Of a stretch of 64,000 nucleotides of DNA, positions 1 to 64,000 are shown piece after piece. The notes below the pieces were generated by a model that saw only the letters and a program-made list of their open reading frames with translations, did not search any database and was not told the DNA's origin. A program made the translations under genes and the position numbers. Source of the stretch: Gammaproteobacteria bacterium (GTDB lineage Bacteria > Pseudomonadota > Gammaproteobacteria > GRL18); the NCBI GenBank assembly GCA_016744375.1, contig JADGEM010000009.1:1-64000 (forward strand). The letters are read 5' to 3'. Each line of letters begins with the position of its first letter. Position 1 is the first letter of the stretch.

Positions 1-69
1 TCATATTCTAAGGTCATATTTCCACACTTAATTACGAATTTAACATAGAATAAATTATATTGTATTTGC

Positions 70-561
70 ATGATTTCTACAAGGTTTTACGAATACCCTG
101 AAATAATAGGTGAAGAAAAAGAGGATGTGATTCTCTGTTTTTATCAATATAATTTGTTAAAAGAATCTGTTAATAGCATCATAAATAAAAAAATAAATAA
201 TAAACCCATTAAAGTTAAAATTATAAAAGATTTAAAACTCGAAGGTCGCTGTGATGTTGTACTGATTCCTGAATCAACTATTTCTTTATTTGTAGACTAT
301 AATGATTTTGATGACTTGAAAAAAAGAATTACTATTACTGATCTAAGTCATGGTGATATCGACTACAACTCTGGAAATGGCCATAAATACTTGTTGGAAA
401 ATAAAATTATTTTCAGGTTAATTCGGGAACAATCAAGACTCCGTTTTGAAGTCAATAAAACAGCATCTGAACGCTTAGGAATCGTTATTGGTTCAGAATT
501 GCTCAAGCTTGGTATTTTAGTTACAGATCAAGAGAGCCATTCCAAAAGGGATTATCCATGA
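70..561 (+). CDS. YfiR-like (DUF4154) protein lacking a signal peptide
   Basis: The 163-aa product resembles the YfiR/HmsC family of periplasmic proteins that regulate membrane-bound signalling enzymes. The C-terminal half carries the family pattern: a [11 protein letters not shown] stretch near residue 58, then an RLRFEVN-type segment followed by GSELLKLG. Family members normally begin with a signal peptide and a short segment ending in a WP-like motif; this ORF starts just after that point (FYEYPE). An in-frame TAG at 46-48 leaves no room for a longer start, and neither other frame upstream encodes the missing part. No clear ribosome-binding site precedes the ATG. It is therefore either a 5'-truncated gene or a cytoplasmic variant. 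It overlaps the downstream hybrid kinase by 4 bases, and YfiR-like genes often sit beside such sensors. Confidence 0.6.
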
Positions 562-3098
562 AGTTTTTTCACCAGCATTCGATAAAAAAGAAGTTGTCAT
601 TGATGACCTTATTGACATCTTCTATTGCCGTGGCTTTCGGATGTATTATTTTTATTGTGTCAGAAGTTTATTTTAATTGGCAGGAAATGAGTCGTCATCA
701 TTCTGTTCTGGCTGAAAGTATTGGTTTAAATGTACGAAGTGCTATTACATTTGAAGACAAAAATTATATTTCCAGAGCGCTTAATGCTTTTGTGATAAAC
801 CCGGATGTTGAGGCAGTTTTTGTTTATAATGAAAAAAATAATTTGCTAGCGGAATATCACCTTGGTGACCCAGAAAATATATCTCCACCCTTACTTGATG
901 AAAAAGTCATTAAAAGCCAAAATAAAACGGATGTAAGTCTTTCGGAACAATCTCAATCTGTTGTTGATTATTATCTAAAATTTATTACCATTACTCGCCC
1001 CATTGAGATTGAAAAAGAATATGTTGGAAGTATTATTCTTGTTATTTCACTCAATCGATTTTACCTCCATACACTTTGGGTTGTTTTTGTTGCAATTATT
1101 GTATTTATTCTGATTAACCTGTTGAGTTATCTAATCTGGCAAAAGTTACAGGTCATGATTACTGAGCCCATTGAAAAATTAATGAAGGTCAGTTCTAAAG
1201 TTTCTAAAGATGAAGACTTTTCTTTGAGGGTTGCTATTGTAGGCGAAGATGAGCTGGCAAAACTGGGGCTTTGTTTTAATGAAATGCTTGCACAGATACA
1301 ATTGAGAGATATTGAGCTGAATGAGCATCAGGAACATCTGGAAGGCCTGGTTAAAACAAGAACATCTCAGGCAGAAAAAGCAAGTAAAGCTAAAAGTGAA
1401 TTTTTGGCGACAATGAGTCATGAAATCCGAACGCCAATGAATGCTGTAATTGGAATGACTGAACTTTTATTAATGAGTCATCTGGAAGAAAAACAGAAGC
1501 GTTATGCTGATATGATTCTAAATTCCAGTACCCTGCTGCTAAAAATTATTAATGATATCCTTGATTTTTCAAAGATAGAAGTCAATAAACTGAAATTAGA
1601 GGAAGTTTTTTTCCATCCCGGGCAAATATTAATGGATGTTAAGGACACTTTTTTTAATGAAGCAAAAAATAAAAAAATTTCACTGATCCTCAATGCTGAT
1701 CCAACTATATCAGGTTATGTTATTGGTGATCCTTTTCGTTTAAAACAGATAATGAATAATCTGCTATCCAATGCGATTAAATTTACTGATACGGGAGCAG
1801 TGACTCTGAGCCTGGAAAAACTGAAAGAAACAGAGAGCACAGTCAATTTCTGTTTTTCTGTACAGGATACTGGAATTGGTATTAAACAAGAGGCAATAAA
1901 TGAATTGTTCAGTGTGTTTCATCAAGCAGACAGTTCCATTACACGTGAATTTGGAGGAACAGGACTTGGCCTGGCTATTTCTCAAAATTTGACAGAATTA
2001 ATGGGTGGCGAAATTCAGGTGCAAAGTGTTGAAGGTGAGGGCAGTCGCTTTTTCTTTGTCTTAGACTTAAAGAAAGTCACACCTGAAGAGCTGGCTAATA
2101 ATGAAAAAATTTATAAGCTTTCGCGTGAGGTTTCTATCAATGAAGAGAGAGATAATTCTCTCTATACTGTCCTGGTAACAGATGATGATCCTGTCAATCT
2201 TGATGTTATCAGTGGTTTACTGGATAGCCTTGGTTTCAATGTGGAAACCTCTCAGAGTGGTTATGATGCTCTGGATTTGATCAATAATAAAGGTCCTGAT
2301 TATTTTGACCTGGTTTTAATGGACATTCAGATGCCAGGAATGGATGGTTATACTGTGAGTCAAAAATTAAGAGATAATAATGTCTCTGTCCCTATTCTGG
2401 CTTTAAGCGCTCATGTTGAAAAAGAAGCACGCAAAGCTGCATTTGAAGCAGGTATGGATGATTATTTGACAAAACCAATTCAAATGAAAGATCTCAATGA
2501 TGTGCTTAACCACTGGCTTGGACTACGTGATTTGCTAAAGCGTCGAGATATTGACCTAAAAAATTCTACAATAGATGAAAATGCCTTGCCAGCTGAAGGC
2601 TCCTCATTAGCTGAGGGCTCTCCACCAGCTGAAGGCTCTCTACCAGTTGAAGACTCTCCACTAGCAGAGGGCTCCAATCCTACTGAATCCCCATTACCGG
2701 AGGCGGATTCCAGCAATCAGTCAGAAAACGATCCATTTCATAGTCTATCGGTTGTGTTACTGGATGAGGTAATGGAGCGATTGAATAATAATAAAGGGCT
2801 TTTGGGTAAATTATTAGAGAAATATTATGATACTTATCAGAATCATTTTCAGTTAATGCAAAAAGCTTATGAGTGTCAGCAATATCAGGAAGTTTCCGAT
2901 CTGGCGCATAAAATAAAAGGTGCTTCACGTTCATTGAGTATTGAAATAGTAGGTGTAGAAGCAGAAAAAGTTGAGTTGTCCTTGAAAAACGGTCAACTGC
3001 CTGAAGATAATAATTGCAGCGAATTAATGTTGCAGTTAGATAAAGTTATCTCTCAAACAATGGCTGAGCTATCTGAATTTATTCGTAAAAATCAGTAA
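558..3098 (+). CDS. membrane hybrid sensor histidine kinase (CHASE8-like/HAMP/HisKA/HATPase/REC/Hpt)
   Basis: The 846-aa protein is a multi-step phosphorelay kinase. Order seen: membrane helix at about 14-35, periplasmic CHASE8-like sensor at 40-165, second helix at 170-193, HAMP linker, then HisKA with the phospho-acceptor His288 in SHEIRTP. The ATPase domain has DTGIGI near 437 and GGTGLGLAI near 466. A receiver domain at about 537-655 has phospho-acceptor Asp589 in LMDIQMPG. A low-complexity linker of five hexapeptides follows, then an Hpt domain with His784 in AHKIKG. No output domain is present, so phosphate should pass to a separate regulator outside the window. It is translationally coupled to the YfiR-like gene by a 4-base overlap, which suggests that protein tunes the sensor. 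Confidence 0.9.
2589..2678 (+). repeat. 18-bp tandem repeat, five copies, inside the kinase gene
   Basis: Five imperfect 18-bp units, consensus like CCAGCTGAAGGCTCTCCA, encode five hexapeptides of the type (P/L)AEGS(S/P). They form the flexible linker between receiver and Hpt domains (residues 678-707). The period is a multiple of three, so copy-number change keeps the frame and would only alter linker length. Confidence 0.85.
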
Positions 3099-3109
3099 AT
3101 TTATGCATA

Positions 3110-3137
3110 GAAGGATGGATGGTGCTATCCATCCTTC
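3110..3137 (+). terminator. hairpin after the hybrid kinase
   Basis: A perfect 11-bp stem (GAAGGATGGAT / ATCCATCCTTC) with a 6-base loop lies 11 bases after the kinase stop codon. A T-rich stretch follows only about 15 bases later, so it is a probable but not textbook intrinsic terminator separating the kinase from comM. Confidence 0.55.
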
Positions 3138-3259
3138 CAGAAGAAATAGATTTTATTGTTATGTTCGCTAATTATATTCCCGATGACAGTTTATCCTGAC
3201 AAGATCAATGATATAAATACGTTATAATTTCTTGAGGATTAAATAAAAGGAATTATTAT

Positions 3260-4237
3260 ATGTCATTGTCGATTGTATACAGTCGTGCCGGTGGATTGGA
3301 TGCGCCTCTGGTGACAGTTGAAGTTCTGTTAACCAATGGATTGCCCAGTTTGAATATTGTCGGTCTTCCCGAAACTGCAGTTAAGGAAAGTAAAGATCGA
3401 GTCAGGGGGGCAATAATCAATAGTCATTTTGAATTCCCTGTCCGGCGGATTACAATTAATCTGGCACCAGCGGACTTACCCAAGGAAGGTGGCCGTTTTG
3501 ATCTAGCGATTGCAATGGGCATACTTCTTTCTTCCAGACAGCTGGAATTCTCAAAAAACGATAGGTCTGCTGTGCTAGGGCCTACAAAATCAGACACTTC
3601 ATACAATGACTACAGAAACCCCGTTGAACAATTTGAGTTTGTTGGTGAGCTGGCACTTAGTGGCGAACTGAGAGCGGTTGATGGCATTCTTCCCATTGCC
3701 ATTGCGGCAAACAAAAATAAGCGAATTCTCATTGTTCCGGAAGAAAATGGTCAGGAAGCTGCACTGATTAAAGGACTCACGGTGTATACAGCAAAACATT
3801 TGCTGGATGTCTGTGCTTTTTTGAAAGGTGAAATACAATTAAGTCAGCCTGAGATGAACACAAGAGCTGAGGGGAAATTTTATTCAACCTGCTTCTCTGA
3901 TATCTGTGGCCAGCATAGCGCCAAGCGAGCATTAGAAATAGCAGCAGCGGGCCAACATAGTTTGCTGATGAAAGGACCTCCGGGAACAGGTAAGACCATG
4001 CTTGCAAGTCGTCTGGTGACAATCTTACCCAACATGTCTGATACAGAAGCGGAAGAAGTCGCTGCCATTCGTTCAGTTTGCGGTGAAAAAGTCAGTACTG
4101 ATAACTGGGCAGTACGTGCTTTTAGAGTGCCGCATCATACTGCTTCCGGTGTTGCTCTTGTTGGTGGAGGTAGTTATCCCAGACCGGGTGAAATTAGCCT
4201 GGCACATCATGGTGTGTTATTTATGGATGAGTTGCCC
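3260..4237 (+). pseudogene. comM: 5' part of interrupted comM/yifB (Mg-chelatase-like AAA+ ATPase)
   Basis: These 326 codons encode the N-terminal ChlI-type domain (SLSIVYSRA start, LPKEGGRFDLAIA) and the first half of the AAA+ domain. Walker A (GPPGTGKT) is near residue 239 and Walker B (LFMDE) at about 320-324. The reading frame then enters foreign DNA and stops four bases later, giving FL-stop instead of the expected EF. The remainder of the gene is at 28820-29410. ComM is a hexameric branch-migration helicase that promotes integration of incoming DNA during natural transformation. A truncated product ending at Walker B cannot be a working ATPase. The start is supported by an AAGGAA ribosome-binding site. 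Confidence 0.95.
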
Positions 4238-4239
4238 TT

Positions 4240-4251
4240 CCTCTAATGTTT
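4240..4251. repeat. left terminal inverted repeat of the comM island
   Basis: CCTCTAATGTTT begins two bases inside the left junction. Its 11 bases CTCTAATGTTT are an exact reverse complement of 28798-28808 at the right end. It is probably a recombinase-binding arm. Confidence 0.75.
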
Positions 4252-4585
4252 CACCTTTCTACCCCTTAAACTCTCCAAAGATTAGTTATCCTACTGATTT
4301 ATAATAATTTATAGTTTTTCAATTTGTGCAACTGTTGATCTACTTGGTAGAAAATTCCATCTAATGGAAGCAGTAGGCAGATCCTGTCTGCCTCTAATGT
4401 TATGTGCCTTTTCAATAGCTTGTTCATATTGTGCATCAGTAGGTTTACTTTCAGTATTGATGGAGTAATATTCCATTGGTTGCACTTTTATATCTTTTGG
4501 TGTATTATTGTTCCATCTACTGAAATTTATCTTTAGATAGTTCAGGATTTCATAATTTGTTATCTGAGTTGAGGAGTGTGCAAGC
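4252..4585. other. left-end region of the island before the first recombinase
   Basis: About 330 bases with no convincing gene. It holds a second direct copy of the terminal repeat (CCTCTAATGTT, 4391-4401), overlapped by a 7-bp hairpin (AGGCAGA 4375-4381 / TCTGCCT 4387-4393). These look like accessory binding sites for the recombination proteins, and the promoter of the recombinase genes should also lie here. A minus-strand ORF of 96 codons runs through these sites and overlaps the recombinase start, so I treat it as chance. Confidence 0.5.
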
Positions 4586-5728
4586 ATGAAGAAGGACAAT
4601 AAGGTAGTGACACTGCCTAACAGTCAAAAGACTGTTGCTTCTACTTGTGCGTCTGTTGATCAGATAGCCTTAAAACTCTATCAAGATATGCTTGATGGAT
4701 ATGAAAAATATCGTTTAGGCACAAAACGAAATACAGAGAAAACCGTGAGCAGTGATTTGAGTGTTGTCAAACAATTGTTTGCTCATTCTGGAAAGTTCCC
4801 CTGGGAGTGGAAACTGGGTGATTGGGATGATTGGAATACGGATCTTGTTTTTAACAAGGGGATCTCAGCAGGAACACAACGAAAATATCAGGGGATCATT
4901 CGCAAATTCCTTGAGTATTTGATCACTCGTGAAGTTTTTCAGCGCAGTGTTAAAAAACATTATAATGTAAAAATTACTCAGATCATTGATGAAGATGAAG
5001 CATTACATCATATTTATGAAAGTGAACAAAAAGAGCCTCTACCTGCTTTTACTGATGAGTTAGCCGATCAGTTATTTGATGCTTTGAAGCAAGAAATTAA
5101 AATTGAGTCTCAACACCCAACTAGAAAATTATTGAATCTACAACGTGATCTGGCTCTTTTCTATACAGTAAAAGCAACTGGTTTAAGAATTGGTTCTGCT
5201 CTTGCTCTGAATATATATTCTTTTAGTCCAAATCCACAGGCTCCCGAAATGGGTAAGTATGGAGCTTACGATACCATAGGCAAAGGAAGTAAAGGAAGCG
5301 GACCAAAACCTATTGGCTCATTGATTGATGATATTAAATTACCACCACTGCTTGAATGGTATATTAATGAGATCAGACCGTTGTATTTAAAAACAAACAA
5401 CCCTGATGAACAAGCCCTTTTTCTTTCAGAAAGAGGGATACGTTTTTCTTATCAATCAGCATGGGTTCGATTGCAAAAAATGCTGGAGAATGCAGGATTA
5501 TCTGGCATAAACCTTTGCCCACATAGTTTTAGACGTGGAAAAGCAACTGAAAGTGGTATGCGCTATGGTGTTGAGACAACACGAAGAATGTTAAATCATG
5601 TCTATGGTACAACCACCCAGGGGTATATGTCTGTTCCTGATGAGTTTTCTCAAGCCCAAATTTCTGATTCTATCAGAGAACAAATTAAGCGTTCAGATAA
5701 AATTAATTTAGACAAAGATAAGAAATAA
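4586..5728 (+). CDS. tyrosine recombinase (first of two in the comM island)
   Basis: The 380-aa protein is a complete tyrosine recombinase. An N-terminal SAM-like core-binding region spans about 25-135. The catalytic domain has Arg201 (TGLRIGS), His313 and Arg316 (CPHSFRRG), His338 (LNHVYG) and the nucleophile Tyr347 (TQGYMSV). A Lys in the GKGSKG stretch near 236 fits the beta-hairpin lysine. It should carry out strand exchange for excision and insertion at comM. It is the first gene of a four-gene module with the HTH protein (24 bases downstream), the zinc-ribbon recombinase and the GIY-YIG protein. Two recombinases plus a ~125-aa accessory protein recall the TnpA/TnpB/TnpC set of Tn554-type transposons in number and size; homology to that set is not demonstrated. 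Confidence 0.9.
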   Translation: MKKDNKVVTLPNSQKTVASTCASVDQIALKLYQDMLDGYEKYRLGTKRNTEKTVSSDLSVVKQLFAHSGKFPWEWKLGDWDDWNTDLVFNKGISAGTQRKYQGIIRKFLEYLITREVFQRSVKKHYNVKITQIIDEDEALHHIYESEQKEPLPAFTDELADQLFDALKQEIKIESQHPTRKLLNLQRDLALFYTVKATGLRIGSALALNIYSFSPNPQAPEMGKYGAYDTIGKGSKGSGPKPIGSLIDDIKLPPLLEWYINEIRPLYLKTNNPDEQALFLSERGIRFSYQSAWVRLQKMLENAGLSGINLCPHSFRRGKATESGMRYGVETTRRMLNHVYGTTTQGYMSVPDEFSQAQISDSIREQIKRSDKINLDKDKK

Positions 5729-5752
5729 ATTTACATTTTAAGGAGATGATCC

Positions 5753-6142
5753 ATGAGTGATAATGATGAAGATTTAGTACAGATAGAATGGCGATTGTTA
5801 AATGTGATGGCAGAACGTCGGATCAGAACGGTTACTGCATTACGAAAAAAACTAATTGATCTGAATGTTGATATTTCAAGTCAGCAAGCGGGTCGTTTAG
5901 TCAATCAGTTTCCAGACCGATTAAATACAAAATATCTGCGAGGCTTATTAACGGCTTTGGATTGTGATATCTCAGATTTAATCCGTGTTCATCCTCCTGG
6001 CGACAATGTTGGAATTAAAGATGAGAATCAGGTTCATCCCGTTAAAACTGAAAAACCAAAAACAGTTAAGAAAAAAGTGAAAGCCAAGAAAAAGACTTCA
6101 GCTACCGTGACTAATATTCTACCTCCAGGGTTTGATGAATGA
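5753..6142 (+). CDS. XRE-type HTH protein of the recombination module
   Basis: The 129-aa protein has one helix-turn-helix domain of Cro/C1 type at about residues 15-77 (LLNVMAERRIRTVTALRKKL through ALDCDISDLIRV), then a lysine-rich tail (KKKVKAKKK). It has a good ribosome-binding site (AAGGAG) and overlaps the next gene by 4 bases (ATGA). Its place between two recombinases suggests a directionality or DNA-bending factor, or a regulator of the module. Its length is close to TnpC of Tn554, but I cannot claim relationship. Its DNA target is unknown; the repeats at the island ends are obvious candidates. Confidence 0.7.
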   Translation: MSDNDEDLVQIEWRLLNVMAERRIRTVTALRKKLIDLNVDISSQQAGRLVNQFPDRLNTKYLRGLLTALDCDISDLIRVHPPGDNVGIKDENQVHPVKTEKPKTVKKKVKAKKKTSATVTNILPPGFDE

Positions 6143-7956
6143 CACAAAGTACGACAACACATAAAAAATGTGATGGTTGCCAGCGAACAATGAAGAAAGC
6201 GACGGCAAAGCATGGTGACCTATCATTTTGTGCAACTTGTTATAAGCGTGAGTTTAAACGGGTTGAATGTGCTGGTTGTGGCAAAGCCACTTATACATAC
6301 CATGGGCATGAGCCTGCCTATTGTAAAACTTGTCGTATTAAAGGTCGAAAATGTGCAGGGTGTGATAAGCCGTTACCAAGAGCTTCTAAAATTATTAATG
6401 ATGAGGCATTTTGTTGGCCATGTGCTTCAAAATTACAGGAGCCAGAACCTTGTGCATTATGTGGTCAAATGTCATTGCGTTTATCCAGAGCACCTGAAGT
6501 AGGCATTGATGAGAGGATCTGCCAGAAATGCCGGACGAAAAGAACACATTTCACTTGTACCAATTGTGGAAAACACAGAAAACCGTCAGGCATTGATTCA
6601 AAAGGACAGGTTGTTTGTAAAACCTGTCTGGAAGATGAAAATTATCGGTGTCCTAAATGTGGTGAGCCAGGCAAACGTCACTCAAAAACACGTTGTCAGG
6701 CTTGCTACTGGAAAGATCATGCACAGGAGGTCATAGCTCAAGGGGTTGCTACATTATCAAGACCATGGGTAAGACATGCCTATCGTGCTTTTGGTGAATC
6801 ATTGATAGTATCCTATGGCAGTCAGAAGGCCAGTCATCGGGTACCAAAATATCTGGCATTTTTTGTCAGTCTTGATGTGCGATTTAAAAGAGCGGCATCA
6901 ATAACGGCCAGAATATTAATAAAAACCTTTGGAGCAGAAGGCTTGCGACGAAACACTGTTGCAGTGGCTTTTCTGACAAAGGATGGTATTTTGCCAGATT
7001 ATTGTCAAACAGAGTTGGAACATTATAATGAAATTGCACGACAAGAACGCTTAGTTGAGCAATCTATGGATGCTTGGTACGGTGAATTCTTATCTGGATT
7101 TTGGGATCATGCCCTGCATCTTCAGCAAACTTCATTGGACCGTGGAAATAAAGGGCCAAAATCACGCACAGTTTATTCTTGGTTAACAGCTGCTCGTGCT
7201 TTTCTGGAATTTGTAACAGGAAAAGGGATCAGTGCTCTTTCACAAATTGAAACACATCACCTTGATCTCTTTATAGATGATCAAGGTGGCTATGAGGCTT
7301 CAATACGTCGTTTTATTCGTTATTTAAATAAAAATGGAAAATTATTCCGTACTATAAAAATGGAATCAGTGGTGACTCAGAATATTGCTCATTTATTATT
7401 GCCTCAGTCTCGGGTTGATGAATTAATTGCACGTTTCCTTTCACCTGAGACTTCTGCTAAAGAAGCAATTTATGGTGTGTTAATGGTACTTTATGCACAA
7501 ACTGCCAGTCGGATCTGTGAATTAAGAATGGATCAATTAGGTCGAAATAAAAATGGTTTTCGTACCATTCATTTTTATCGGATGGATGTCGAGATACCGC
7601 CAGAAATTGAGCCTGTAATTACTCGATGGTTAAGTGAAAGAAAGTCATTATCAGTACTGGAATCAGAGCATAATAATAAATATCTGTTCCCTGGAAGAAG
7701 ACCAGGAGGGCATATATCTTCACCGTCTGTGAAATATTATTATGATCAGTGGGAAGTAACCGCAGATCAATTATTGGCATCCTCAATTTTTCAAATGTAT
7801 TGTAATGGGGTTCGTCATCCTAATGTGCCACATAATGCTTTTGGTGTATCCAAAGCCATGACAGGCAAATATATTGGAATTTTTGATGCCCACTATCATG
7901 ATGCTTTAGATCATTTTCGTGAAGAAGAGAAAAAGGCTGCTGATGCAAAAAACTGA
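6139..7956 (+). CDS. tyrosine-recombinase-like protein with twelve CxxC motifs
   Basis: The 605-aa protein has two parts. Residues 11-189 contain twelve CxxC pairs (C11/C14, C31/C34, C44/C47 and so on to C186/C189), enough for six zinc ribbons or treble clefs. Residues 300-595 resemble a tyrosine recombinase: a core-binding region near 340-400, Arg458 in TASRICEL, an Arg559-His560 pair in GVRHPN, and a candidate nucleophile Tyr586 in AHYHDAL. The catalytic motifs are looser than in the first recombinase, so it may be a partner subunit or have altered chemistry. The zinc array probably binds DNA or the partner protein. It is translationally coupled to the HTH protein upstream and overlaps the GIY-YIG gene. 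Confidence 0.75.
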   Translation: MTQSTTTHKKCDGCQRTMKKATAKHGDLSFCATCYKREFKRVECAGCGKATYTYHGHEPAYCKTCRIKGRKCAGCDKPLPRASKIINDEAFCWPCASKLQEPEPCALCGQMSLRLSRAPEVGIDERICQKCRTKRTHFTCTNCGKHRKPSGIDSKGQVVCKTCLEDENYRCPKCGEPGKRHSKTRCQACYWKDHAQEVIAQGVATLSRPWVRHAYRAFGESLIVSYGSQKASHRVPKYLAFFVSLDVRFKRAASITARILIKTFGAEGLRRNTVAVAFLTKDGILPDYCQTELEHYNEIARQERLVEQSMDAWYGEFLSGFWDHALHLQQTSLDRGNKGPKSRTVYSWLTAARAFLEFVTGKGISALSQIETHHLDLFIDDQGGYEASIRRFIRYLNKNGKLFRTIKMESVVTQNIAHLLLPQSRVDELIARFLSPETSAKEAIYGVLMVLYAQTASRICELRMDQLGRNKNGFRTIHFYRMDVEIPPEIEPVITRWLSERKSLSVLESEHNNKYLFPGRRPGGHISSPSVKYYYDQWEVTADQLLASSIFQMYCNGVRHPNVPHNAFGVSKAMTGKYIGIFDAHYHDALDHFREEEKKAADAKN

Positions 7957-8218
7957 TGATAGATGGTGGCTTTATTTATTAGAATGTTCTGGTGGATTGA
8001 CTTATGTTGGAACAGCGGCAGATGTAGAAACACGCTTTAAAAAGCACTTATCAGGTAAAGGGGCTCGTTTTACAAAAATTAATAAGCCTTTATCTATTAT
8101 AGCCGCTGAACCTTATGCTAATCGTAGTGAAGCTTGTAAAGCTGAGTATGCCTTAAAACGGAAAACACTTAAGAAAAAGATGGAATGGGCTGATAAATGG
8201 CCTTGGTCCAGAGACTGA
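7943..8218 (+). CDS. GIY-YIG nuclease domain protein (YhbQ-like)
   Basis: I chose the ATG at 7943, inside the end of the previous gene, giving 91 aa. A GTG at 7919 would add eight residues. The sequence matches a single-domain GIY-YIG protein: LYLLE for GIY, TYVG for YIG, the catalytic-type Arg in ETRFKKH, and a C-terminal Glu in the AEYALKRKT region. Such small proteins (UPF0213/YhbQ) are usually chromosomal and of unclear function. Here it is the last gene of the recombination module, which suggests a role in processing the element's DNA. Functional assignment is tentative; family assignment is fairly secure. Confidence 0.75.
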   Translation: MQKTDDRWWLYLLECSGGLTYVGTAADVETRFKKHLSGKGARFTKINKPLSIIAAEPYANRSEACKAEYALKRKTLKKKMEWADKWPWSRD

Positions 8219-8240
8219 ACATACTTTATAGGATTTTAAT

Positions 8241-9593
8241 ATGAGAATAGTAACACCTCCCTTGATTGTTGAAGAAAATGATGGATTCATTAATGATATT
8301 TTAGAACGAAAAGCTTATGGGGAAGCTTTATTGAACCTTGTCGTTAATTCGAGTGATGATTTGGTTGTTTCTCTAGATGGAAAATGGGGTGAAGGTAAAA
8401 CCACCTTTATCAAAATGTGGCAAGGTCTTTTGTTAGAGGATAATATTCCGAATATTTATATTGATGCTTTTGAAAATGATTATATCGATGATGCATTTAT
8501 ATCGGTAGTCAGTTCAATTACTCGATATGCCGAGACTAATATCAGTGATGAAAATCAAGATAAAATAATAGAATTAAAAGAAAAAAGTAAGATGGTGGGC
8601 GGACAACTTCTTTCCTGGACAGCAAAGGTTGGTTTAAAAGCGGCTACTTTAGGTGTAATAAAAGATTCTGAAATTGAAGAATTAATGGATATCAAAGGTG
8701 ATTTAGCAAAAGGTGTATCTGATTTAGCTGGAGGCTTTATTGAAGAGAGGATAAATTCACACACTAATGACATTGAACTTATTCAGTCTTTTAAGGAGTT
8801 ATTATCCAAACTTCCAGAAAGACTACAGAGTGGAGAAGGAAAGCCGTTAATTATTATTATCGATGAACTAGATCGATGCAAACCATCTTATGCTGTAGAA
8901 GTGGTTGAAAAAATTAAACATCTATTTTCTGTAAAAAACATTGTGTTTATTTTGGTGATGAATAAATTACAACTGGAAGAATCCATTAAAAGTGTGTATG
9001 GAAAGAATATAGATGCACACACATACCTTCAAAAATTTATTCATTTAGAAATGAAATTGCCTAAGCGGACTGGTAGACGCCATGAAAATGACATAACCTC
9101 TTATTCAAGAAAGTTGTTCGAGTTGCATGAAATTGAAGCATGGGGCGAAGGACAGTATATTATTGATAGTATAGATGCCCTTGCAAACCATCTGAACTTA
9201 TCACTCAGACAGCTTGAAAAAGTATACACTAATATCGCTCTGTTTTATGGCTCAAGTAGTAAAAATCAATTTAGATTAGCACCAATTGTTAGCTTTCTTT
9301 CTGTGGTAAAAGTAATTAATTCTGAGTTGTTTGAAGAACTATTGTATCAAACAATAATCTATCCAAATGTTGAAAAAGCATTTAATTATAATGTGACCAC
9401 TAATAACAGTGACTTAATGTATAAAATAATGAACTGGGTTAGGTTTGGCCTGATGAATGATGAAGAGTATAGAGAACTATCTGAAGAAGATGAAATTAAA
9501 CGCTATAACTCAGCACTTTTTCAATACAATATAGATCGAGAAGAAATCATCCCTTTTTTAGCAAAAAAAATAAACATGTTTATAACTGGGTAG
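8241..9593 (+). CDS. KAP family P-loop NTPase
   Basis: The 450-aa protein belongs to the KAP ATPases: Walker A GKWGEGKTT at residues 47-55 and Walker B IIIIDELDRC with Asp208. A region at about 110-180 contains hydrophobic stretches (GLKAATLGVI, VSDLAGGF) that may be membrane-associated, as in many KAP proteins. Bacterial KAP NTPases are often carried by mobile elements, and at least one (PifA of plasmid F) is linked to phage exclusion. It lies 22 bases after the GIY-YIG gene and converges with the restriction operon. A single-gene defence role is plausible but not shown by sequence. Confidence 0.8.
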   Translation: MRIVTPPLIVEENDGFINDILERKAYGEALLNLVVNSSDDLVVSLDGKWGEGKTTFIKMWQGLLLEDNIPNIYIDAFENDYIDDAFISVVSSITRYAETNISDENQDKIIELKEKSKMVGGQLLSWTAKVGLKAATLGVIKDSEIEELMDIKGDLAKGVSDLAGGFIEERINSHTNDIELIQSFKELLSKLPERLQSGEGKPLIIIIDELDRCKPSYAVEVVEKIKHLFSVKNIVFILVMNKLQLEESIKSVYGKNIDAHTYLQKFIHLEMKLPKRTGRRHENDITSYSRKLFELHEIEAWGEGQYIIDSIDALANHLNLSLRQLEKVYTNIALFYGSSSKNQFRLAPIVSFLSVVKVINSELFEELLYQTIIYPNVEKAFNYNVTTNNSDLMYKIMNWVRFGLMNDEEYRELSEEDEIKRYNSALFQYNIDREEIIPFLAKKINMFITG

Positions 9594-9630
9594 CTACAAT
9601 TTAGTAATGGTTATTGTTAAAAATGTATTT

Positions 9631-10353
9631 TTATTCGGGTATGAGGACATCTTTCACTAATTTTCTTAAACGGCTTTTATCTCTGCGCCATTTAAGTATT
9701 TCTGCTATTTCTGCCTGCTCTGGCAACATAACGGAACCCACAGTATCATTAAAAATGCATGCATCATTAATTGATAAATCAGGTAAAGATTCAATTCGCT
9801 CAATCAGTTCTTCACAAAACAACCAAGGGTGTACCTGTCCAAATAAGTGATAGTTTGGCTCATTTTCATTACGCAATAGTTTTAAAGACTCTTCTTTGGT
9901 TGACTCAGTATTGAGCAAACATGCACCATTATCAATACCTGCAACGACATCATCTACCGTTTTACCCATACTGGCTAAGACATTTCCTACTCTGTCAGCA
10001 TTCCCTATCCAAAGATCAAAAACCGCTAATCTAGCTGCTTCGACAGGATGATGAGATATAAATTCTTTTAAATTCTCAAAATCAACAATTTCTAAAGGAT
10101 TTGCCACTTGAGATATCGACAGCGAAGCATGCATTAATCCCGTTGCATGTGGTACCAGAACGCCAACGGCAACATTAATACCAAGAAGTGCTGCTAACCG
10201 TGCTGCAACATATTCACAGTACACCTGTGCAGGAGCATCAGGTGTATCTCGTTTTACAACTGCTTCCAAATCACCATAGCAAGCTCCAGTACTACTTTCT
10301 TCAGAAGACAGCTTTTCGTTACGCCATTTTAAATTATATGTTAAGAATCCCAT
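9631..10353 (-). CDS. HipA-like kinase, last gene of the hsd operon
   Basis: The 240-aa protein shows the PI3/4-kinase-like fold of HipA proteins in reduced form. Lys34 (AVVKRD) fits the ATP-binding lysine, Asp113-Asn118-Asp120 (DLWIGNADR) the catalytic loop, and Asp141 (GIDNG) the metal-binding DxG. The usual catalytic-loop His after DR is replaced by Val. HipA toxins are around 440 aa, so this is a short form without the N-terminal domain, and no HipB-like antitoxin is adjacent. It begins 2 bases after hsdR on the same strand, so it is probably co-transcribed with the restriction genes. The substrate is unknown. Confidence 0.6.
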   Translation of the reverse strand: MGFLTYNLKWRNEKLSSEESSTGACYGDLEAVVKRDTPDAPAQVYCEYVAARLAALLGINVAVGVLVPHATGLMHASLSISQVANPLEIVDFENLKEFISHHPVEAARLAVFDLWIGNADRVGNVLASMGKTVDDVVAGIDNGACLLNTESTKEESLKLLRNENEPNYHLFGQVHPWLFCEELIERIESLPDLSINDACIFNDTVGSVMLPEQAEIAEILKWRRDKSRLRKLVKDVLIPE

Positions 10354-10355
10354 CT

Positions 10356-13300
10356 TTAAGCAACGCCTGGACGCTCAATGCCCCATTCATCAGCAAATAG
10401 TTCAGCCTGTTCAATAACCAGTTCAATAGCTTCTGGTTGATTATCTGGTGGGTAGCGATATTTAGCTAATAGAACTTTGATTAACATTTTCATCCGTGCT
10501 CTGGCTGAATTACGCTTTTGCCAATCAATTGTGGCTGACTTTCTCATTTTGTCTGTCAATTCATGAGCCAGTGCTTTTAATATGGGATCTCCAAGCTCTA
10601 ATACAGCAGATTCATTCTCACAAAGAGCCTGATAAAAAGCATATTCATCTTCACCCATACCATCTGGTGGCTTAGCGCCATTTATCTCTTTGGCTAAAGC
10701 AAGTAATTCTTTGATAACCTGAGCTGTTGTCAGGCCACGGTTACTGTACTTATTGATGGCCTCTTTTAATTTATCAGTAAATTTTTTACCTTGAGAGGCA
10801 TTTTTCCGACTCCGTGATTTGACTTCATCACTGATCAAACGTTGCAATAATTCGGCTGCAAGATTTTTTGTAGGCATGGCTGCTATTTGCTTTAAGAAGT
10901 GCTCGTCCAATACACTAATATCTGGTTTGTCTAAACCCAAAGTACCAAATATGTCGTTTACACCCTCAACCAAAACACCTTTAGCAACTAATTGACGTAG
11001 TGCTGCTTCTTTTTCAACACGAGATTTGCTTGAACCTGCACGGGTGAGTTTAATTAATGAGACACGAACAGCCTGGAAAAAGGCAATTTCATCACGAGCA
11101 TCAATAGCTTCAGGACGTGTGCCTGCTAAAGCTTGTGCTTTTGTTAATTTGGCAACTTGATCAAGATATTCTTTTACACCAATATTTCGGCCTTTTTTGT
11201 CCTTCTTGGTATTTCTCTTTGAAATATGCTCCATTGCTGGGCCAAGAAGTGCTAAAGCATGTTGTGGATCAGGAAAATCGCTATAATTAAAATCATGAAA
11301 ATATTCTTTGCGAATAACATCTAACGTATTTAGTAAAATCGTGAGGGCACCTCCCGATACGTCCACGGGAGACTTATTTGTTCCAGAGTCACGAGTGTAG
11401 CTTTTTATCGCTTTTTTAAGTTCTTCACCAATGCCAATATAATCAACAACCAAACCGCCTGGTTTTTCTTTCCAAATACGATTTGTTCGAGCTATGGCTT
11501 GCATGAGTCCATGTCCTTGCATGGGTTTATCAACATACAGTGTATGTACTGGAGGTGCATCAAAACCTGTTAACCACATATCCCTGACAATGACTAACTC
11601 AAGTTCATCATCTTCATCTTTAAATCGTTTCTCAAGTAGCTTCCTGTCTGCTTTATCTGTTTGATGGGGCTTGTAATGTGGAGGATCGGATGCTTTGTTT
11701 CCTGTCATTACTACTTTAATTTTACCTTTGTTTAGCTCATCACCTTTCCATTCAGGGCGTAGTTTAATAATTTCATTAAAGAGCCTGACGGCAGCTTCTC
11801 TTGAAATTGAAACTATCATACCTTTTCCAGATAGAGACTCTTTTCGAGTTTCCCAGTGTTTGATGAGATCACTGGCTAATTTTTCCAGTCTTCCATCAGC
11901 CATAGCAAGACCTTCAAGGCGTGTCAGGCGACTCACTGTTCTATTTTTTGAATCGGTATCATCATCCTCTGTCGCATCAATAAATTCATCCATTAAAGCT
12001 TGTTTTTCAGCTTCATTAAATTTCAGCTCTATAATACGAGATTCATAATGTACAGGGACAACAGCATGATCCTTTTGAGCTGCAATCATGTCATAGATGT
12101 CAACATAGCTACCAAAAACAGATTGTGTATCTCTGTCATCTAATGAGACAGGGGTGCCAGTCATACCGAGATAAATAGCCTTTGGCAATGAATCTCGCAT
12201 ATATTTGGCTAAACCATATTTTGTTTTTCCAGTTTTATTGTCCAGTGTGGCTTTAAATCCATATTGTGTACGATGTGCTTCATCAGCGATGACGATAACA
12301 TTACTTCGTTCACATAATGGTTCAATCTTAGTAACACCTTTTTCTGGGGCAAATTTATTTATAGTCGTGAAAATAATTCCTCCTGCTTCAACGGAGGAAA
12401 GTTTCTCTTTTAAATCTGAACGATCTTGTGCCTGTACAGGTGTGGCTCGTAATGATTTTTCACAAGAAGAAAAGGTACTATAAAGTTGTCCATCCAGATC
12501 ATTTCGATCTGTAACGATAACAAAGGTTGGGTTTTCAAATTCAGGACGTTCTCTGATTGCCATAACATAAAAAATGGCAAGTAGAGACTTGCCAGATCCT
12601 TGGGTAAACCAGATCACACCACCTTTACCATCCTTATGATGCAAATGAACATCTAAAGCACGGTTAACAGCTTTTAACACACCATGGTATTGATGCCATT
12701 GGGCAATAATTTTGGCTGATGCAGCTCCATCCTGTGTGATATACAGGACATAATCCTTTAGAAAAGCAATAAGTGTCTTAGGTGAAAGTAATCCCCTCAC
12801 CATTGTTTCCAATTCCAACATGCCGTCGGGTGCTTTTTCATCGTCAATCAATCGCCAGGGAGAATAACGACCAAAGTTAGCAGTTAATGAACCATAACGT
12901 GCTACTGTTCCATCAGAAATAATATTAAGTAGGTTGTAAACAAATAATTGCTGTATATCATCTTTATAAGTCTGAATTTGATTATAAGCACTTTCAATAT
13001 CAGCATTGATGTCGGATGGATTTTTAAGCTCAATAACAACTATTGGTAGACCATTAATAAAGACAACAATATCAGGGCGTCGAACTTTGTCACCATGAAC
13101 TGTAAATTGTTGCACTGCAAGAAAGTCATTCTGTTCAATATTTTGAAAATCGATAAGTTTTGCCCGAATAATGGATTTATGACCTTCTGCATCTTTTATT
13201 TCTACTGGAACACCATTTCTAATCCAATCGTACATTTCACGATTCCCTTCAATAAGGGACTGAGAACCATAATCTGAAAGTTTAATCGTAGCTTCTTCGA

Positions 13301-13490
13301 TTGCTGTACTTGGTAAATCAGGATTGAGACGATCTAAAGATTCTTGTATTCTTGGTTTTAAAACAACTTCAAAATATTTTTGTCTGGCTGCATGGCTTCC
13401 GCCTGAAGAAACTTCATCCCCAGTAAGGCAAGTATAATCCAATTCGGATAGCCAGTTTAAGCAAGCTGTTTCGAGATCATCTTCAAGCAT
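10356..13490 (-). CDS. hsdR: type I restriction endonuclease subunit R
   Basis: The 1044-aa motor and nuclease subunit of a type I restriction enzyme. The N-terminal nuclease domain has Asp140 and the ELK motif Glu154/Lys156. The SF2 helicase part has Walker A (TQGSGKS, near 296-302) and a DEAH box at 403-406; a GMTGTP motif III and a DMWLTGFDAP motif follow. Length and order fit full HsdR with its C-terminal assembly domain. It translocates unmodified DNA and cuts at a distance, in complex with HsdM and HsdS encoded just upstream on the same strand (16-base gap after hsdS). No frameshift is seen, so the enzyme looks intact. Confidence 0.95.
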   Translation of the reverse strand: MLEDDLETACLNWLSELDYTCLTGDEVSSGGSHAARQKYFEVVLKPRIQESLDRLNPDLPSTAIEEATIKLSDYGSQSLIEGNREMYDWIRNGVPVEIKDAEGHKSIIRAKLIDFQNIEQNDFLAVQQFTVHGDKVRRPDIVVFINGLPIVVIELKNPSDINADIESAYNQIQTYKDDIQQLFVYNLLNIISDGTVARYGSLTANFGRYSPWRLIDDEKAPDGMLELETMVRGLLSPKTLIAFLKDYVLYITQDGAASAKIIAQWHQYHGVLKAVNRALDVHLHHKDGKGGVIWFTQGSGKSLLAIFYVMAIRERPEFENPTFVIVTDRNDLDGQLYSTFSSCEKSLRATPVQAQDRSDLKEKLSSVEAGGIIFTTINKFAPEKGVTKIEPLCERSNVIVIADEAHRTQYGFKATLDNKTGKTKYGLAKYMRDSLPKAIYLGMTGTPVSLDDRDTQSVFGSYVDIYDMIAAQKDHAVVPVHYESRIIELKFNEAEKQALMDEFIDATEDDDTDSKNRTVSRLTRLEGLAMADGRLEKLASDLIKHWETRKESLSGKGMIVSISREAAVRLFNEIIKLRPEWKGDELNKGKIKVVMTGNKASDPPHYKPHQTDKADRKLLEKRFKDEDDELELVIVRDMWLTGFDAPPVHTLYVDKPMQGHGLMQAIARTNRIWKEKPGGLVVDYIGIGEELKKAIKSYTRDSGTNKSPVDVSGGALTILLNTLDVIRKEYFHDFNYSDFPDPQHALALLGPAMEHISKRNTKKDKKGRNIGVKEYLDQVAKLTKAQALAGTRPEAIDARDEIAFFQAVRVSLIKLTRAGSSKSRVEKEAALRQLVAKGVLVEGVNDIFGTLGLDKPDISVLDEHFLKQIAAMPTKNLAAELLQRLISDEVKSRSRKNASQGKKFTDKLKEAINKYSNRGLTTAQVIKELLALAKEINGAKPPDGMGEDEYAFYQALCENESAVLELGDPILKALAHELTDKMRKSATIDWQKRNSARARMKMLIKVLLAKYRYPPDNQPEAIELVIEQAELFADEWGIERPGVA

Positions 13491-13506
13491 ATTGGTTTCT
13501 CATATT

Positions 13507-14778
13507 TTATTCTGTTATTCGTAACTTACCAGAGATAAGACGAGGGAGTAATCGGTCCCTTAATTCTTCAAAAGCAATTTTTTCATGCAATAAATTTTCT
13601 ATGCGTTTCATAATGGGGTTTACAAGTTTTTCATATTTATTTACTAATTTTAAGTCTGGAATAATCACATTTAACCCATCAAATGTAGCTTTAGTTATGG
13701 TGTCAAAAACAGCACCGTGAGTATTTTGTTTTAACCAATCTAAACTTTGTTTAATGGTAAAATATGTATAAAAATCTCCGTGATGTCCTTTCAATGCATA
13801 ACAAGATTGATTCATTGTCATTTCTGAACAGACTACAGCAAGTTTTCCAACAGTTCCTCTTGCACTAATTATTGTAGACCCTATGGGAAGAATTTTTGCG
13901 GCACTTTTTGATAGTCCTAGAGATGTTATTTGTTTTGTTGTGTTCGCAACAAAAACTTCACCGTCTTTAGGAACATCAACAACAGAATACCATGGGATAT
14001 TACCATTCCAGTATTCATCAATTTTAGTTTTTGGAGTTCCTCCACTATGAATATCAACAATCTGAGAAAGTACTTTTGTTGACCATCCTTTTGGTATTAA
14101 TCCCAACTCACTTTCTACAAGTTCATTTGGGAATATAGTTGCTGTTTCTGCATCTATCCCATCTGAAATAGTTCCTTCCATTTTTGCTTTGACAGGATCA
14201 AAGTTTATAAACCAAGAATTGAATATTGTTTGGGCTATGGATTCTAATGTCTTAGACTGTTCATGGTTATTTGATATTTTATCATCAAGATTTTTTAAAA
14301 TTCTAGAAACTAACCGTTGGGTAGTTAGTGGAGGTATAGGAAGAGGTAATTTTCTTAACTCACTTTGACGAATACCAAGAACAGTTGTACCAGAAGAGCG
14401 ATTTTGTAATTCTTGTTGTACACTCTTTGATTGTAACAAGTATTTTAAATAATCATTTTCTAGTACACCTGTTTTCCCTCTCATAGTGATAACTCTTTGA
14501 GCAAGTGCTACTTTTCGATCATCTAATTGAGCAACCTCACCAAGAGGGGCTTCTGTGGTCATGACTATATCCCCAGGTTCAGGTATTCCTCGTTTCATCC
14601 ATGAATCATAATTATCTTCGGCAATATATTCAGTAATTGGGAGAATAGATCCTTTTTTTATTATTTTTGCTGTTATTAGAGGAATTCCATTTGATGTTTT
14701 TTTTGGGGATCTTCCTCTATAATCTATTAGGGCTTCCATACAGTCTTCTAGAGTTTTTGTGTTCCAATTAGACTTCAT
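13507..14778 (-). CDS. hsdS: type I restriction-modification specificity subunit S
   Basis: The protein is about 423 aa from the ATG at 14778; a GTG at 14790 would add four residues. It has the standard HsdS plan: two target-recognition domains (about 1-190 and 215-420) separated by conserved helical spacers. The first has ITAKIIKKGSI and a GTTVLGIRQSELRKLPLPIPP end; the second has SGGTPKT, IPWYSVVDV and STIISARGTVGKL. Two domains mean a bipartite target sequence, which cannot be read from the protein. The start overlaps the end of hsdM by 11 bases. Only one HsdS is present, so there is no sign of a shufflon. Confidence 0.92.
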   Translation of the reverse strand: MKSNWNTKTLEDCMEALIDYRGRSPKKTSNGIPLITAKIIKKGSILPITEYIAEDNYDSWMKRGIPEPGDIVMTTEAPLGEVAQLDDRKVALAQRVITMRGKTGVLENDYLKYLLQSKSVQQELQNRSSGTTVLGIRQSELRKLPLPIPPLTTQRLVSRILKNLDDKISNNHEQSKTLESIAQTIFNSWFINFDPVKAKMEGTISDGIDAETATIFPNELVESELGLIPKGWSTKVLSQIVDIHSGGTPKTKIDEYWNGNIPWYSVVDVPKDGEVFVANTTKQITSLGLSKSAAKILPIGSTIISARGTVGKLAVVCSEMTMNQSCYALKGHHGDFYTYFTIKQSLDWLKQNTHGAVFDTITKATFDGLNVIIPDLKLVNKYEKLVNPIMKRIENLLHEKIAFEELRDRLLPRLISGKLRITE

Positions 14779-16372
14779 ATCCGAGCCCACTTAATTGTTT
14801 ATAAATTTCATCATCTAATGTTTTTCCACGTGCTCTTTGTTCAGAAAGCAAAGCGGTAAGACGAACCATAGACTCGGTAAAATCTAAACTATCATCGCTA
14901 ATTTCACTGGCTCCAACGTAACGACCGGGTGTAAGCATAAAACCATGCTTTTCAATCTCATCTAAAGATGCTGAATAACAAAAACCTGGTATATCTTTGT
15001 AATTTTTAGAATCACTAAATTCTGTTCCTCTCCAACGATGATAGGTCTGAGATATTTCGTGAATTTCTCCATCTGAAAATTCAATCTGTATTCGAGAACC
15101 ATCTATCATTGAGCCTTTCTTGCGTCCATCTATAAATAAAGTTTTATTGGAACGATCTTCTTTGCCATTTAAGCCAGATTTTTTATCTTTGCTCAAAAAC
15201 CATAAACAGGCTGGAATTTGAGTATTTGCAAATAATTGCCCAGGAAGAGCGATCATACATTCAATGACATCGTCTTTAACCATGTTCTTGCGGATTTCTC
15301 CTTCACCTGATTGCTGTGTTGTCATTGAACCATTTGATAAAACTATACCAGCTCTTCCACGGTGTGACAGTCTTGCCAACATGTGTTGTAGCCAGGCATA
15401 GTTAGCATTACTGTCAGGCGGAATCCCGTACTCCCAACGAGGATCATCTGTTAATTTATCTCCATCCCATTTCTTGATATTAAAAGGAGGATTGGCAAGA
15501 ATATAGTCAGCTCTAAGGGTATGATGCTGGTCATTGGTAAATGTTGAACCAAATGATTTCCCCAAATTACCCTCAAGTCCATGTACTGCCAGATTCATTT
15601 TACAGAGCTTTCTTGTATCGGCCATTAATTCCTGACCATAAATAGGCAAATCACCTTTTTTATCAAGTTGCTTAGCATGTGCATCTTTAAATTTAGCTGA
15701 TTGGACAAACATCCCGCCAGAACCGCATGCAGGGTCGTAGATTGTGCCTCGAAAAGGAGCTAATATCTCAACTAAAGTGGTCACTAATGATTTTGGTGTA
15801 TAAAATTCACCCGCTCGGGCTCCTTCACGTCTGGCAAACTGTCCAAGAAAATATTCATATACTTCACCAAAGACATCACGGCTTCCATGTTTTGTAGGAT
15901 CAAATTTAATTTGTGCAATAATTGCCATTAAATCACCTAATTTACCATCTTCAATCTCTAAGCGGCCAAAATCACGGTAAAGAACACCTTTTAGAGAGGT
16001 ATTTTCTTTTTCTAACGCCCTCATGGCTGAATCAAGTTGTTGAGGAAAATCAGCATTTGAGGCTTTTGACAGTAGTATTTGAAATTGAGCTTCTTCTGGT
16101 ACCCAAAAAACATTATCAGACTCATAAAATGTCTTGTCAGTTAAAAATATAGCTTCGCTTTCTTTTCTGATCTCTTCATTTTCTATAAAAAAATCAGATT
16201 TTGGATCAGATAAATAGGAACGAATAACATCAGCATGTGCTTCAAATAAATCACTGACATATTTTAGGAATATTAAACCCAGAACTGGGTATTTGTATTG
16301 GGATGCAGAAACCGAACCTCTTAATGCATTTGCCGCATCCCATAATTTATTTTTGAATTCTTGGTTTGTCAT
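14768..16372 (-). CDS. hsdM: type I restriction-modification methyltransferase subunit M
   Basis: The 534-aa N6-adenine methyltransferase subunit. An N-terminal helical HsdM domain precedes motif X (EFYTP, 189-193), the SAM-binding DPACGSGG (213-220) and the catalytic NPPF (294-297). With HsdS it methylates the host target and protects it from HsdR. It starts 9 bases after the small ORF at 16382-16609, so resolvase, small ORF, M, S, R and HipA-like kinase appear to be one transcription unit. Confidence 0.95.
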   Translation of the reverse strand: MTNQEFKNKLWDAANALRGSVSASQYKYPVLGLIFLKYVSDLFEAHADVIRSYLSDPKSDFFIENEEIRKESEAIFLTDKTFYESDNVFWVPEEAQFQILLSKASNADFPQQLDSAMRALEKENTSLKGVLYRDFGRLEIEDGKLGDLMAIIAQIKFDPTKHGSRDVFGEVYEYFLGQFARREGARAGEFYTPKSLVTTLVEILAPFRGTIYDPACGSGGMFVQSAKFKDAHAKQLDKKGDLPIYGQELMADTRKLCKMNLAVHGLEGNLGKSFGSTFTNDQHHTLRADYILANPPFNIKKWDGDKLTDDPRWEYGIPPDSNANYAWLQHMLARLSHRGRAGIVLSNGSMTTQQSGEGEIRKNMVKDDVIECMIALPGQLFANTQIPACLWFLSKDKKSGLNGKEDRSNKTLFIDGRKKGSMIDGSRIQIEFSDGEIHEISQTYHRWRGTEFSDSKNYKDIPGFCYSASLDEIEKHGFMLTPGRYVGASEISDDSLDFTESMVRLTALLSEQRARGKTLDDEIYKQLSGLGYEV

Positions 16373-16381
16373 TGATTTTAT

Positions 16382-16609
16382 TTATTTCCTGTGGCCTATG
16401 GCTCTGTGAAAAGTGGTATAGCCATCTCTGGTTCTTGAGAGATAACCCATTTTTACTAATTTTCTTTTAACTGATTCTGGTGATCTTCCTGCTTGTTTAT
16501 TCACTTCATCAATTAATAATGATGTGGTACCACTATATTTTTCAACACAATCAAGTAATGTGGTCATTTCATCATGTTGCCATTGACCTTTAGTTTGTTG
16601 GTCTATCAT
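16382..16609 (-). CDS. small protein of the hsd operon, function unknown
   Basis: A 75-aa protein that I do not recognise with confidence. It is charged, predicted mostly helical, and has a segment (GRSPESVKRKLVKMGYL) that could be the recognition part of a winged helix or HTH. Its start overlaps the stop of the resolvase gene by 4 bases and it ends 9 bases before hsdM. That tight coupling argues for a real gene. It may be a DNA-binding partner of the resolvase or a regulator of the restriction genes. Confidence 0.6.
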   Translation of the reverse strand: MIDQQTKGQWQHDEMTTLLDCVEKYSGTTSLLIDEVNKQAGRSPESVKRKLVKMGYLSRTRDGYTTFHRAIGHRK

Positions 16610-17187
16610 AGTGTGCTCGCAGGGTTAAGCGGATATCCGTGTCTTTTTAAAGATTCATTCAAAGTAACTCTGGATACCTTAAAATGTTCAGCCACTTCTC
16701 TTTTTGTAATTTCAGGATCGTGAAGCATTGCAGCAGCTTTTTTTACATCAGTTTTAGTCATACTTGGAGTTCTTCCTCCTTTGCGTCCTCTGGCTCGGGC
16801 TGCAGCGAGACCTGCTACCGTACGTTCTCTTATCAATGTATGCTCAAATTCTGCCAAAGCACCAAATATATGAAATATTAATTTTCCTCCAGCACTTGTT
16901 GTATCGATATTTTCAGTTATTGAATGAAAACCTATTTCCTGTTCTTCCAGAGTAGAAATGATTTCAACTAAATCTTTTAATGAACGGCCAAGACGGTCAA
17001 GACGCCATACAGTCAAAGTGTCACCTTTTCGAAGCATTCTGAGACACTGCTCTAATTCTGGTCGTTCTTTGGTTTTTCCTGACAACTTTTCCTGAAATAT
17101 TTCTTCACAGCCAACTTTATTCAGTGCATCAATCTGAAGCTGAGGATTTTGGTCTTGTGTTGAGACTCTCGCATAACCTATGTGCAT
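16606..17187 (-). CDS. serine recombinase (resolvase/invertase family)
   Basis: The 193-aa protein is a complete small serine recombinase. The catalytic Ser9 is in YARVSTQDQ, followed by the usual LSGKTKERPEL and WRLDRLGRSL motifs and a C-terminal HTH (ITKREVAEHFKVSRVTLNESL). It heads the minus-strand operon leading into hsdM. No Tn3-type transposase is present, so it may resolve multimers, or be left from how the hsd cassette was acquired. TGTAC/GTACA motifs upstream could be its binding sites. Confidence 0.9.
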   Translation of the reverse strand: MHIGYARVSTQDQNPQLQIDALNKVGCEEIFQEKLSGKTKERPELEQCLRMLRKGDTLTVWRLDRLGRSLKDLVEIISTLEEQEIGFHSITENIDTTSAGGKLIFHIFGALAEFEHTLIRERTVAGLAAARARGRKGGRTPSMTKTDVKKAAAMLHDPEITKREVAEHFKVSRVTLNESLKRHGYPLNPASTL

Positions 17188-17471
17188 AGAATACGTACCT
17201 TATCTTATTGTTGATTACTTTACGGGAATTCTTTACTTAATTGCAAGTGTTATTGTACTTAATATTGGAATTATGCAAGCGTACAGAAAACGAACGTATT
17301 ATGTACATTTGAGAATATCGTCAAAAAGATTTACAAAAAATAATAACCCGTAAGGATTGGATTACATTTTTTTGGGTTATTTTCTGACAGTTTAATAATG
17401 AAATAACGGATAACAAGTGTTTCATAGCCTATATAGACTGTGAATTAATAATTAAATACATGGAGTAAAAG
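17188..17471. promoter_or_regulatory. divergent intergenic region with possible resolvase sites
   Basis: This 284-base gap separates the minus-strand hsd operon from the plus-strand cargo and must hold promoters for both. Alternating TGTAC (17254-17258), GTACA (17281-17285) and TGTAC (17302-17306) could be halves of resolvase subsites. An inverted repeat AATAACCC (17342-17349) / GGGTTATT (17374-17381) with a T-rich loop lies nearer the plus-strand gene. Identification as a res site is tentative. Confidence 0.35.
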
Positions 17472-17660
17472 ATGTTGGAAGTAGAAAGACAAATTGTAGT
17501 AGAGCTTATTGAATTGAATGATCTTATTAGAATAGTGAAAAAGGAATTACCCCCAAGTCATATTGTAACAATGTACCAAGGCTTCATTAATCAAAAAAGA
17601 GATGAATTAGTTGCGATGAGTGATGAGGATCTAGAAGATTTTTTTTTACCACATATTTAG
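17472..17660 (+). CDS. 62-aa protein, function unknown
   Basis: A small acidic ORF of 62 codons with a ribosome-binding site (GGAG) 8 bases before the ATG. It looks helical with an acidic end (MSDEDLEDFF). I recognise no family. It is the first plus-strand gene before the KfrA-like regulator and is separated from it by a palindrome-rich promoter region. Confidence 0.5.
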   Translation: MLEVERQIVVELIELNDLIRIVKKELPPSHIVTMYQGFINQKRDELVAMSDEDLEDFFLPHI

Positions 17661-17698
17661 AGAGTTGATTTATAAAAAAACTAAAATAGAAATCTTAA

Positions 17699-17744
17699 TA
17701 ACATAACTGTATCAATTGTGTTATGATACGATATGTTATATTTA
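17699..17744 (+). promoter_or_regulatory. nested palindromes and promoter before the KfrA-like gene
   Basis: Three inverted repeats are interleaved: TAACATA (17699-17705) / TATGTTA (17732-17738); CATAAC (17702-17707) / GTTATG (17720-17725); and GTATCA (17709-17714) / TGATAC (17724-17729). They overlap a possible sigma-70 promoter (TTGTGT 17716-17721, 17-base spacer, TATTTA 17739-17744). This is the layout expected of an autoregulated operator, probably bound by the KfrA-like product just downstream. Confidence 0.5.
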
Positions 17745-17759
17745 TCTTAGGTGAAGGGT

Positions 17760-18440
17760 ATGGGACGTGAAGGCATCACTTATGAACAGGTTGTTGAAGT
17801 GGCAATTAAACTGAGTAATGAATCTGAAAAGCCAACAATAAGGCGTGTAAGATCTGAGCTCGGTGATACTGGCTCCATGGGAACGATACAGTCATTTTTA
17901 GCTAGGTGGCGAGAAGAAAATCAAACTCATGTCTTGGCTAATTCAGAAATTGCTCCAGAAATACAAATAGCTCTATCCAGTGCTATTAATGCTAATATTA
18001 AGAAAGTTACCCTTAACCTTGAATCTGCAATATCAATTGCTAATGAAGAAATATCAGTTTTTCGAGATGAAAATTTTGTAATTGAAGAAAAACTAGATAA
18101 TGAAAGAAAGAAAAACAAAAAGCTGATACAAGAGCATGACAAACTAAGTGGAAAACTTGAAAAATCAATTGAGGATTATTCTGCATTAGTGCTTGAAAAA
18201 GAAAAAGAACGAAAAGATTCTGAAAGATCACGCACTGAATTGGCTAAAATCCAGGTGAAAATGGATAGCTTTAAAGAAAAAGTAGACGAGCTACGCCAAC
18301 AGAATGAAATGCTTCTGAATAAGTTTGAAGTATCACAAGTTGAAGCAATAAATAATGATAAAAGAGCGACTTTAGCTGAAGCTAAAATAGAAAGTAAAGA
18401 TCAGCAGATTATGTATCTTGAGAAACAGTTAAATAAATAA
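17760..18440 (+). CDS. KfrA-like DNA-binding coiled-coil protein
   Basis: I chose the ATG at 17760, with AGGTG 6 bases upstream; a GTG at 17751 would add three residues. The first 60 residues match the KfrA N-terminal DNA-binding domain: GITYEQVVEVAIKL, PTIRRVRSELG, then GSMGTIQSFLARW. The rest (about 90-226) is a long charged coiled coil. KfrA proteins of plasmids are autorepressors whose coiled coil mediates self-association and supports maintenance. Here it probably controls its own promoter and perhaps the methyltransferase-ATPase-HEPN genes that follow on the same strand. Confidence 0.8.
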   Translation: MGREGITYEQVVEVAIKLSNESEKPTIRRVRSELGDTGSMGTIQSFLARWREENQTHVLANSEIAPEIQIALSSAINANIKKVTLNLESAISIANEEISVFRDENFVIEEKLDNERKKNKKLIQEHDKLSGKLEKSIEDYSALVLEKEKERKDSERSRTELAKIQVKMDSFKEKVDELRQQNEMLLNKFEVSQVEAINNDKRATLAEAKIESKDQQIMYLEKQLNK

Positions 18441-18471
18441 CAATTATTTAATTGATTTATAAACAGATTTG

Positions 18472-18477
18472 TATAAT
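18472..18477 (+). promoter_or_regulatory. candidate -10 box before the methyltransferase gene
   Basis: A consensus TATAAT lies 30 bases before the methyltransferase ATG, in the 66-base gap after the KfrA-like gene. No good -35 hexamer sits at standard spacing. It hints that methyltransferase-ATPase-HEPN can be transcribed apart from the regulator. Confidence 0.35.
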
Positions 18478-18506
18478 ATTGTTCTAACTATAAATGTAAT
18501 AAAACT

Positions 18507-19736
18507 ATGTTAAAAACTCAAACACAAGCACTTGGCCAATATTACACGGCATCACAATTTGGACACTTGTTGGTTAATTCATTGGAAGTCCAATCACCAG
18601 ATACAATTCTTGAGTTAGGAGCTGGGGAAGGATCATTGCTAACAGCGGCCCAAAATAGGTGGGATCAAGCAAAGATAATATCAGTGGACATTGATCATAA
18701 AAACCATGAGTTAATTAATGGCATCCTTCCTGGACACAGTCATTTTTTATTAAACGCTTTAGATAAAAATTTATCTAAAAGCATTGGTGTTCAAAGTGAT
18801 AGTGTTGATGTCGCTGTATGCAATCCACCATATATAAAATCAAAATGGAAGTCTTCCTTCTCTGAATTATTGGAAGAAGCGGGATTATCAAATTGTTTGT
18901 CAGTACATTCTGATTTTTCCACTGACATTTTATTTTTGGCTCAAAACATACGTTTATTACGAAAAGGTGGAGAGCTAGGGATAATTGTTCCTGATGGATT
19001 AGTTGCTGCGTCTAAAGCTTCTAGGCTACGAGAGCAATTAATAAAAAACCATATGCTCTCAGGAGTAATTCAATTACCAACAAAAATTTTTCAGAAAACT
19101 GAAGCTAAAACATATGTTCTTATTTTAAAAAAAGATATGACTTCAGATGGATTTATTCCCTTATATAAAGCATCAAAAGAAGGTGTCATTGGTGACCCAA
19201 TATTTATTTTTACGGAGCAGGCAGTAAATAGGCTTGATTATGATCATTATTTTTATAGCAAGGCCATAAAAATTGATACTGCAAGAGTATCTTCACATAA
19301 GCAAAGCTTTAGTCAAGAAAAACCTTTATTTGAAATAGCACGTGGGAATATAACAAAAGTTGATGCACAAAAGAATAACATCGATTTTTTTCATACAACT
19401 GATTTTAAATATGTAAAAAATATTAATAGTTGTCACTTATCAGATAAAACCAAAAAAATATTTAATAAAAATAACCACATTGTAGCAGAAAAAGGTGATA
19501 TTTTACTTGCACGTGTTGGACGTGATTTGGATAAGAAAATGGCTTTAGTAACTGCTGGACAAATTATTCTGTCAGACTGTGTGTATAGAATTAGACCTCA
19601 AACACCAGAAATAAGAAAGAGACTCTGGAGCTTTATATCCAGTAAAGACGGTCGTTTATGGATAAAAGCTCATAGTAAGGGGGTTTGTGCTCAATCAATT
19701 AATAAGAGCGATTTGGTGAAATTACCTATTTTATGA
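18507..19736 (+). CDS. DNA N6-adenine methyltransferase with target-recognition-like tail
   Basis: The 409-aa protein has motif X (GQYYT, residues 10-14), the SAM-binding motif ILELGAGEG (34-42) and the catalytic NPPY (106-109), as in gamma-class adenine methyltransferases. After about residue 270 it has an HsdS-like recognition segment (IARGNITKVD, DILLARVGRDL, INKSDLVKLPIL). One polypeptide could therefore both recognise and methylate a site. No nuclease domain is fused. It lies 10 bases before the ATPase gene and is the likely self-marking component of a three-gene system. No good ribosome-binding site precedes the ATG. Confidence 0.85.
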   Translation: MLKTQTQALGQYYTASQFGHLLVNSLEVQSPDTILELGAGEGSLLTAAQNRWDQAKIISVDIDHKNHELINGILPGHSHFLLNALDKNLSKSIGVQSDSVDVAVCNPPYIKSKWKSSFSELLEEAGLSNCLSVHSDFSTDILFLAQNIRLLRKGGELGIIVPDGLVAASKASRLREQLIKNHMLSGVIQLPTKIFQKTEAKTYVLILKKDMTSDGFIPLYKASKEGVIGDPIFIFTEQAVNRLDYDHYFYSKAIKIDTARVSSHKQSFSQEKPLFEIARGNITKVDAQKNNIDFFHTTDFKYVKNINSCHLSDKTKKIFNKNNHIVAEKGDILLARVGRDLDKKMALVTAGQIILSDCVYRIRPQTPEIRKRLWSFISSKDGRLWIKAHSKGVCAQSINKSDLVKLPIL

Positions 19737-19746
19737 AGAAAAATAT

Positions 19747-21441
19747 ATGACTGATGTAATCCAAGATGGTTTTGAAGAACGCGCAGATCATTTAGAGTTA
19801 AATGAGCTTGAAGACATAACTGTAGAAGCTGACTTCTTTAAAAGGATAATGGACAAACTTTTAATTCGTGGTGCTAAACTAATCGTTGGTCCTCGTGGTA
19901 CTGGTAAAACGCACCAAATGCGCTACACCTATATACATTGTCTTAAAGATAAAAAAAAACCAATAGCGATTTATGTGTCATTTACGAAATATTATCATCT
20001 TGAACCATTATTGCATAAAGCACCGAATGCATTAAGGCTTTTTCATACATGGGTTTTATGCAAAATTTTACAGAGCTGTTACGACGTACTTGAAATTCAA
20101 AAACTAGAATCAGATGAATTTTTAGAAGAGTTCTCAAATTTTAGTATATTAGAGTTAGAACAATATATTTCTCAAATTGAAAAAGGAAGCATTCTAGCTT
20201 CTCAAAATAAACTTATTGAGGATTTAACTCTTAGGACCATTACAAATGCAATTGAAAGGCTAATTGAACTAACGAAACGGAAACGAGCAGTACTTTTTTT
20301 TGATGATGCCGCATTGACATTAACACCTGATTATATGATTGAGTTTTTTGATGTCTTTAAAGCTCTAAAATCATCATCTATTTCACCTAAGGCATCTGTA
20401 TATCCTGGCACAACACAGTATGGACCACGTTTTAATGCAAGGCATGATGCTGAGTTAGTAAATGCTTGGCTTAGTGTTGATGATCCTATGTATAGTGAAA
20501 TTATGGGTGAAGTAGCAATTAAACGAATAAATAATTTAGAAAATGTTTCAGCAGACATAATTGAGCTTTTTAAGTATGCTTCGTTTGGAGTTCCTAGAGT
20601 ACTCATGACGATGTTGCGTGATTACGAGCAGTCACCAAAGAAAACAGCCCAACAGAAGGTTAACTATATAATTCAATCGCAACATACTCTTCTTATTGAG
20701 GAATATCGAGCTCTTTCTCTTAAACTACCTCAATTTAAAACAATTATTGAAACTGGTCTTGATTTTTATACTAAAATAATAAAAGACATATCAAAAGAAA
20801 ATAAAGGTTTAATCAATGACAGAATAAATCAAATAAGAATAGGCATACAGCACTCGGAACAAAATCTTTTTGTTGACCGAATGATAAAGCTCTTAATTGA
20901 AGTTGGTTTGCTACATTATATTGAATCTGTTTCACATGGTGAGGATCGAGATTATGATCGATTTATGCCACATCTATCTTCACTCATTAATAACAAAGCA
21001 TTCTCAACAGGAAGAGGGTTTTCTGCACAAAAAATAGTTGAGGCTATAACTTTTAAATCTTCAAAACATCCATTACGAAGAAAAATTGAAACATTGCTAG
21101 ATAAAGATGTTTTGAAAAATCTTAAACTAGACCTTCCTTTATGCCAGTCATGCCAAACTCCAAGATTAACAGAGTCACAAAAATTCTGTCATAGCTGTGG
21201 TAAGCCACTAGTAGAACAGTCAACATTTGAAAGTTGCATGGAAATACAGATAGAAGCCTTACCTTTAACACAATGGCAAAAAGATAGGGTTAGTAAAGAA
21301 ACAAATATCTCTAAAGTGAAGGATTTCTTTACTTTACAAGATCCAGGTTCAGAGTTAAGAAAAGCTTATGGAATTGGAAAAATTAAATCTAAGAAAATAC
21401 ATGATATTGTTTTGCAAGAAGTAGAAGAATTTCTGTCATGA
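19747..21441 (+). CDS. AAA-type ATPase with zinc ribbon and HhH-like C-terminus
   Basis: The 564-aa protein has Walker A VGPRGTGKT (residues 47-55) and a hydrophobic Walker B ending in Asp186-Asp187 (VLFFDDA). The arrangement resembles ORC/Cdc6-like or STAND-type P-loop ATPases. A zinc ribbon follows (C466/C469 and C481/C484), and the last 35 residues look like a helix-hairpin-helix (YGIGKIKSKKI). The latter two would suit nucleic-acid binding. It overlaps the HEPN gene by 4 bases and follows the methyltransferase by 10. I infer a sensor or switch that controls the HEPN protein according to DNA modification state. The family has no name that I recognise. Confidence 0.7.
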   Translation: MTDVIQDGFEERADHLELNELEDITVEADFFKRIMDKLLIRGAKLIVGPRGTGKTHQMRYTYIHCLKDKKKPIAIYVSFTKYYHLEPLLHKAPNALRLFHTWVLCKILQSCYDVLEIQKLESDEFLEEFSNFSILELEQYISQIEKGSILASQNKLIEDLTLRTITNAIERLIELTKRKRAVLFFDDAALTLTPDYMIEFFDVFKALKSSSISPKASVYPGTTQYGPRFNARHDAELVNAWLSVDDPMYSEIMGEVAIKRINNLENVSADIIELFKYASFGVPRVLMTMLRDYEQSPKKTAQQKVNYIIQSQHTLLIEEYRALSLKLPQFKTIIETGLDFYTKIIKDISKENKGLINDRINQIRIGIQHSEQNLFVDRMIKLLIEVGLLHYIESVSHGEDRDYDRFMPHLSSLINNKAFSTGRGFSAQKIVEAITFKSSKHPLRRKIETLLDKDVLKNLKLDLPLCQSCQTPRLTESQKFCHSCGKPLVEQSTFESCMEIQIEALPLTQWQKDRVSKETNISKVKDFFTLQDPGSELRKAYGIGKIKSKKIHDIVLQEVEEFLS

Positions 21442-22265
21442 AACGAAATAAAAAAGAATTCTCCTGCCAGATTACAGATGTAAGTGCTGTAAAGTCTCTG
21501 GAAACTAGTTGTTTATTTGATAAGTCATATATTGTTAGCAAAAATTCTCCAATTGATCAGTTTATAATAGAAACTACTGAATTAGCAAAGTTAATTCCCC
21601 AACCAGATAAACCAAATGCACGACTTGCCAATTTAATTTTGCTTGGAGGTGTATCAGCTGTAGAAAGCTATTTTAGGAGTATAATTCGTAGAACGATTTG
21701 TATTGATAAAATATCAAAAAAAACAGTTGAGAAATGTACTCTTTCATATGGTGCTGCCATCCATCATAAAGAAGAAATGTTACCAGAAGCACTTTTAGAG
21801 ACAACATCTTTTGTAAGCAGATATACTGTTAGAGAAGCTTTAAAAAATTTTCTTGGCATTGAAAAACAACTTCCAAATGAAGTTAGCGAAGTATTGGGTG
21901 AATATGTAAAAGTGTGCCAATTAAGGCATTGTGTTGTTCATCGATTTGGTAAATTAGGATCAAATAATGCTATTGATCTGGATTTGGATAGCCATAAAGA
22001 ACTACTAGAAAAACCATTGAAGCTAGATTTTAATTCCCTTCAAGAAATATTTTTAACTTTAAGCTTGACAGTAAAAACAACAAATAATTTTATATTTAGA
22101 AAATTATTAACTCGGACTTCAGAAAATGACTCATGGGAATGGGATCTTAGAAAAGATAAAAAACAATTTTCAAATTATTATGATACTTTTTCAAGTCAAC
22201 TTGATACACCTCCTTCAAAATCAATGAATGAAATATACCAAGAATTTAAAAATACATTTAAATAA
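21438..22265 (+). CDS. HEPN-like protein, candidate RNase effector
   Basis: The 275-aa protein is all-helical in appearance. It has an Rx4H motif typical of HEPN ribonucleases (Arg163-His168 in LRHCVVH) and a helix with a conserved-type Glu (SAVESYFR, Glu76) upstream, as in RiboL-PSP/MAE_28990-like HEPN families. HEPN RNases are common effectors in abortive-infection and toxin-antitoxin systems. The gene overlaps the ATPase stop by 4 bases, so the two products are probably made in a fixed ratio and may form a complex. RNase activity is inferred from a single motif. Confidence 0.65.
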   Translation: MKRNKKEFSCQITDVSAVKSLETSCLFDKSYIVSKNSPIDQFIIETTELAKLIPQPDKPNARLANLILLGGVSAVESYFRSIIRRTICIDKISKKTVEKCTLSYGAAIHHKEEMLPEALLETTSFVSRYTVREALKNFLGIEKQLPNEVSEVLGEYVKVCQLRHCVVHRFGKLGSNNAIDLDLDSHKELLEKPLKLDFNSLQEIFLTLSLTVKTTNNFIFRKLLTRTSENDSWEWDLRKDKKQFSNYYDTFSSQLDTPPSKSMNEIYQEFKNTFK

Positions 22266-22301
22266 ATATATCTACTTTGATAAAAGCCAATAACATCAAT
22301 C

Positions 22302-24776
22302 ATGAAAGTTATTAGTGAAACCCTGACAGGGATTGTTAGTAGAGTAACATATCACAATCAGAATACTGGATGGTCTGTATTACGTGTCCAGCCATTTAAT
22401 TCACCTCACCAACAAGAAACTGTTACAGTCCACCAGACCAAAGTGTTTGCCGGAGCCACAATAGAATTTCGTGGGTCTTGGACTATTGATCATAAATATG
22501 GCCGTCAATTTAAAGCAACTGAGGCCATTGAAAAAAAACCAGCCACAACCGCAGCGATTGAGAAATATCTTGGTTCTGGTCTGATAAAAGGAGTAGGTCC
22601 AAAAACAGCCAAGCGAATTGTTAAGCATTTTCAGAATGATACTTTGGATATTTTTGAAAATAATATTAACCGGCTCACTGAAGTGACTGGGATCGCAAAA
22701 AAGAAATTGACCATGATTGAGAAAGCCTGGGTAGAGCATCGGGCGATCAGGGATGTGATGATATTTCTGCAAGGGCATGGAATAAGCACTTTGTTTGCCG
22801 TTCGGATTTACAAAGAATATGGTGATAAATCAATATCAATGGTGACAGAAGACCCTTATCGCCTGGCCAATGATTTTTATGGTATTGGGTTCTTCTCAGC
22901 AGATAAAGTGGCTTTAAGCATTGGCCTGTCTGAAACCAGTCAGCAACGAATGGTTGCAGGAATTAAACATGTACTTGCTGCCAGTCGTGAACAGGGGCAT
23001 TGTTACCTGACTGAACAACAGATCAATACAGGTATATTTGATTTAATTGAAATGGATTTAGGTGAACGTCTTCATAGCTATCTTGATATCATGAAGCAGG
23101 ATGATCAACTCAGAACCCGACAACTGAAACAAGATAATACAGAATATACCTGTTATTACTCAAAAACTCTTTTCCATGATGAGGCAACGGTTGCTAAGAA
23201 ACTTCAGATAATGAAAGGTGATGTTTTAAGTGATCCACAACGGATTACCACCTGGGTAAGCCGATATTGTCAAAGTCAATCTATTTCATTGAGTGATGAG
23301 CAGGCGGATGGTGTAAAAGGTGTCGTACAGCATCGTTTTTCCATCCTGACTGGTGGCCCAGGTTGTGGCAAGACTACTACAACTCTTGTGATTGTTAGGC
23401 TTCTCGAAGCTATGAATAAAAAAGTATTGCTTGCAGCTCCGACTGGCCGTGCTACTCAGCGAATGAGTGAGGTCATTGGCAGAGAGGCTAAAACCATACA
23501 TCGGTTACTTGAATGGAAGGGAGGTGAATTCCAGAAAAATGAGGAAACACATCTTGTGGCTGATTTTCTGATAGTTGATGAATGTTCCATGCTGGATATT
23601 AGCTTAAGCGCCTCATTATTAAAAGCTGTTCCTCAAAACTGCCAAGTTCTATTTATCGGAGATCCCGATCAGTTACCATCTGTTGGCGCTGGTAATGTCA
23701 TTAAGGATATTATCTCTTCTGGTGTTATTCCTTGTTTTCGATTAACTCAGGTATTTCGTCAGGCTCAGGAATCTTTGATTATCAAATACGCTCACCAGAT
23801 CAATAAAGGACAAACTCCATATATTAATTCACCCTTTAAAAAACCAGCTATCTGGGAAAATGGCTCTGATTGCTTATTTATTGATTCAGATGAAGTGACA
23901 AAAGAGCAGATCACTTTTATTAATCGTGTAAAGCGTTACTTTGACTGGAAAACAACTGAACTTGAAATGATTGCATCTGGTGATGAATCACCATTTGAGT
24001 TTAGAATACAGGAAGAAATTAAGTCAGCCTACGAACAGGATTTTGTGGTGCCAGACAAATTTAAGCATGTTGATTTAGAGAAATTACATAAAACAGAGGC
24101 TCAGATTGATGCGCTAAAATCAGTTCTGAAGAATATTCATCCTTGGTCATCACTGCACTATGGATTGTCTGCCATAGATACTGTGGTAAAACTTTATTTA
24201 GATTGGATCCCCAAATATCATGGCAGTAATACTGAAATTCAGATCCTAACACCCATGACACGAGGAAGTCTGGGTACTGCCAATCTTAATAAGGTCATCC
24301 AGCAAGTTGCAAATCCACCAGAACAGGGAAAAAGTCAGCTTAAAGTAGGCGAGAGAATCTTCAGGGAAGGTGATAGAGTGATCCATCGTCGGAATAATTA
24401 TGATTTGAACGTATTTAATGGAGATATTGGCAAGATCGTTAATATTGATAATGAGACGTTGACAGCTATTATTTCTTTTTACCCAGACAACAGGGAAGTA
24501 AACTACAAAAAAGAAGATATTATGGAGTTGGATTTGGCTTATGCTATCACGATTCATAAATCACAGGGTTCTGAATTCAAAGCAGTAATTATTCCAGTAC
24601 TTACACAACATTTTAAAATGCTTTATCGCAACCTTGTTTATACAGGGCTAACCAGAGCAAAGGATTTAGCTGTTTTTGTAGGAACCAGAAAAGCACTTAC
24701 TATGGCAATTAAACAGCAAGATACAAGTCAGAGACAAACAGCTTTAGAAAAATTAATACAAAGTGATGAAAAATAA
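22302..24776 (+). CDS. recD2: RecD2-like SF1B DNA helicase
   Basis: The 824-aa protein has the RecD2 layout: an N-terminal OB-like region (TGIVSRVTYHNQNTGWSVLRV), helix-hairpin-helix repeats (GVGPKTAKRIV), and the SF1 helicase core with Walker A GGPGCGKT near residue 351 and Walker B VDECSML near 425. The C-terminal part has DLAYAITIHKSQGSEF and YTGLTRAK. It is longer than typical RecD2 proteins and has an extra segment of roughly 80-100 residues at about 530-620. RecD2 is a 5'-3' helicase not tied to RecBC. It starts 36 bases after the HEPN gene, so it may be transcribed with that set, but it could be an independent cargo gene. Confidence 0.9.
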   Translation: MKVISETLTGIVSRVTYHNQNTGWSVLRVQPFNSPHQQETVTVHQTKVFAGATIEFRGSWTIDHKYGRQFKATEAIEKKPATTAAIEKYLGSGLIKGVGPKTAKRIVKHFQNDTLDIFENNINRLTEVTGIAKKKLTMIEKAWVEHRAIRDVMIFLQGHGISTLFAVRIYKEYGDKSISMVTEDPYRLANDFYGIGFFSADKVALSIGLSETSQQRMVAGIKHVLAASREQGHCYLTEQQINTGIFDLIEMDLGERLHSYLDIMKQDDQLRTRQLKQDNTEYTCYYSKTLFHDEATVAKKLQIMKGDVLSDPQRITTWVSRYCQSQSISLSDEQADGVKGVVQHRFSILTGGPGCGKTTTTLVIVRLLEAMNKKVLLAAPTGRATQRMSEVIGREAKTIHRLLEWKGGEFQKNEETHLVADFLIVDECSMLDISLSASLLKAVPQNCQVLFIGDPDQLPSVGAGNVIKDIISSGVIPCFRLTQVFRQAQESLIIKYAHQINKGQTPYINSPFKKPAIWENGSDCLFIDSDEVTKEQITFINRVKRYFDWKTTELEMIASGDESPFEFRIQEEIKSAYEQDFVVPDKFKHVDLEKLHKTEAQIDALKSVLKNIHPWSSLHYGLSAIDTVVKLYLDWIPKYHGSNTEIQILTPMTRGSLGTANLNKVIQQVANPPEQGKSQLKVGERIFREGDRVIHRRNNYDLNVFNGDIGKIVNIDNETLTAIISFYPDNREVNYKKEDIMELDLAYAITIHKSQGSEFKAVIIPVLTQHFKMLYRNLVYTGLTRAKDLAVFVGTRKALTMAIKQQDTSQRQTALEKLIQSDEK

Positions 24777-24828
24777 TGGAAATCATCTATTTGGATGTTG
24801 GAAAACAGAAAAAAAGGAGTATGAATTA

Positions 24829-25614
24829 ATGTTTAGCCCAGAGTCATTAGCCAGAGCAAAAGCACTGGATAAACAGTTTAAACTGGAAGCAAAAGTTAGG
24901 AATAAAGACTCAAAATTAAGGACGAAACAGTCAACATTAAGGGATAAATATGATCTTTCTTTTTTTATAGAAAAAGATTATCCACGACTCATGAAAATCT
25001 TACAATGTGTAGATAATGGAAAGCGTCTTGCTGAAAGTGAAGTTGCTTGGCTTCATCTTGATGGTGACGAATACTTCACTGAAAAACTTAAAATCAGATA
25101 TCATAATAATGAAGCCGAATTCTATGTTTCTGAGTTCAAAAAAAGAAATGATCCTTGGTTGGCCGTAAATGCTAGCAGTCATTATCGTAAATGTGGAAAA
25201 TCACAGGTTGCAGATGTAATGTTGAGTGACATAAGCCTGTCTAACTTAAAAAATACAAAATTGAAATCAGCAATTTATACAACACAAGGAGGTGTAAAGA
25301 GGGACTTGAAAAAATTTGATGATGCTTTAATTCTGGGAGAAAAAGCACATAATATAACAAAGAAAGATTTTCGCCCTTGCACACTTCTCGGTGCTGTTCA
25401 TATGGAAACAGGGGATTACGAGCTAGGTCAAAAATGGTATGCACTAGCTATTAAAAATGGATTTAGTGAAAGAGCAATGGATTCAGAATTAAGAAGCATC
25501 TTTATGCGTGCCAAAAAATCAGATAAAGAAGCTTTACGTGTTCACTTACTTAAAATTGATCCTAAGCGTTATAGCTGGGCAAAACATAAGATTGGAAGCG
25601 GTAAAAAAAGATAA
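24829..25614 (+). CDS. helical-repeat (TPR-like) protein downstream of recD2
   Basis: I chose the ATG at 24829, in frame and 9 bases after an AAGGAG site; this gives 261 aa. An upstream GTG at 24763 or ATG at 24766 would add 21-22 residues and overlap recD2. The first third is charged and helical. Residues from about 100 on look like paired helices of a TPR-type solenoid (ALILGEKAHNITKKDFRPCTLLGAVHMETGDYELG has the TPR spacing of small and aromatic residues, spanning two units). I infer a protein-protein adaptor for RecD2, based only on adjacency. Confidence 0.6.
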   Translation: MFSPESLARAKALDKQFKLEAKVRNKDSKLRTKQSTLRDKYDLSFFIEKDYPRLMKILQCVDNGKRLAESEVAWLHLDGDEYFTEKLKIRYHNNEAEFYVSEFKKRNDPWLAVNASSHYRKCGKSQVADVMLSDISLSNLKNTKLKSAIYTTQGGVKRDLKKFDDALILGEKAHNITKKDFRPCTLLGAVHMETGDYELGQKWYALAIKNGFSERAMDSELRSIFMRAKKSDKEALRVHLLKIDPKRYSWAKHKIGSGKKR

Positions 25615-26101
25615 ATATAAGGTTGTACTGCATAAGTTATTTTACACTTAAATTGTTACACCGTAACACTTCAAGGCTCAAGTTGTCGATATAAAATAAA
25701 GTTTTGCAAAAACTCTGAATTACTGCAGTTGACCTATAACGGATATATGAATGCTTTCTAATATGGTCGTTTTTGGTGTAAACCAGCAGCTCAAGATTAT
25801 CTGGTGAATTAGTCAAAATCTCCCAAAGCCGCTATTGAGCGTTTTCAACTGGCTAACGTTGCATAGTAAATAGCAGCCACTCAAGACCTGAGAATATTCA
25901 GATTCTAGAGATTTTTAAATATAGTGAATTTGTACAATAAGCGGTCGGATTGCTTACTCTAAAATCGTACTATAAATTGGCTCTTAACAATGCAATGCAG
26001 GCATTTGAGATTTTAATCGGATGGCTTTAAAGTACAAATTATCTGGTATGAATATTGGTGAGTTAATCATGTTGACTTGTTAAAAGCCTAAGCGTCTAAA
26101 T
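25615..26101. other. 487-base gap in the island, no gene recognised
   Basis: Stops are frequent in all frames and no ORF here has plausible composition. No clear repeat, tRNA or hairpin stands out. It could be decayed cargo. Confidence 0.4.
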
Positions 26102-26974
26102 TCATGTTTGTATACTCACGATCTTTTCATTAATAATATCTGCAACTCTTGCGTAGGCACTATTTTTTAAATGTAGCTCATTTGACCAGTCATTGTATGG
26201 ATCAATATTGTCTCGAAGGTCTACATGGTAGAAATTACTATTTGAACTTTCAAGCAATATTAGCATTTCGTTATATGAATTTATCATTCTTTCAACGGCT
26301 TCTTTTTGCTCGACAGGTTCAAAAATTCCTTTCATTGCTAAAGCTGGCCTTAACCAAGGCCCCGCAAAATTAAAGAATAAAAATTTCACACCTTTACCTG
26401 TAGGAATAGTGTGTCCATAACCGTGAGTTATAATATTTGTCTCTGGTGATATAGCTTTTACTTTTTCTATTAAATCCTCAAAATATTTTTTAAAAACGGT
26501 ATTAATCATATTGTCAATATAATTATTTCTCAGGCTTGGTAAACCAGAACCCTTGTGATTGAGAAATGAGGCAAATTCATCACCAGCAATATCATTCCCT
26601 CCACCAGAAAACAAAAAAATATTTGGTTTAATTTGGCCAATTTTTCTTAATACTGTTTCAATGCTTTTTGGAGTTCGTTGAAAATTACTATTAATTCCAG
26701 TGCCATATATCATATTCTCTAACGTATCACCTGCCTTGGCATAATTTTTAATGTAATAATTATGATTATTTCTCAGACAATCGATTAGATCTGTTCCTGG
26801 CAGGTAATCAAACCAAGAATCACCTTCAGACACAATCTTTTTATTTTCTGAAATAAAGCTCATTTTACCAGACTTAATTTGTATTTGACTTATCTGTGCA
26901 TCTTTTCCGTCTTCTTTGTATTTGGTAACTTCTTCATCAGACCAGGCATCCATAAAATCATAATTATTTGTCAA
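26102..26974 (-). CDS. SGNH/GDSL-type hydrolase
   Basis: The start is a TTG with AAGGAG 7 bases upstream, the best-supported start here; the product is 290 aa. SGNH blocks are visible: block I GDSW (VSEGDSWFDYLPG), block III GGGND (FSGGGNDIAGDE), and a C-terminal Asp/His block in WSNELHLKNSAYARV. The family includes esterases, lipases and acyl or acetyl hydrolases. There is no signal peptide, so it should act in the cytoplasm. It is an isolated minus-strand cargo gene, and nothing nearby tells its substrate. Confidence 0.8.
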   Translation of the reverse strand: MTNNYDFMDAWSDEEVTKYKEDGKDAQISQIQIKSGKMSFISENKKIVSEGDSWFDYLPGTDLIDCLRNNHNYYIKNYAKAGDTLENMIYGTGINSNFQRTPKSIETVLRKIGQIKPNIFLFSGGGNDIAGDEFASFLNHKGSGLPSLRNNYIDNMINTVFKKYFEDLIEKVKAISPETNIITHGYGHTIPTGKGVKFLFFNFAGPWLRPALAMKGIFEPVEQKEAVERMINSYNEMLILLESSNSNFYHVDLRDNIDPYNDWSNELHLKNSAYARVADIINEKIVSIQT

Positions 26975-27078
26975 AATCTATCTCCTTAATTTTAGTGTCG
27001 TTCAGGAAACCAATTTATTGGTTTTTTTAACTATCGTAATGAATATCTGACCTCTATTATTCCCTGTTCATGAGATGG

Positions 27079-27096
27079 CTCCCCTATTAAGGGGAG
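27079..27096. terminator. hairpin between lipoprotein and SGNH genes
   Basis: CTCCCCT and AGGGGAG form a 7-bp GC-rich stem around a 4-base loop, 67 bases downstream of the lipoprotein stop on the minus strand. There is no U-tract in that direction, so termination is only possible. Confidence 0.4.
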
Positions 27097-27162
27097 GTTT
27101 CGTAGCGAAATATAGCATGACTCAAAGGCGTGTGAGTATCTGAAGTAATAATAAGTTGGATG

Positions 27163-27624
27163 CTATTTGTATTTCAAAATGTAGACCACAGTATTATGGA
27201 TTGGTTGTTGGCCCCCCCCTCTGTAATAAGGATCATGTTGGTTACCAGGTTTTGTTGACCTTACTACCTCTCTCATCCTAGCATCGCTTTTATGTTTTTT
27301 TACATCAGCCTCCAACATTTTCATTCGTTCGTCGTATGAGAGTTGGCCTTGTCGAGTACCTTTAGAATATTGAGCAGTTGAGAGCTGCTCCTCAATGTCG
27401 TAAGCACGACAAGGAAAAAGGCCTAAGTATATATCAATTCCAGTGTCTGTTTTTGAGTCTGGATTTTCCTTACATTTTTTTTCTTTTTGATCATTTACAA
27501 CCTCAACGCTAGGTTTTGAAGTATTTGTGTTTTCCATACTAACTGATGATTCTTCTACTGACTGGCAACCGGTTAGAAACAGAGCCATTGTAGCGGCAAA
27601 AAAAATACTATTATTAACTCTCAT
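27163..27624 (-). CDS. predicted lipoprotein, function unknown
   Basis: The 153-aa product begins with a lipoprotein signal peptide: a basic start, a hydrophobic core, and the lipobox LTGC at about residues 17-20. A low-complexity polar stretch follows, then DERMKMLEADVKKHKSDARMREVV-like helix and a Gly-rich end (YRGGGQQP). The ATG is preceded by AGGAAAA. I recognise no family. It should be anchored to the inner or outer membrane. Confidence 0.65.
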   Translation of the reverse strand: MRVNNSIFFAATMALFLTGCQSVEESSVSMENTNTSKPSVEVVNDQKEKKCKENPDSKTDTGIDIYLGLFPCRAYDIEEQLSTAQYSKGTRQGQLSYDERMKMLEADVKKHKSDARMREVVRSTKPGNQHDPYYRGGGQQPIHNTVVYILKYK

Positions 27625-28479
27625 TATTTTATTTTCCTATTATTTTAACTATAAAAAATAATTTGAACATCCATTATCAAATCAACTTAATGTGATAAAA
27701 AATAACGTATGCACTACATATAAATTTAATTTAATCAAAATTAATTTTTGACATTCAAACCGCAGAAGGTAATTCATGGCACTCAAATTCTCTCAGAGTG
27801 GCAACGAAGCCTTAATTGAAGACGAAACCAAGGTGATTTTCAAAGCTTAACAGAGTTTAATATACTATTTTCTCTCTGAACAAACAATAGTTATCATGGC
27901 TCCTGATAGACAGTTTTCAGGCCATTATTTTGCTATAAATTTTATACTTGATATTGCTGCGGCGTATTCATTCCAATTTGAATATTGATCAAAAAATGTG
28001 ACATACGCCATCTATAGACGACGAAGGATAGCATAAGAATCGCTTTTGATGCCTATAAATAGGTCCGGTGGCGTTAATTCGGGATCTGTACCCAGTAGAG
28101 CACATCATGCTACTTCCATATTTACTTAGAAATGGTCTCTTTTGGAAGCAATGGGATTACTTCTTATTTAAAGTGAATAAACGCTCTTGGTCAGATCCGA
28201 CTGGATGAGGAAAAAAGCATTATTGGCTGCTATACACCCAAACCGTCCGAATAAGTAATCACTTATATATCCGTTAAGGGACGATTGCCGATATAGGCAA
28301 CTTTAAATCTATCAAAGAAAATTGCAAAACTGTATTTTTAAGCCACATAAGTGCATCTTATTGTTAGTTTCGCTCAGGATTGGTTTTTCATTTTCCATAC
28401 AGATGAAATCAATCGTAATTACCCTATATTCAGAGTAAACGCAAAATATGGATAACTCTAAATTGGCATGGATAAGCCA

Positions 28480-28562
28480 TTGGTAAGCCCTGCACAAGCT
28501 GATGAATTTATTAACGCATCGCTACGCTTGCTAAAATTCACAACTTGCACAGAGCTTACCAA
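28480..28562. repeat. 30-bp imperfect inverted repeat
   Basis: Left arm 28480-28509 (starting TTGGTAAGCCCTG) pairs with right arm 28533-28562 (ending CAGAGCTTACCAA) around a 23-base centre. About 25 of 30 positions match, with mismatches concentrated inside the arms. Neither arm belongs to a gene. It lies about 260 bases from the island's right end. It could fold as a cruciform or as a structured RNA, or serve as a protein-binding site. Confidence 0.65.
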
Positions 28563-28779
28563 CACCTTACCCACCCCAATTCTTAACGAGTTACCCACAT
28601 TTTGCTAATAACCACCTGAATTAGAGGAAAGATTTTAAAGACTATAATAATGACAAGATTTTTTAATATATTTTTAAGATCAAAAGAAAAAAGCAAAAAC
28701 CACTATAAAATTGCCCAGATCAGCAAAAGATAATATACTCCATTAAAGGATATAAGAGAGCTTTTAAGGGCATTTATAA

Positions 28780-28808
28780 AACATTAGAGGTTTCTATAAA
28801 CATTAGAG
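28780..28808. repeat. right terminal repeats of the comM island
   Basis: Two copies of AACATTAGAG lie 18 bases apart: 28780-28789 (followed by G) and 28799-28808, extended by one A at 28798. They are inverted relative to the two copies at the left end (4240-4251 and 4391-4401). The outer copy ends 11 bases before comM sequence resumes. Confidence 0.75.
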
Positions 28809-28819
28809 ATTCCCAGTAT

Positions 28820-29410
28820 GAATTTTCTCAAAAAGTATTAGAAGTATTAAGGGAACCGTTGGAGTCAGGGAGCATTGCCATCTCACGAGCGGCAAAAAAA
28901 GCAGAATTCCCTGCGAAGTTCCAGCTTATTGCTGCTATGAATCCATGTCCGTGTGGTTATTGGGGAGACATCCAAAATAATTGCCGCTGTACCAGTGAGC
29001 AGGTTCAACGATATCAAAACAAGCTGTCAGGCCCATTCCTGGATCGAATTGATATGCATATTGAAGTGCCAGCGCTCTCACATCAGGATCTGCAGGAGAG
29101 CAGTGATTTAATTGAACGTAGTATTGAAGTAAAAAAAAGAGTTATTAATGCTCAAAAGAAACAAAAATCAAGGCGAAACCATTGCAATGCGCATCTGAGT
29201 AATAAAGAGATTGAAGCAGATTGTTATTTGTCGGATGATAACCAGAAGGTTTTGGAGAAAACAATGAATAAAATGAAATTGTCTGCCAGAGCCTATCATC
29301 GTATATTAAAACTTGCACGCACCATTGCCGATTTGGATAATAGTGAAATGATTCAGCTTCACCATTTAACAGAGTCAATCGGGTATCGAAAAATTGATCA
29401 CTTTCAATAA
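28820..29410 (+). pseudogene. comM: 3' part of interrupted comM/yifB
   Basis: The sequence resumes exactly where the 5' part stopped: EFSQKVLEVLREPLESG follows DELP, and the frame is open to the stop codon at 29408-29410 (196 codons). It contains the second half of the AAA+ domain (AAMNPCPCGYWGD, sensor-type LSGPFLDRIDMHIEV) and the C-terminal Mg-chelatase-like domain (LSARAYHRILKLARTIAD). A TTG at 28859 could start translation but would lack Walker A and B. Intact sequence on both sides suggests recent interruption. Confidence 0.95.
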
Positions 29411-30841
29411 ATGGCATCAATGAAAAAGCAAACTATGAATCATTCTTTTTATCAGCAACTGCAAGAAAAAATCCCTCAATGGAAGGCGCATGGATGGCTT
29501 GATGAAAAATCTGCAAACGCTATTCTTAAAGATGCTTTGCTTGATGCTCATAAAAGAGATGATTCAGTTGGTAGTACTCACACTGCGTCTAAGGGTAAAT
29601 CTCATAAATTAAGCCTTATTATAAGTGTCATGGGAGTCCTGTTATTATCAGCGGGTGCTATCAGTTTTTTAGCTGCTAACTGGCAGGGCATGAGTAAACT
29701 AATAAAATTGATATTATTATTTTCCTCTATGGCCAGTGCTTACCTTGCTGCTGCATGGGCACTATCGCCTCATAAATCGTTATACCATCAATCAAAACAA
29801 CGTTACCCTGCTCTGGGGCAGTCTTTTCTATTATTAGGTGTGCTCTTCTTCGGCAATAATATTATGCTTGTTGCTCAGATTTATCATATTGACAGCCATT
29901 ACCCCAATGGTATTTTGTTATGGGCTGCAGGTGCTTTCATTACAACGATTATTATACGTTCTGAAGTGGTTTTAATTGCTGCCAGTCTGCTGGCTTTATT
30001 ATGGACTGGAATGGAGACCTTTGATTTTAGACTTATACATTGGCCCTGGCTGATTTTTTTTGCTGCGAGTGTTTTTACTGTAATACGTCAGAGATATCAT
30101 TTGGCAACACATATTATTGTCATCACACTTTTTTTATGGCTATTGTTTAATTATGAGAATTTTAATTTGTATGTATCAGATGGTGTTATTATACAAACAT
30201 ATCTACTACTGGGTATTACACTGTTTCTCTTTGCTCATACTGTTTATCACAATAATTATTTTTTAAAAATTCTTGCCCGATATGGTTTTGTATTTTCATT
30301 GTTTTTTCTTTATCTGTTAAGTTTTCCAGATTTGGGTTTATACTCAGTCGGAAAAAAACAAAGCATTGGCACAATAATTAACCTGGCCTTAATAGCAGGC
30401 GTTGTTATTATTGCTTTTGTCTATTATAAACAGCATAAACAATCCATGCCGTTTTATAAATGGTCAGGTTTGTTGTGGTTATTGATCCTGGTCATTACTT
30501 TATCCATGAGCCTACTTTCTAATGCAGAAGTTCAAAACGTCAGCATCATTATCATTAATCTGTTGTTGTTCTTATTGGTGATTGGACTTGTATATTCAGG
30601 TTTGTCTGAGCACAATATTTTTTATGTCAATATTGCATTTATTGTTTTTATTATCACCTTTCTTAGTCGATATTTTGATACTTTCTGGAGTCTGATGGAT
30701 CGCTCTTTATTTTTTAGTATTGGCGGTTTATTGTTGATTGTTGGCGGATACTGGCTGGAACAGAAAAGGCGTCAACTGAATCATGTATTTTTAACTCAGT
30801 CTCACAAATCGCATGACAGTGAATATGAAGAGGTACGTTAG
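29411..30841 (+). CDS. DUF2157 multi-spanning membrane protein
   Basis: The 476-aa product starts with a cytoplasmic segment (QQLQEKIPQWKAHGWLDEKSANAIL) typical of DUF2157, followed by about a dozen hydrophobic helices from residue 65 to 460. DUF2157 proteins commonly pair with a GDYXXLXY-domain protein, and the next gene starts directly after this stop. The ORF start sits on the base after the comM stop, so it was probably in comM's transcript; an ATG at 29420 is an alternative. Function unknown. Confidence 0.75.
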   Translation: MASMKKQTMNHSFYQQLQEKIPQWKAHGWLDEKSANAILKDALLDAHKRDDSVGSTHTASKGKSHKLSLIISVMGVLLLSAGAISFLAANWQGMSKLIKLILLFSSMASAYLAAAWALSPHKSLYHQSKQRYPALGQSFLLLGVLFFGNNIMLVAQIYHIDSHYPNGILLWAAGAFITTIIIRSEVVLIAASLLALLWTGMETFDFRLIHWPWLIFFAASVFTVIRQRYHLATHIIVITLFLWLLFNYENFNLYVSDGVIIQTYLLLGITLFLFAHTVYHNNYFLKILARYGFVFSLFFLYLLSFPDLGLYSVGKKQSIGTIINLALIAGVVIIAFVYYKQHKQSMPFYKWSGLLWLLILVITLSMSLLSNAEVQNVSIIIINLLLFLLVIGLVYSGLSEHNIFYVNIAFIVFIITFLSRYFDTFWSLMDRSLFFSIGGLLLIVGGYWLEQKRRQLNHVFLTQSHKSHDSEYEEVR

Positions 30842-31420
30842 ATGAATGATAAACCTCAGATGTCTGTATTTGTTAGAGTGCTGCTTGTTTTATTAATTCT
30901 GACTATACTGTTGATAGCGATGGTGGCTCATAAGCAACGTATATTAACATCGGATACAATTGTTATTCTGCAAACAAAACCTATTGATCCTCGCTCATTG
31001 TTTCGTGGTGATTATGTACGATTGAAATACAATATTAATGAACTGATTTTAGATAAGCTATCAGGTGATAAAGTTTTTCATGTGAATGATAATATCTATG
31101 TTATTTTACAATTATCTGGACGCTTCTGGGAGGCTATTTCAATTCATAAAAATAGAGCTGATATTTCTGAAAAATTAAAGAATACAGTGCTCATTCAGGG
31201 GGTGGTTAAACGAGTGAAGCATCATTTGTCAGCGGTCACTTTAGAGGTCACTTATGGTATTGAAAATTATTTTGTACCAGAAGGTGAAGGACTAAAACTT
31301 GAACGTCCGAAGCCCGGTGATGAAGTGACATTAGAAATTGCATTGGCTGAAGATGGTCAAGCTGTTATTAAGGCCCTCCTGCTAAATGGTGTTCGACAAT
31401 ATGAAGAGACTCTTTTTTAG
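30842..31420 (+). CDS. GDYXXLXY domain protein
   Basis: The 192-aa protein has one N-terminal membrane helix (about 10-28) and the name-giving motif GDYVRLKY near residue 55, preceded by PIDPRSLFR. It should sit in the cytoplasmic membrane with its bulk outside. It starts on the base after the DUF2157 stop, the standard arrangement for this pair, so the two probably act together in the envelope. No activity is known. Confidence 0.8.
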   Translation: MNDKPQMSVFVRVLLVLLILTILLIAMVAHKQRILTSDTIVILQTKPIDPRSLFRGDYVRLKYNINELILDKLSGDKVFHVNDNIYVILQLSGRFWEAISIHKNRADISEKLKNTVLIQGVVKRVKHHLSAVTLEVTYGIENYFVPEGEGLKLERPKPGDEVTLEIALAEDGQAVIKALLLNGVRQYEETLF

Positions 31421-31428
31421 AGCCAGCA

Positions 31429-32142
31429 TCATTTGAAGGTCTGTGCATTATTTACAGCCATCAATGGTTTTAATGTGGTCAGTAAATTGTTAAACAGGCT
31501 GGGGTTAAGTTTTTCCTCCTGATTTAATAATTGTTTCATATGCTCCCGTTGCGTCGGCATGCTAAAACAAGCTGGACAGCTGTCAGGGATAACTGGAAGT
31601 CCGGCAACTTCGGCATAAGCTCTAGTCAGCTCTTCACGTACATAGACAAGTGGTCTTATTACTCGGATATCACCAGTCTGAATGGTGTAATTTGCTTTCA
31701 TCGTCTGTAATTTACCATTATGAAATGCTGACATTAAGAAGCTTTCCGCCAGATCATCAAGATGTTGTGCCAGAGCGAGAATATTATACCCCTCTTTTCT
31801 TGCTGTTGAGTAAAGAATTCCACGCTTCATTCGAGAGCAGAATGAACAAAAAGAATCGCCATCCATTGTATCTTCAGCTTGTTCTAAAATTGCCTGCTCC
31901 TGATAAAAATAAGGAATGCCTAAGTTGGCCAGGTATTCTTTAAGTGGTGACGGATCAAAGCCTTCAATTTGCGGATCTACTGTAATGGCACCCAGATGAA
32001 ATTTAATGGGGGCATATTGCTTTAAATGGTGCAGAATCAGTAATAAGGACAAAGAGTCCTTGCCTCCTGAAACACCTAATAAAATTCGATCGCCTTCATT
32101 GATCATCTTAAAATCAGCAATGGCACGGCCGACGGGGCGCAT
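31429..32142 (-). CDS. ttcA: TtcA-like tRNA 2-thiocytidine synthase
   Basis: The 237-aa protein has the PP-loop SGGKDS (near 25-30), the CxxC pair FCSFCSR and a second Cys pair (CPACF), as in TtcA enzymes that carry a 4Fe-4S cluster and thiolate C32 of some tRNAs. The first residues align with the internal VGEAIADFNMI segment of E. coli TtcA, so this form is shorter (E. coli about 311 aa). No other in-frame start exists before the upstream stop. It converges with the GDYXXLXY gene. Confidence 0.85.
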   Translation of the reverse strand: MRPVGRAIADFKMINEGDRILLGVSGGKDSLSLLLILHHLKQYAPIKFHLGAITVDPQIEGFDPSPLKEYLANLGIPYFYQEQAILEQAEDTMDGDSFCSFCSRMKRGILYSTARKEGYNILALAQHLDDLAESFLMSAFHNGKLQTMKANYTIQTGDIRVIRPLVYVREELTRAYAEVAGLPVIPDSCPACFSMPTQREHMKQLLNQEEKLNPSLFNNLLTTLKPLMAVNNAQTFK

Positions 32143-32317
32143 GAGTTGTTTTGGGGGCTTGAGGTCGTTGGTTTTTATAGTGTTATTCTCAGTTTAAAAC
32201 AAATTATTTTAACATACAGAAGGTAAATTCTAAAAATAACTATTATTATTCCTTGAACAGTCAAGACCTGTCTATTATTCTATAAGTTACGGGAACACAA
32301 TAAATTAGGAAGATATT

Positions 32318-33244
32318 ATGGCTGGCTTTGATGCATTTGTGATTGGTTCAATTATTTTTGTATTTATTTTAATTGTTTTGGGTATGAAGAAAGTGGATCA
32401 GGGAATGGAATATACCGTTGAGCGTTTTGGCCGGTATACTCGCTCACTAAGACCCGGGTTAAGTTTTATTGTCCCGGTCTTTGATGCGATAGGTCATCGA
32501 ATTAATATGATGGAACGTGTGATGGATGTCCCTTCTCAAGAGGTTATTACTAAAGATAATGCCATGATTAAAGTTGATGGCATCGTCTTTTTTCAGGTTA
32601 TGGATAGTGCCAAAGCCTCATATGAGGTTAATAATCTGGAACATGCCATTTTAAACCTCACCATGACAAATATTAGAACGGTAATGGGTTCCATGGATCT
32701 GGATGAGTTGCTATCCAAGCGTGATCAGATCAATAGTGAGCTGTTGGGTGTGGTTGATGAAGCCACCACGCCATGGGGTGTTAAAGTGACACGGATAGAA
32801 ATTAAAGACATTGCCCCTCCGATGGATCTGGTTGATGCAATGGCCCGGCAAATGAAAGCCGAACGAGAAAAACGTGCCAATATTCTTGAAGCTGAAGGTG
32901 AGCGTCAAGCAGAAATTTTGCGCGCAGAAGGCGAGAAACAGGGAGTGATACTTAAGGCTGAGGGTGAACGGGAGGCCGCCTATCGTGAAGCGGAAGCACG
33001 TGAGAGACTTGCAGAAGCAGAAGCAAAGGCAACCCTGATGGTTTCTCAGGCGATTGAAAAGGGTGACATCAATGCCATTAATTATTTTGTTGCGACCAAA
33101 TATGTGGATGCATTAAAAGAAATTGGCAGTGCGGAGAATCAAAAACTGGTCTTTATGCCATTAGAAGCTTCTGGTTTGATTGGGGCAATTGGCGGTATTG
33201 CTGAATTGACCAAAGAAGTGACCAGTAAGAAAAGCTCAGATTAA
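32318..33244 (+). CDS. SPFH/band 7 membrane protein (QmcA/stomatin-like)
   Basis: The 308-aa protein has an N-terminal membrane anchor (about 5-24), then the SPFH domain starting [15 protein letters not shown], and a C-terminal coiled coil of EAEGERQAE-type repeats (190-235). Such proteins form large ring assemblies at membrane microdomains. The downstream NfeD-like gene is the classic partner of SPFH proteins. AGGAAG precedes the ATG. Confidence 0.92.
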
Positions 33245-33369
33245 TAAGAGCCATCAGCCAAAACATGAAATTTTAGCGCTATCACTTTGCATACATTTCA
33301 ATGGCAAATAAGATAGGGGTACAATTTCATGTTTGATAAGAGTTGTACAGTATTTAAAGTAGGTGTGGA

Positions 33370-33819
33370 ATGGAAGTATTTTATACAAATCTGGAATTCT
33401 GGCACTGGCTGACATTCGCCGTGATTTTAATTATTCTGGAAATGCTGAGCCCAGGAGCCTTTTTTCTGTGGCTGGGCATTGCCGCAGGCTGTGTCAGTAT
33501 TGTGCTCTATGTCCGCCCTGAATTGAGCTGGCAGTACCAGCTGATTTTATTTGCCGTGTTATCGGTTGCGAGTATTGTTTCATGGCGCTTAATCCGTGCA
33601 TATTTTCCCCCGCAAGAATCGGAAGTGCCAAACCTGAACCGTCGGGCTGATCAATACATAGGCCGCATTTTTACTCTGAGTGAACCCATTGTTAATGGTA
33701 TGGGAAAAATTAAAGTGGATGACTCAACCTGGCGAGTGCGTGGTGAAGAGGCGCCCGTCAATACCCAGGTTAAAGTGACTGGTGTTGATGGCATAATTTT
33801 TGATGTTGAGCCCGTGTAA
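33370..33819 (+). CDS. nfeD: NfeD-like membrane protein
   Basis: The 149-aa protein has two or three membrane helices in the first 75 residues and a C-terminal OB-fold (YIGRIFTLSEPIVNGMGKIKVDDSTWRV), the short NfeD form without a protease domain. It follows the SPFH gene by 125 bases and converges with the CheW-like gene. It probably works with the SPFH ring in membrane quality control. Confidence 0.85.
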   Translation: MEVFYTNLEFWHWLTFAVILIILEMLSPGAFFLWLGIAAGCVSIVLYVRPELSWQYQLILFAVLSVASIVSWRLIRAYFPPQESEVPNLNRRADQYIGRIFTLSEPIVNGMGKIKVDDSTWRVRGEEAPVNTQVKVTGVDGIIFDVEPV

Positions 33820-33836
33820 GCAATTGAGCTGCGATT

Positions 33837-34712
33837 TCAAGCTTGAGCAAGTTTAACTAAATTAGATGCTTCTATGAGTAGACAGTCAGCCTGTTCAGCC
33901 TGTTTTAAATAAGCAATAATAATTTCAGAAGCTTCCCCGGTAAGAATATTATCAATGTGCGCCATTGGTTTAAACTGCTCAGACTTAAAGTCAATGACAT
34001 CATTAATATCATCAATGCGCAGGGCAACAATCGGTGTTGTACCATCTTCAGTGATATATAATAATACTTGTCTTGCAGATTCTTTTAAGTGAGTACGAGC
34101 TTGTTCGAAGCGTTTCATCAGGCGCTTTAATGTGACATTCCTTTCATGGCGTAATAGTTTCAAAGCGTGCTCAAGCTCACCGTTTTTTTTCATATCCAGT
34201 AGTTTGTCTGCCAGAGCATGAATTTTTTTGTGGGGCATATCGAATGCAGAAAGTACTTCCATCAGTGTTTCATCACGAGAACTGAATGAGTCGTACCACA
34301 TTCCAAATGCACATTTATGGGGATCTTTAGCTTTGATAAAGGGGGCATCATTGAGCAAACTGTTTTCTAAAGCCGCCATCCACTCAATATGATCTTTTTC
34401 TCTTTCAGTGAGCAATTGAATTAACTCACTGTTTTTTTCAACTCCGGAGTCAAATCCTAGCATATTGGCAAAATCCAGTACCGGAACTGCATTGCCCTGA
34501 AATTCCACCATGCCTACAAGTCCCTTGGCTTCTGCTGGTATGGACTGAATGTGTCCCATTTCCTGGCTTATGGTTAAAACTCTTGCAATATCAATGGCAT
34601 ATAAGGTATCAGAAATCCAAAATGTAAATGCTCTGAGGCCATTTTTATAGTGTTCCATAATTTGATTCTTGGGTGGATGCAAATCAGTTACTTGCATTGC
34701 TGGCATATTCAT
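33837..34712 (-). CDS. CheW-like protein with an inserted CZB zinc domain
   Basis: The 291-aa protein begins with the first half of a CheW fold (residues 25-90: AFTFWISDTLYAIDIARVLTI, GLVGMVEFQGNAVPVLDF). A CZB-like domain at about 105-185 then has the zinc-ligand pattern DPHKCAFGMWY and PHKKIHALAD. The second CheW half follows (residues 220-270: QVLLYITEDGTTPIVALRIDDINDVIDF). CheW domains couple chemoreceptors to CheA; CZB domains sense zinc or oxidants such as hypochlorous acid. The combination suggests a redox- or metal-responsive scaffold. No other chemotaxis gene is nearby. Confidence 0.8.
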   Translation of the reverse strand: MNMPAMQVTDLHPPKNQIMEHYKNGLRAFTFWISDTLYAIDIARVLTISQEMGHIQSIPAEAKGLVGMVEFQGNAVPVLDFANMLGFDSGVEKNSELIQLLTEREKDHIEWMAALENSLLNDAPFIKAKDPHKCAFGMWYDSFSSRDETLMEVLSAFDMPHKKIHALADKLLDMKKNGELEHALKLLRHERNVTLKRLMKRFEQARTHLKESARQVLLYITEDGTTPIVALRIDDINDVIDFKSEQFKPMAHIDNILTGEASEIIIAYLKQAEQADCLLIEASNLVKLAQA

Positions 34713-34924
34713 TTATTAAGTCCTGTCCGAACAGTTTGTTTTTCAGCGCCTGTTTAATTTAAGAATAACGGATAATCCAGAAAAATCTTTAATATTTACA
34801 ACATTTATTATTGAATCCCCTGAATTTAAGTAATAAATTCTGATTTATAGGAAACATTCGGCTATAATAGCGCCCTTTCTTTATAAACTCTTTATTAACT
34901 ATAGCTTATTTTTGGACTTTCACA

Positions 34925-36751
34925 GTGAAAGATATTAGTAAAATCAGAAACATTGCCATCATTGCACACGTTGACCATGGTAAAACCACGCTCGTAGACG
35001 AGCTTCTTAAACAATCAGGTACTTTTGATGAACGCGAGGAACTGTCTGAACGGATGATGGATTCCAATGATCTGGAAAAAGAACGTGGTATTACCATTTT
35101 ATCCAAAAATACAGCCATTGAGTGGAAAGACTACCATATTAATATTGTGGACACCCCGGGACATGCTGATTTTGGCGGTGAGGTGGAACGTGTTTTGTCC
35201 ATGGTCGACTGTGTTTGTTTATTGGTTGATGCTGTTGAAGGCCCCATGCCGCAAACTCGTTTTGTGACTCAAAAAGCGTTTGAGCTGGGTCTGAACCCCA
35301 TAGTAGTGGTCAATAAGATTGATCGTGATGGCGGCCGCCCTGATTGGGTGATTGATCAGACTTTTGAGTTGTTTGACCGCCTGGGTGGTAATGATGATCA
35401 GCTTGATTTCCCAATTGTTTATGCTTCTGCAATTAATGGCTACGCTTCTCTAGAAGATGATGTTCGTGAAGGTGACATGCAGCCTTTATTTGAGACAATT
35501 ATTGATAAAGTCTCACCACCTGATGTTGATATTGATGCACCTTTTCAAATGCAGGTTATCAGTTTGGATTATAATAGCTACATGGGTGTTATTGGTGTTG
35601 GGCGAATCAAACAGGGTACCATTAAAGCAAACACTCCAGTTGTTATTATTGATCATGAAGGGAAAGAGCGTAAAGGCAGAATGTTGAAACTCTTTGGCTT
35701 TAAAGGCTTGGAGAGAATCGAAGTGGCTGAAGCTCAGGCTGGCGATATTATTGCCTTCTGTGGTATTGACGGACTGAATATCTCAGATACTTTATGTGAT
35801 CCGAATGTCGTTGAAGCACTGCCTGCATTAACCGTTGATGAACCCACTGTGACCATGACCTTCCAGGTGAATAATTCACCTTTTGCCGGCCGTGAAGGTA
35901 AATTCGTCACCTCTCGCCAGATTAAAGATCGCCTGGAAAAAGAATTATTGCATAATGTTGCTTTGCGGGTTGAACAGACTGAAGATCCTGATAAATTCAA
36001 AGTATCAGGTCGTGGTGAATTACACTTGGGTATTTTGATTGAAACCATGCGTCGTGAAGGGTTTGAACTGGGTGTATCCAGACCAGAAGTCATCACTAAA
36101 GAAGTTGATGGCGTCATGAGTGAACCGTTTGAAGATGTTATGCTGGATGTTGAAGAGCAGCATCAGGGCGGCATCATGGAAAAAATGGGTGAAGTGAAAG
36201 GTGAACTGAAGGATATGGTTCCTGATGGTAAAGGCCGTGTCAGACTGGAATATATAGTGCCCTCAAGAGGCTTAATTGGTTTCCAGACTGAGTTTATGAC
36301 TCAGACATCCGGGAGTGGTTTATTTTATCATAACTTTTCTCATTATGGACCCATGATCGCCGGCGAATTTGCTCGTCGTGACAAGGGTGTTTTAATCAGC
36401 AATTCACAAGGCGCATCGGTTGCTTTTGGTTTGTTTAACCTGCAGGAGCGTGGTCGCCTGTTTATTAATAGTGGCGTTGATATTTATGAAGGTATGGTTA
36501 TTGGTATTCACTCTCGCAGTAATGATTTAGTGGTTAATGCACTAAAAGCCAAACAACTGACCAATGTACGTGCATCCGGTACGGATGAAGCGGTTACTTT
36601 AACAACTCCAATTAAAATGTCTCTGGAGCAGGCTTTAGAGTTCATTGATGAAGATGAATTAGTTGAAGTGACACCAGAAAACATCAGGATTCGTAAGCGT
36701 TTATTGTCTGAAAATGAGCGTAAACGTGCTGCTCGTCCTAAAAAATCATAA
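34925..36751 (+). CDS. typA: ribosome-associated GTPase TypA/BipA
   Basis: The 608-aa translational GTPase has G1 AHVDHGKTT, the switch motif RGITI, G3 [15 protein letters not shown]4 NKID and the TypA-specific C-terminal domain. It binds the 70S ribosome and aids 50S assembly and stress adaptation. Translation starts with GTG and no in-frame ATG lies nearby. It is a single-gene unit followed by a strong terminator. Confidence 0.97.
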
Positions 36752-36760
36752 CGAAATTAA

Positions 36761-36799
36761 ACTTGGGCCAGCTTTTGTTCTGAGCCGGTCCGAGTTTTT
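36761..36799 (+). terminator. intrinsic terminator after typA
   Basis: A 9-bp stem with two G-U pairs (ACTTGGGCC 36761-36769 / GGTCCGAGT 36787-36795) is followed directly by a T run. Confidence 0.75.
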
Positions 36800-36921
36800 A
36801 TTCAAAAATATCCCTCCAAATAGTGACTAATTTTCTTTCTTTCGGATAATACGCATTGCGTATTTTGCAAAAACTGCGTACTCTTAATTCAGACAATGAA
36901 TAATTAACTGTGAGGCATTTT

Positions 36922-37374
36922 ATGAAAACTCTAAGAAATACATTAATTTTAGTTAGCGCGTTCTTTTTTTTAATCATGGGATTATCTGCTCAGGCTGATT
37001 CTAGTAAAAAAACATCTAAAGAATATGCGGAGCATATTGTCTATTTTAATGCCTTTCCTACGGACTCGTTACCTTCTGCAATGACCAAGCAGTATGGTTT
37101 AAAGCGTAGTAAAAATTATGCCATGATTAATATTTCTGTGATGGAAAAGGCTGCAGGCATACCAACGGGTGTTAAGTCAAAAGTAACGGGTCAAATAAAA
37201 AATCTGATGGGCCAGAGCCGGGGTATAGAATTCAAAGAAATAAAAGAAGGTAAAGCCATTTACTATATTGCCCAAATCGGTGTACAGAGCAAAGAAACGG
37301 TTAATTTTAATATTGATATTGTACCGGATGGCAGTAAAGAAAAGTATGAAATTAGATTCAGTAAAAAATTCTAG
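36922..37374 (+). CDS. DUF4426-like exported protein
   Basis: From the ATG at 36922 (GTGAGG upstream; a GTG at 36910 would add four residues) the product is 150 aa with a clear signal peptide cut after about SAQA. The mature part (YFNAFPTDSLPSAMTKQYGLKRSKNYAMINISVM) resembles the small periplasmic DUF4426 family by the opening strand and the MINISV motif. Role unknown. It is monocistronic and converges with the TauE-like gene. Confidence 0.6.
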   Translation: MKTLRNTLILVSAFFFLIMGLSAQADSSKKTSKEYAEHIVYFNAFPTDSLPSAMTKQYGLKRSKNYAMINISVMEKAAGIPTGVKSKVTGQIKNLMGQSRGIEFKEIKEGKAIYYIAQIGVQSKETVNFNIDIVPDGSKEKYEIRFSKKF

Positions 37375-37395
37375 GATAATCCTCTGCAGACTGAT

Positions 37396-38082
37396 TTAGG
37401 CCTGCATGCGTATACTGAGATTAAAGAGTGAAAAAACACCGAAGGCAATGATAATGCCTCCTGCCAGAGCTCGCACCCAGTTTTTTCGGATAAAACCGGA
37501 AAGGCTGGTAGCAAAAACACCCATTGCTAATAATAAGGGTAAAGTGCCCAGCCCAAAGCTGAACATTAGCAGGCCGCCCTCAATGGCGTTGCCGGTTGAG
37601 ATGGACCAGATCAGAATGGTGTAAACCAGTCCACAGGGCAGCCAGCCCCATAGTGTACCTAGAATAAATGCCTGAAATGGAGATTTAACCGGTATGAAAC
37701 GTCGGCTGATGGGTTCAATTTGTTTCCAGATCACACTGCCGGCTTTTTCAATTTTCCTCAGACCAAACCACCAGCCGCCAATATATAGACCAAGAGCAAT
37801 CATAAACAGGGCTGCGAAAATCTGCAGGCCAAACTGAATATTATGTAATATGGGCAGGTTTGAAGCCAGCATACTGATTCCGCCGACTAAAACACCTGCC
37901 AGAGTGTAGCTCATAATTCGACCGCTGTTGTAGGCAATAAGGTACGGTAGTGAGCTTTTGCCAGAGCCTTCCTTTATCCCAAAGGTCAGGGCTCCGACAA
38001 TACCACCACACATTCCAAGGCAGTGAACGCCTCCCAGTAAACCGGCAATAAAAGCGGTCAGATAAGATATTTCAACAGGCAT
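37396..38082 (-). CDS. sulfite exporter TauE/SafE-like (DsbD_2) membrane protein
   Basis: The 228-aa protein has six predicted helices and the motif GGVHCLGMCGG near residue 15, with a matching LPCGLVY segment near 148. This class (DsbD-like transmembrane domain) is linked to cytochrome assembly or metal handling, despite being annotated as a sulfite exporter. It begins 3 bases after the xthA stop, so the two are co-transcribed. Confidence 0.75.
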   Translation of the reverse strand: MPVEISYLTAFIAGLLGGVHCLGMCGGIVGALTFGIKEGSGKSSLPYLIAYNSGRIMSYTLAGVLVGGISMLASNLPILHNIQFGLQIFAALFMIALGLYIGGWWFGLRKIEKAGSVIWKQIEPISRRFIPVKSPFQAFILGTLWGWLPCGLVYTILIWSISTGNAIEGGLLMFSFGLGTLPLLLAMGVFATSLSGFIRKNWVRALAGGIIIAFGVFSLFNLSIRMQA

Positions 38083-38085
38083 TTA

Positions 38086-38862
38086 CTACAGCTCTCTATC
38101 GTAGGTCATGATGAGCGGGGCATGATCAGAAAAGCGTTGCTCCTTGTAGATTGAGGTAGATTCTAATAAAGGAGCCAATGAAGGTGAAATGACCTGATAG
38201 TCAATACGCCATCCAGTATTATTTGCCCAGGCCTGACCACGATTTGACCACCAGGTGTATTGATGCTCTTCTTTATTCAGCTCTCTAAAGGCATCACAGA
38301 GACCAATTTCATCACCAAAAAGCTGATCCAGCCAGGCTCGCTCTTCCGGCAGACAGCCGGAACGTTTTTTATTGCCATTGAAATTTTTAATATCAATTCT
38401 TTTATGAACAATGTTCCAATCGCCGCAAATGATGAATTGACGGGAGCTCTGAGCCATCTCTTTAAGCATCGGGCTTATTTTATCTAAAAATTCCATTTTT
38501 AAAATCTGGCGCTCATCTTTAGAAGAGCCAGAGGGCAGGTATAATGAAGCAATGCTCAAATCACCAAAATCAGCCTGAATATAACGGCCTTCGTTATCGG
38601 CAACCTCCCAGCCTAGCCCGGTGGTGATAATATCGGGTTCTTTTTTGCTATAGATAGCTGTCCCGCTGTAGCCTTTTTTCTGGGCATCAAAAAAATAACG
38701 AAAATATCCGGCAGGGGAGAAAACAGGTGCATCTAATTGATCAAGTTGAGCCTTAGTTTCCTGAATACAGACTACATCGGGTGATTCCTCCTGCATCCAT
38801 TCAAAAAAACCTTTTTTTGCTGCCGCGCGTATACCATTGAGATTTGCAGAAATGACTTTCAT
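38086..38862 (-). CDS. xthA: exodeoxyribonuclease III
   Basis: The 258-aa protein is a full-length ExoIII/AP endonuclease: start KVISANLNGIRAA, metal-binding Glu in CIQETKAQ, GDWNIVH motif, WWSNRGQAW, and the catalytic end SDHAPLI. It repairs abasic sites. It is divergent from pyrE, sharing an upstream region of about 157 bases. Confidence 0.93.
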   Translation of the reverse strand: MKVISANLNGIRAAAKKGFFEWMQEESPDVVCIQETKAQLDQLDAPVFSPAGYFRYFFDAQKKGYSGTAIYSKKEPDIITTGLGWEVADNEGRYIQADFGDLSIASLYLPSGSSKDERQILKMEFLDKISPMLKEMAQSSRQFIICGDWNIVHKRIDIKNFNGNKKRSGCLPEERAWLDQLFGDEIGLCDAFRELNKEEHQYTWWSNRGQAWANNTGWRIDYQVISPSLAPLLESTSIYKEQRFSDHAPLIMTYDREL

Positions 38863-39019
38863 AATGTATTTTATCGATGCTCTTATATTAAGTTGAAGAC
38901 TCTTCTATTTTTGGCGTGTATTAAAGAAAGAGGCGCTATTATAACTCAAGCTGAGGTATAATTCACCGAATCAAATAATCCAATTCAATCAAGTCATCGA
39001 AGAGAAAGCAGGTTAAACA

Positions 39020-39661
39020 ATGCAAAATTACCAACACGATTTTATAAAATTTGCTATTAACAAGGGAGTGCTTCGCTTTGGTGAATTTACTCTAAAATCC
39101 GGGCGTATAAGCCCTTATTTTTTTAACAGCGGTCTATTTGACACCGGAGGCTCTCTGGCAAATTTGGGTCGTTTTTATGCCAGTGCTATTATTGATAATC
39201 AAATTGAGTTTGATATGCTTTTTGGCCCGGCTTATAAAGGCATTCCACTGGCTTCAACCTGTTCAATTGCCCTGGCTGATGAACATGATCGTGATCTGCC
39301 CTATAGTTTTAATCGAAAAGAAGCAAAAGATCATGGTGAAGGCGGTACAATTGTCGGTGCTGCTCTTCAAGGCAAGGTTATGATCATTGATGATGTTATT
39401 TCAGCGGGCACCTCTGTTCGTGAATCCATCGAGCTGATTAATCAGGCAAAGGCGACACCTGCGGGTGTTGTCATTGCACTGGATCGGCAGGAGTTGGGAA
39501 AAGGGGATGTTTCTGCTATTGCTGAAATTGAAAAAAATTATAATATGCCTGTGACCAGCATCATTAAGCTGGAACACTTGATCCTTTTTCTTAAGGACAA
39601 TCCTGATATGGCACAATATTACGATAAGATTCAGGCTTATCGGGATCAATATGGGGCATAG
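39020..39661 (+). CDS. pyrE: orotate phosphoribosyltransferase
   Basis: The 213-aa protein joins orotate to PRPP in pyrimidine synthesis. Family marks: [21 protein letters not shown], the flexible loop [13 protein letters not shown] and the PRPP motif [19 protein letters not shown] precedes the ATG. It is followed at once by an inverted-repeat element, so its 3' transcript may be modified by that insertion. Confidence 0.96.
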
Positions 39662-39774
39662 TAGAGAGTTATCTGAATAGTTGCTGCGCTACCATAGCGG
39701 TAATTGAGTTTGATTTAAAATCAAAAGACAAAGCAGGAATAGCGTTCGAATAAGCGCATATAAAACGACTGCAA

Positions 39775-39878
39775 GGTGAATCAGTGCAACCAACTGGGGA
39801 CGCTGCAAGTACGTCCATGTAACGCTTGCTGTCGCCATCCATGGCTCCAAACACCCCATTTGGTTGTACCGATTCACC
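39775..39878. repeat. first long hairpin of the composite element
   Basis: Arms 39775-39799 (GGTGAATCAGTGCAACCAAC start) and 39854-39878 (ending CGATTCACC) pair with about four mismatches over 25 bases. The enclosed core read on the minus strand is TGTTTGGA...CAAGCGTTACATGG...GCAGCGTCC. Confidence 0.75.
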
Positions 39879-40044
39879 TCACACACTCTTAAGGCATTTA
39901 TTCTCACTTGGAGCGTCCAAAGTCAAAAGCTAAGAAAAAGAGAATCATTGTTGTCCGTGAGTTGTATGACTACAGGCCTTATAAATTCTCTGCTTTGCTT
40001 TTGGACAACACCAGAGAGGGCAATTGAGGTAGAAGAGTGTACCT

Positions 40045-40144
40045 GAGACTGGTTCGTCTAACTGGGGTGTTTGAAAACAGGGACGTTTTCAACAAGCGCT
40101 ACAGGGAAGTACTCGCAGCGTCCCCAGTTAGACGAACCAGTCTC
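40045..40144. repeat. second long hairpin of the composite element
   Basis: A perfect 23-bp inverted repeat (40045-40067 and 40122-40144, arm starting GAGACTGGTTCGTC). The arms differ from those of the first hairpin, but the core read on the plus strand is the same motif: TGTTTGAA...CAAGCGCTACAGGG...GCAGCGTCC. A conserved loop with compensating arms suggests a selected secondary structure. Confidence 0.85.
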
Positions 40145-40238
40145 GGGTGCAATCGGCAGGCTCAACCTTTGCCCGAACGCCTCTTTTCTTTTGATTTTAA
40201 GCCATACTCAAATTACCGCTATGGTAGTCAACCTGACA

Positions 40239-41459
40239 CTATAACCCGGAACGAACTAGCTCTTCTTTTTCCCCCTGAGTCAGCACAATAGGGTTTGTCT
40301 GCATGCTACTGGGACTGATGTTCTCTACCAGTCTGGGGATATCAGCTTCGCTAATACCATAGGTTGATAAGGGTTCTAATGACATTTGCTGACTCCAGTC
40401 AGATAATAGTCTTAACAATTCCTCATGAGCTTGAGTTTCTGTGAGTTCATTTTTCTGGGTGAGCAGGCGACCAATATGTGCATAGCGCTGCAGGCCTGGA
40501 TTTTTGGGATCTCGCTCCAACATAGCCTTAATATTAATTCGGGTTGCTTCTGCAAGCAAAGTACCGCAGGCCATGCCGTGTGGGATTGGGAAAAAAGCAC
40601 CCAGAGGTGATGCCAGTCCATGAACACTGCCCAATCCAACCTGAGCCAGTGTGATACCGGAAATCAATGCGGCATAGGCCATATTGATGCGTGCTTGATT
40701 TATCTCATTTGAGCTTGAATCAGTTTGTGATAATTTATTGCTGCTGTGATACCAGAGTAATAAGCTGTCACGAACCCGCTCGATGCCGCTGAGGGCCAGG
40801 GCGTCAGTGAATGGATTGGCCTTAGTTGATAAATATGATTCCATTAACTGGGTCAGGGCATCCATACCATTGGCAGCGATCAGTGCTTTGGGACAACTTG
40901 CTAATAAGTCAGGGTCGATGATGGCGTGCTGAGGAATTAATTGTTCATCTCGAAATGATTTCTTATAGCCTTCGGTACCTATATTGCTTAAGACTGAATT
41001 TTTTGTTGCCTCACTACCGGTACCAGCGGTGGTTGGTACGGCAATAAAAGGGAGGGCCGGACCAGTGTATTTTTTCCCTGCACCGACGCCTTCCAGATAG
41101 TCCATAACAGAATCACCACTGTGCAGTAGGCCGCTGATGGCTTTACCGCTGTCTAGGGCACTGCCGCCGCCAATGGCGACCACGCATTGAATATGACTAT
41201 CAAAGAATTGCTTGACGGTTTGATCAATAAATTGAGGGGAAGGTTCGCCGCTGATCGTGGTGTGAAACCACTGGATTTGATGGTTTTCTAATTCAGTAAT
41301 GAGCTCATCCCATTGTGGTGAGAGATAGAAGGATTGTCTGCCGGTGATGAGCAGGACGGTTCGCCCATAGGGAGTAATTATTTGTGGGAGTCGCTTAATG
41401 CGTCCGGAACCAAATTCAATTCGAGGAAAAAGAGACAGGCAAAATGAAGGATTTAACAT
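40239..41459 (-). CDS. iron-containing alcohol dehydrogenase
   Basis: The 406-aa protein belongs to the group III alcohol dehydrogenases. It has the nucleotide-binding GGGSALDSGKAI, the AVPTTAGTGSEAT motif and the metal-binding histidines in SVHGLASPLGAFFPIPHGMACG. It would oxidise alcohols or reduce aldehydes with NAD(P). The true substrate cannot be read. The gene ends 12 bases from the inverted-repeat element, whose insertion may have altered its 3' end. Confidence 0.9.
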   Translation of the reverse strand: MLNPSFCLSLFPRIEFGSGRIKRLPQIITPYGRTVLLITGRQSFYLSPQWDELITELENHQIQWFHTTISGEPSPQFIDQTVKQFFDSHIQCVVAIGGGSALDSGKAISGLLHSGDSVMDYLEGVGAGKKYTGPALPFIAVPTTAGTGSEATKNSVLSNIGTEGYKKSFRDEQLIPQHAIIDPDLLASCPKALIAANGMDALTQLMESYLSTKANPFTDALALSGIERVRDSLLLWYHSSNKLSQTDSSSNEINQARINMAYAALISGITLAQVGLGSVHGLASPLGAFFPIPHGMACGTLLAEATRINIKAMLERDPKNPGLQRYAHIGRLLTQKNELTETQAHEELLRLLSDWSQQMSLEPLSTYGISEADIPRLVENISPSSMQTNPIVLTQGEKEELVRSGL

Positions 41460-41713
41460 ATAATTCCAGTGTTTTAAATGGTTTATTGATGCTTTTACTC
41501 CCAGAACTGCGTGAGAATACAGACATATGCTTGCTTATTATACAGAATTCGGACTCTGTATTTGGGGCTTATAGGGTTTTTTAGGATTGAAATTTATAAT
41601 ATATTGTGTATCATTATATCATGAATGGCTAATATAGATTCCCTACATAATAAATAAAAGAATACTCACAGAGTTGCAAGTGGGGAACAGTGAATTTTAA
41701 AAAGGATAACACA

Positions 41714-42664
41714 TTGAAAATTTGTATCATTGGAGGTACAGGATTTGTCGGGACTCATCTGATCACCACTCTTGTGAACTGTGGACACCAGATTAAGGTC
41801 ATTACCAGAAGGCCTGAACGTCATCGTCATTTAAGAACCTTATCCACTGTTAAAATTGTCGATATTGATTTTTTTGGCAACAAAATTCTAGAGCGTCAGA
41901 TTGACACTTACGATGTCGTGATTAATCTTGCGGGTATCTTAAATCCTTCTGGCCTGAATACCTTTGAACAGGTGCATGAAAACGTGGCACTTAGAATTGC
42001 AGAGGCGACAAAAGCCGTAGGGACACCACGGTTGCTGCATATGAGTGCTTTGAATGCTGATGAAAATGCAAGCAGTGAATATCTACGCTCCAAGGGGCGT
42101 GCGCGGGATAAAATCCTCGCCATTGATGGCTTGAATGTCACTACTTTTTCGCCCTCGGTTATTTTTGGTGAGGCTGATAGTTTTTTTAATCGTTTTGCAC
42201 AATTATTAATAATAATGCCGGGTATTTTTCCTCTAACCTGTGCCAGCGCACGATTTGCCCCAATTTTTATTGGTGATGTTGTTGATGCTTTTATTAATAG
42301 TATTGATAACCCTGAAACTTATGGTAAAAATTACAATCTTTGCGGTCCAGAGTCATATTCTTTAAAAGAGCTGGTTCAGTTTACAGCCAGACAAATCAAT
42401 AGCAATTGTACTATTTTGCCTTTGAATCGTTTTTTCTCAAAACCTTTGGCCTCCCTTATGGGTCTCTTTCCTGGTGCACCGATTACTCTGGATAACTACA
42501 AGAGTATGAGTGTTGATAGTGTCTGTACTGAAGCCACCCAAAATGAAACAAATCGCGAGTTGGGCCTTACACTACGTAGTATTGAGAGTGTTGTACCTCA
42601 ATACCTTGGGGGCAAGGATTTTTCTGGAAAAATGGATTATTTTAGAAAAAAATCAAGACGTTAA
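41714..42664 (+). CDS. NDUFA9-like NAD(P)-binding epimerase-type protein
   Basis: A TTG at 41714 with AAAGGA upstream gives 316 aa and places the Rossmann motif (IIGGTGFVGTHL) directly at the N-terminus as usual; a GTG at 41690, also with a possible site, adds eight residues. It is an atypical short-chain dehydrogenase of the complex I NDUFA9 subfamily. The usual YxxxK is replaced by YLRSKGRARD. Bacterial members are of unknown substrate and may be linked to quinones or respiration. Monocistronic. Confidence 0.75.
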   Translation: MKICIIGGTGFVGTHLITTLVNCGHQIKVITRRPERHRHLRTLSTVKIVDIDFFGNKILERQIDTYDVVINLAGILNPSGLNTFEQVHENVALRIAEATKAVGTPRLLHMSALNADENASSEYLRSKGRARDKILAIDGLNVTTFSPSVIFGEADSFFNRFAQLLIIMPGIFPLTCASARFAPIFIGDVVDAFINSIDNPETYGKNYNLCGPESYSLKELVQFTARQINSNCTILPLNRFFSKPLASLMGLFPGAPITLDNYKSMSVDSVCTEATQNETNRELGLTLRSIESVVPQYLGGKDFSGKMDYFRKKSRR

Positions 42665-42973
42665 TTGTCGAATGTTATTTGATACACGGTATCGGAAATC
42701 ACTATAATTCCCATGTGCTGCATGGGAAGACATACAGTCGTTTGAGATGCATCTATGCTAATGCTGGTACTATTTATTAGCACTATGCAAAAATCCTTTC
42801 TAAATTTTATTCTGCAATATCATTAATTAAATATTCCAACGGGATATTTTTTGGCATAATACCGGTTCATCACATCATTGTGTGTTTTACATGATTTTGT
42901 AATGAATTCTATCTTCTGGAATAATTAAGTCCGGTCTTCAAAGTGAAATGGCAGCAAATAGTTATTAATTGTT
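42665..42973. other. 309-base gap before cca
   Basis: No gene is seen. An 8-bp hairpin (TTCCCATG 42708-42715 / CATGGGAA 42721-42728) lies 44 bases after the upstream stop and may end that transcript, though no T run follows. The rest is AT-rich and probably holds the cca promoter. Confidence 0.45.
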
Positions 42974-44194
42974 ATGAAAATTTATAAAGTCGGTGGTGCT
43001 GTCAGAGATAAACTGCTCAACAGAAATGTGGTTGATCATGACTATGTGGTTGTTGGTGCAACCATAGAAGAAATGCTAGCCTCAGGTTATACCGCTGTTG
43101 GTAAAGATTTCCCCGTTTTCCTGCACCCGGAAACTCATGAAGAATATGCTCTGGCCAGAACTGAGCGTAAAGTGGCCAGAGGATATCATGGTTTTGAGTT
43201 TTATGCGGCGGCTGATGTCACTCTGGAAGATGATCTGATACGCCGGGATTTGACAATTAACGCCATTGCTGAAGATGAATCTGGTACTCTTTATGATCCT
43301 TATCATGGTATTGATGATCTTAATAAGCGTGTATTAAGGCATGTTTCACCTTCATTTGCTGAAGACCCTTTGCGGGTACTCAGAGTGGCGCGTTTTGCTG
43401 CCCGGTATGCAGATTATGGCTTTACCATTGCGCCTGAAACAATGGCGATGATGAGGTGTCTGGTGGATCATGATGAGGTGGATGCTCTGGTTGCTGAACG
43501 TGTCTGGCAGGAAGTTGAAAAAGCACTTGCCGATGATAATCCTCGCCTCTTTTTTGAGGTGCTCAGGCAGTGTGGTGCACTGGCCCGCCTTTTTCCCGAA
43601 ATAGAGCAACTATTTGGTGTACCACAATCTCCGCAATGGCACCCTGAAATTGATACGGGTCTTCATACTATGATGGTTTTAGAGCAGTCTGCACGCTTAA
43701 GTCCAGAGCCGGTAGTACGATTTGCCGCTTTACTTCATGATCTGGGAAAGGGTATAACCCCTGAGAATGAGTGGCCCAGACATATTGCTCATGAATCCCG
43801 GGGCATTCCTCTGGTTAATGCCGTTTGTCAGCGTATGAAAGTACCAAAACATTATACCGCTCTGGCTTTGCTGGTGGCTGAATTTCACTTGAATTTTCAT
43901 CGCATTGAAGAACTTAAAAATTCTACCGTAGTTGACTTACTCTCACGTTTAGATGCCTTTAGACGTCCGGAACGTTTTGAGTATTTTCTATTGGCCTGTG
44001 AAGCAGACGCGAAGGGAAGAAGCGGTTATGAAAACAGCTCAGATGAAAAAACACAACGCTTTAGACGTTTTTTCAAAGTGGCACAGCAGGTCAACACCGC
44101 GGATATTGTTGCTCAGGGGTTCAAAGGTGTGGCAATTGCGGAGCAATTAAGAATCAAGCGCATTGCAGCGATCAAGGCCGTTAAACTGAATTAA
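42974..44194 (+). CDS. cca: CCA tRNA nucleotidyltransferase with HD domain
   Basis: The 406-aa class II enzyme adds or repairs the CCA end of tRNAs. Seen: KVGGAVRDKLL, the catalytic DHDYVVVG, RRDLTINAIA, EDPLRVLRVARFAARY, and a C-terminal HD phosphohydrolase domain (HDLGKG with HxxxH features) as in E. coli-type enzymes. Its stop overlaps the convergent VanZ-like gene by 4 bases. Confidence 0.96.
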   Translation: MKIYKVGGAVRDKLLNRNVVDHDYVVVGATIEEMLASGYTAVGKDFPVFLHPETHEEYALARTERKVARGYHGFEFYAAADVTLEDDLIRRDLTINAIAEDESGTLYDPYHGIDDLNKRVLRHVSPSFAEDPLRVLRVARFAARYADYGFTIAPETMAMMRCLVDHDEVDALVAERVWQEVEKALADDNPRLFFEVLRQCGALARLFPEIEQLFGVPQSPQWHPEIDTGLHTMMVLEQSARLSPEPVVRFAALLHDLGKGITPENEWPRHIAHESRGIPLVNAVCQRMKVPKHYTALALLVAEFHLNFHRIEELKNSTVVDLLSRLDAFRRPERFEYFLLACEADAKGRSGYENSSDEKTQRFRRFFKVAQQVNTADIVAQGFKGVAIAEQLRIKRIAAIKAVKLN

Positions 44195-44589
44195 CCATTG
44201 AGTAGATGATGCAGGCGTAAATCTATTTTGTGTAAGACTGAAGCAAATGAAGTTCGGGCCAACAAATAGGCGCAGCATGCTCCAAGGCTATTGGCTATTT
44301 CATCCAGCAAATCAAAACTTCGATATGGAGTCATTCCCTGAAGATACTCAATTATCATTCCCAGAATAATTGCACTGGTTAAAATCAAGGTTCGAGTTGC
44401 AGGTTTTTGATAGAGCTGAACAAACCAGCCTACCAGAATAAAATACATTATAAAATGAATGATTTTATCGTTGTGCTCGATTTTTTCAAAATTGCCTTCA
44501 GGAATATTGATGAGAGAGCCAACCAGAATAAGGCCAATATAGATGATGCCAACAATAAACCACTGTTTTTTATAATGCATGCTGTGCAT
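44191..44589 (-). CDS. VanZ-like membrane protein
   Basis: The 132-aa protein has four predicted helices and VanZ-like features (NDKIIHFIMYFILVGW, GMIIEYLQGMTPYRSFDLLDEIANSLGA). VanZ-like proteins are small membrane proteins of unclear function. It lies 9 bases after uppP, a cell-wall lipid gene, and is probably in the same operon. Confidence 0.8.
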   Translation of the reverse strand: MHSMHYKKQWFIVGIIYIGLILVGSLINIPEGNFEKIEHNDKIIHFIMYFILVGWFVQLYQKPATRTLILTSAIILGMIIEYLQGMTPYRSFDLLDEIANSLGACCAYLLARTSFASVLHKIDLRLHHLLNG

Positions 44590-44598
44590 AGGCCAAAG

Positions 44599-45414
44599 CT
44601 ACATAAATATCCAAAATAGAAAGAGTCCCAGGAATAAGCGATAAATGATAAAAGGCATCATTCCTATACTGTCCAGTAACTTTATAAAATAGTGGATACA
44701 AAAATAAGCGCTGATGGCAGATAAACCGACGCCCAGAAAAATATCTAACCAGGGAATATGATTTTCTGACTGGTTTAATTCGACTGTTTTTACCAGGCTT
44801 GCAGCCATAATTAACGGGATGGATAATAAAAAAGAAAAGCGGGCTGCGGCATGTCGGCTCATGCCCATTAATAGTGCAGCGGTAATTGTAATACCTGAAC
44901 GGGATGTGCCAGGTACCAACGCCAAAGCCTGGGCAAATCCAATAAATAAAATAATTTTTAAATTAAGCTGGTGCTCTGTGCGCAGTTTAATTTTGCTGAC
45001 CATTTGTTTTTGGACTTTTGCATCAGCATACCAGAGAAGTAAACCAAAAATAATCGTTGTGCAGGCAATTATCATGGGATTACGCAGATGTTCGGCGTAA
45101 TCATTGATGAGTAGCCCAAACACCCCGGCTGGAATTGTACCAAGAATGACCCCCCAGGCAAGCAGACTATCGCCAGTGGTTTGTTTTAATTGAATGGATT
45201 TTATCCAGTCAAGGAATAAAGGCTGAATGTCTTTGCGAAAATACCATAAAACAGCAGTAAGTGTGCCAAAATGGGTGGCGACATCAAATGCCAAGCCCTG
45301 ATCTTGCCAACCTAAAAGTTGGGGAACCAGAATCAAATGTGCAGAACTTGATATAGGCAGAAACTCACTCAATCCCTGAACCAGAGCCAACACAATAATT
45401 TGAATTAAATCCAT
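44599..45414 (-). CDS. uppP: undecaprenyl-diphosphatase
   Basis: The 271-aa membrane enzyme (BacA type) recycles the C55 lipid carrier for cell-wall synthesis. The two active-site motifs are present: GLSEFLPISSSAHL near residue 14 and PGTSRSG near 170, with eight predicted helices. It lies 71 bases after the MidA-like gene on the same strand. Confidence 0.95.
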   Translation of the reverse strand: MDLIQIIVLALVQGLSEFLPISSSAHLILVPQLLGWQDQGLAFDVATHFGTLTAVLWYFRKDIQPLFLDWIKSIQLKQTTGDSLLAWGVILGTIPAGVFGLLINDYAEHLRNPMIIACTTIIFGLLLWYADAKVQKQMVSKIKLRTEHQLNLKIILFIGFAQALALVPGTSRSGITITAALLMGMSRHAAARFSFLLSIPLIMAASLVKTVELNQSENHIPWLDIFLGVGLSAISAYFCIHYFIKLLDSIGMMPFIIYRLFLGLFLFWIFM

Positions 45415-45485
45415 ATCTGTCCGTTAAGATCTTCAGCTAATAAAAAGCCTTCAGCATGATTTTATCCTGGATAAGAGTTGTCCAT

Positions 45486-46712
45486 TTATAAACGATTTTG
45501 GAAGTTCTTAAACTGAAAGGCAGGTAATGATAGCCTTTTGTCTTTAGCAAGTAAAATAACTTTAAACAACTCTCCCATTTCTTCGGGCAGGGTCAATATT
45601 TTTATCTGTCTTGCGACTTCAGAAAAATGCAGGACATCATCCGGGTTCAAATCACGGGTTAACTCAACCAGACCTCCTGCCATTAAGAAGTGTGCCTGAG
45701 TTGTAAAACCACAAACAATGAGCCCTGAATCAGTGGCTGCATGAGCAATGCTGCTGAAATTAACATGGGCAGTAATGTCCTGCAGGCCGGGAAGATAAAA
45801 TGGATCATCATGTCGGTGATGTTGATAATGGCACATTAAAGTGCCCATTGAGCGCTGTGGGTGATAATATTCCAGAGCAGTATAGCCATAATCCACTAAT
45901 AAAATGGCGCCGGATCCTAAAATATCGGCAATGGTTTTTACCCAGTCAATGGCCTGTAAATTAACTTCTGTGATATAGGATGTTCCTGGTTTATCGTTGA
46001 GGTGAGCCTGATCATGGTGTAATGATTTTATCTCATCTGCAATTTTTTTCAGGCGATTATTTTTTGGGGCGGCATCCTGCCAGATAAAATGTCCAGCCTC
46101 ACTCATAGAGACATAGCGCTCCAAAATGACATCGGAGTCTAGTTTCAGCAGGTGCACCGGCATTGCGTCCAGCAATTCATTGGCAATAATTATTCCGTTG
46201 AATGGTTTGTCAGGTAGGCTGTCAAGCCATACAAAGCGATCAGATAAATGTGGGATGCGAGTTTGAATTGCCTGATGCTGGCGCTCTCGTAAATCGGCAC
46301 TTAATTCCAGAATGAGATATTGTTCTGGTAATTGTGACTGTTTTTCTAGTTCAAGAATGAGTTCAATGGCCATAACACCTGAGCCTGCACCCACTTCCAG
46401 CAAAACCAGTTGTTGCGTCTGCTGCATGATTTGGATGCATTGTAATGCCAGACATTGAGAAAAAATTGGGGAAATTTCAGGGGCAGTAATGAAATCACCC
46501 TGTTGACCAAATTTTTTTAGCCCGGCACTATAATAACCCAGCCCTGGGGCATAGAGTGCCAGGTTCATATAGTCGGCAAAAGTGATTTTGCCATTATTTG
46601 CTTTTATCTTTTCCTGGATAAGAATTTTTAGTCGATCACTATGTGCTTTTGTCTCAGAGGATGGCTCAGGAAAAGTATTCTGATTTGAGTTTGTTTTGGT
46701 TTCTTTAGGCAT
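45486..46712 (-). CDS. MidA/NDUFAF7-family SAM-dependent methyltransferase
   Basis: The 408-aa protein matches the MidA family, whose mitochondrial member NDUFAF7 methylates an arginine in complex I. Seen: FADYMNLALYAPGLGYYSAG, GDFITAPEISPIF, SAM motif LLEVGAGSGVMA and ANELLDAMPV. The bacterial substrate is unknown. The NDUFA9-like gene at 41.7 kb is a second complex-I-type accessory factor nearby. Confidence 0.88.
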   Translation of the reverse strand: MPKETKTNSNQNTFPEPSSETKAHSDRLKILIQEKIKANNGKITFADYMNLALYAPGLGYYSAGLKKFGQQGDFITAPEISPIFSQCLALQCIQIMQQTQQLVLLEVGAGSGVMAIELILELEKQSQLPEQYLILELSADLRERQHQAIQTRIPHLSDRFVWLDSLPDKPFNGIIIANELLDAMPVHLLKLDSDVILERYVSMSEAGHFIWQDAAPKNNRLKKIADEIKSLHHDQAHLNDKPGTSYITEVNLQAIDWVKTIADILGSGAILLVDYGYTALEYYHPQRSMGTLMCHYQHHRHDDPFYLPGLQDITAHVNFSSIAHAATDSGLIVCGFTTQAHFLMAGGLVELTRDLNPDDVLHFSEVARQIKILTLPEEMGELFKVILLAKDKRLSLPAFQFKNFQNRL

Positions 46713-46823
46713 AAAGGCTTTTATTGGGCTATTGTGGTGATCCAGTCTCGTTTTCTCAGGTTGTTATATTATGCTAGACTTGTTTGCTAACATCCACTAA
46801 TACACACAGGAAACCCACTCTTA

Positions 46824-47591
46824 ATGGAAACAATTGATGAGATGCTCAAAAGTGATTTGACGGATAAAGTGGTGTTGATCACTGGTGGCGCTCAGAGAGT
46901 CGGGGCAATGACAGCACGTTTGTTACACGCTGCAGGTGCAAATATTCTATTGCACTACCGTCATTCACGGCAACAGGCACTGAGCTTGCAAACGGAGCTG
47001 CATGAAACTCGAAAAAATTCTGTGGTTCTGGTTCAGGCAGATTTACTGGAAACTGCCAAGCTGAAAGGCCTTGTTGAACAGAGCCTGGAACAATGGGGTC
47101 GGCTGGATATTTTAGTGAATAATGCCTCCAGTTTTTACCAGACTCCGATGGGGACTGTCACTGAAAAACACTGGGATGATCTTATCGGCAGCAATATGAA
47201 GGCTCCATTTTTTTTATCGCAAATAGCAGCACCTCATTTAGAAAAACAACAAGGCTGTATCATTAATATTGTTGATATCCATGCCGAAAGACCGATGGAA
47301 GGACATAGTGTTTATAATATGGCTAAAGCGGGACTTGCCATGCTAGTAAAAACACTGGCTTTTGAATTGGGGCCTGATATTCGGGTTAATGGCGTTGCTC
47401 CTGGAGCAATTATGTGGCCTTCTGCGGAGATGGATGAAGTAACAAAGCAGCGCATTGTTTCACGTACCTATTTAAAGCGTAAGGGGGCGGCAGAAGATAT
47501 TGCCAAAACCGTTCTGTTCCTGGCAAGCAATGCCGGCTATATTACCGGACAGATTATCGCCGTTGATGGCGGACGTTCGTTATATTTATAA
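46824..47591 (+). CDS. pteridine-reductase-like short-chain dehydrogenase
   Basis: The 255-aa SDR has the variant dinucleotide motif TGGAQRVG typical of pteridine reductases (Arg in place of the usual Gly), NNAS, and an active site in YNMAKAG. It probably reduces dihydropterins or dihydrofolate with NADPH, like FolM. A folate-pathway fusion gene lies 3.4 kb downstream. It is followed 35 bases later by the RidA gene. Confidence 0.85.
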   Translation: METIDEMLKSDLTDKVVLITGGAQRVGAMTARLLHAAGANILLHYRHSRQQALSLQTELHETRKNSVVLVQADLLETAKLKGLVEQSLEQWGRLDILVNNASSFYQTPMGTVTEKHWDDLIGSNMKAPFFLSQIAAPHLEKQQGCIINIVDIHAERPMEGHSVYNMAKAGLAMLVKTLAFELGPDIRVNGVAPGAIMWPSAEMDEVTKQRIVSRTYLKRKGAAEDIAKTVLFLASNAGYITGQIIAVDGGRSLYL

Positions 47592-47626
47592 TTGTGTTTA
47601 TTAACAATATTTATTAAGGAAAAACC

Positions 47627-48007
47627 ATGACCAGAGAAATAATTTCAACAGATAAAGCACCCCAGGCTATCGGTACTTATTCACAGGCTGTCAAGGTTGG
47701 AAGTACGGTTTATCTTTCCGGACAGATCCCATTGATTCCAGAAACTATGGAAATGGTAGAAGGCAATATGGAGGCCCAAATTGTACGCGTTTTTGATAAT
47801 TTAACTGCAGTTGCACAGGCTGCTGGCGGTGATTTGAATGATATTGTAAAACTCAATATCTTTTTGACTGACCTGGGGAATTTTCCATTAGTGAATGAAG
47901 TGATGGCCCATTATTTTACTCAGCCCTATCCTGCCAGAGCAGCAATTGGTGTGGCTTCATTGCCTAAAGCTGCGGGCGTTGAAATGGATGCTGTAATGGC
48001 CTTATAA
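47627..48007 (+). CDS. ridA: RidA family enamine/imine deaminase
   Basis: The 126-aa protein is a standard Rid[20 protein letters not shown] start, LSGQIPL, the substrate-binding Arg in [15 protein letters not shown] and Glu in VEMDAV. It hydrolyses reactive 2-aminoacrylate-type intermediates. AAGGAAAA precedes the ATG. Confidence 0.93.
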
Positions 48008-48053
48008 CGACAGTCTTTTCCCTGTCACATGCAGTTACCTTAAAACGGCCAGC

Positions 48054-48605
48054 TCAAAAATAGTCTACTGTATAACGGCTAACCTGCAGAGTGCTGCTCC
48101 AATAATCTATCGGTAGACCGGCTTTTTGTTTGAGGTGTTGTAAAAAATCTTCTGGCTGTGGCAGTTGTTCCCAGACGGAAGGCAAAAATGTACCTTGTCT
48201 GTTTTTATCCTGTAGAACCAGGCCATCAATGCCGGGACGAATTTGTACTAACAGATCTTGTTCTGACTCAAACTGCATTGGGTGGGTGTCACTTAGTATT
48301 GAAATGTGGTATTCAAGTTGTTCATACTCCTGTCGTTGGAGTGCTGGAAACCTGGGGTCTGAAAATGCAGCAGAATAGGCATTTTCGGCAATATCGTCGA
48401 CTAAGACACGGTGAGGGCTTAAACTGCCAATGCAGCCTCGTAATTGATGATTTATATTCAGAGTAACAAAAGTGGCTCGCTTTTCCTGCAGAGATTCAGG
48501 GTAGTCGGAAAGATTGAGTTTGATGGGGTGCTGGTGTTCCAGTCCCATCATAATGGATTGTTTTGCAATAGCTTTCAGTTGTTGTTGTTCAGATTCAGAA
48601 TACAT
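48054..48605 (-). CDS. AmmeMemoRadiSam system protein A (AMMECR1)
   Basis: The 183-aa protein is an AMMECR1 domain: ATFVTLNINHQLRGCIGSL with the family LRGCIG motif, FSDPRFPAL, LEYHISIL and WEQLPQPEDFLQHLKQKAGLP. It forms a set with the MEMO protein that precedes it on the same strand (20-base gap). The reaction of the system is unknown. Confidence 0.92.
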   Translation of the reverse strand: MYSESEQQQLKAIAKQSIMMGLEHQHPIKLNLSDYPESLQEKRATFVTLNINHQLRGCIGSLSPHRVLVDDIAENAYSAAFSDPRFPALQRQEYEQLEYHISILSDTHPMQFESEQDLLVQIRPGIDGLVLQDKNRQGTFLPSVWEQLPQPEDFLQHLKQKAGLPIDYWSSTLQVSRYTVDYF

Positions 48606-48625
48606 AGTTCACCTGCGCTCCTGCT

Positions 48626-49414
48626 TTAATAAAAGGCCCACGCACCATAGCCAACAACCCGGTCTTTACTTCCTGCAGTATCCCCTGAATTCCGTAAATC
48701 CAGTGTCTGTACATTTAAATGATGTTTTTTTGCGCTTAATAACATACCTGCGATTGCCGAACGCCCACAAGCCTGTTCATAATGGATTTTTGCCGGGTCG
48801 AGTTCAGATATTGCTGTGTTAGTTGCCTGATCACACTCTCTGGCTCGTTGGTAATCAAGAAAATGACTGAGGTCAGAACTGATTAAAAAAAGAGTTTCTT
48901 CTTTTTGCCATAAAGTTTCAATAAGCTCACTCACTTGCTGATCGTCTGCCTGACCTATGACCAGGGGGACCAGAGTAAACTCGGGTAGAATTTTTTGCAA
49001 AAAAGGCAGTTGAACCTCAAGACTATGCTCTTGTGCATGAGCATCGTCATAAGCTTGTACAAAAGATAACTGATTTAATTGTTCAATCGTTGTTCTGTCC
49101 AGTGGAATTTTCCCCATCGGTGTCTGGAAAAAATCAGCAGAACTACTGGCGATTCCGAGCAAGGGAATTCGATGTGATGGCCCAAGTAATATGACTCTTG
49201 ATATCTGTTGAGCAAACGGGATGAGTTGGGTATAAGCACTGGCAGCAACCGGGCCAGAGTATATATAGCCAGCATGTGGGACAATCAGTGCTCGTGGTTT
49301 TGTTGCAATTGCCTGAATTTCACTCATATCCATATAAGTCTGGATGGAAGTGTTTAAATCATTTGTGTTTCCTGGGTAAAAACTGCCTGCAACAGCAGGG
49401 GATCGAATATTCAT
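48626..49414 (-). CDS. AmmeMemoRadiSam system protein B (MEMO1 family)
   Basis: The 262-aa protein matches MEMO1: RSPAVAGSFYPGN start, VPHAGYIYSGPVAASAY with the metal-binding His, LGPSHR, EHSLEVQLPFL, and SSDLSHF. MEMO proteins resemble non-haem iron dioxygenases. The radical SAM member usually encoded alongside is not in this window. Confidence 0.92.
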   Translation of the reverse strand: MNIRSPAVAGSFYPGNTNDLNTSIQTYMDMSEIQAIATKPRALIVPHAGYIYSGPVAASAYTQLIPFAQQISRVILLGPSHRIPLLGIASSSADFFQTPMGKIPLDRTTIEQLNQLSFVQAYDDAHAQEHSLEVQLPFLQKILPEFTLVPLVIGQADDQQVSELIETLWQKEETLFLISSDLSHFLDYQRARECDQATNTAISELDPAKIHYEQACGRSAIAGMLLSAKKHHLNVQTLDLRNSGDTAGSKDRVVGYGAWAFY

Positions 49415-49730
49415 ATGTGAGCTCGCAAAGTACTAACCATTTAATCGGAAAACATTTCCAGTATTTGTTATTTGATAATCTAAGAGTAGAACATTTTTTT
49501 AAGCATGGAAGGCTTATAGTGGTGAAATGTTGAAATTGTGACGGATTTAAAATTGTCCGCATCTGGGGCAGTAAAGATGTAGGGATTATCCTACTCGGCC
49601 CTTATGCCTTCGAGAATAAGAGCGTAATAAAGCAGTACATTTATACTATCTGTGCTATCCTTTCTTATTATTTGGTGGGAATTTGTACACCTGTTTTATA
49701 ACCAATTGAGACATCAAGAAACGAATTGAT
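49415..49730. other. 316-base divergent gap
   Basis: No gene is recognised. The region should hold the promoters of the MEMO gene (minus) and the HDOD gene (plus). I see no strong operator or hairpin. Confidence 0.4.
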
Positions 49731-50975
49731 ATGGAAACAGAAGTCATTGATATTGAACGTTTAAAAATATTTGCTCCTTTTCAGGCTCTTACTGATACAC
49801 AACTGGAATATATTGCCATTAATGCACAAATAATCAGTGTAGGAGCAGGCCAGACAGTTATTGATTTAAATTCTAATTCGCAAGATAAATACCTCTTACT
49901 TGAAGGCACTTTAAAGCTGAGAGCTTTTGATGATTCAGAAAGTATTATTGATGCAGACAGTGTTCGTGCTCGAAATCCGGTAGCCCAACTCAGGCCCAGT
50001 CGGTATCAGGTGATAACCAGAACTTTATGTCAGATTCTAGTATTGCAGGATGATTTCTTGAATACTGCAATTGAGCAGTCAGAAGTCAGCTCATCAATTA
50101 ACCTGAATGAAACGCTTCTGGATGATGAACATGAAGAAGATCGGATCCTATATGAATTGATCCTGGAGCTGCAACAGGGCAATTTTGTTTTACCCAGTCT
50201 GCCCAGTGTTGCAACAAAAATTCGTGAAACGGTTGCGGATGAAAATTCAGGTGCGGATGATATAGCTCGGGTCATCATGGCCGATCCTTCTATCGCGGCT
50301 AAAATTATTAAAGCTTCTAATAGTGCTTTATACCAGAGACGTAAAAAAGCAGAGGATTGTAAAACTGCCGTTGTCAGTTTGGGAACAAAAGTGACAGTGC
50401 AGCTGGTGACTTCTTTTGCTTTAAAAGAATTGTTCAATACATCCAACCCAATGTTGGAAAAACGCATGAAGAAACTGTGGGAACACAGTATTGAAATTGC
50501 TGCAATCAGTTATGTGTTGGCAAAAGTCACGCCGGGTTTTGATTCTGAGCATGCTATGCTGGCGGGGTTGATTCATGATATCGGCAATATTGCCATTTTA
50601 AATAAAGCCACGGATCATCCACTGATCATGGACAGTGAAGAGCATCTTGATAAGGTTATTCACAAAATGCATGCTCAAGTCGGCAGCTCAATTCTAAGAC
50701 GCTGGGATTTTTCAGAGGATTTTATTAGTGTGACGGATGAAACAGAAAACTGGATGTATGATGAGAATGAAAAGCCTAACATAATTGATATTGTTAATAT
50801 GGCTCATTTGCACAGCTACATTGGTTCATCTCAACAAAGAGATGTCCCTATTATCGATCAGACACCAGCCTTTCATAAGCTGGCTTTAGGGAAGCTTACT
50901 CCCAAACTGAGTATTAAAGTTCTGGAAAAAGCACATGAGAAAATTGCTGAAATTAAATCACTTCTGCACTTGTAG
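49731..50975 (+). CDS. cNMP-binding-like plus HDOD domain signalling protein
   Basis: The 414-aa protein has an N-terminal cyclic-nucleotide-binding-like beta roll (10-115: FAPFQALTDTQLEYIA, KYLLLEGTLKLRAFDD) and a C-terminal HDOD domain (145-345: LPSLPSVATKIRE, IMADPSIAAKIIKASNSALY, LAGLIHDIGNIAIL). HDOD proteins are signalling scaffolds related to HD hydrolases. The consensus phosphate-binding cassette of cAMP receptors is not evident, so the ligand is uncertain. Monocistronic. Confidence 0.85.
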   Translation: METEVIDIERLKIFAPFQALTDTQLEYIAINAQIISVGAGQTVIDLNSNSQDKYLLLEGTLKLRAFDDSESIIDADSVRARNPVAQLRPSRYQVITRTLCQILVLQDDFLNTAIEQSEVSSSINLNETLLDDEHEEDRILYELILELQQGNFVLPSLPSVATKIRETVADENSGADDIARVIMADPSIAAKIIKASNSALYQRRKKAEDCKTAVVSLGTKVTVQLVTSFALKELFNTSNPMLEKRMKKLWEHSIEIAAISYVLAKVTPGFDSEHAMLAGLIHDIGNIAILNKATDHPLIMDSEEHLDKVIHKMHAQVGSSILRRWDFSEDFISVTDETENWMYDENEKPNIIDIVNMAHLHSYIGSSQQRDVPIIDQTPAFHKLALGKLTPKLSIKVLEKAHEKIAEIKSLLHL

Positions 50976-51010
50976 GAGTTTAATCAGCTGCTCTTCAGCA
51001 GTTATGGTTC

Positions 51011-51883
51011 TTACCAGCTAAAATCAATTTTCTCCAATGCCCCCGCATTGACTGATTGACTCAACTTCTGCCACATCTCCTGAATGCTTTTTTTAGTTTT
51101 GGGGTGGATGAGTTTAGGACTCAGATCAGCTAGAGGAGAAAGCACAAAGGCATATTTTTCTATCTCATCTCTGGGTATATTGACACTCTCACTGCTGATG
51201 ATCTCCTGATCATATAATAGTAAATCAATGTCCAGTGTGCGCGCGGAAAATTTTTCCTGGCCTCGGCGGCGACCATTCTTATGCTCAATTTCTTTGAGCT
51301 TTTTTTCAACACCGAATGGTGACAGTTTAGTTGAAAAAGAAGCCACAAGATTAAAAAAATCATCCCCGTCAAAACCAATTGCCTGTGTTTTATAGACAGG
51401 AGAAAGACGTAGCTGACAGTGTTTTCCAAATGATTCCTGCAGGTATTGTACGGCAAGGCGAATGTATTTTTCCTGTTCAATATTACTGCCTATGCCGACA
51501 TAGACTAAATGTTGGTTTTTATCATGATGCCTCTCAATAATGACGCCAACGCCATTGGTTTCATGAACTGCTTCAGGTTTGTTCAATTTGACCCGGACCC
51601 ATTGTGCCGTAAATTCATATAGGATAATACGACTCACTTCTTCAGCAAATGTTTCAACTAATTGATACTGGTGAACTTGAGCAAGTTTTTTTATCCTTTC
51701 ACAAACGCTGAAATAATCAATGCAGTGTTCAATCTTATCACTCGCTGCTGCGGATTGAATTGAACAGCCGATATCAATATCCAGAGTAATGGTTTGTTTC
51801 TTTTCTCTTTCCCAATCATGGATCCCGATAATGGTTTCCAGTTTAAGCTGTTCAATAAAAACAATATCCATGTCAGGATTCAT
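51011..51883 (-). CDS. folB/folK: fused dihydroneopterin aldolase and HPPK (FolB-FolK)
   Basis: The 290-aa protein joins two consecutive folate enzymes. Residues 5-118 are FolB (VFIEQLKLETIIGIHDWERE, IDYFSVCERI, LVETFAEEVSR). Residues 126-290 are FolK (VYVGIGSNIEQEKYI, the ATP-binding GRRRGQEKFSARTLDIDLLLY). Together they make 6-hydroxymethyl-dihydropterin pyrophosphate. Both active sites look intact. The short linker shows no internal start with a good ribosome-binding site, so a single polypeptide is likely. Confidence 0.93.
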   Translation of the reverse strand: MNPDMDIVFIEQLKLETIIGIHDWEREKKQTITLDIDIGCSIQSAAASDKIEHCIDYFSVCERIKKLAQVHQYQLVETFAEEVSRIILYEFTAQWVRVKLNKPEAVHETNGVGVIIERHHDKNQHLVYVGIGSNIEQEKYIRLAVQYLQESFGKHCQLRLSPVYKTQAIGFDGDDFFNLVASFSTKLSPFGVEKKLKEIEHKNGRRRGQEKFSARTLDIDLLLYDQEIISSESVNIPRDEIEKYAFVLSPLADLSPKLIHPKTKKSIQEMWQKLSQSVNAGALEKIDFSW

Positions 51884-52038
51884 ACGGTCGTTCCTAAGCT
51901 AATGCGACTTCAGTCACTCATAATGTACTTTTAGCTAGCATGTTCGTTGATTAGTCAGTTAAAATCAAGTCACGACAGCATGAGTCGTTGGACATTATCA
52001 CTGAATATCAATCGAATTTATTTAAAATAGAATAAGCA

Positions 52039-52431
52039 ATGACTTTTTACGAATGGGTTAAATATTTACACGTGACCGCAATTACGCTGTCTATCACAGG
52101 CTTTATTGTTCGGGTTATTTTAAAGTCTAATGATTCCCCAAATCAGACGAAGTACTGGTTTAAAAAATTGCCACATAAAGTGGATATAGTTCTGCTCGCC
52201 TCAGCTCTGACCATGGTTTACCTTCTGGGTGTCAACCCGTTTACAACCTTCTGGATAGCGGAAAAAATTACGGGTTTAATCATCTATATACTACTGGGTA
52301 TGGTTGCATTAAGATGGGGACAAACAAAAAAAATCAGACTTATTGCAGCAGGGCTGGCAGTCATGGTTTTTTCCTACATTGTCTACGTTGCACATTATAA
52401 AGCACCGGCACTGATTTTTAGTTATACGTAA
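52039..52431 (+). CDS. SirB2-like membrane protein
   Basis: The 130-aa protein has four predicted helices and the SirB pattern (YEWVKYLHVTAITLSITGFIVR, PHKVDIVLLASALTMVY, KITGLIIYILLGMVALRWG). The name comes from an old invasion-regulator assignment; the function is unknown. Histidines in the helices (LHVT, PHKVD) might bind haem. It is followed by nnrS on the same strand after 84 bases. Confidence 0.85.
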   Translation: MTFYEWVKYLHVTAITLSITGFIVRVILKSNDSPNQTKYWFKKLPHKVDIVLLASALTMVYLLGVNPFTTFWIAEKITGLIIYILLGMVALRWGQTKKIRLIAAGLAVMVFSYIVYVAHYKAPALIFSYT

Positions 52432-52515
52432 AAATTTTTACCTCTTGATCTTAATCATTTTTTATTTGTGTGAACATTGCTCTAATAGCATCTTAAATTT
52501 TTATTGGGGATAGAT

Positions 52516-53697
52516 GTGTTTATACAAATCGATGAGCAGCCGAAAAAGTCATTTGCACTGTTTAATTTAGGGTTTCGTCCATTTTTCTTGCTTGCAGCAT
52601 TATCCGCTTTCATCCTGATGGCTATTTGGGGATTATCCTATGCCAATGTTATTCAGCTTAAGAGCTATTATGGTTTTATTGACTGGCATAGCCATGAAAT
52701 GCTGTTTGGGTATGCTGCCGCTGTCATTGCTGGTTTTTTACTGACTGCTGTCAGGAACTGGACTAATGTTGATACCATCACCAAAACACCATTAGCGCTT
52801 CTTGCAGGCATTTGGGTGCTAGCGCGAGTGTTACCTTTTACACCGATCCCCGGGGTCATTATTGCCATTGTTGATGTGTCTTTCTTTTTCTTTCTGGCTC
52901 TGGCGGTTGCACATCCTATTCTCAAAGTTAAGCAGTGGAATAACCTCATTATGATTGCTATTATCAGCTTCTTCATGGTGGGTGACATCCTTGTACAAAG
53001 CCAGCATCTTGGACTCATGTCCAATGGCGTCGCAAAGGGTAACCTGGTTGCTCTATACAGTGTCCTGCTTATTATTCAAGTCCTTACAGGACGAGTTATG
53101 CCTTTCTTTACCCGGGTGGTGGTACCTGATACTCAGGTTGTAGAACGGCCACGATTAGAAAAAATATTACTGACTGTTCTAGTATTACTGGCTCTGGCTG
53201 ATGTACTGGCACTGAACGGGCTTATTATTTCTCTACTCGCAGGCATTCTTTTAGTGGCACATATCATGCGAGTGTCGCCCTGGTTTTCAAATCCAGTTTT
53301 AACGATTCCGATACTCTGGGTACTCTATGCCGGTTATTTTTGGCTTCTTGTTGGTTTTGCACTTAAACTAATGGTTGGACTGGATCTGGTGGCTAATAAT
53401 CTGGCGATTCATGCCTGGACTGTCGGTGCGATAGGTATTACAACCTATGGGATGATGGCACGAGTTTCTCTGGGACATACGGGCCGTGAGATGCTGCCTT
53501 CAAAACTTGCTGTGATTGGCTTTTATCTACTCTTTATTGCCGCTGTTATTCGTGTCATATTTCCAGTATTTTCTATGACACATTATGTTCTTTGGGTTGA
53601 AATTTCTGCACTGTTCTGGAGTATTGCTTTTCTTCTGTTTGCCATTGTTTATATCCCGGTTTTAACTCAGCCAAGAGTTGATGGTCGAGCAGGATAA
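52516..53697 (+). CDS. nnrS: NnrS family haem-copper membrane protein
   Basis: I chose the GTG at 52516, 6 bases after GGGGA, giving 393 aa; a TTG at 52504 would add four. About twelve helices are predicted, with family motifs LFNLGFRPFFLLAA, DWHSHEMLFGYAAAVIAGFLLTA and the His-bearing IHAWTVGAIGITTYGMMARVSLGHTGR. NnrS binds haem and copper and protects against nitric oxide, in part by keeping iron-nitrosyl complexes from forming. This implies exposure to NO; no denitrification gene is in the window. Confidence 0.93.
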   Translation: MFIQIDEQPKKSFALFNLGFRPFFLLAALSAFILMAIWGLSYANVIQLKSYYGFIDWHSHEMLFGYAAAVIAGFLLTAVRNWTNVDTITKTPLALLAGIWVLARVLPFTPIPGVIIAIVDVSFFFFLALAVAHPILKVKQWNNLIMIAIISFFMVGDILVQSQHLGLMSNGVAKGNLVALYSVLLIIQVLTGRVMPFFTRVVVPDTQVVERPRLEKILLTVLVLLALADVLALNGLIISLLAGILLVAHIMRVSPWFSNPVLTIPILWVLYAGYFWLLVGFALKLMVGLDLVANNLAIHAWTVGAIGITTYGMMARVSLGHTGREMLPSKLAVIGFYLLFIAAVIRVIFPVFSMTHYVLWVEISALFWSIAFLLFAIVYIPVLTQPRVDGRAG

Positions 53698-53720
53698 GGC
53701 AGTTTATACTTCTAATTGAG

Positions 53721-53755
53721 CGTGCCCGGAAGTCATTGTTGTGATACTGGGCACG
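53721..53755. terminator. hairpin between convergent nnrS and superoxide-reductase-like genes
   Basis: CGTGCCC (53721-53727) pairs with GGGCACG (53749-53755) around a 21-base loop, in the gap between convergent genes. It lacks a T run on either side, so it may only impede polymerase. Confidence 0.4.
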
Positions 53756-53792
53756 TCTGGTCAGGTCAGAAATTAACCCCATACCTTATTTC

Positions 53793-54257
53793 TTAAACAT
53801 CAGTTTCTGCGAGCCAGAAGTCATGTTTGTTACAAAAGCTACTTGCATATAAAGCACCTTTGTAGCTATCAGGCAAAGTATAGCTGGAAATAGCATCGTC
53901 ATCATCCGGGGTGAATGTTTTTTCGCCTATAACTTCACCATTCTTAGAAACCAGTGTATGACGAACGATATAATGTTTAGCAGACATGCCGTGGTCTGTG
54001 TTCACAGTGACCTTACTGCCTTCAATAGTGATACTGGGTAAATGTCCTCCAATTTTTTTGGCCCATTTGCCTGGATTTTCCTTTGTGTAGACAATACCTG
54101 CCATAGATGCATGGTTTGAAGCCAGTGCACTTGTTGTTGAAACAGTTGTTGCAACCGCTGCTGCTGATAATGTACCTTTCAAAAAGGTGCGGCGGCTATA
54201 TCTTGTTTCTTCTGAAAAAGAGCTTTCAGACTGAGCTGAGTTGTGAATTTTCGACAT
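53793..54257 (-). CDS. Tat-exported superoxide-reductase-like (desulfoferrodoxin family) protein
   Basis: The 154-aa protein begins with a twin-arginine signal (SRRTFLKG, then a hydrophobic stretch ending ALA). The mature part keeps all five iron ligands of the superoxide reductase centre: His in GHLPSI, the His-x5-His pair in DHGMSAKH, and Cys and His in CNKH. The Glu-Lys pair that precedes the first His in characterised enzymes is replaced by Gly-Gly. It should act in the periplasm on an exported or locally inserted iron site. The desulforedoxin domain is absent. Neighbour NnrS also handles reactive small molecules. Confidence 0.8.
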   Translation of the reverse strand: MSKIHNSAQSESSFSEETRYSRRTFLKGTLSAAAVATTVSTTSALASNHASMAGIVYTKENPGKWAKKIGGHLPSITIEGSKVTVNTDHGMSAKHYIVRHTLVSKNGEVIGEKTFTPDDDDAISSYTLPDSYKGALYASSFCNKHDFWLAETDV

Positions 54258-54436
54258 GTTTATTCCTTAAAATGTGAGCAACTATTCCTGTACCACTCTA
54301 TTCGTAAGCATAGTACTCTAGGTGAGGTGAATTTAAAGTTTATGCTTTTGTTGACTAATGTCAATAAAACATAATTGAAAAATTACTGTATAATAAGCGG
54401 CTTATTCATTAATGTAGAAACTAACGTAGATAACTC

Positions 54437-55039
54437 ATGCCGATAACCGCCGTGCCTGTCGAACCTGTTTTAACGCTTGTTTTAACCCTGATAGCCTATT
54501 TTTTCGGCTCAATTTCAGCAGCGATTATTACTTGCAAGGTTATGGGGTTACCCGATCCCAGAACACAGGGTTCAAATAATCCGGGTGCAACAAATGTACT
54601 GCGAATCGGAGGGAAAAAAGCGGCAGTTATTACTTTACTTGGTGACATGCTTAAGGGATTTTTGCCTGTTTTGCTTGCCCTGGCATTTAATAGTGATGAT
54701 ATAACACTGGCACTGGTGGCCAGTGCGGCATTTTTAGGGCATCTGTACCCGGTTTTTTTTGGTTTTAAAGGTGGAAAGGGAGTAGCAACTGCTTTTGGTG
54801 CAATTGCAGGAGTTTGCTGGCCTGCTGCTCTAGCCATGCTGGTGACCTGGCTATTAGTGGCATATGGTCTGAAAATATCATCCATGTCTGCATTAGTGAC
54901 TGCGGCACTCGCACCATTTTATTTTTGGTGGTTTGATGGTTCAATCGTATTAATTATTATGGCCGTTTTTATTTCAATTCTGCTTATCTGGCGGCATCGT
55001 AGTAATATCAAACGGATGCTGGATGGCACAGAAAAATAA
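54437..55039 (+). CDS. plsY: glycerol-3-phosphate acyltransferase
   Basis: The 200-aa membrane enzyme transfers the acyl group from acyl phosphate to glycerol 3-phosphate. Marks: GSISAAIITCKVMGLPDPR, GSNNPGATNVLR, GHLYPVFFGFKGGKGVATAFG, and WRHRSNIKRMLDGTE at the end. It converges with tsaD with a 12-base gap, an arrangement kept in many gammaproteobacteria. Confidence 0.95.
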   Translation: MPITAVPVEPVLTLVLTLIAYFFGSISAAIITCKVMGLPDPRTQGSNNPGATNVLRIGGKKAAVITLLGDMLKGFLPVLLALAFNSDDITLALVASAAFLGHLYPVFFGFKGGKGVATAFGAIAGVCWPAALAMLVTWLLVAYGLKISSMSALVTAALAPFYFWWFDGSIVLIIMAVFISILLIWRHRSNIKRMLDGTEK

Positions 55040-55051
55040 ACCCGTCCAGGC

Positions 55052-56071
55052 TTAAAGACCTGGTGCTTCCAACTCACCCAGGGGCCATCGAGGTCTGGTT
55101 GAGAATCCATCACCATCTTTTTCGCCGGCAATTAATCTTTGCAGACCTGCATAAGCTATCATGGCGCCATTATCAGTACAAAATTGGTGTTTTGGGTAAT
55201 AAACCTCTAAAGAATTTTTATGGGTCAGTTCATTCAGGCGTGCCCGCAGGCGTGTATTGGCACTGACCCCTCCGGCAATCACCAGGCGCTGATATCTAGT
55301 TTCTTTTAAAGCACGCTGACATTTTATGGCAAGAGTATCCACAACCGCTTCCTGAAAGGCATAGGCAATATTGGCTTTAGTCTGTTCGGTTTTATCTGAT
55401 TTGTTCCAGGTATTTAATACAAATGTTTTTAAACCACTGAAACTCATGTCCAGGCCCGGACGGTTCACCATTGGTCGAGGAAATTTATATAAACCACTCT
55501 GACCAGTCAGAGCGAGTTCAGAAATAATCGGGCCTCCAGGATAGCCTAAACCCAGCATCTTGGCTGTTTTGTCAAAGGCTTCACCCACTGCATCGTCCAG
55601 GGACTCACCAATGATTTTGTATCGGCCTATTCCTGTGACATCCACCAGCAAGGTATGACCACCGGAGACTAATAAAGCCAGGAAGGGAAAGTCTGGAGTA
55701 TTATCTTCCAGCATGGGAGCCAGTAAATGGCCTTCCATGTGATGGACCGCTACACTGGGACACTTCCATGTCCATGCTAATGAACGGCCCACTGCAGCTC
55801 CTACCATCAAAGCTCCCATCAGACCGGGGCCAGAAGTGTAAGCGATGCCGTCAATATCATCCGGTTGGCAAACAGCTTGTTTCATCACCTGATCAATGAG
55901 TGGAATAATGCGCCGGACATGATCTCTGGAAGCCAGTTCTGGGACAACACCACCGTATTCGGCATGCAATTCAATTTGGCTATAAAGTGCTTCAGCCAGC
56001 AAACCCTGCTTATCATCATAAATGGCAATGCCGGTTTCATCGCAAGATGTTTCAATGCCTAATACTTTCAT
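55052..56071 (-). CDS. tsaD: tRNA threonylcarbamoyladenosine synthase subunit TsaD
   Basis: I prefer the ATG at 56071 (339 aa), which gives the usual N-terminus [14 protein letters not shown]; a GTG at 56086 adds five residues. The ASKHA ATPase has the metal-binding HHMEGHL, SGGHT, and [11 protein letters not shown]. With TsaB and TsaE it makes t6A37 in ANN-decoding tRNAs. It is divergent from the rpsU-dnaG-rpoD operon, as in E. coli and relatives. Confidence 0.95.
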
Positions 56072-56246
56072 GCTCGTATTGTCCACTCATGTGAATAAAA
56101 AATAAAGATCTTTTGCATTTATTTGCCAGTAAGAGTATGATCCCGTCTCTGCGTTCTTGGCCGGATTAGTTCGGCTGTTTATTGATAATGGACGCTTATT
56201 AACGAATATATTTCGAATGATTTATTGGTAGGAGCCAGGAGTCTAC

Positions 56247-56462
56247 ATGCCATCGGTTAAGATTAAAGAAAACGAGCCATTTGACGTTGCATTACGTCGT
56301 TTCAAGCGTTCTTGTGAGAAAGCAGGTGTTTTATCAGAAGTTCGTCGTCGCGAACATTATGAAAAGCCGACTGCTGTTCGTAAACGTAAAGCCGCTGCTG
56401 CAGTTAAACGCTGGCAGAAGAAACAATCTCGTGAGATCGGCCGTCGTAGACGCATGTACTAA
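56247..56462 (+). CDS. rpsU: 30S ribosomal protein S21
   Basis: The 71-aa basic protein starts [20 protein letters not shown] and ends RRRMY, which is standard S21. AGGAG precedes the ATG. It opens the macromolecular-synthesis operon with dnaG and rpoD, so its transcription ties translation, replication and transcription together. Confidence 0.98.
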
Positions 56463-56468
56463 AACTGG

Positions 56469-56494
56469 ACAAGGCATGCCTTGTTTTGTTTTAT
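56469..56494 (+). terminator. terminator after rpsU
   Basis: A perfect palindrome ACAAGGCATGCCTTGT (56469-56484) is followed by TTTGTTTTAT, 6 bases after the rpsU stop. It probably lowers read-through so that S21 is made in excess over the downstream products, as at the equivalent E. coli position. Confidence 0.75.
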
Positions 56495-56606
56495 GTTATA
56501 AAACTCTTTGTTTAAAATTCTTAATTAACTCTTTATTAAAAGAAGTGGAGAGTGGAAGCATAGAGTGTTCTAAATATTTCGCAAGATAACCTGTGAGCTA
56601 TAAACT

Positions 56607-57056
56607 ATGAGCCAGACTTTAAAGTCTCGTCTTCAAGATGATATGAAAAACGCCATGCGGGCTAAAGAAAAAGACCGCTTGCTTGTGATTCGTGGCACAT
56701 TAGCCGTTATTAAACAACGTGAAATTGATGAACGAATTGAGCTAGATGATACCCAGATTCTGGCAATATTAGATAAGCTGGTTAAACAGCGACGGGATTC
56801 TGCCCAGCAGTTTCGTGATGCCGATCGAATGGATCTGGTTGAAAAAGAAGAAATGGAGATGGGCATACTCCAGGAATATCTTCCCGTTGCTTTAACCGAA
56901 GATGAAATAGCCCGGTTAATTGATGAAGCCATCAGTGCCGCTGGTGCTGAGTCAATGAAAGATATGGGTAAAGTTATGGGAATGCTTAAACCTAAAGTAC
57001 AGGGAAGGGGCGATATGTCTCAGGTGAGCTCTCTTATCAAACAAAGGTTATCTTAG
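56607..57056 (+). CDS. yqeY: GatB/YqeY domain protein
   Basis: The 149-aa helical protein has the YqeY pattern: LKSRLQDDMKNAMRAKEKDRLLVIRG, QRRDSAQQFRDADR, EEMEMGILQEYLP, MKDMGKVMGMLKPKVQGRGDM. The domain resembles the tRNA-binding tail of GatB. Its position between rpsU and dnaG is common in proteobacteria. Exact role unknown. Confidence 0.93.
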   Translation: MSQTLKSRLQDDMKNAMRAKEKDRLLVIRGTLAVIKQREIDERIELDDTQILAILDKLVKQRRDSAQQFRDADRMDLVEKEEMEMGILQEYLPVALTEDEIARLIDEAISAAGAESMKDMGKVMGMLKPKVQGRGDMSQVSSLIKQRLS

Positions 57057-57267
57057 AGAAGGCTTGTTCTTGACGCCTGTTGAGACGTTTGCCACATCCG
57101 AGCTTGGCTTCCGTTCATTAAAGTTTCACTCTGTCGCACCTACTTTAATCTAGAAAAAATCAGCAACTGAACACTCTCACATGTCTGAAGGAAGTACCCA
57201 TGGGGTACGATTCAACTGATTCTTCTGGATTTTAATATCACATTCATTTTTTTAACAATGGTTACTT

Positions 57268-59073
57268 ATGGCTGGTACTATCCCCAGAGAATTTATTGAT
57301 GAAGTTTTGGCCTATACCGATATTGTCGAACTGATTGATTCCCGTGTGCCTCTTAAACGCTCAGGCGGTAACCATATGGCCTGCTGCCCCTTTCATGGAG
57401 AAAAAACACCTTCCTTTAGTGTAAGCCAGCCAAAACAGTTTTATCATTGCTTTGGTTGTGGGGCTAGTGGTGATGCCATACGTTTTCTGATGGAATATGA
57501 ACATCAGAGCTTTGTTGAAGCCATTGAAGAGCTTGCTCAGATGGCAGGGCTGCAGGTACCTAAAGTGGCCTATAGCAATGAGCCACAGAAACAGGCACCG
57601 GAACAATTTGAATTATTAGATCAAGTCTCAAATTATTATCAGCACCAACTCAATCATCATCCAAAATCTCAGCAAGTTCAAGACTATGTGAAGCAGCGTG
57701 GTTTAAGCCCAGAAGTTGTCAAAACCTTTGGTCTGGGATTTTCACCTCCTGGCTGGGATAATGTTCTCAATGTGATTGGTGCAGGCGATCAAAAAAAAAT
57801 ACAGACACTGTTTGATACTGGCATGCTGATCAAACGTGACGAAGATAGTACTGCCCATCCCAATAAATCCCCCTGGTATGATCGGTTCAGAGAACGGCTG
57901 ATGTTCCCTATCCGGGATCGAAGAGGGCGCACCATCGCCTTTGGCGGACGCATTCTGGGTGATGGCAAACCCAAATACCTTAATTCACCGGAGACACGCC
58001 TGTTTCATAAAGGCCAGGAACTTTATGGCCTCTATGAACTCAAACAGGCATTGCGCAAAATAGAGCGTATCATGGTGGTTGAAGGCTATATGGATGTTGT
58101 TTCTCTGGCTCAATTTGGTGTTAATTATAGTGTGGCAACACTGGGGACAGCCACTACGGCAGAACATCTACAGAAATTATTTAGACTATGTGATGAAGTC
58201 TTTTTTTGTTTTGATGGTGATCGTGCTGGCAGAGATGCAGCCTGGCGGGCAATGAATAATGCCTTATCTGTTATTAAACCGGGTAAACAGGCTCGATTTA
58301 TGTTTTTACCAGATGGTGAAGATCCGGATACGATGGTTCGTCAAAAAGGTAAAGCTGGATTCGAAGCTGAAATGGATCAAGCAATGACTTTTTCAGACTT
58401 CTTCTTTGACCACTTGATGCAACAGGTCAATATGGAATCACTCGATGGACGCTCTAAGCTTATTGATCTTTGTCAGCCCTATCTGGAAAAAATACAGGAA
58501 GGTGCTTTTCAGACGCTTATGATTGCTCGCCTTTCTGAACTGGCTGATATTGATAAGGCAAGCTTACTCCCTTTGTTAGGAATGCAATCGGCTTCAAATG
58601 TGACTGGAGCACCTACTGTGGTCAGGGGAAATCAATTTCAGTCGTCTTCTGCTCATAGGGTTAAGGGGCCGGCCCCGGTAAAAAAAGCCATCGCGTATCT
58701 ATTACAGCATCCTCATTTAGCAGAAAGTACTGGTGACCCCGGACGTTTTTCCTCCTTAGAGCTGGCAGACATCAAGATTTTTATACAACTACTTGATATT
58801 CTTCAGAATGACCCCAATTTAACTACTGCAAGGATACTTGCAAACTGGCCGGATAAAAAGCAGTATCAGTTTCTTAGCAGCTTGGCGGTTGAGCCATTAT
58901 TAATTAATGATGAAACTGCAATCAGCTGTGAATTTAATGATCTTCTGCAATTATTTACACGGCAATACCAACAGCAGCGTATTGCACAATTACAGCGCAA
59001 TGAAAGGCAGCAAGGTCTGGATAAGTTAGAAAAAAGCGAATACCTGCAATTATTACAGGCACTAAAATCCTAG
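57268..59073 (+). CDS. dnaG: DNA primase
   Basis: The 601-aa primase has an N-terminal zinc finger (CPFHGEKTPSFSV then FHCFGCG-type FYHCFGCGASGD), the RNA-polymerase core with TOPRIM motifs (VVEGYMDVVSL, FDGDRAGRDA), and a C-terminal helicase-binding domain ending near 598. It makes primers for replication with DnaB. The 211-base gap before it holds no gene; it contains a 15-base palindrome GTACCCATGGGGTAC. Confidence 0.97.
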   Translation: MAGTIPREFIDEVLAYTDIVELIDSRVPLKRSGGNHMACCPFHGEKTPSFSVSQPKQFYHCFGCGASGDAIRFLMEYEHQSFVEAIEELAQMAGLQVPKVAYSNEPQKQAPEQFELLDQVSNYYQHQLNHHPKSQQVQDYVKQRGLSPEVVKTFGLGFSPPGWDNVLNVIGAGDQKKIQTLFDTGMLIKRDEDSTAHPNKSPWYDRFRERLMFPIRDRRGRTIAFGGRILGDGKPKYLNSPETRLFHKGQELYGLYELKQALRKIERIMVVEGYMDVVSLAQFGVNYSVATLGTATTAEHLQKLFRLCDEVFFCFDGDRAGRDAAWRAMNNALSVIKPGKQARFMFLPDGEDPDTMVRQKGKAGFEAEMDQAMTFSDFFFDHLMQQVNMESLDGRSKLIDLCQPYLEKIQEGAFQTLMIARLSELADIDKASLLPLLGMQSASNVTGAPTVVRGNQFQSSSAHRVKGPAPVKKAIAYLLQHPHLAESTGDPGRFSSLELADIKIFIQLLDILQNDPNLTTARILANWPDKKQYQFLSSLAVEPLLINDETAISCEFNDLLQLFTRQYQQQRIAQLQRNERQQGLDKLEKSEYLQLLQALKS

Positions 59074-59086
59074 ATTTCACAATGAT

Positions 59087-59109
59087 GCTGGTACATTATT
59101 TAGACCAGC
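59087..59109 (+). terminator. weak hairpin after dnaG
   Basis: GCTGGT (59087-59092) pairs with ACCAGC (59104-59109), followed by TTTATT. The stem is short, so partial termination at most, before the separate rpoD leader of about 240 bases. Confidence 0.35.
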
Positions 59110-59313
59110 TTTATTGATTCATATTTAATTGCAGTGTGGTTTTTTCCCCAAGAATAATTTTATTCTTATTTGTGTGAACAAAATCCATATTTTTTTGACT
59201 TTTTTATGCAGATTTTATGCTTGGCATCTCGCAGAGTTCGACTTGATATGCTAAAATGGTAAGTTATCTTTCGAAATTTTTATTGTTTCTTTTTTTTACG
59301 GATCAAGAAGTCT

Positions 59314-61152
59314 ATGGATCAAACAACTCAACAATCTAAAATAAAACTTCTCATTGCGCGTGGTAAAGAGCAAGGTTATTTGACCTATGCAGAGGTTAAC
59401 GATCATCTGCCTAATGACATCATGGATCCTGAACAGATCGAAGATATCATTGCCATGATTAATGACATGGGGATCAAGGTTGTCGAAACTGCACCTGATG
59501 CTGATGACCTGATTGTTGAAGGTTCTTCTACTGACACAACAGATGAAGATGCCGTTGAAGAAGCAGCTGCAGCTCTGGCTTCAATGGACACCGAAATTGG
59601 TCGTACAACTGATCCAGTACGCATGTATATGCGTGAAATGGGATCAGTTGAACTCCTGACTCGCCAGGGTGAGATTAAAATTGCTAAACGAATTGAAGAA
59701 GGCATGAAGCAAATGCACTGTGCTTTAGCTTCTTATCCGGCAACCATCAGCCTTTTGCTGGGAGAGTATGAAAGGGTTGAACGTGAAGAACGTAAAATTA
59801 CTGATATTCTTAGCGGTACTGGTTTTGCGTTACTCGATGAAGAAGATGTCGAGGATCATCTGCTGGCCAATCCTGCTTCAACTCCGAATGACTCTAAAGA
59901 CGATGACGATGATGAAGAAGAAAGTAATGAGCCCGTTGGACCGGATATGGAGCTGGTCAAAGAGCACTTTGCACTGATTCGCAGTCTCAATGAAAAATTA
60001 TTAGAGGCTGAAGGAAAAGACAATTACGACAGTGATTGTTGCAAAGAATTACGCCAGGAAATGGCAGAAGCCTTTATGAAGCTTAAGCGTACGCATAAGT
60101 TAAATGATCGTATGGTTGCTGCATTACGTTTGTTGATTGAACGTATCCGCATGCATGAAAAAATAATTCTGACAGCATGTGTTGAAAAAGCACACATGCC
60201 AAGAAAAGAATTTATCACTTCCTTTCCTTATAATGAAACCGACATGACCTGGCTGGATACCCATATTGAAAAGGGTGATTCCTATTCAGAAGTACTTCTA
60301 GAGCATGCCGATGAAATCCGCAAAGCACAAAGAAAACTTGTTGCAATCGGAGAAGAATGTCGGATGAGTATCTCAGGCATTAAAGATGTGAATCGGCAAA
60401 TGTCTATTGGTGAAGCAAAAGCGCGCCGAGCCAAAAAAGAAATGGTTGAAGCGAATCTGCGTTTGGTGATCTCTATTGCGAAAAAATACACAAACCGCGG
60501 CTTACAATTTCTTGATCTGATTCAGGAAGGTAATATCGGTTTGATGAAAGCGGTTGATAAATTTGAATACCGTCGTGGTTATAAATTTTCAACTTATGCA
60601 ACCTGGTGGATTCGTCAGGCGATTACCCGTTCTATTGCTGATCAGGCCCGTACCATTCGTATACCGGTACACATGATTGAAACCATTAATAAACTGAACC
60701 GGGTTTCCAGACAGCTGCTACAGGAAAAAGGCCGTGAGGCGACTCCTGAAGAACTGGCTGAAAAAATGGAAATGCCAGAAGATAAGGTTCGCAAGGTCTT
60801 AAAAATTGCCAAAGAACCTATTTCAATGGAAACACCCATTGGTGATGATGAAGATTCACATCTGGGTGATTTCATTGAAGATCAGAATATTCAGTCACCT
60901 TCAGAAACGGCTAATACAACGGGTCTAAAAGGTGCAACCAGAAATATTTTAGAAGGTTTAACCGCCAGAGAATCTAAAGTTCTGAGAATGCGTTTTGGTA
61001 TTGATATGAATACTGATCATACTTTGGAAGAAGTCGGTAAACAGTTTGATGTAACCCGTGAGCGTATTCGTCAAATTGAAGCCAAGGCACTACGAAAGTT
61101 ACGTCATCCAACTCGTTCAGAGATGTTACGAAGCTTTATGCGTGACGATTAA
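59314..61152 (+). CDS. rpoD: RNA polymerase sigma factor RpoD (sigma-70)
   Basis: The 612-aa primary sigma factor has region 1.1 ([24 protein letters not shown]), region 1.2 ([11 protein letters not shown]), an acidic non-conserved region, region 2 ([39 protein letters not shown]), region 3 and region 4 ([24 protein letters not shown]). It directs housekeeping transcription. Last protein gene of the rpsU-yqeY-dnaG-rpoD cluster. Confidence 0.98.
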
Positions 61153-61206
61153 TTAAGTTTTTTCATAGAAGCTGGTCATATTATAAATTACCCTATATAA
61201 TGCCTG

Positions 61207-61235
61207 CTTCCTGGAAAACTCATCTTCCCAGGAAG
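61207..61235 (+). terminator. hairpin between rpoD and the tRNA gene
   Basis: An 8-bp stem (CTTCCTGG 61207-61214 / CCAGGAAG 61228-61235) with a 13-base loop. There is no T run; it may act as a processing site or a weak terminator. Confidence 0.35.
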
Positions 61236-61252
61236 ATACACTCCCCCAATAA

Positions 61253-61329
61253 GGGCCTGTAGCTCAGTTGGTTAGAGCATCCGACTCATAATCGGCAGGT
61301 CGACAGTTCGAGTCTGTCCAGGCCCACCA
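61253..61329 (+). tRNA. tRNA with CAU anticodon (Met, or Ile2)
   Basis: The 77-base gene includes encoded CCA. Acceptor GGGCCTG/CAGGCCC, D-loop AGCTCAGTTGGTTAGAGC, anticodon stem CCGA/TCGG with loop CTCATAA (anticodon CAT at 61287-61289) and T-arm GTTCGAGTC are all present. The CAU anticodon and lack of initiator features leave elongator Met or lysidine-modified Ile2. In E. coli the gene near rpoD is ileX (Ile2), and the CCGACTCATAATCGG arm resembles it, so Ile2 deserves checking. Confidence 0.95.
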
Positions 61330-61438
61330 TAATTGTTAAGATAAACAACGACTTACTCAATCAAGGTTTATCAGTCTTACTTAAAATTCATTAAATAGGT
61401 GCATTTAGGTGCAGCTCGAAATTTTAAGGAGAGACAAC

Positions 61439-62527
61439 ATGGCTTCTATTCAAAAGATTAGTCGTGCAAAAGGTGCAGTTTATAAAGTTACCATTCGACA
61501 GACTGGTAACGGCACTATCTGTAAAACATTCCCCACTAAGAAAATGGCGGTTGAATTCGCTCGTAAAGTGGAAGGCAATGATGAACTTGCCTTGGCTTTA
61601 GGCAATCCCATTGCAATGAAACTCAACCTATCTGATATTATCACTGAATACCTTGAACTTTATACAGGCAAAGACCATGGTCTTTATGGTTGCTTGGCTT
61701 GGTGGTCTAAGCAATATGGTCATCTTCCTCTTAATAAAATAAATGCAGTTACAATTCGTGAAGGTATTAAACTCTTAAGTAATGGTAATACACTTCGTGG
61801 TAATGGTTTGGGCCAAACCAAAGAAATGAATCGTAAGCGTTCAGGCTCAACAGTGAATCGCTATAAGGACAATCTATCAAGTGTATTTGAATTTTCAAAA
61901 GAGGAATATGGATTAACAGAAAACCCTTGTCGTGATGTTAAATCAAAACCAGAAGGTAAAGGAAGGACTAGATTTTTGACCGATGACGAACGTTCAAGGC
62001 TTCTCATCGCTTGTAGGGAATCAAAATGGGATATGCTCTATTTGCTTGTTCTGATGGCTCTTACAACCGGAGCTAGGAAGAGTGAGCTACTTGGACTTAG
62101 TTACCAGGATATTGATATTAACAATGGTTATGCACATTTATGGGAAACTAAAAATGGTGAACAGAGATTACTACCTTTAACTGATGAGGTGAGCGGCCTG
62201 ATATTTCCACAGGTAGCAGAATCTTATAATATTATTAATACCAATACGCATAAAGGATTAATATTTCCTTCGGAACAAAAACCACAACAAGGTTTTGAAT
62301 TCAGAAAACATTGGGTAGAAGCTTTAAAAAAAGCTGAAATTAAGGGCTTTAGATTTCATGATCTCCGACATTCAGCAGCCTCGTATCTGGCAAAGAATGG
62401 GGCCTCCCTCAAAGAAATCGCTGATGTTTTGGGGCATAAAGATCTTCAGTCCACTAATAGATATAGTCATTTATGTATTGGATATAAAAAGAAGTTGATC
62501 AGTCGGGTTATGGGTGGGATTGTTTGA
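61439..62527 (+). CDS. tRNA-associated tyrosine integrase
   Basis: I chose the ATG at 61439, with AAGGAG 7 bases upstream (362 aa); a GTG at 61409 would add ten residues. It is a phage-type integrase with an N-terminal arm-binding domain, core-binding domain (about 70-170), and a catalytic domain with Arg in TTGARKSEL, HDLRHSAASY, LGHKDLQST and nucleophile Tyr in NRYSHL. It is not closely similar to the recombinases of the comM island. The likely target is the adjacent tRNA 3' end. Confidence 0.93.
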   Translation: MASIQKISRAKGAVYKVTIRQTGNGTICKTFPTKKMAVEFARKVEGNDELALALGNPIAMKLNLSDIITEYLELYTGKDHGLYGCLAWWSKQYGHLPLNKINAVTIREGIKLLSNGNTLRGNGLGQTKEMNRKRSGSTVNRYKDNLSSVFEFSKEEYGLTENPCRDVKSKPEGKGRTRFLTDDERSRLLIACRESKWDMLYLLVLMALTTGARKSELLGLSYQDIDINNGYAHLWETKNGEQRLLPLTDEVSGLIFPQVAESYNIINTNTHKGLIFPSEQKPQQGFEFRKHWVEALKKAEIKGFRFHDLRHSAASYLAKNGASLKEIADVLGHKDLQSTNRYSHLCIGYKKKLISRVMGGIV

Positions 62528-62604
62528 TTAAAAAGACTCATCATATAATCATATGTTAAATTGGTGAGAAAAATATCTTTGTGAAATATTTATAAGGTTT
62601 GTAT

Positions 62605-63519
62605 ATGGCAAAAAAGAATGAAAAACCTGAGTGGTTTAATTTGGCTAAGTATGTTGTTCCTCAAAATAAAAATAATGAAGCTGAGGATGAATATAATAGG
62701 TATTTACTCGATCTTTGGTTAAGAAATTTTTCAATTAGGAAATCAATTTTTGATGTAATTGAACAAATTAGGATACTTGAAATGACTAATGACATTAAAG
62801 ATATTGACGATATCGGGGATATTTCAAATATAGGAAAAATTGAAATAGATGATGTTGCAGATATTTCAGAAATAGAAAGAAGCAATGATGGTGTAGATAT
62901 TGATTACAGGAAAAGAAAAAAAAGAATACTTTCAATTCAAATAATAAGTGGCTCTGTAAAAAAGTGTAGGGATATTGGATTTATTACTGAAAAAGATTTA
63001 GATTTGACTGATTCTAATTCGAATTCAAATGTCTATTCATTAACTACTGCACATATAAATTTTTTATTTAATAAAATCCCTGATAAATATAAAAATAATG
63101 CTGAATTTTTAGCACTAGGAGGAGATTTTAGCTCCTCAAAAAAAACAAATCCTAAGCTATCCACTTTGTTTTTATCAGAAAGTAGAATAAATGATAGTTA
63201 CATAGGCGTAAATCTTAATGCCCCCAAAAGGCAAATAAGAAAACACTTTGAAGAGTGGCTTAATGAGCAAGAAGAAAAGAAAGTTTTAATTACAGAGCAA
63301 GCCATTCGCAAGTGGTCGAGTTCTAAAATTTTAGCATATATGGATTTATTAATTTGGGAAAAGCTTAGAAAATTAAAAGCTAGTAATTCAAAAAAAATTG
63401 ACTGGTTGTTTTCTGATAATACAGATATTGATGTTGATGATACTATCGAAAAGCTTAGAAAGAGCTTAAAAAAAATAAATAAAACTGATTATCATAGTTT
63501 TATGTACACACAACTATGA
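62605..63519 (+). CDS. DUF6387-like protein beside the integrase
   Basis: The ATG at 62605 gives 304 aa, with AAGG upstream; a TTG at 62599 adds two residues. The start AKKNEKPEWFNLAKYV and the DLWLRNFSIRKSI segment fit DUF6387, a family often found next to integrases on islands. An unusual Asp/Ile-rich stretch (about 65-100: IKDIDDIGDISNIGKIEIDDVADISEIE, in imperfect DI repeats) looks like a local repeat expansion. Function unknown. Confidence 0.7.
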   Translation: MAKKNEKPEWFNLAKYVVPQNKNNEAEDEYNRYLLDLWLRNFSIRKSIFDVIEQIRILEMTNDIKDIDDIGDISNIGKIEIDDVADISEIERSNDGVDIDYRKRKKRILSIQIISGSVKKCRDIGFITEKDLDLTDSNSNSNVYSLTTAHINFLFNKIPDKYKNNAEFLALGGDFSSSKKTNPKLSTLFLSESRINDSYIGVNLNAPKRQIRKHFEEWLNEQEEKKVLITEQAIRKWSSSKILAYMDLLIWEKLRKLKASNSKKIDWLFSDNTDIDVDDTIEKLRKSLKKINKTDYHSFMYTQL

Positions 63520-63948
63520 TAAACCATTAGTATCAATAGATTTTTTTTGTACCTTATACATTTTTGCTTTTGAGTTTAGTCCTTCCTTTTTCAAATTGAG
63601 ATAGGAGGGTTTAATCTGCCAATAGCAAGCCTCTCAATTCCCTTCGCTTTAAACTGCCTACTTTTAGTAAAAAAGGGTCAGGTAAAAGAAAAGTACGCAA
63701 TAATTTAAAGAGTCAACCTCATCCTTTGTAAAAATCTGTTTTTTTTCGATGTTCCTGTCAATCCTTACTAAGATTAGAATTTTAAACTGATCGATTGCTC
63801 ATCTAATAGGGAGCATAAAAAAAAATAAAAATCAACCCTGTTTTTTTTATTAAATTATACCGGTACCTCCAACACTTACTAATGCTTTATTATTGCTCAT
63901 AGAGTAAGTGAGTAAGACTACAACCTTGATTGAGACACCGAGATAATA
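63520..63948. other. 429-base AT-rich gap
   Basis: No gene, tRNA or clear repeat is recognised. Long A and T tracts are frequent. Confidence 0.4.
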
Positions 63949-64000
63949 ATGAGCACATATACAAATAATTCAAATACATGTAAAAAACATGCAATTGATT
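63949..64000 (+). CDS. possible start of an ORF cut by the window end
   Basis: ATG at 63949 opens 17 codons (MSTYTNNSNTC start) to the window edge. No strong ribosome-binding site is present. Too short to identify. Confidence 0.25.
   Translation, partial: MSTYTNNSNTCKKHAID

Follow-up and report, generated by a model that had tools for sequence, protein, structure and literature searches.

PrrC is linked to EcoprrI, a DNA-modification partner. Together with RloC it is counted among the HEPN proteins with ATPases that are found in restriction-modification (R-M) operons, and R-M subunits have been suggested to inhibit the HEPN partners of R-M systems in a reversible manner (PMC3710099). Another combination is offered by the BREX-related (BR) Type-1 systems, or Hma, which are given in PMC12839542 as an N6 methylase and an ORC/Cdc6-type ATPase of the DUF499 (BrxC-like) kind, with a helicase and usually a PD-(D/E)XK nuclease; in 1370 of 2446 taxa this ATPase carries a fused HEPN RNase.

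Here we consider a recurrent, mobile and apparently uncatalogued set of three linked genes, spread over diverse bacteria and prophages and encountered in a 64,000-nucleotide stretch of contig JADGEM010000009.1 from a gammaproteobacterium (the window). The trio shares with BR Type-1/Hma the N6 methylase and the ORC/Cdc6-type ATPase, and with PrrC-EcoprrI and RloC the linkage of a HEPN RNase, a probable one here, and an ATPase to DNA modification. Unlike BR/Hma, its ATPase belongs to PF24389 and carries a zinc ribbon and a helix-hairpin-helix (HhH), HEPN is a separate gene, and there is no conserved helicase or DNase. PrrC and RloC fuse HEPN to an ABC-ATPase and stand next to complete R-M systems, whereas the trio has separate genes, an AAA+ ATPase and no restriction subunit.

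Gene layout and protein domains

Three open reading frames of 409, 564 and 275 aa lie on the forward strand at 18507-22265, as do all features of the trio given below, with 10 bases between the methylase and ATPase genes and a 4-base overlap of the ATPase stop with the HEPN start; the tight coupling claimed in the earlier note is thus confirmed from the ORF coordinates. Over 74 rows, the ATPase-HEPN gap is -4 in 22 and -1 in 10. Upstream, a KfrA_N-like DNA-binding protein (17751..18440, forward strand; PF11740, 2.8e-13) is a possible regulator and a doubtful member, with a homologue in only three of the 60 other loci (L010, L014 and L016).

The 409-aa protein (18507..19736) has both features by which an N6-adenine DNA methyltransferase is recognised, an N6_Mtase domain (Pfam PF02384, 2.3e-24) and a [DNS]PP[YFW] motif, here NPPY at residues 106-109 (18822..18833). 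NPP[YFW] is present in 55 of the 56 best methylase matches across loci, the sole exception being the broken L091. The PADLOC matches, among them MTase_II PDLC03285 at 9.2e-91, are to generic methylase models, and PglX is matched weakly (2.8e-8, PADLOC). The closest solved sequence is a type I M subunit (3lkd_A, 5.4e-9), the catalytic half being HsdM-like, with the HsdM N-terminal domain (HsdM_N) absent in the Pfam search. For residues 247-408 there is a match to the MAD5/HsdS model NF047740 (2.8e-7) that stays under the model's cut-off; NPPY and the recognition-like tail proposed earlier are both borne out, the tail as an HsdS-like C-terminal half. This recognition half evolves fastest, with a mean identity of 0.35 over 37 rows (catalytic half 0.38, HEPN 0.39, ATPase 0.43).

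The ATPase (19747..21441) scores 33.8 bits against PF24389 (cut-off 27), its sole Pfam match above cut-off and one found in all 34 family members at 0.001. Its top Foldseek match, the first of 44 at 0.001, is DNA-bound Orc1/Cdc6 (2qby_B, 2.1e-6), and both results place an ORC/Cdc6 AAA+ core in the protein. Walker A is GPRGTGKT at residues 48-55 (19888..19911) and Walker B is LFFDDAA at 183-189 (20293..20313); among family ATPases longer than 500 aa, GPRGxGK is kept in 68 of 68 and DDAA (186-189) in 67 of 68. The CxxC...CxxC zinc ribbon, Cys466/469/481/484 (21142..21198), has a cysteine pattern that is invariant in a 34-row alignment (A5) and, as a regular expression, fits 66 of the same 68. 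For the HhH tail (residues 505-564, 21259..21438), a profile of 17 ATPase C-terminal ends matches eL32 (6e-4), the RNA polymerase alpha C-terminal domain (1.5e-3), ComEA, XPF and DisA. The description as a P-loop ATPase with zinc ribbon and HhH therefore stands on Walker A, the four cysteines and these profile matches.

The third protein (21438..22265) finds no Pfam match at E 0.1, and its assignment to HEPN therefore comes from relatives, profiles and a predicted model. The HEPN motif is Rx4-6H with a usually polar residue (N, D or H) after the arginine, according to PMC3710099; the Arg163-x4-His168 noticed earlier is present as R163-H164-x3-H168 (RHCVVH, 21924..21941), an R-polar-x3-H arrangement. 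Conservation of the motif in the genome collection is partly by construction, the HEPN bait there having included RH..H, and the ATPase-baited set, which is free of this bias, has RHx3H in all 16 viral loci fetched. The AlphaFold2 model (pLDDT 95.6) predicts helices at 38-50, 61-89, 147-169 and 198-230, and short helices separate 61-89 from 147-169. Helix 61-89 contains E76-x3-R80, whose E76 and R80 are invariant across 41 rows, and R163-H168 falls at the end of helix 147-169. The predicted helix order, spatial packing aside, fits the HEPN four-helix core, in which helix 2 has an acidic Ex3[KR], an insert precedes helix 3 and the RNase motif terminates it.

By profile, RiboL-PSP-HEPN (PF18735) is the nearest HEPN family: hhalign against nine of its rows gives a score of 26.1, with an E of 0.0054 that refers to one comparison and a probability of only 6.7%, and none of 150 column shuffles scores as high. 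Unlike that family, the trio proteins are below the Pfam cut-off, longer, and have extra C-terminal helices; a Pfam HEPN model is reached by only two of 41 relatives, weakly. Foldseek of the model finds nothing in the PDB at E<=0.001, nor does the profile against PDB sequences at E 1; the best BFVD match is one uncharacterised siphovirus protein (1.0e-3), and the phage collection yields no HEPN match. Of the fold claimed earlier, the helix order has thus been upheld by structure prediction and a significant Foldseek match in the PDB has not been found. Motif, helix layout and profile comparison together make the protein a probable endoribonuclease of HEPN type. Five distant ATPases (A7, L072-L076) have a partner with no clear relation to the trio's HEPN profile: it scores 18.8, under the 21.8 reached by the best of the 150 shuffles from the RiboL-PSP-HEPN comparison.

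Recurrence and history of the methylase

With HEPN as bait, the ATPase is present in 45 of 47 genome loci and the methylase in 35, the two loci without ATPase (L033 and L054) beginning at a contig end; all three genes occur in 7 of 7 viral loci. With ATPase as bait on viral contigs, HEPN adjoins in 16 of 16 and the methylase is found in 11. Co-occurrence in other genomes is thus found, the fetched loci mostly repeating both gene content and gene order, and since their divergence is also correlated, the trio is more than a chance neighbourhood. ATPase and HEPN diverge most tightly together (rank correlation 0.63, a value reached in 0 of 2000 permutations); the methylase halves correlate with either at 0.24-0.40 (0 or 1 of 2000), the recognition half with the ATPase at 0.40.

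On the ATPase tree of 60 rows, 45 have the methylase and 15 do not, and the difference requires one change (support 100/99); the methylase was therefore probably gained once and then kept, in line with self-protection. The 15 form a methylase-free sister clade, drawn from Bacillota, Actinomycetota, Acidobacteriota, Verrucomicrobiota and Pseudomonadota, which shows that ATPase and HEPN can occur as a pair with the trio's methylase missing. A crude motif scan of these 15 loci, which recovered the known methylase in seven of eight control loci, found another methylase in one (L048, C5 type), L044 having only 259 bases upstream. Where the methylase is present its place varies, after HEPN in L008 and on the opposite strand in L023 and L091. 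It is whole in 42 of the 45 rows and apparently broken by frameshift or stop in L004, L091 and L093, where the ATPase and HEPN frames are open, which argues against strict self-protection unless these are sequencing errors. Locus L018 has no methylase match, but its ATPase is only a 117-aa piece; the ATPase is broken in L011, L038 and L046, with the methylase frame largely kept, and these three, with L006 and L007, are decayed copies.

Genomic setting

The window's trio lies within a 24.6-kb island that interrupts a comM-like gene, with no direct repeats of at least 10 bases at the junctions in the stretches compared. The type I restriction system and KAP NTPase named in the earlier note are indeed neighbours: the system, with hsdM, hsdR and hsdS, stands 2 kb upstream with HsdR in a separate opposite-strand operon, and the KAP NTPase is at 8241-9593 (PF07693, 3e-44). 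None of the three Hsd proteins was found by phmmer (E 1e-4) beside the trios of L002-L061, HsdM giving only weak matches to the trio's own methylase. Downstream, the RecD2 helicase (22302-24776) and a TPR-like protein (24763-25614) were rejected as members: phmmer over L001-L061 found the former only in the window (L001) and weakly in L020, the latter in no other locus. Trio copies are carried on plasmids and in prophages, phage genes flank the viral loci in 3 of 3 checked, and besides the window's own genome the trio is absent from 56 relatives (15 congeners). Promoter-like sites are not enriched (30 versus 38.2 in shuffles); terminator-like sites exceed shuffles (8 versus 4.3, sd 1.9).

Comparison with catalogued systems

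In the catalogue comparison proposed in the earlier note, neither HEPN nor ATPase has a match above cut-off in PADLOC or NCBIfam. HEPN matches nothing in PADLOC 2.0.0 (2023) at 0.01 or in NCBIfam (2026), and the ATPase finds only mad8 (4e-4) in the former and weak matches in the latter. A description of the trio was not found in the literature searched, most subscription papers, supplements and most preprints lying outside its scope. Membership of BR/Hma Type-1 is rejected for want of DUF499 and of RecD2 beside other trios, membership of BREX for want of PglZ or BrxC matches among the scanned neighbours, and membership of type I R-M for want of HsdM_N, HsdR being in its separate operon and not beside other trios. 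MADS (mad1-mad8) is approached in that the methylase weakly matches mad2/MAD2 and MAD5 and the ATPase mad8, but the scores are far from the cut-offs (MAD2 45.6 bits versus 720, MAD5 29.8 versus 400) and no other mad model had a strong match among ten proteins scanned. DS-41 (DefensePredictor) and the Sll1717-family ATPases are matched weakly in the ATPase domain (NF053860, 25.9 of 370 bits; NF047389, 30.5 of 75), and the lone DS-41 ATPase in 398 genomes (L108) lies beside neither a HEPN nor a methylase of the trio families. On scores and gene content, MADS and DS-41 are both rejected.

Closer is a Cupriavidus/Klebsiella plasmid operon of an N6 methylase, a PRTase-CE protein, an ORC-CDC6-like ATPase and a CARF-like protein. 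Its methylase is of the same family, 27.5-37% identical to the window's (P0001); the L103 ATPase is in the trio's Pfam family, and that of L106 is an L103 homologue (29%, 1e-87). Unlike the trio, it has PRTase-CE and the CARF-like protein for HEPN, and its ATPases are without the CxxC pair and hence without such a zinc ribbon. The comparison suggests a modular family in which marker and switch may have been kept and the effector swapped. Two further plasmid contexts of the methylase, in Rhizobium (L104) and Bosea (L105), are neither trio nor PRTase operon.

Discussion

We give about an even chance to a reading of the trio as a mobile anti-phage module in which methylation marks self, the ATPase senses unmarked DNA, and HEPN cuts RNA with abortive infection as the outcome. 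The earlier note had joined the gene set to roles in self-marking, sensing of unmodified or phage DNA and RNA cleavage; the recurrent, mobile and apparently uncatalogued trio, its domain make-up, conserved motifs and co-variation are as observed above, and the roles themselves we infer. The methyltransferase would modify host DNA on adenines within a recognition site of its own, and the ATPase, probably oligomeric, would load on DNA via zinc ribbon, winged helix and HhH tail while perhaps holding the HEPN protein within a common complex. Unmarked DNA, incoming or belonging to replicating phage, would then change the state of the ATPase and switch HEPN on, and RNA cleavage would stop growth of the infected cell. 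More tentatively, and with clearly less confidence, we consider that the trio may amount to R-M without a DNA nuclease, the ORC-type ATPase reading missing methylation and HEPN "restricting" RNA, with the methylase added once to an older ATPase-HEPN killer.

The history of the methylase also bears on an alternative that we think unlikely, namely that ATPase and HEPN form a whole sensor-effector for phage DNA structures or replication, with a methylase acquired once as an accessory, perhaps as a regulator or to shield the element from other systems. The spread of the methylase-free clade over five phyla, the near absence of substitute methylases there in the crude scan, the tighter co-variation of ATPase with HEPN than of either with the methylase, and the three broken methylases all speak for it; the methylase nevertheless marks its entire clade despite differing place and strand, and divergence of the recognition half tracks that of the ATPase.

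Precedents in PrrC and RloC, with R-M-inhibited HEPN partners as proposed in PMC3710099, and the type I system just upstream would fit a guard that we regard as improbable, in which a methylase-ATPase complex, or nearby R-M, silences HEPN until a phage anti-restriction protein disturbs the complex and HEPN fires; no such Hsd system was found by phmmer beside the trios of L002-L061, however, and the trio offers no DNase for HEPN to guard. At least as improbable to us is a toxin-antitoxin or addiction cassette, with HEPN as toxin, ATPase (and methylase) as restraint, and phage defence secondary or absent: the coupled gene ends and the carriage on plasmids and prophages are of the kind expected, but an antitoxin would need less than a large DNA-binding AAA+ ATPase plus a methylase that has a recognition domain, and the decayed copies show that loss is tolerated.

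If the anti-phage reading is true, marking of self and non-self DNA would be uncoupled from DNA cutting, the mark controlling instead an RNA-targeting suicide enzyme, and a theme so far noticed only in passing, in BREX-related and PrrC systems, would be reduced here to three genes, a very compact form. What the methylase contributes could be tested directly in the sister clade that lacks it. The related operon in which a PRTase is the effector points to a modular family that would be worth cataloguing, and its methylase family is frequent on Klebsiella plasmids.

Results

Three genes stand head to tail on the forward strand of the window, encoding a methylase (18507-19736, 409 aa), an ATPase (19747-21441, 564 aa) and a HEPN-type protein (21438-22265, 275 aa), and the intergenic gaps and motifs that an earlier note had described for them held up on checking the reading frames and sequence. 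The methylase matches Pfam N6_Mtase (PF02384, 2.3e-24) and, across its full length, the PADLOC type II methylase model (9.2e-91). A sub-threshold match of residues 247-408 to the HsdS-like MAD5 model (2.8e-7) suggests that the methylase brings a half recognition domain of its own. The second protein, like all 34 of its relatives, is a member of the Pfam ORC-CDC6-like family. The structure nearest to its predicted model (pLDDT 88.2) by Foldseek is archaeal Orc1/Cdc6 on DNA (2qby_B, 2.1e-6), with RdrA and TnsC lower, and its tail consists of a zinc ribbon and then, by profile match, an HhH domain of the kind seen in RNA polymerase alpha, ComEA and XPF. The predicted Orc1/Cdc6 likeness and this tail together point to DNA binding.

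The third protein alone gave no matches in Pfam (E 0.1), PADLOC, NCBIfam or PHROGs (E 0.01), and its model gave nothing in the PDB at 0.001 (Foldseek). The model (pLDDT 95.6) follows the HEPN arrangement given by Anantharaman et al. 2013 (PMC3710099): its core consists of four helices, with an insert separating the second from the third; E76-x3-R80 lies in helix 2, and helix 3 carries R163-H164-x3-H168 at its end. The HEPN alignment behind our profile has 41 rows, the window and 40 of 54 HEPN-baited genome and viral loci; L010, L016 and viral L055-L057 and L059-L061 were left out as near copies of kept rows, and L033, L036, L038, L039, L046 and L054 as cut or broken. (The ATPase alignment has the window and 33 of the same 54 loci.) The RiboL-PSP-HEPN model was reached weakly by two of the 41 relatives (best 5e-4) and by the Limimaricola relative (1.2e-3). 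Against nine RiboL-PSP-HEPN rows drawn from genomes, the 41-relative profile scored 26.1 (150 column shuffles: maximum 21.8, mean 12.2) and the R and H of the motif lined up; hhalign's own probability, 6.7%, and the negative PDB search speak against membership. Since the genome-scan bait included the RH..H motif, its invariance in the alignment is partly built in, and the ATPase-baited viral scan serves as an independent test: R-H-x3-H is present in 16 of 16 HEPN-profile proteins, although the surrounding residues vary. Profiles and predicted structure taken together, the third protein is very likely, though not certainly, a HEPN protein.

A Paenibacillus HEPN relative (L045 7585-9087, 500 aa) has a long C-terminal extension and weakly matches the PADLOC RTasHEPN (DRT) model (2e-4). 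Distant ATPases of the same superfamily (L072-L076, pairs around 5100-7800, and L071 5629-8060) adjoin a protein of ~250-265 aa, which in L072-L076 is one conserved family with LSKGxH and a doubtful kinship to HEPN.

With the HEPN bait, the ATPase was found in 45 of 47 genome loci (in L018 as a piece), the two others, L033 and L054, beginning at a contig end; the methylase was found in 35 of 47, being absent from L018, L033, L044, L045 and L047-L054. All three genes were present in 7/7 viral contigs. With the ATPase bait, a HEPN-profile gene directly follows the ATPase in 16 of 16 viral contigs, seven of them the same contigs as in the HEPN-baited set, and a methylase is present in 11. Among 16 plasmid records matched by the HEPN bait, three carry the full set (Cupriavidus necator and two Rhizobium, the methylase being broken in one Rhizobium) and a Limimaricola plasmid carries the ATPase-HEPN pair; the other 12 are partial matches, 11 from Piscirickettsia (the one opened was decayed) and a decayed Vibrio copy. 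Of 74 rows, counted with mechanically set starts and with seven contigs entered twice, 56 have the ATPase and HEPN ends at most 11 bases apart.

The trio sits in mobile settings. Of 57 genomes, its ATPase profile matches a single one, that of the window, and the 15 congeners give no match; at 1e-10 it matches 8 of 398 genomes of the phylum, two with full trios (G000 and G109) and six with distant ATPases and a different partner. PHROGs placed the trio or pair amid phage genes in the three viral loci checked: integrase, terminase and portal genes (L057), HNH endonuclease, endolysin and terminase (L093), and tape measure and endolysin (L101). In the window, a gene with Mg_chelatase and ChlI Pfam domains, presumably comM-like, is interrupted (N-terminal part 3260-4246, C-terminal part ~28800-29410, or 28859-29410), and a tyrosine integrase (4586-5728) follows the first part. 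The ~24.6 kb island between the parts holds a KAP NTPase, a type I system, a resolvase, the trio, RecD2 and a GDSL lipase gene; the junction stretches compared share no repeats of at least 10 bases. The RecD2 helicase begins 36 bases past the trio and is followed by a TPR-like protein (the two spanning 22302-25614), a linkage absent from 60 other loci except for a weak RecD2 match in L020. Elsewhere, a tRNA-Met and then, by eye, an integrase-like gene (together 61253-62527) precede a GC drop to 0.31, possibly a second island. Beyond the window (contig ~76064-79612; L109 16065-19613), a SIR2- and HerA-like gene pair (by eye) precedes a genuine RiboL-PSP-HEPN gene (PF18735, 4.6e-26), with a Vsr-like gene upstream (L109 8086-8547, by eye).

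Among 36 dereplicated trios including the window (L004 was dropped for its broken methylase), pairwise identities of ATPase and HEPN have a rank correlation of 0.63 (as high in 0 of 2000 permutations); against the ATPase, the methylase catalytic half gives 0.24 (1/2000) and the recognition half 0.40 (0/2000). In an ATPase tree of 63 rows (60 family rows and three distant ATPases), a single branch separates 45 methylase-bearing from 15 methylase-free rows (100/99; 100% of 200 bootstrap trees); no label shuffle out of 500 needed so few changes. A methylase of the trio family is likewise missing at the distant ATPases' loci, so a single gain is the simplest reading; because the outgroup branches are long, its direction carries less confidence than the split itself. 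A crude motif scan, which recovered the known methylase in 7 of 8 control loci, detected a different methylase, of C5 type, near L048 alone among the 15 methylase-free loci. Several of these loci have little sequence on their 5' side (259 bases in L044).

A second operon, found via the methylase, encodes the same methylase family, a PRTase-CE, an ORC-CDC6-like ATPase and a CARF-like protein (L106 4857-9959; L103 4956-10004). At 1e-20 the methylase matches 149 plasmid records, 130 from Klebsiella; four were opened besides the trios, and these two show the operon. The PRTase models nearest to its PRTase-CE are labelled PRTase_III-A by PADLOC. The operon appears to be a defence system sister to the trio, with a different effector.

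Discussion

The association of HEPN proteins with modification systems is already known. The 2013 HEPN and 2026 BREX surveys (PMC3710099, PMC12839542) describe HEPN adjoining such systems, including sets in which HEPN is fused to an ORC-type ATPase (DUF499) alongside an N6 methylase and a helicase. The trio differs from those fusions in that its ATPase belongs to another family, its HEPN is encoded by a gene of its own, and a conserved helicase or DNase is absent. The HEPN protein has no match, and the ATPase weak, partial ones, in PADLOC 2.0.0 and NCBIfam 20; a mention of the trio that is recent or gives it no name may exist.

Retention of the methylase throughout one clade, even where its gene follows HEPN (L008) or is read from the opposite strand (L023, L091), is what self-protection predicts. 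Among decayed copies with broken ATPase or HEPN genes (L006, L007, L011, L038, L046), the methylase frame is still largely open in three with a broken ATPase (L011, L038, L046). Against this, three of the 45 methylase-bearing rows have an apparently broken methylase beside open ATPase and HEPN frames (L004, pieces in three frames; L091, two frames; L093, one stop). Either sequencing errors or genuine losses could explain these breaks. They and the methylase-free clade, where the trigger must differ, are the chief doubts on reading the trio as a defence module.

That reading fits best. The PRTase-CE operon lends it comparative support: the putative marker and switch are kept there, and the effector is swapped. 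The trio is best read as a probable defence module, in which methylation would mark self, the ORC-type ATPase would survey DNA and the HEPN protein would act as the killer.
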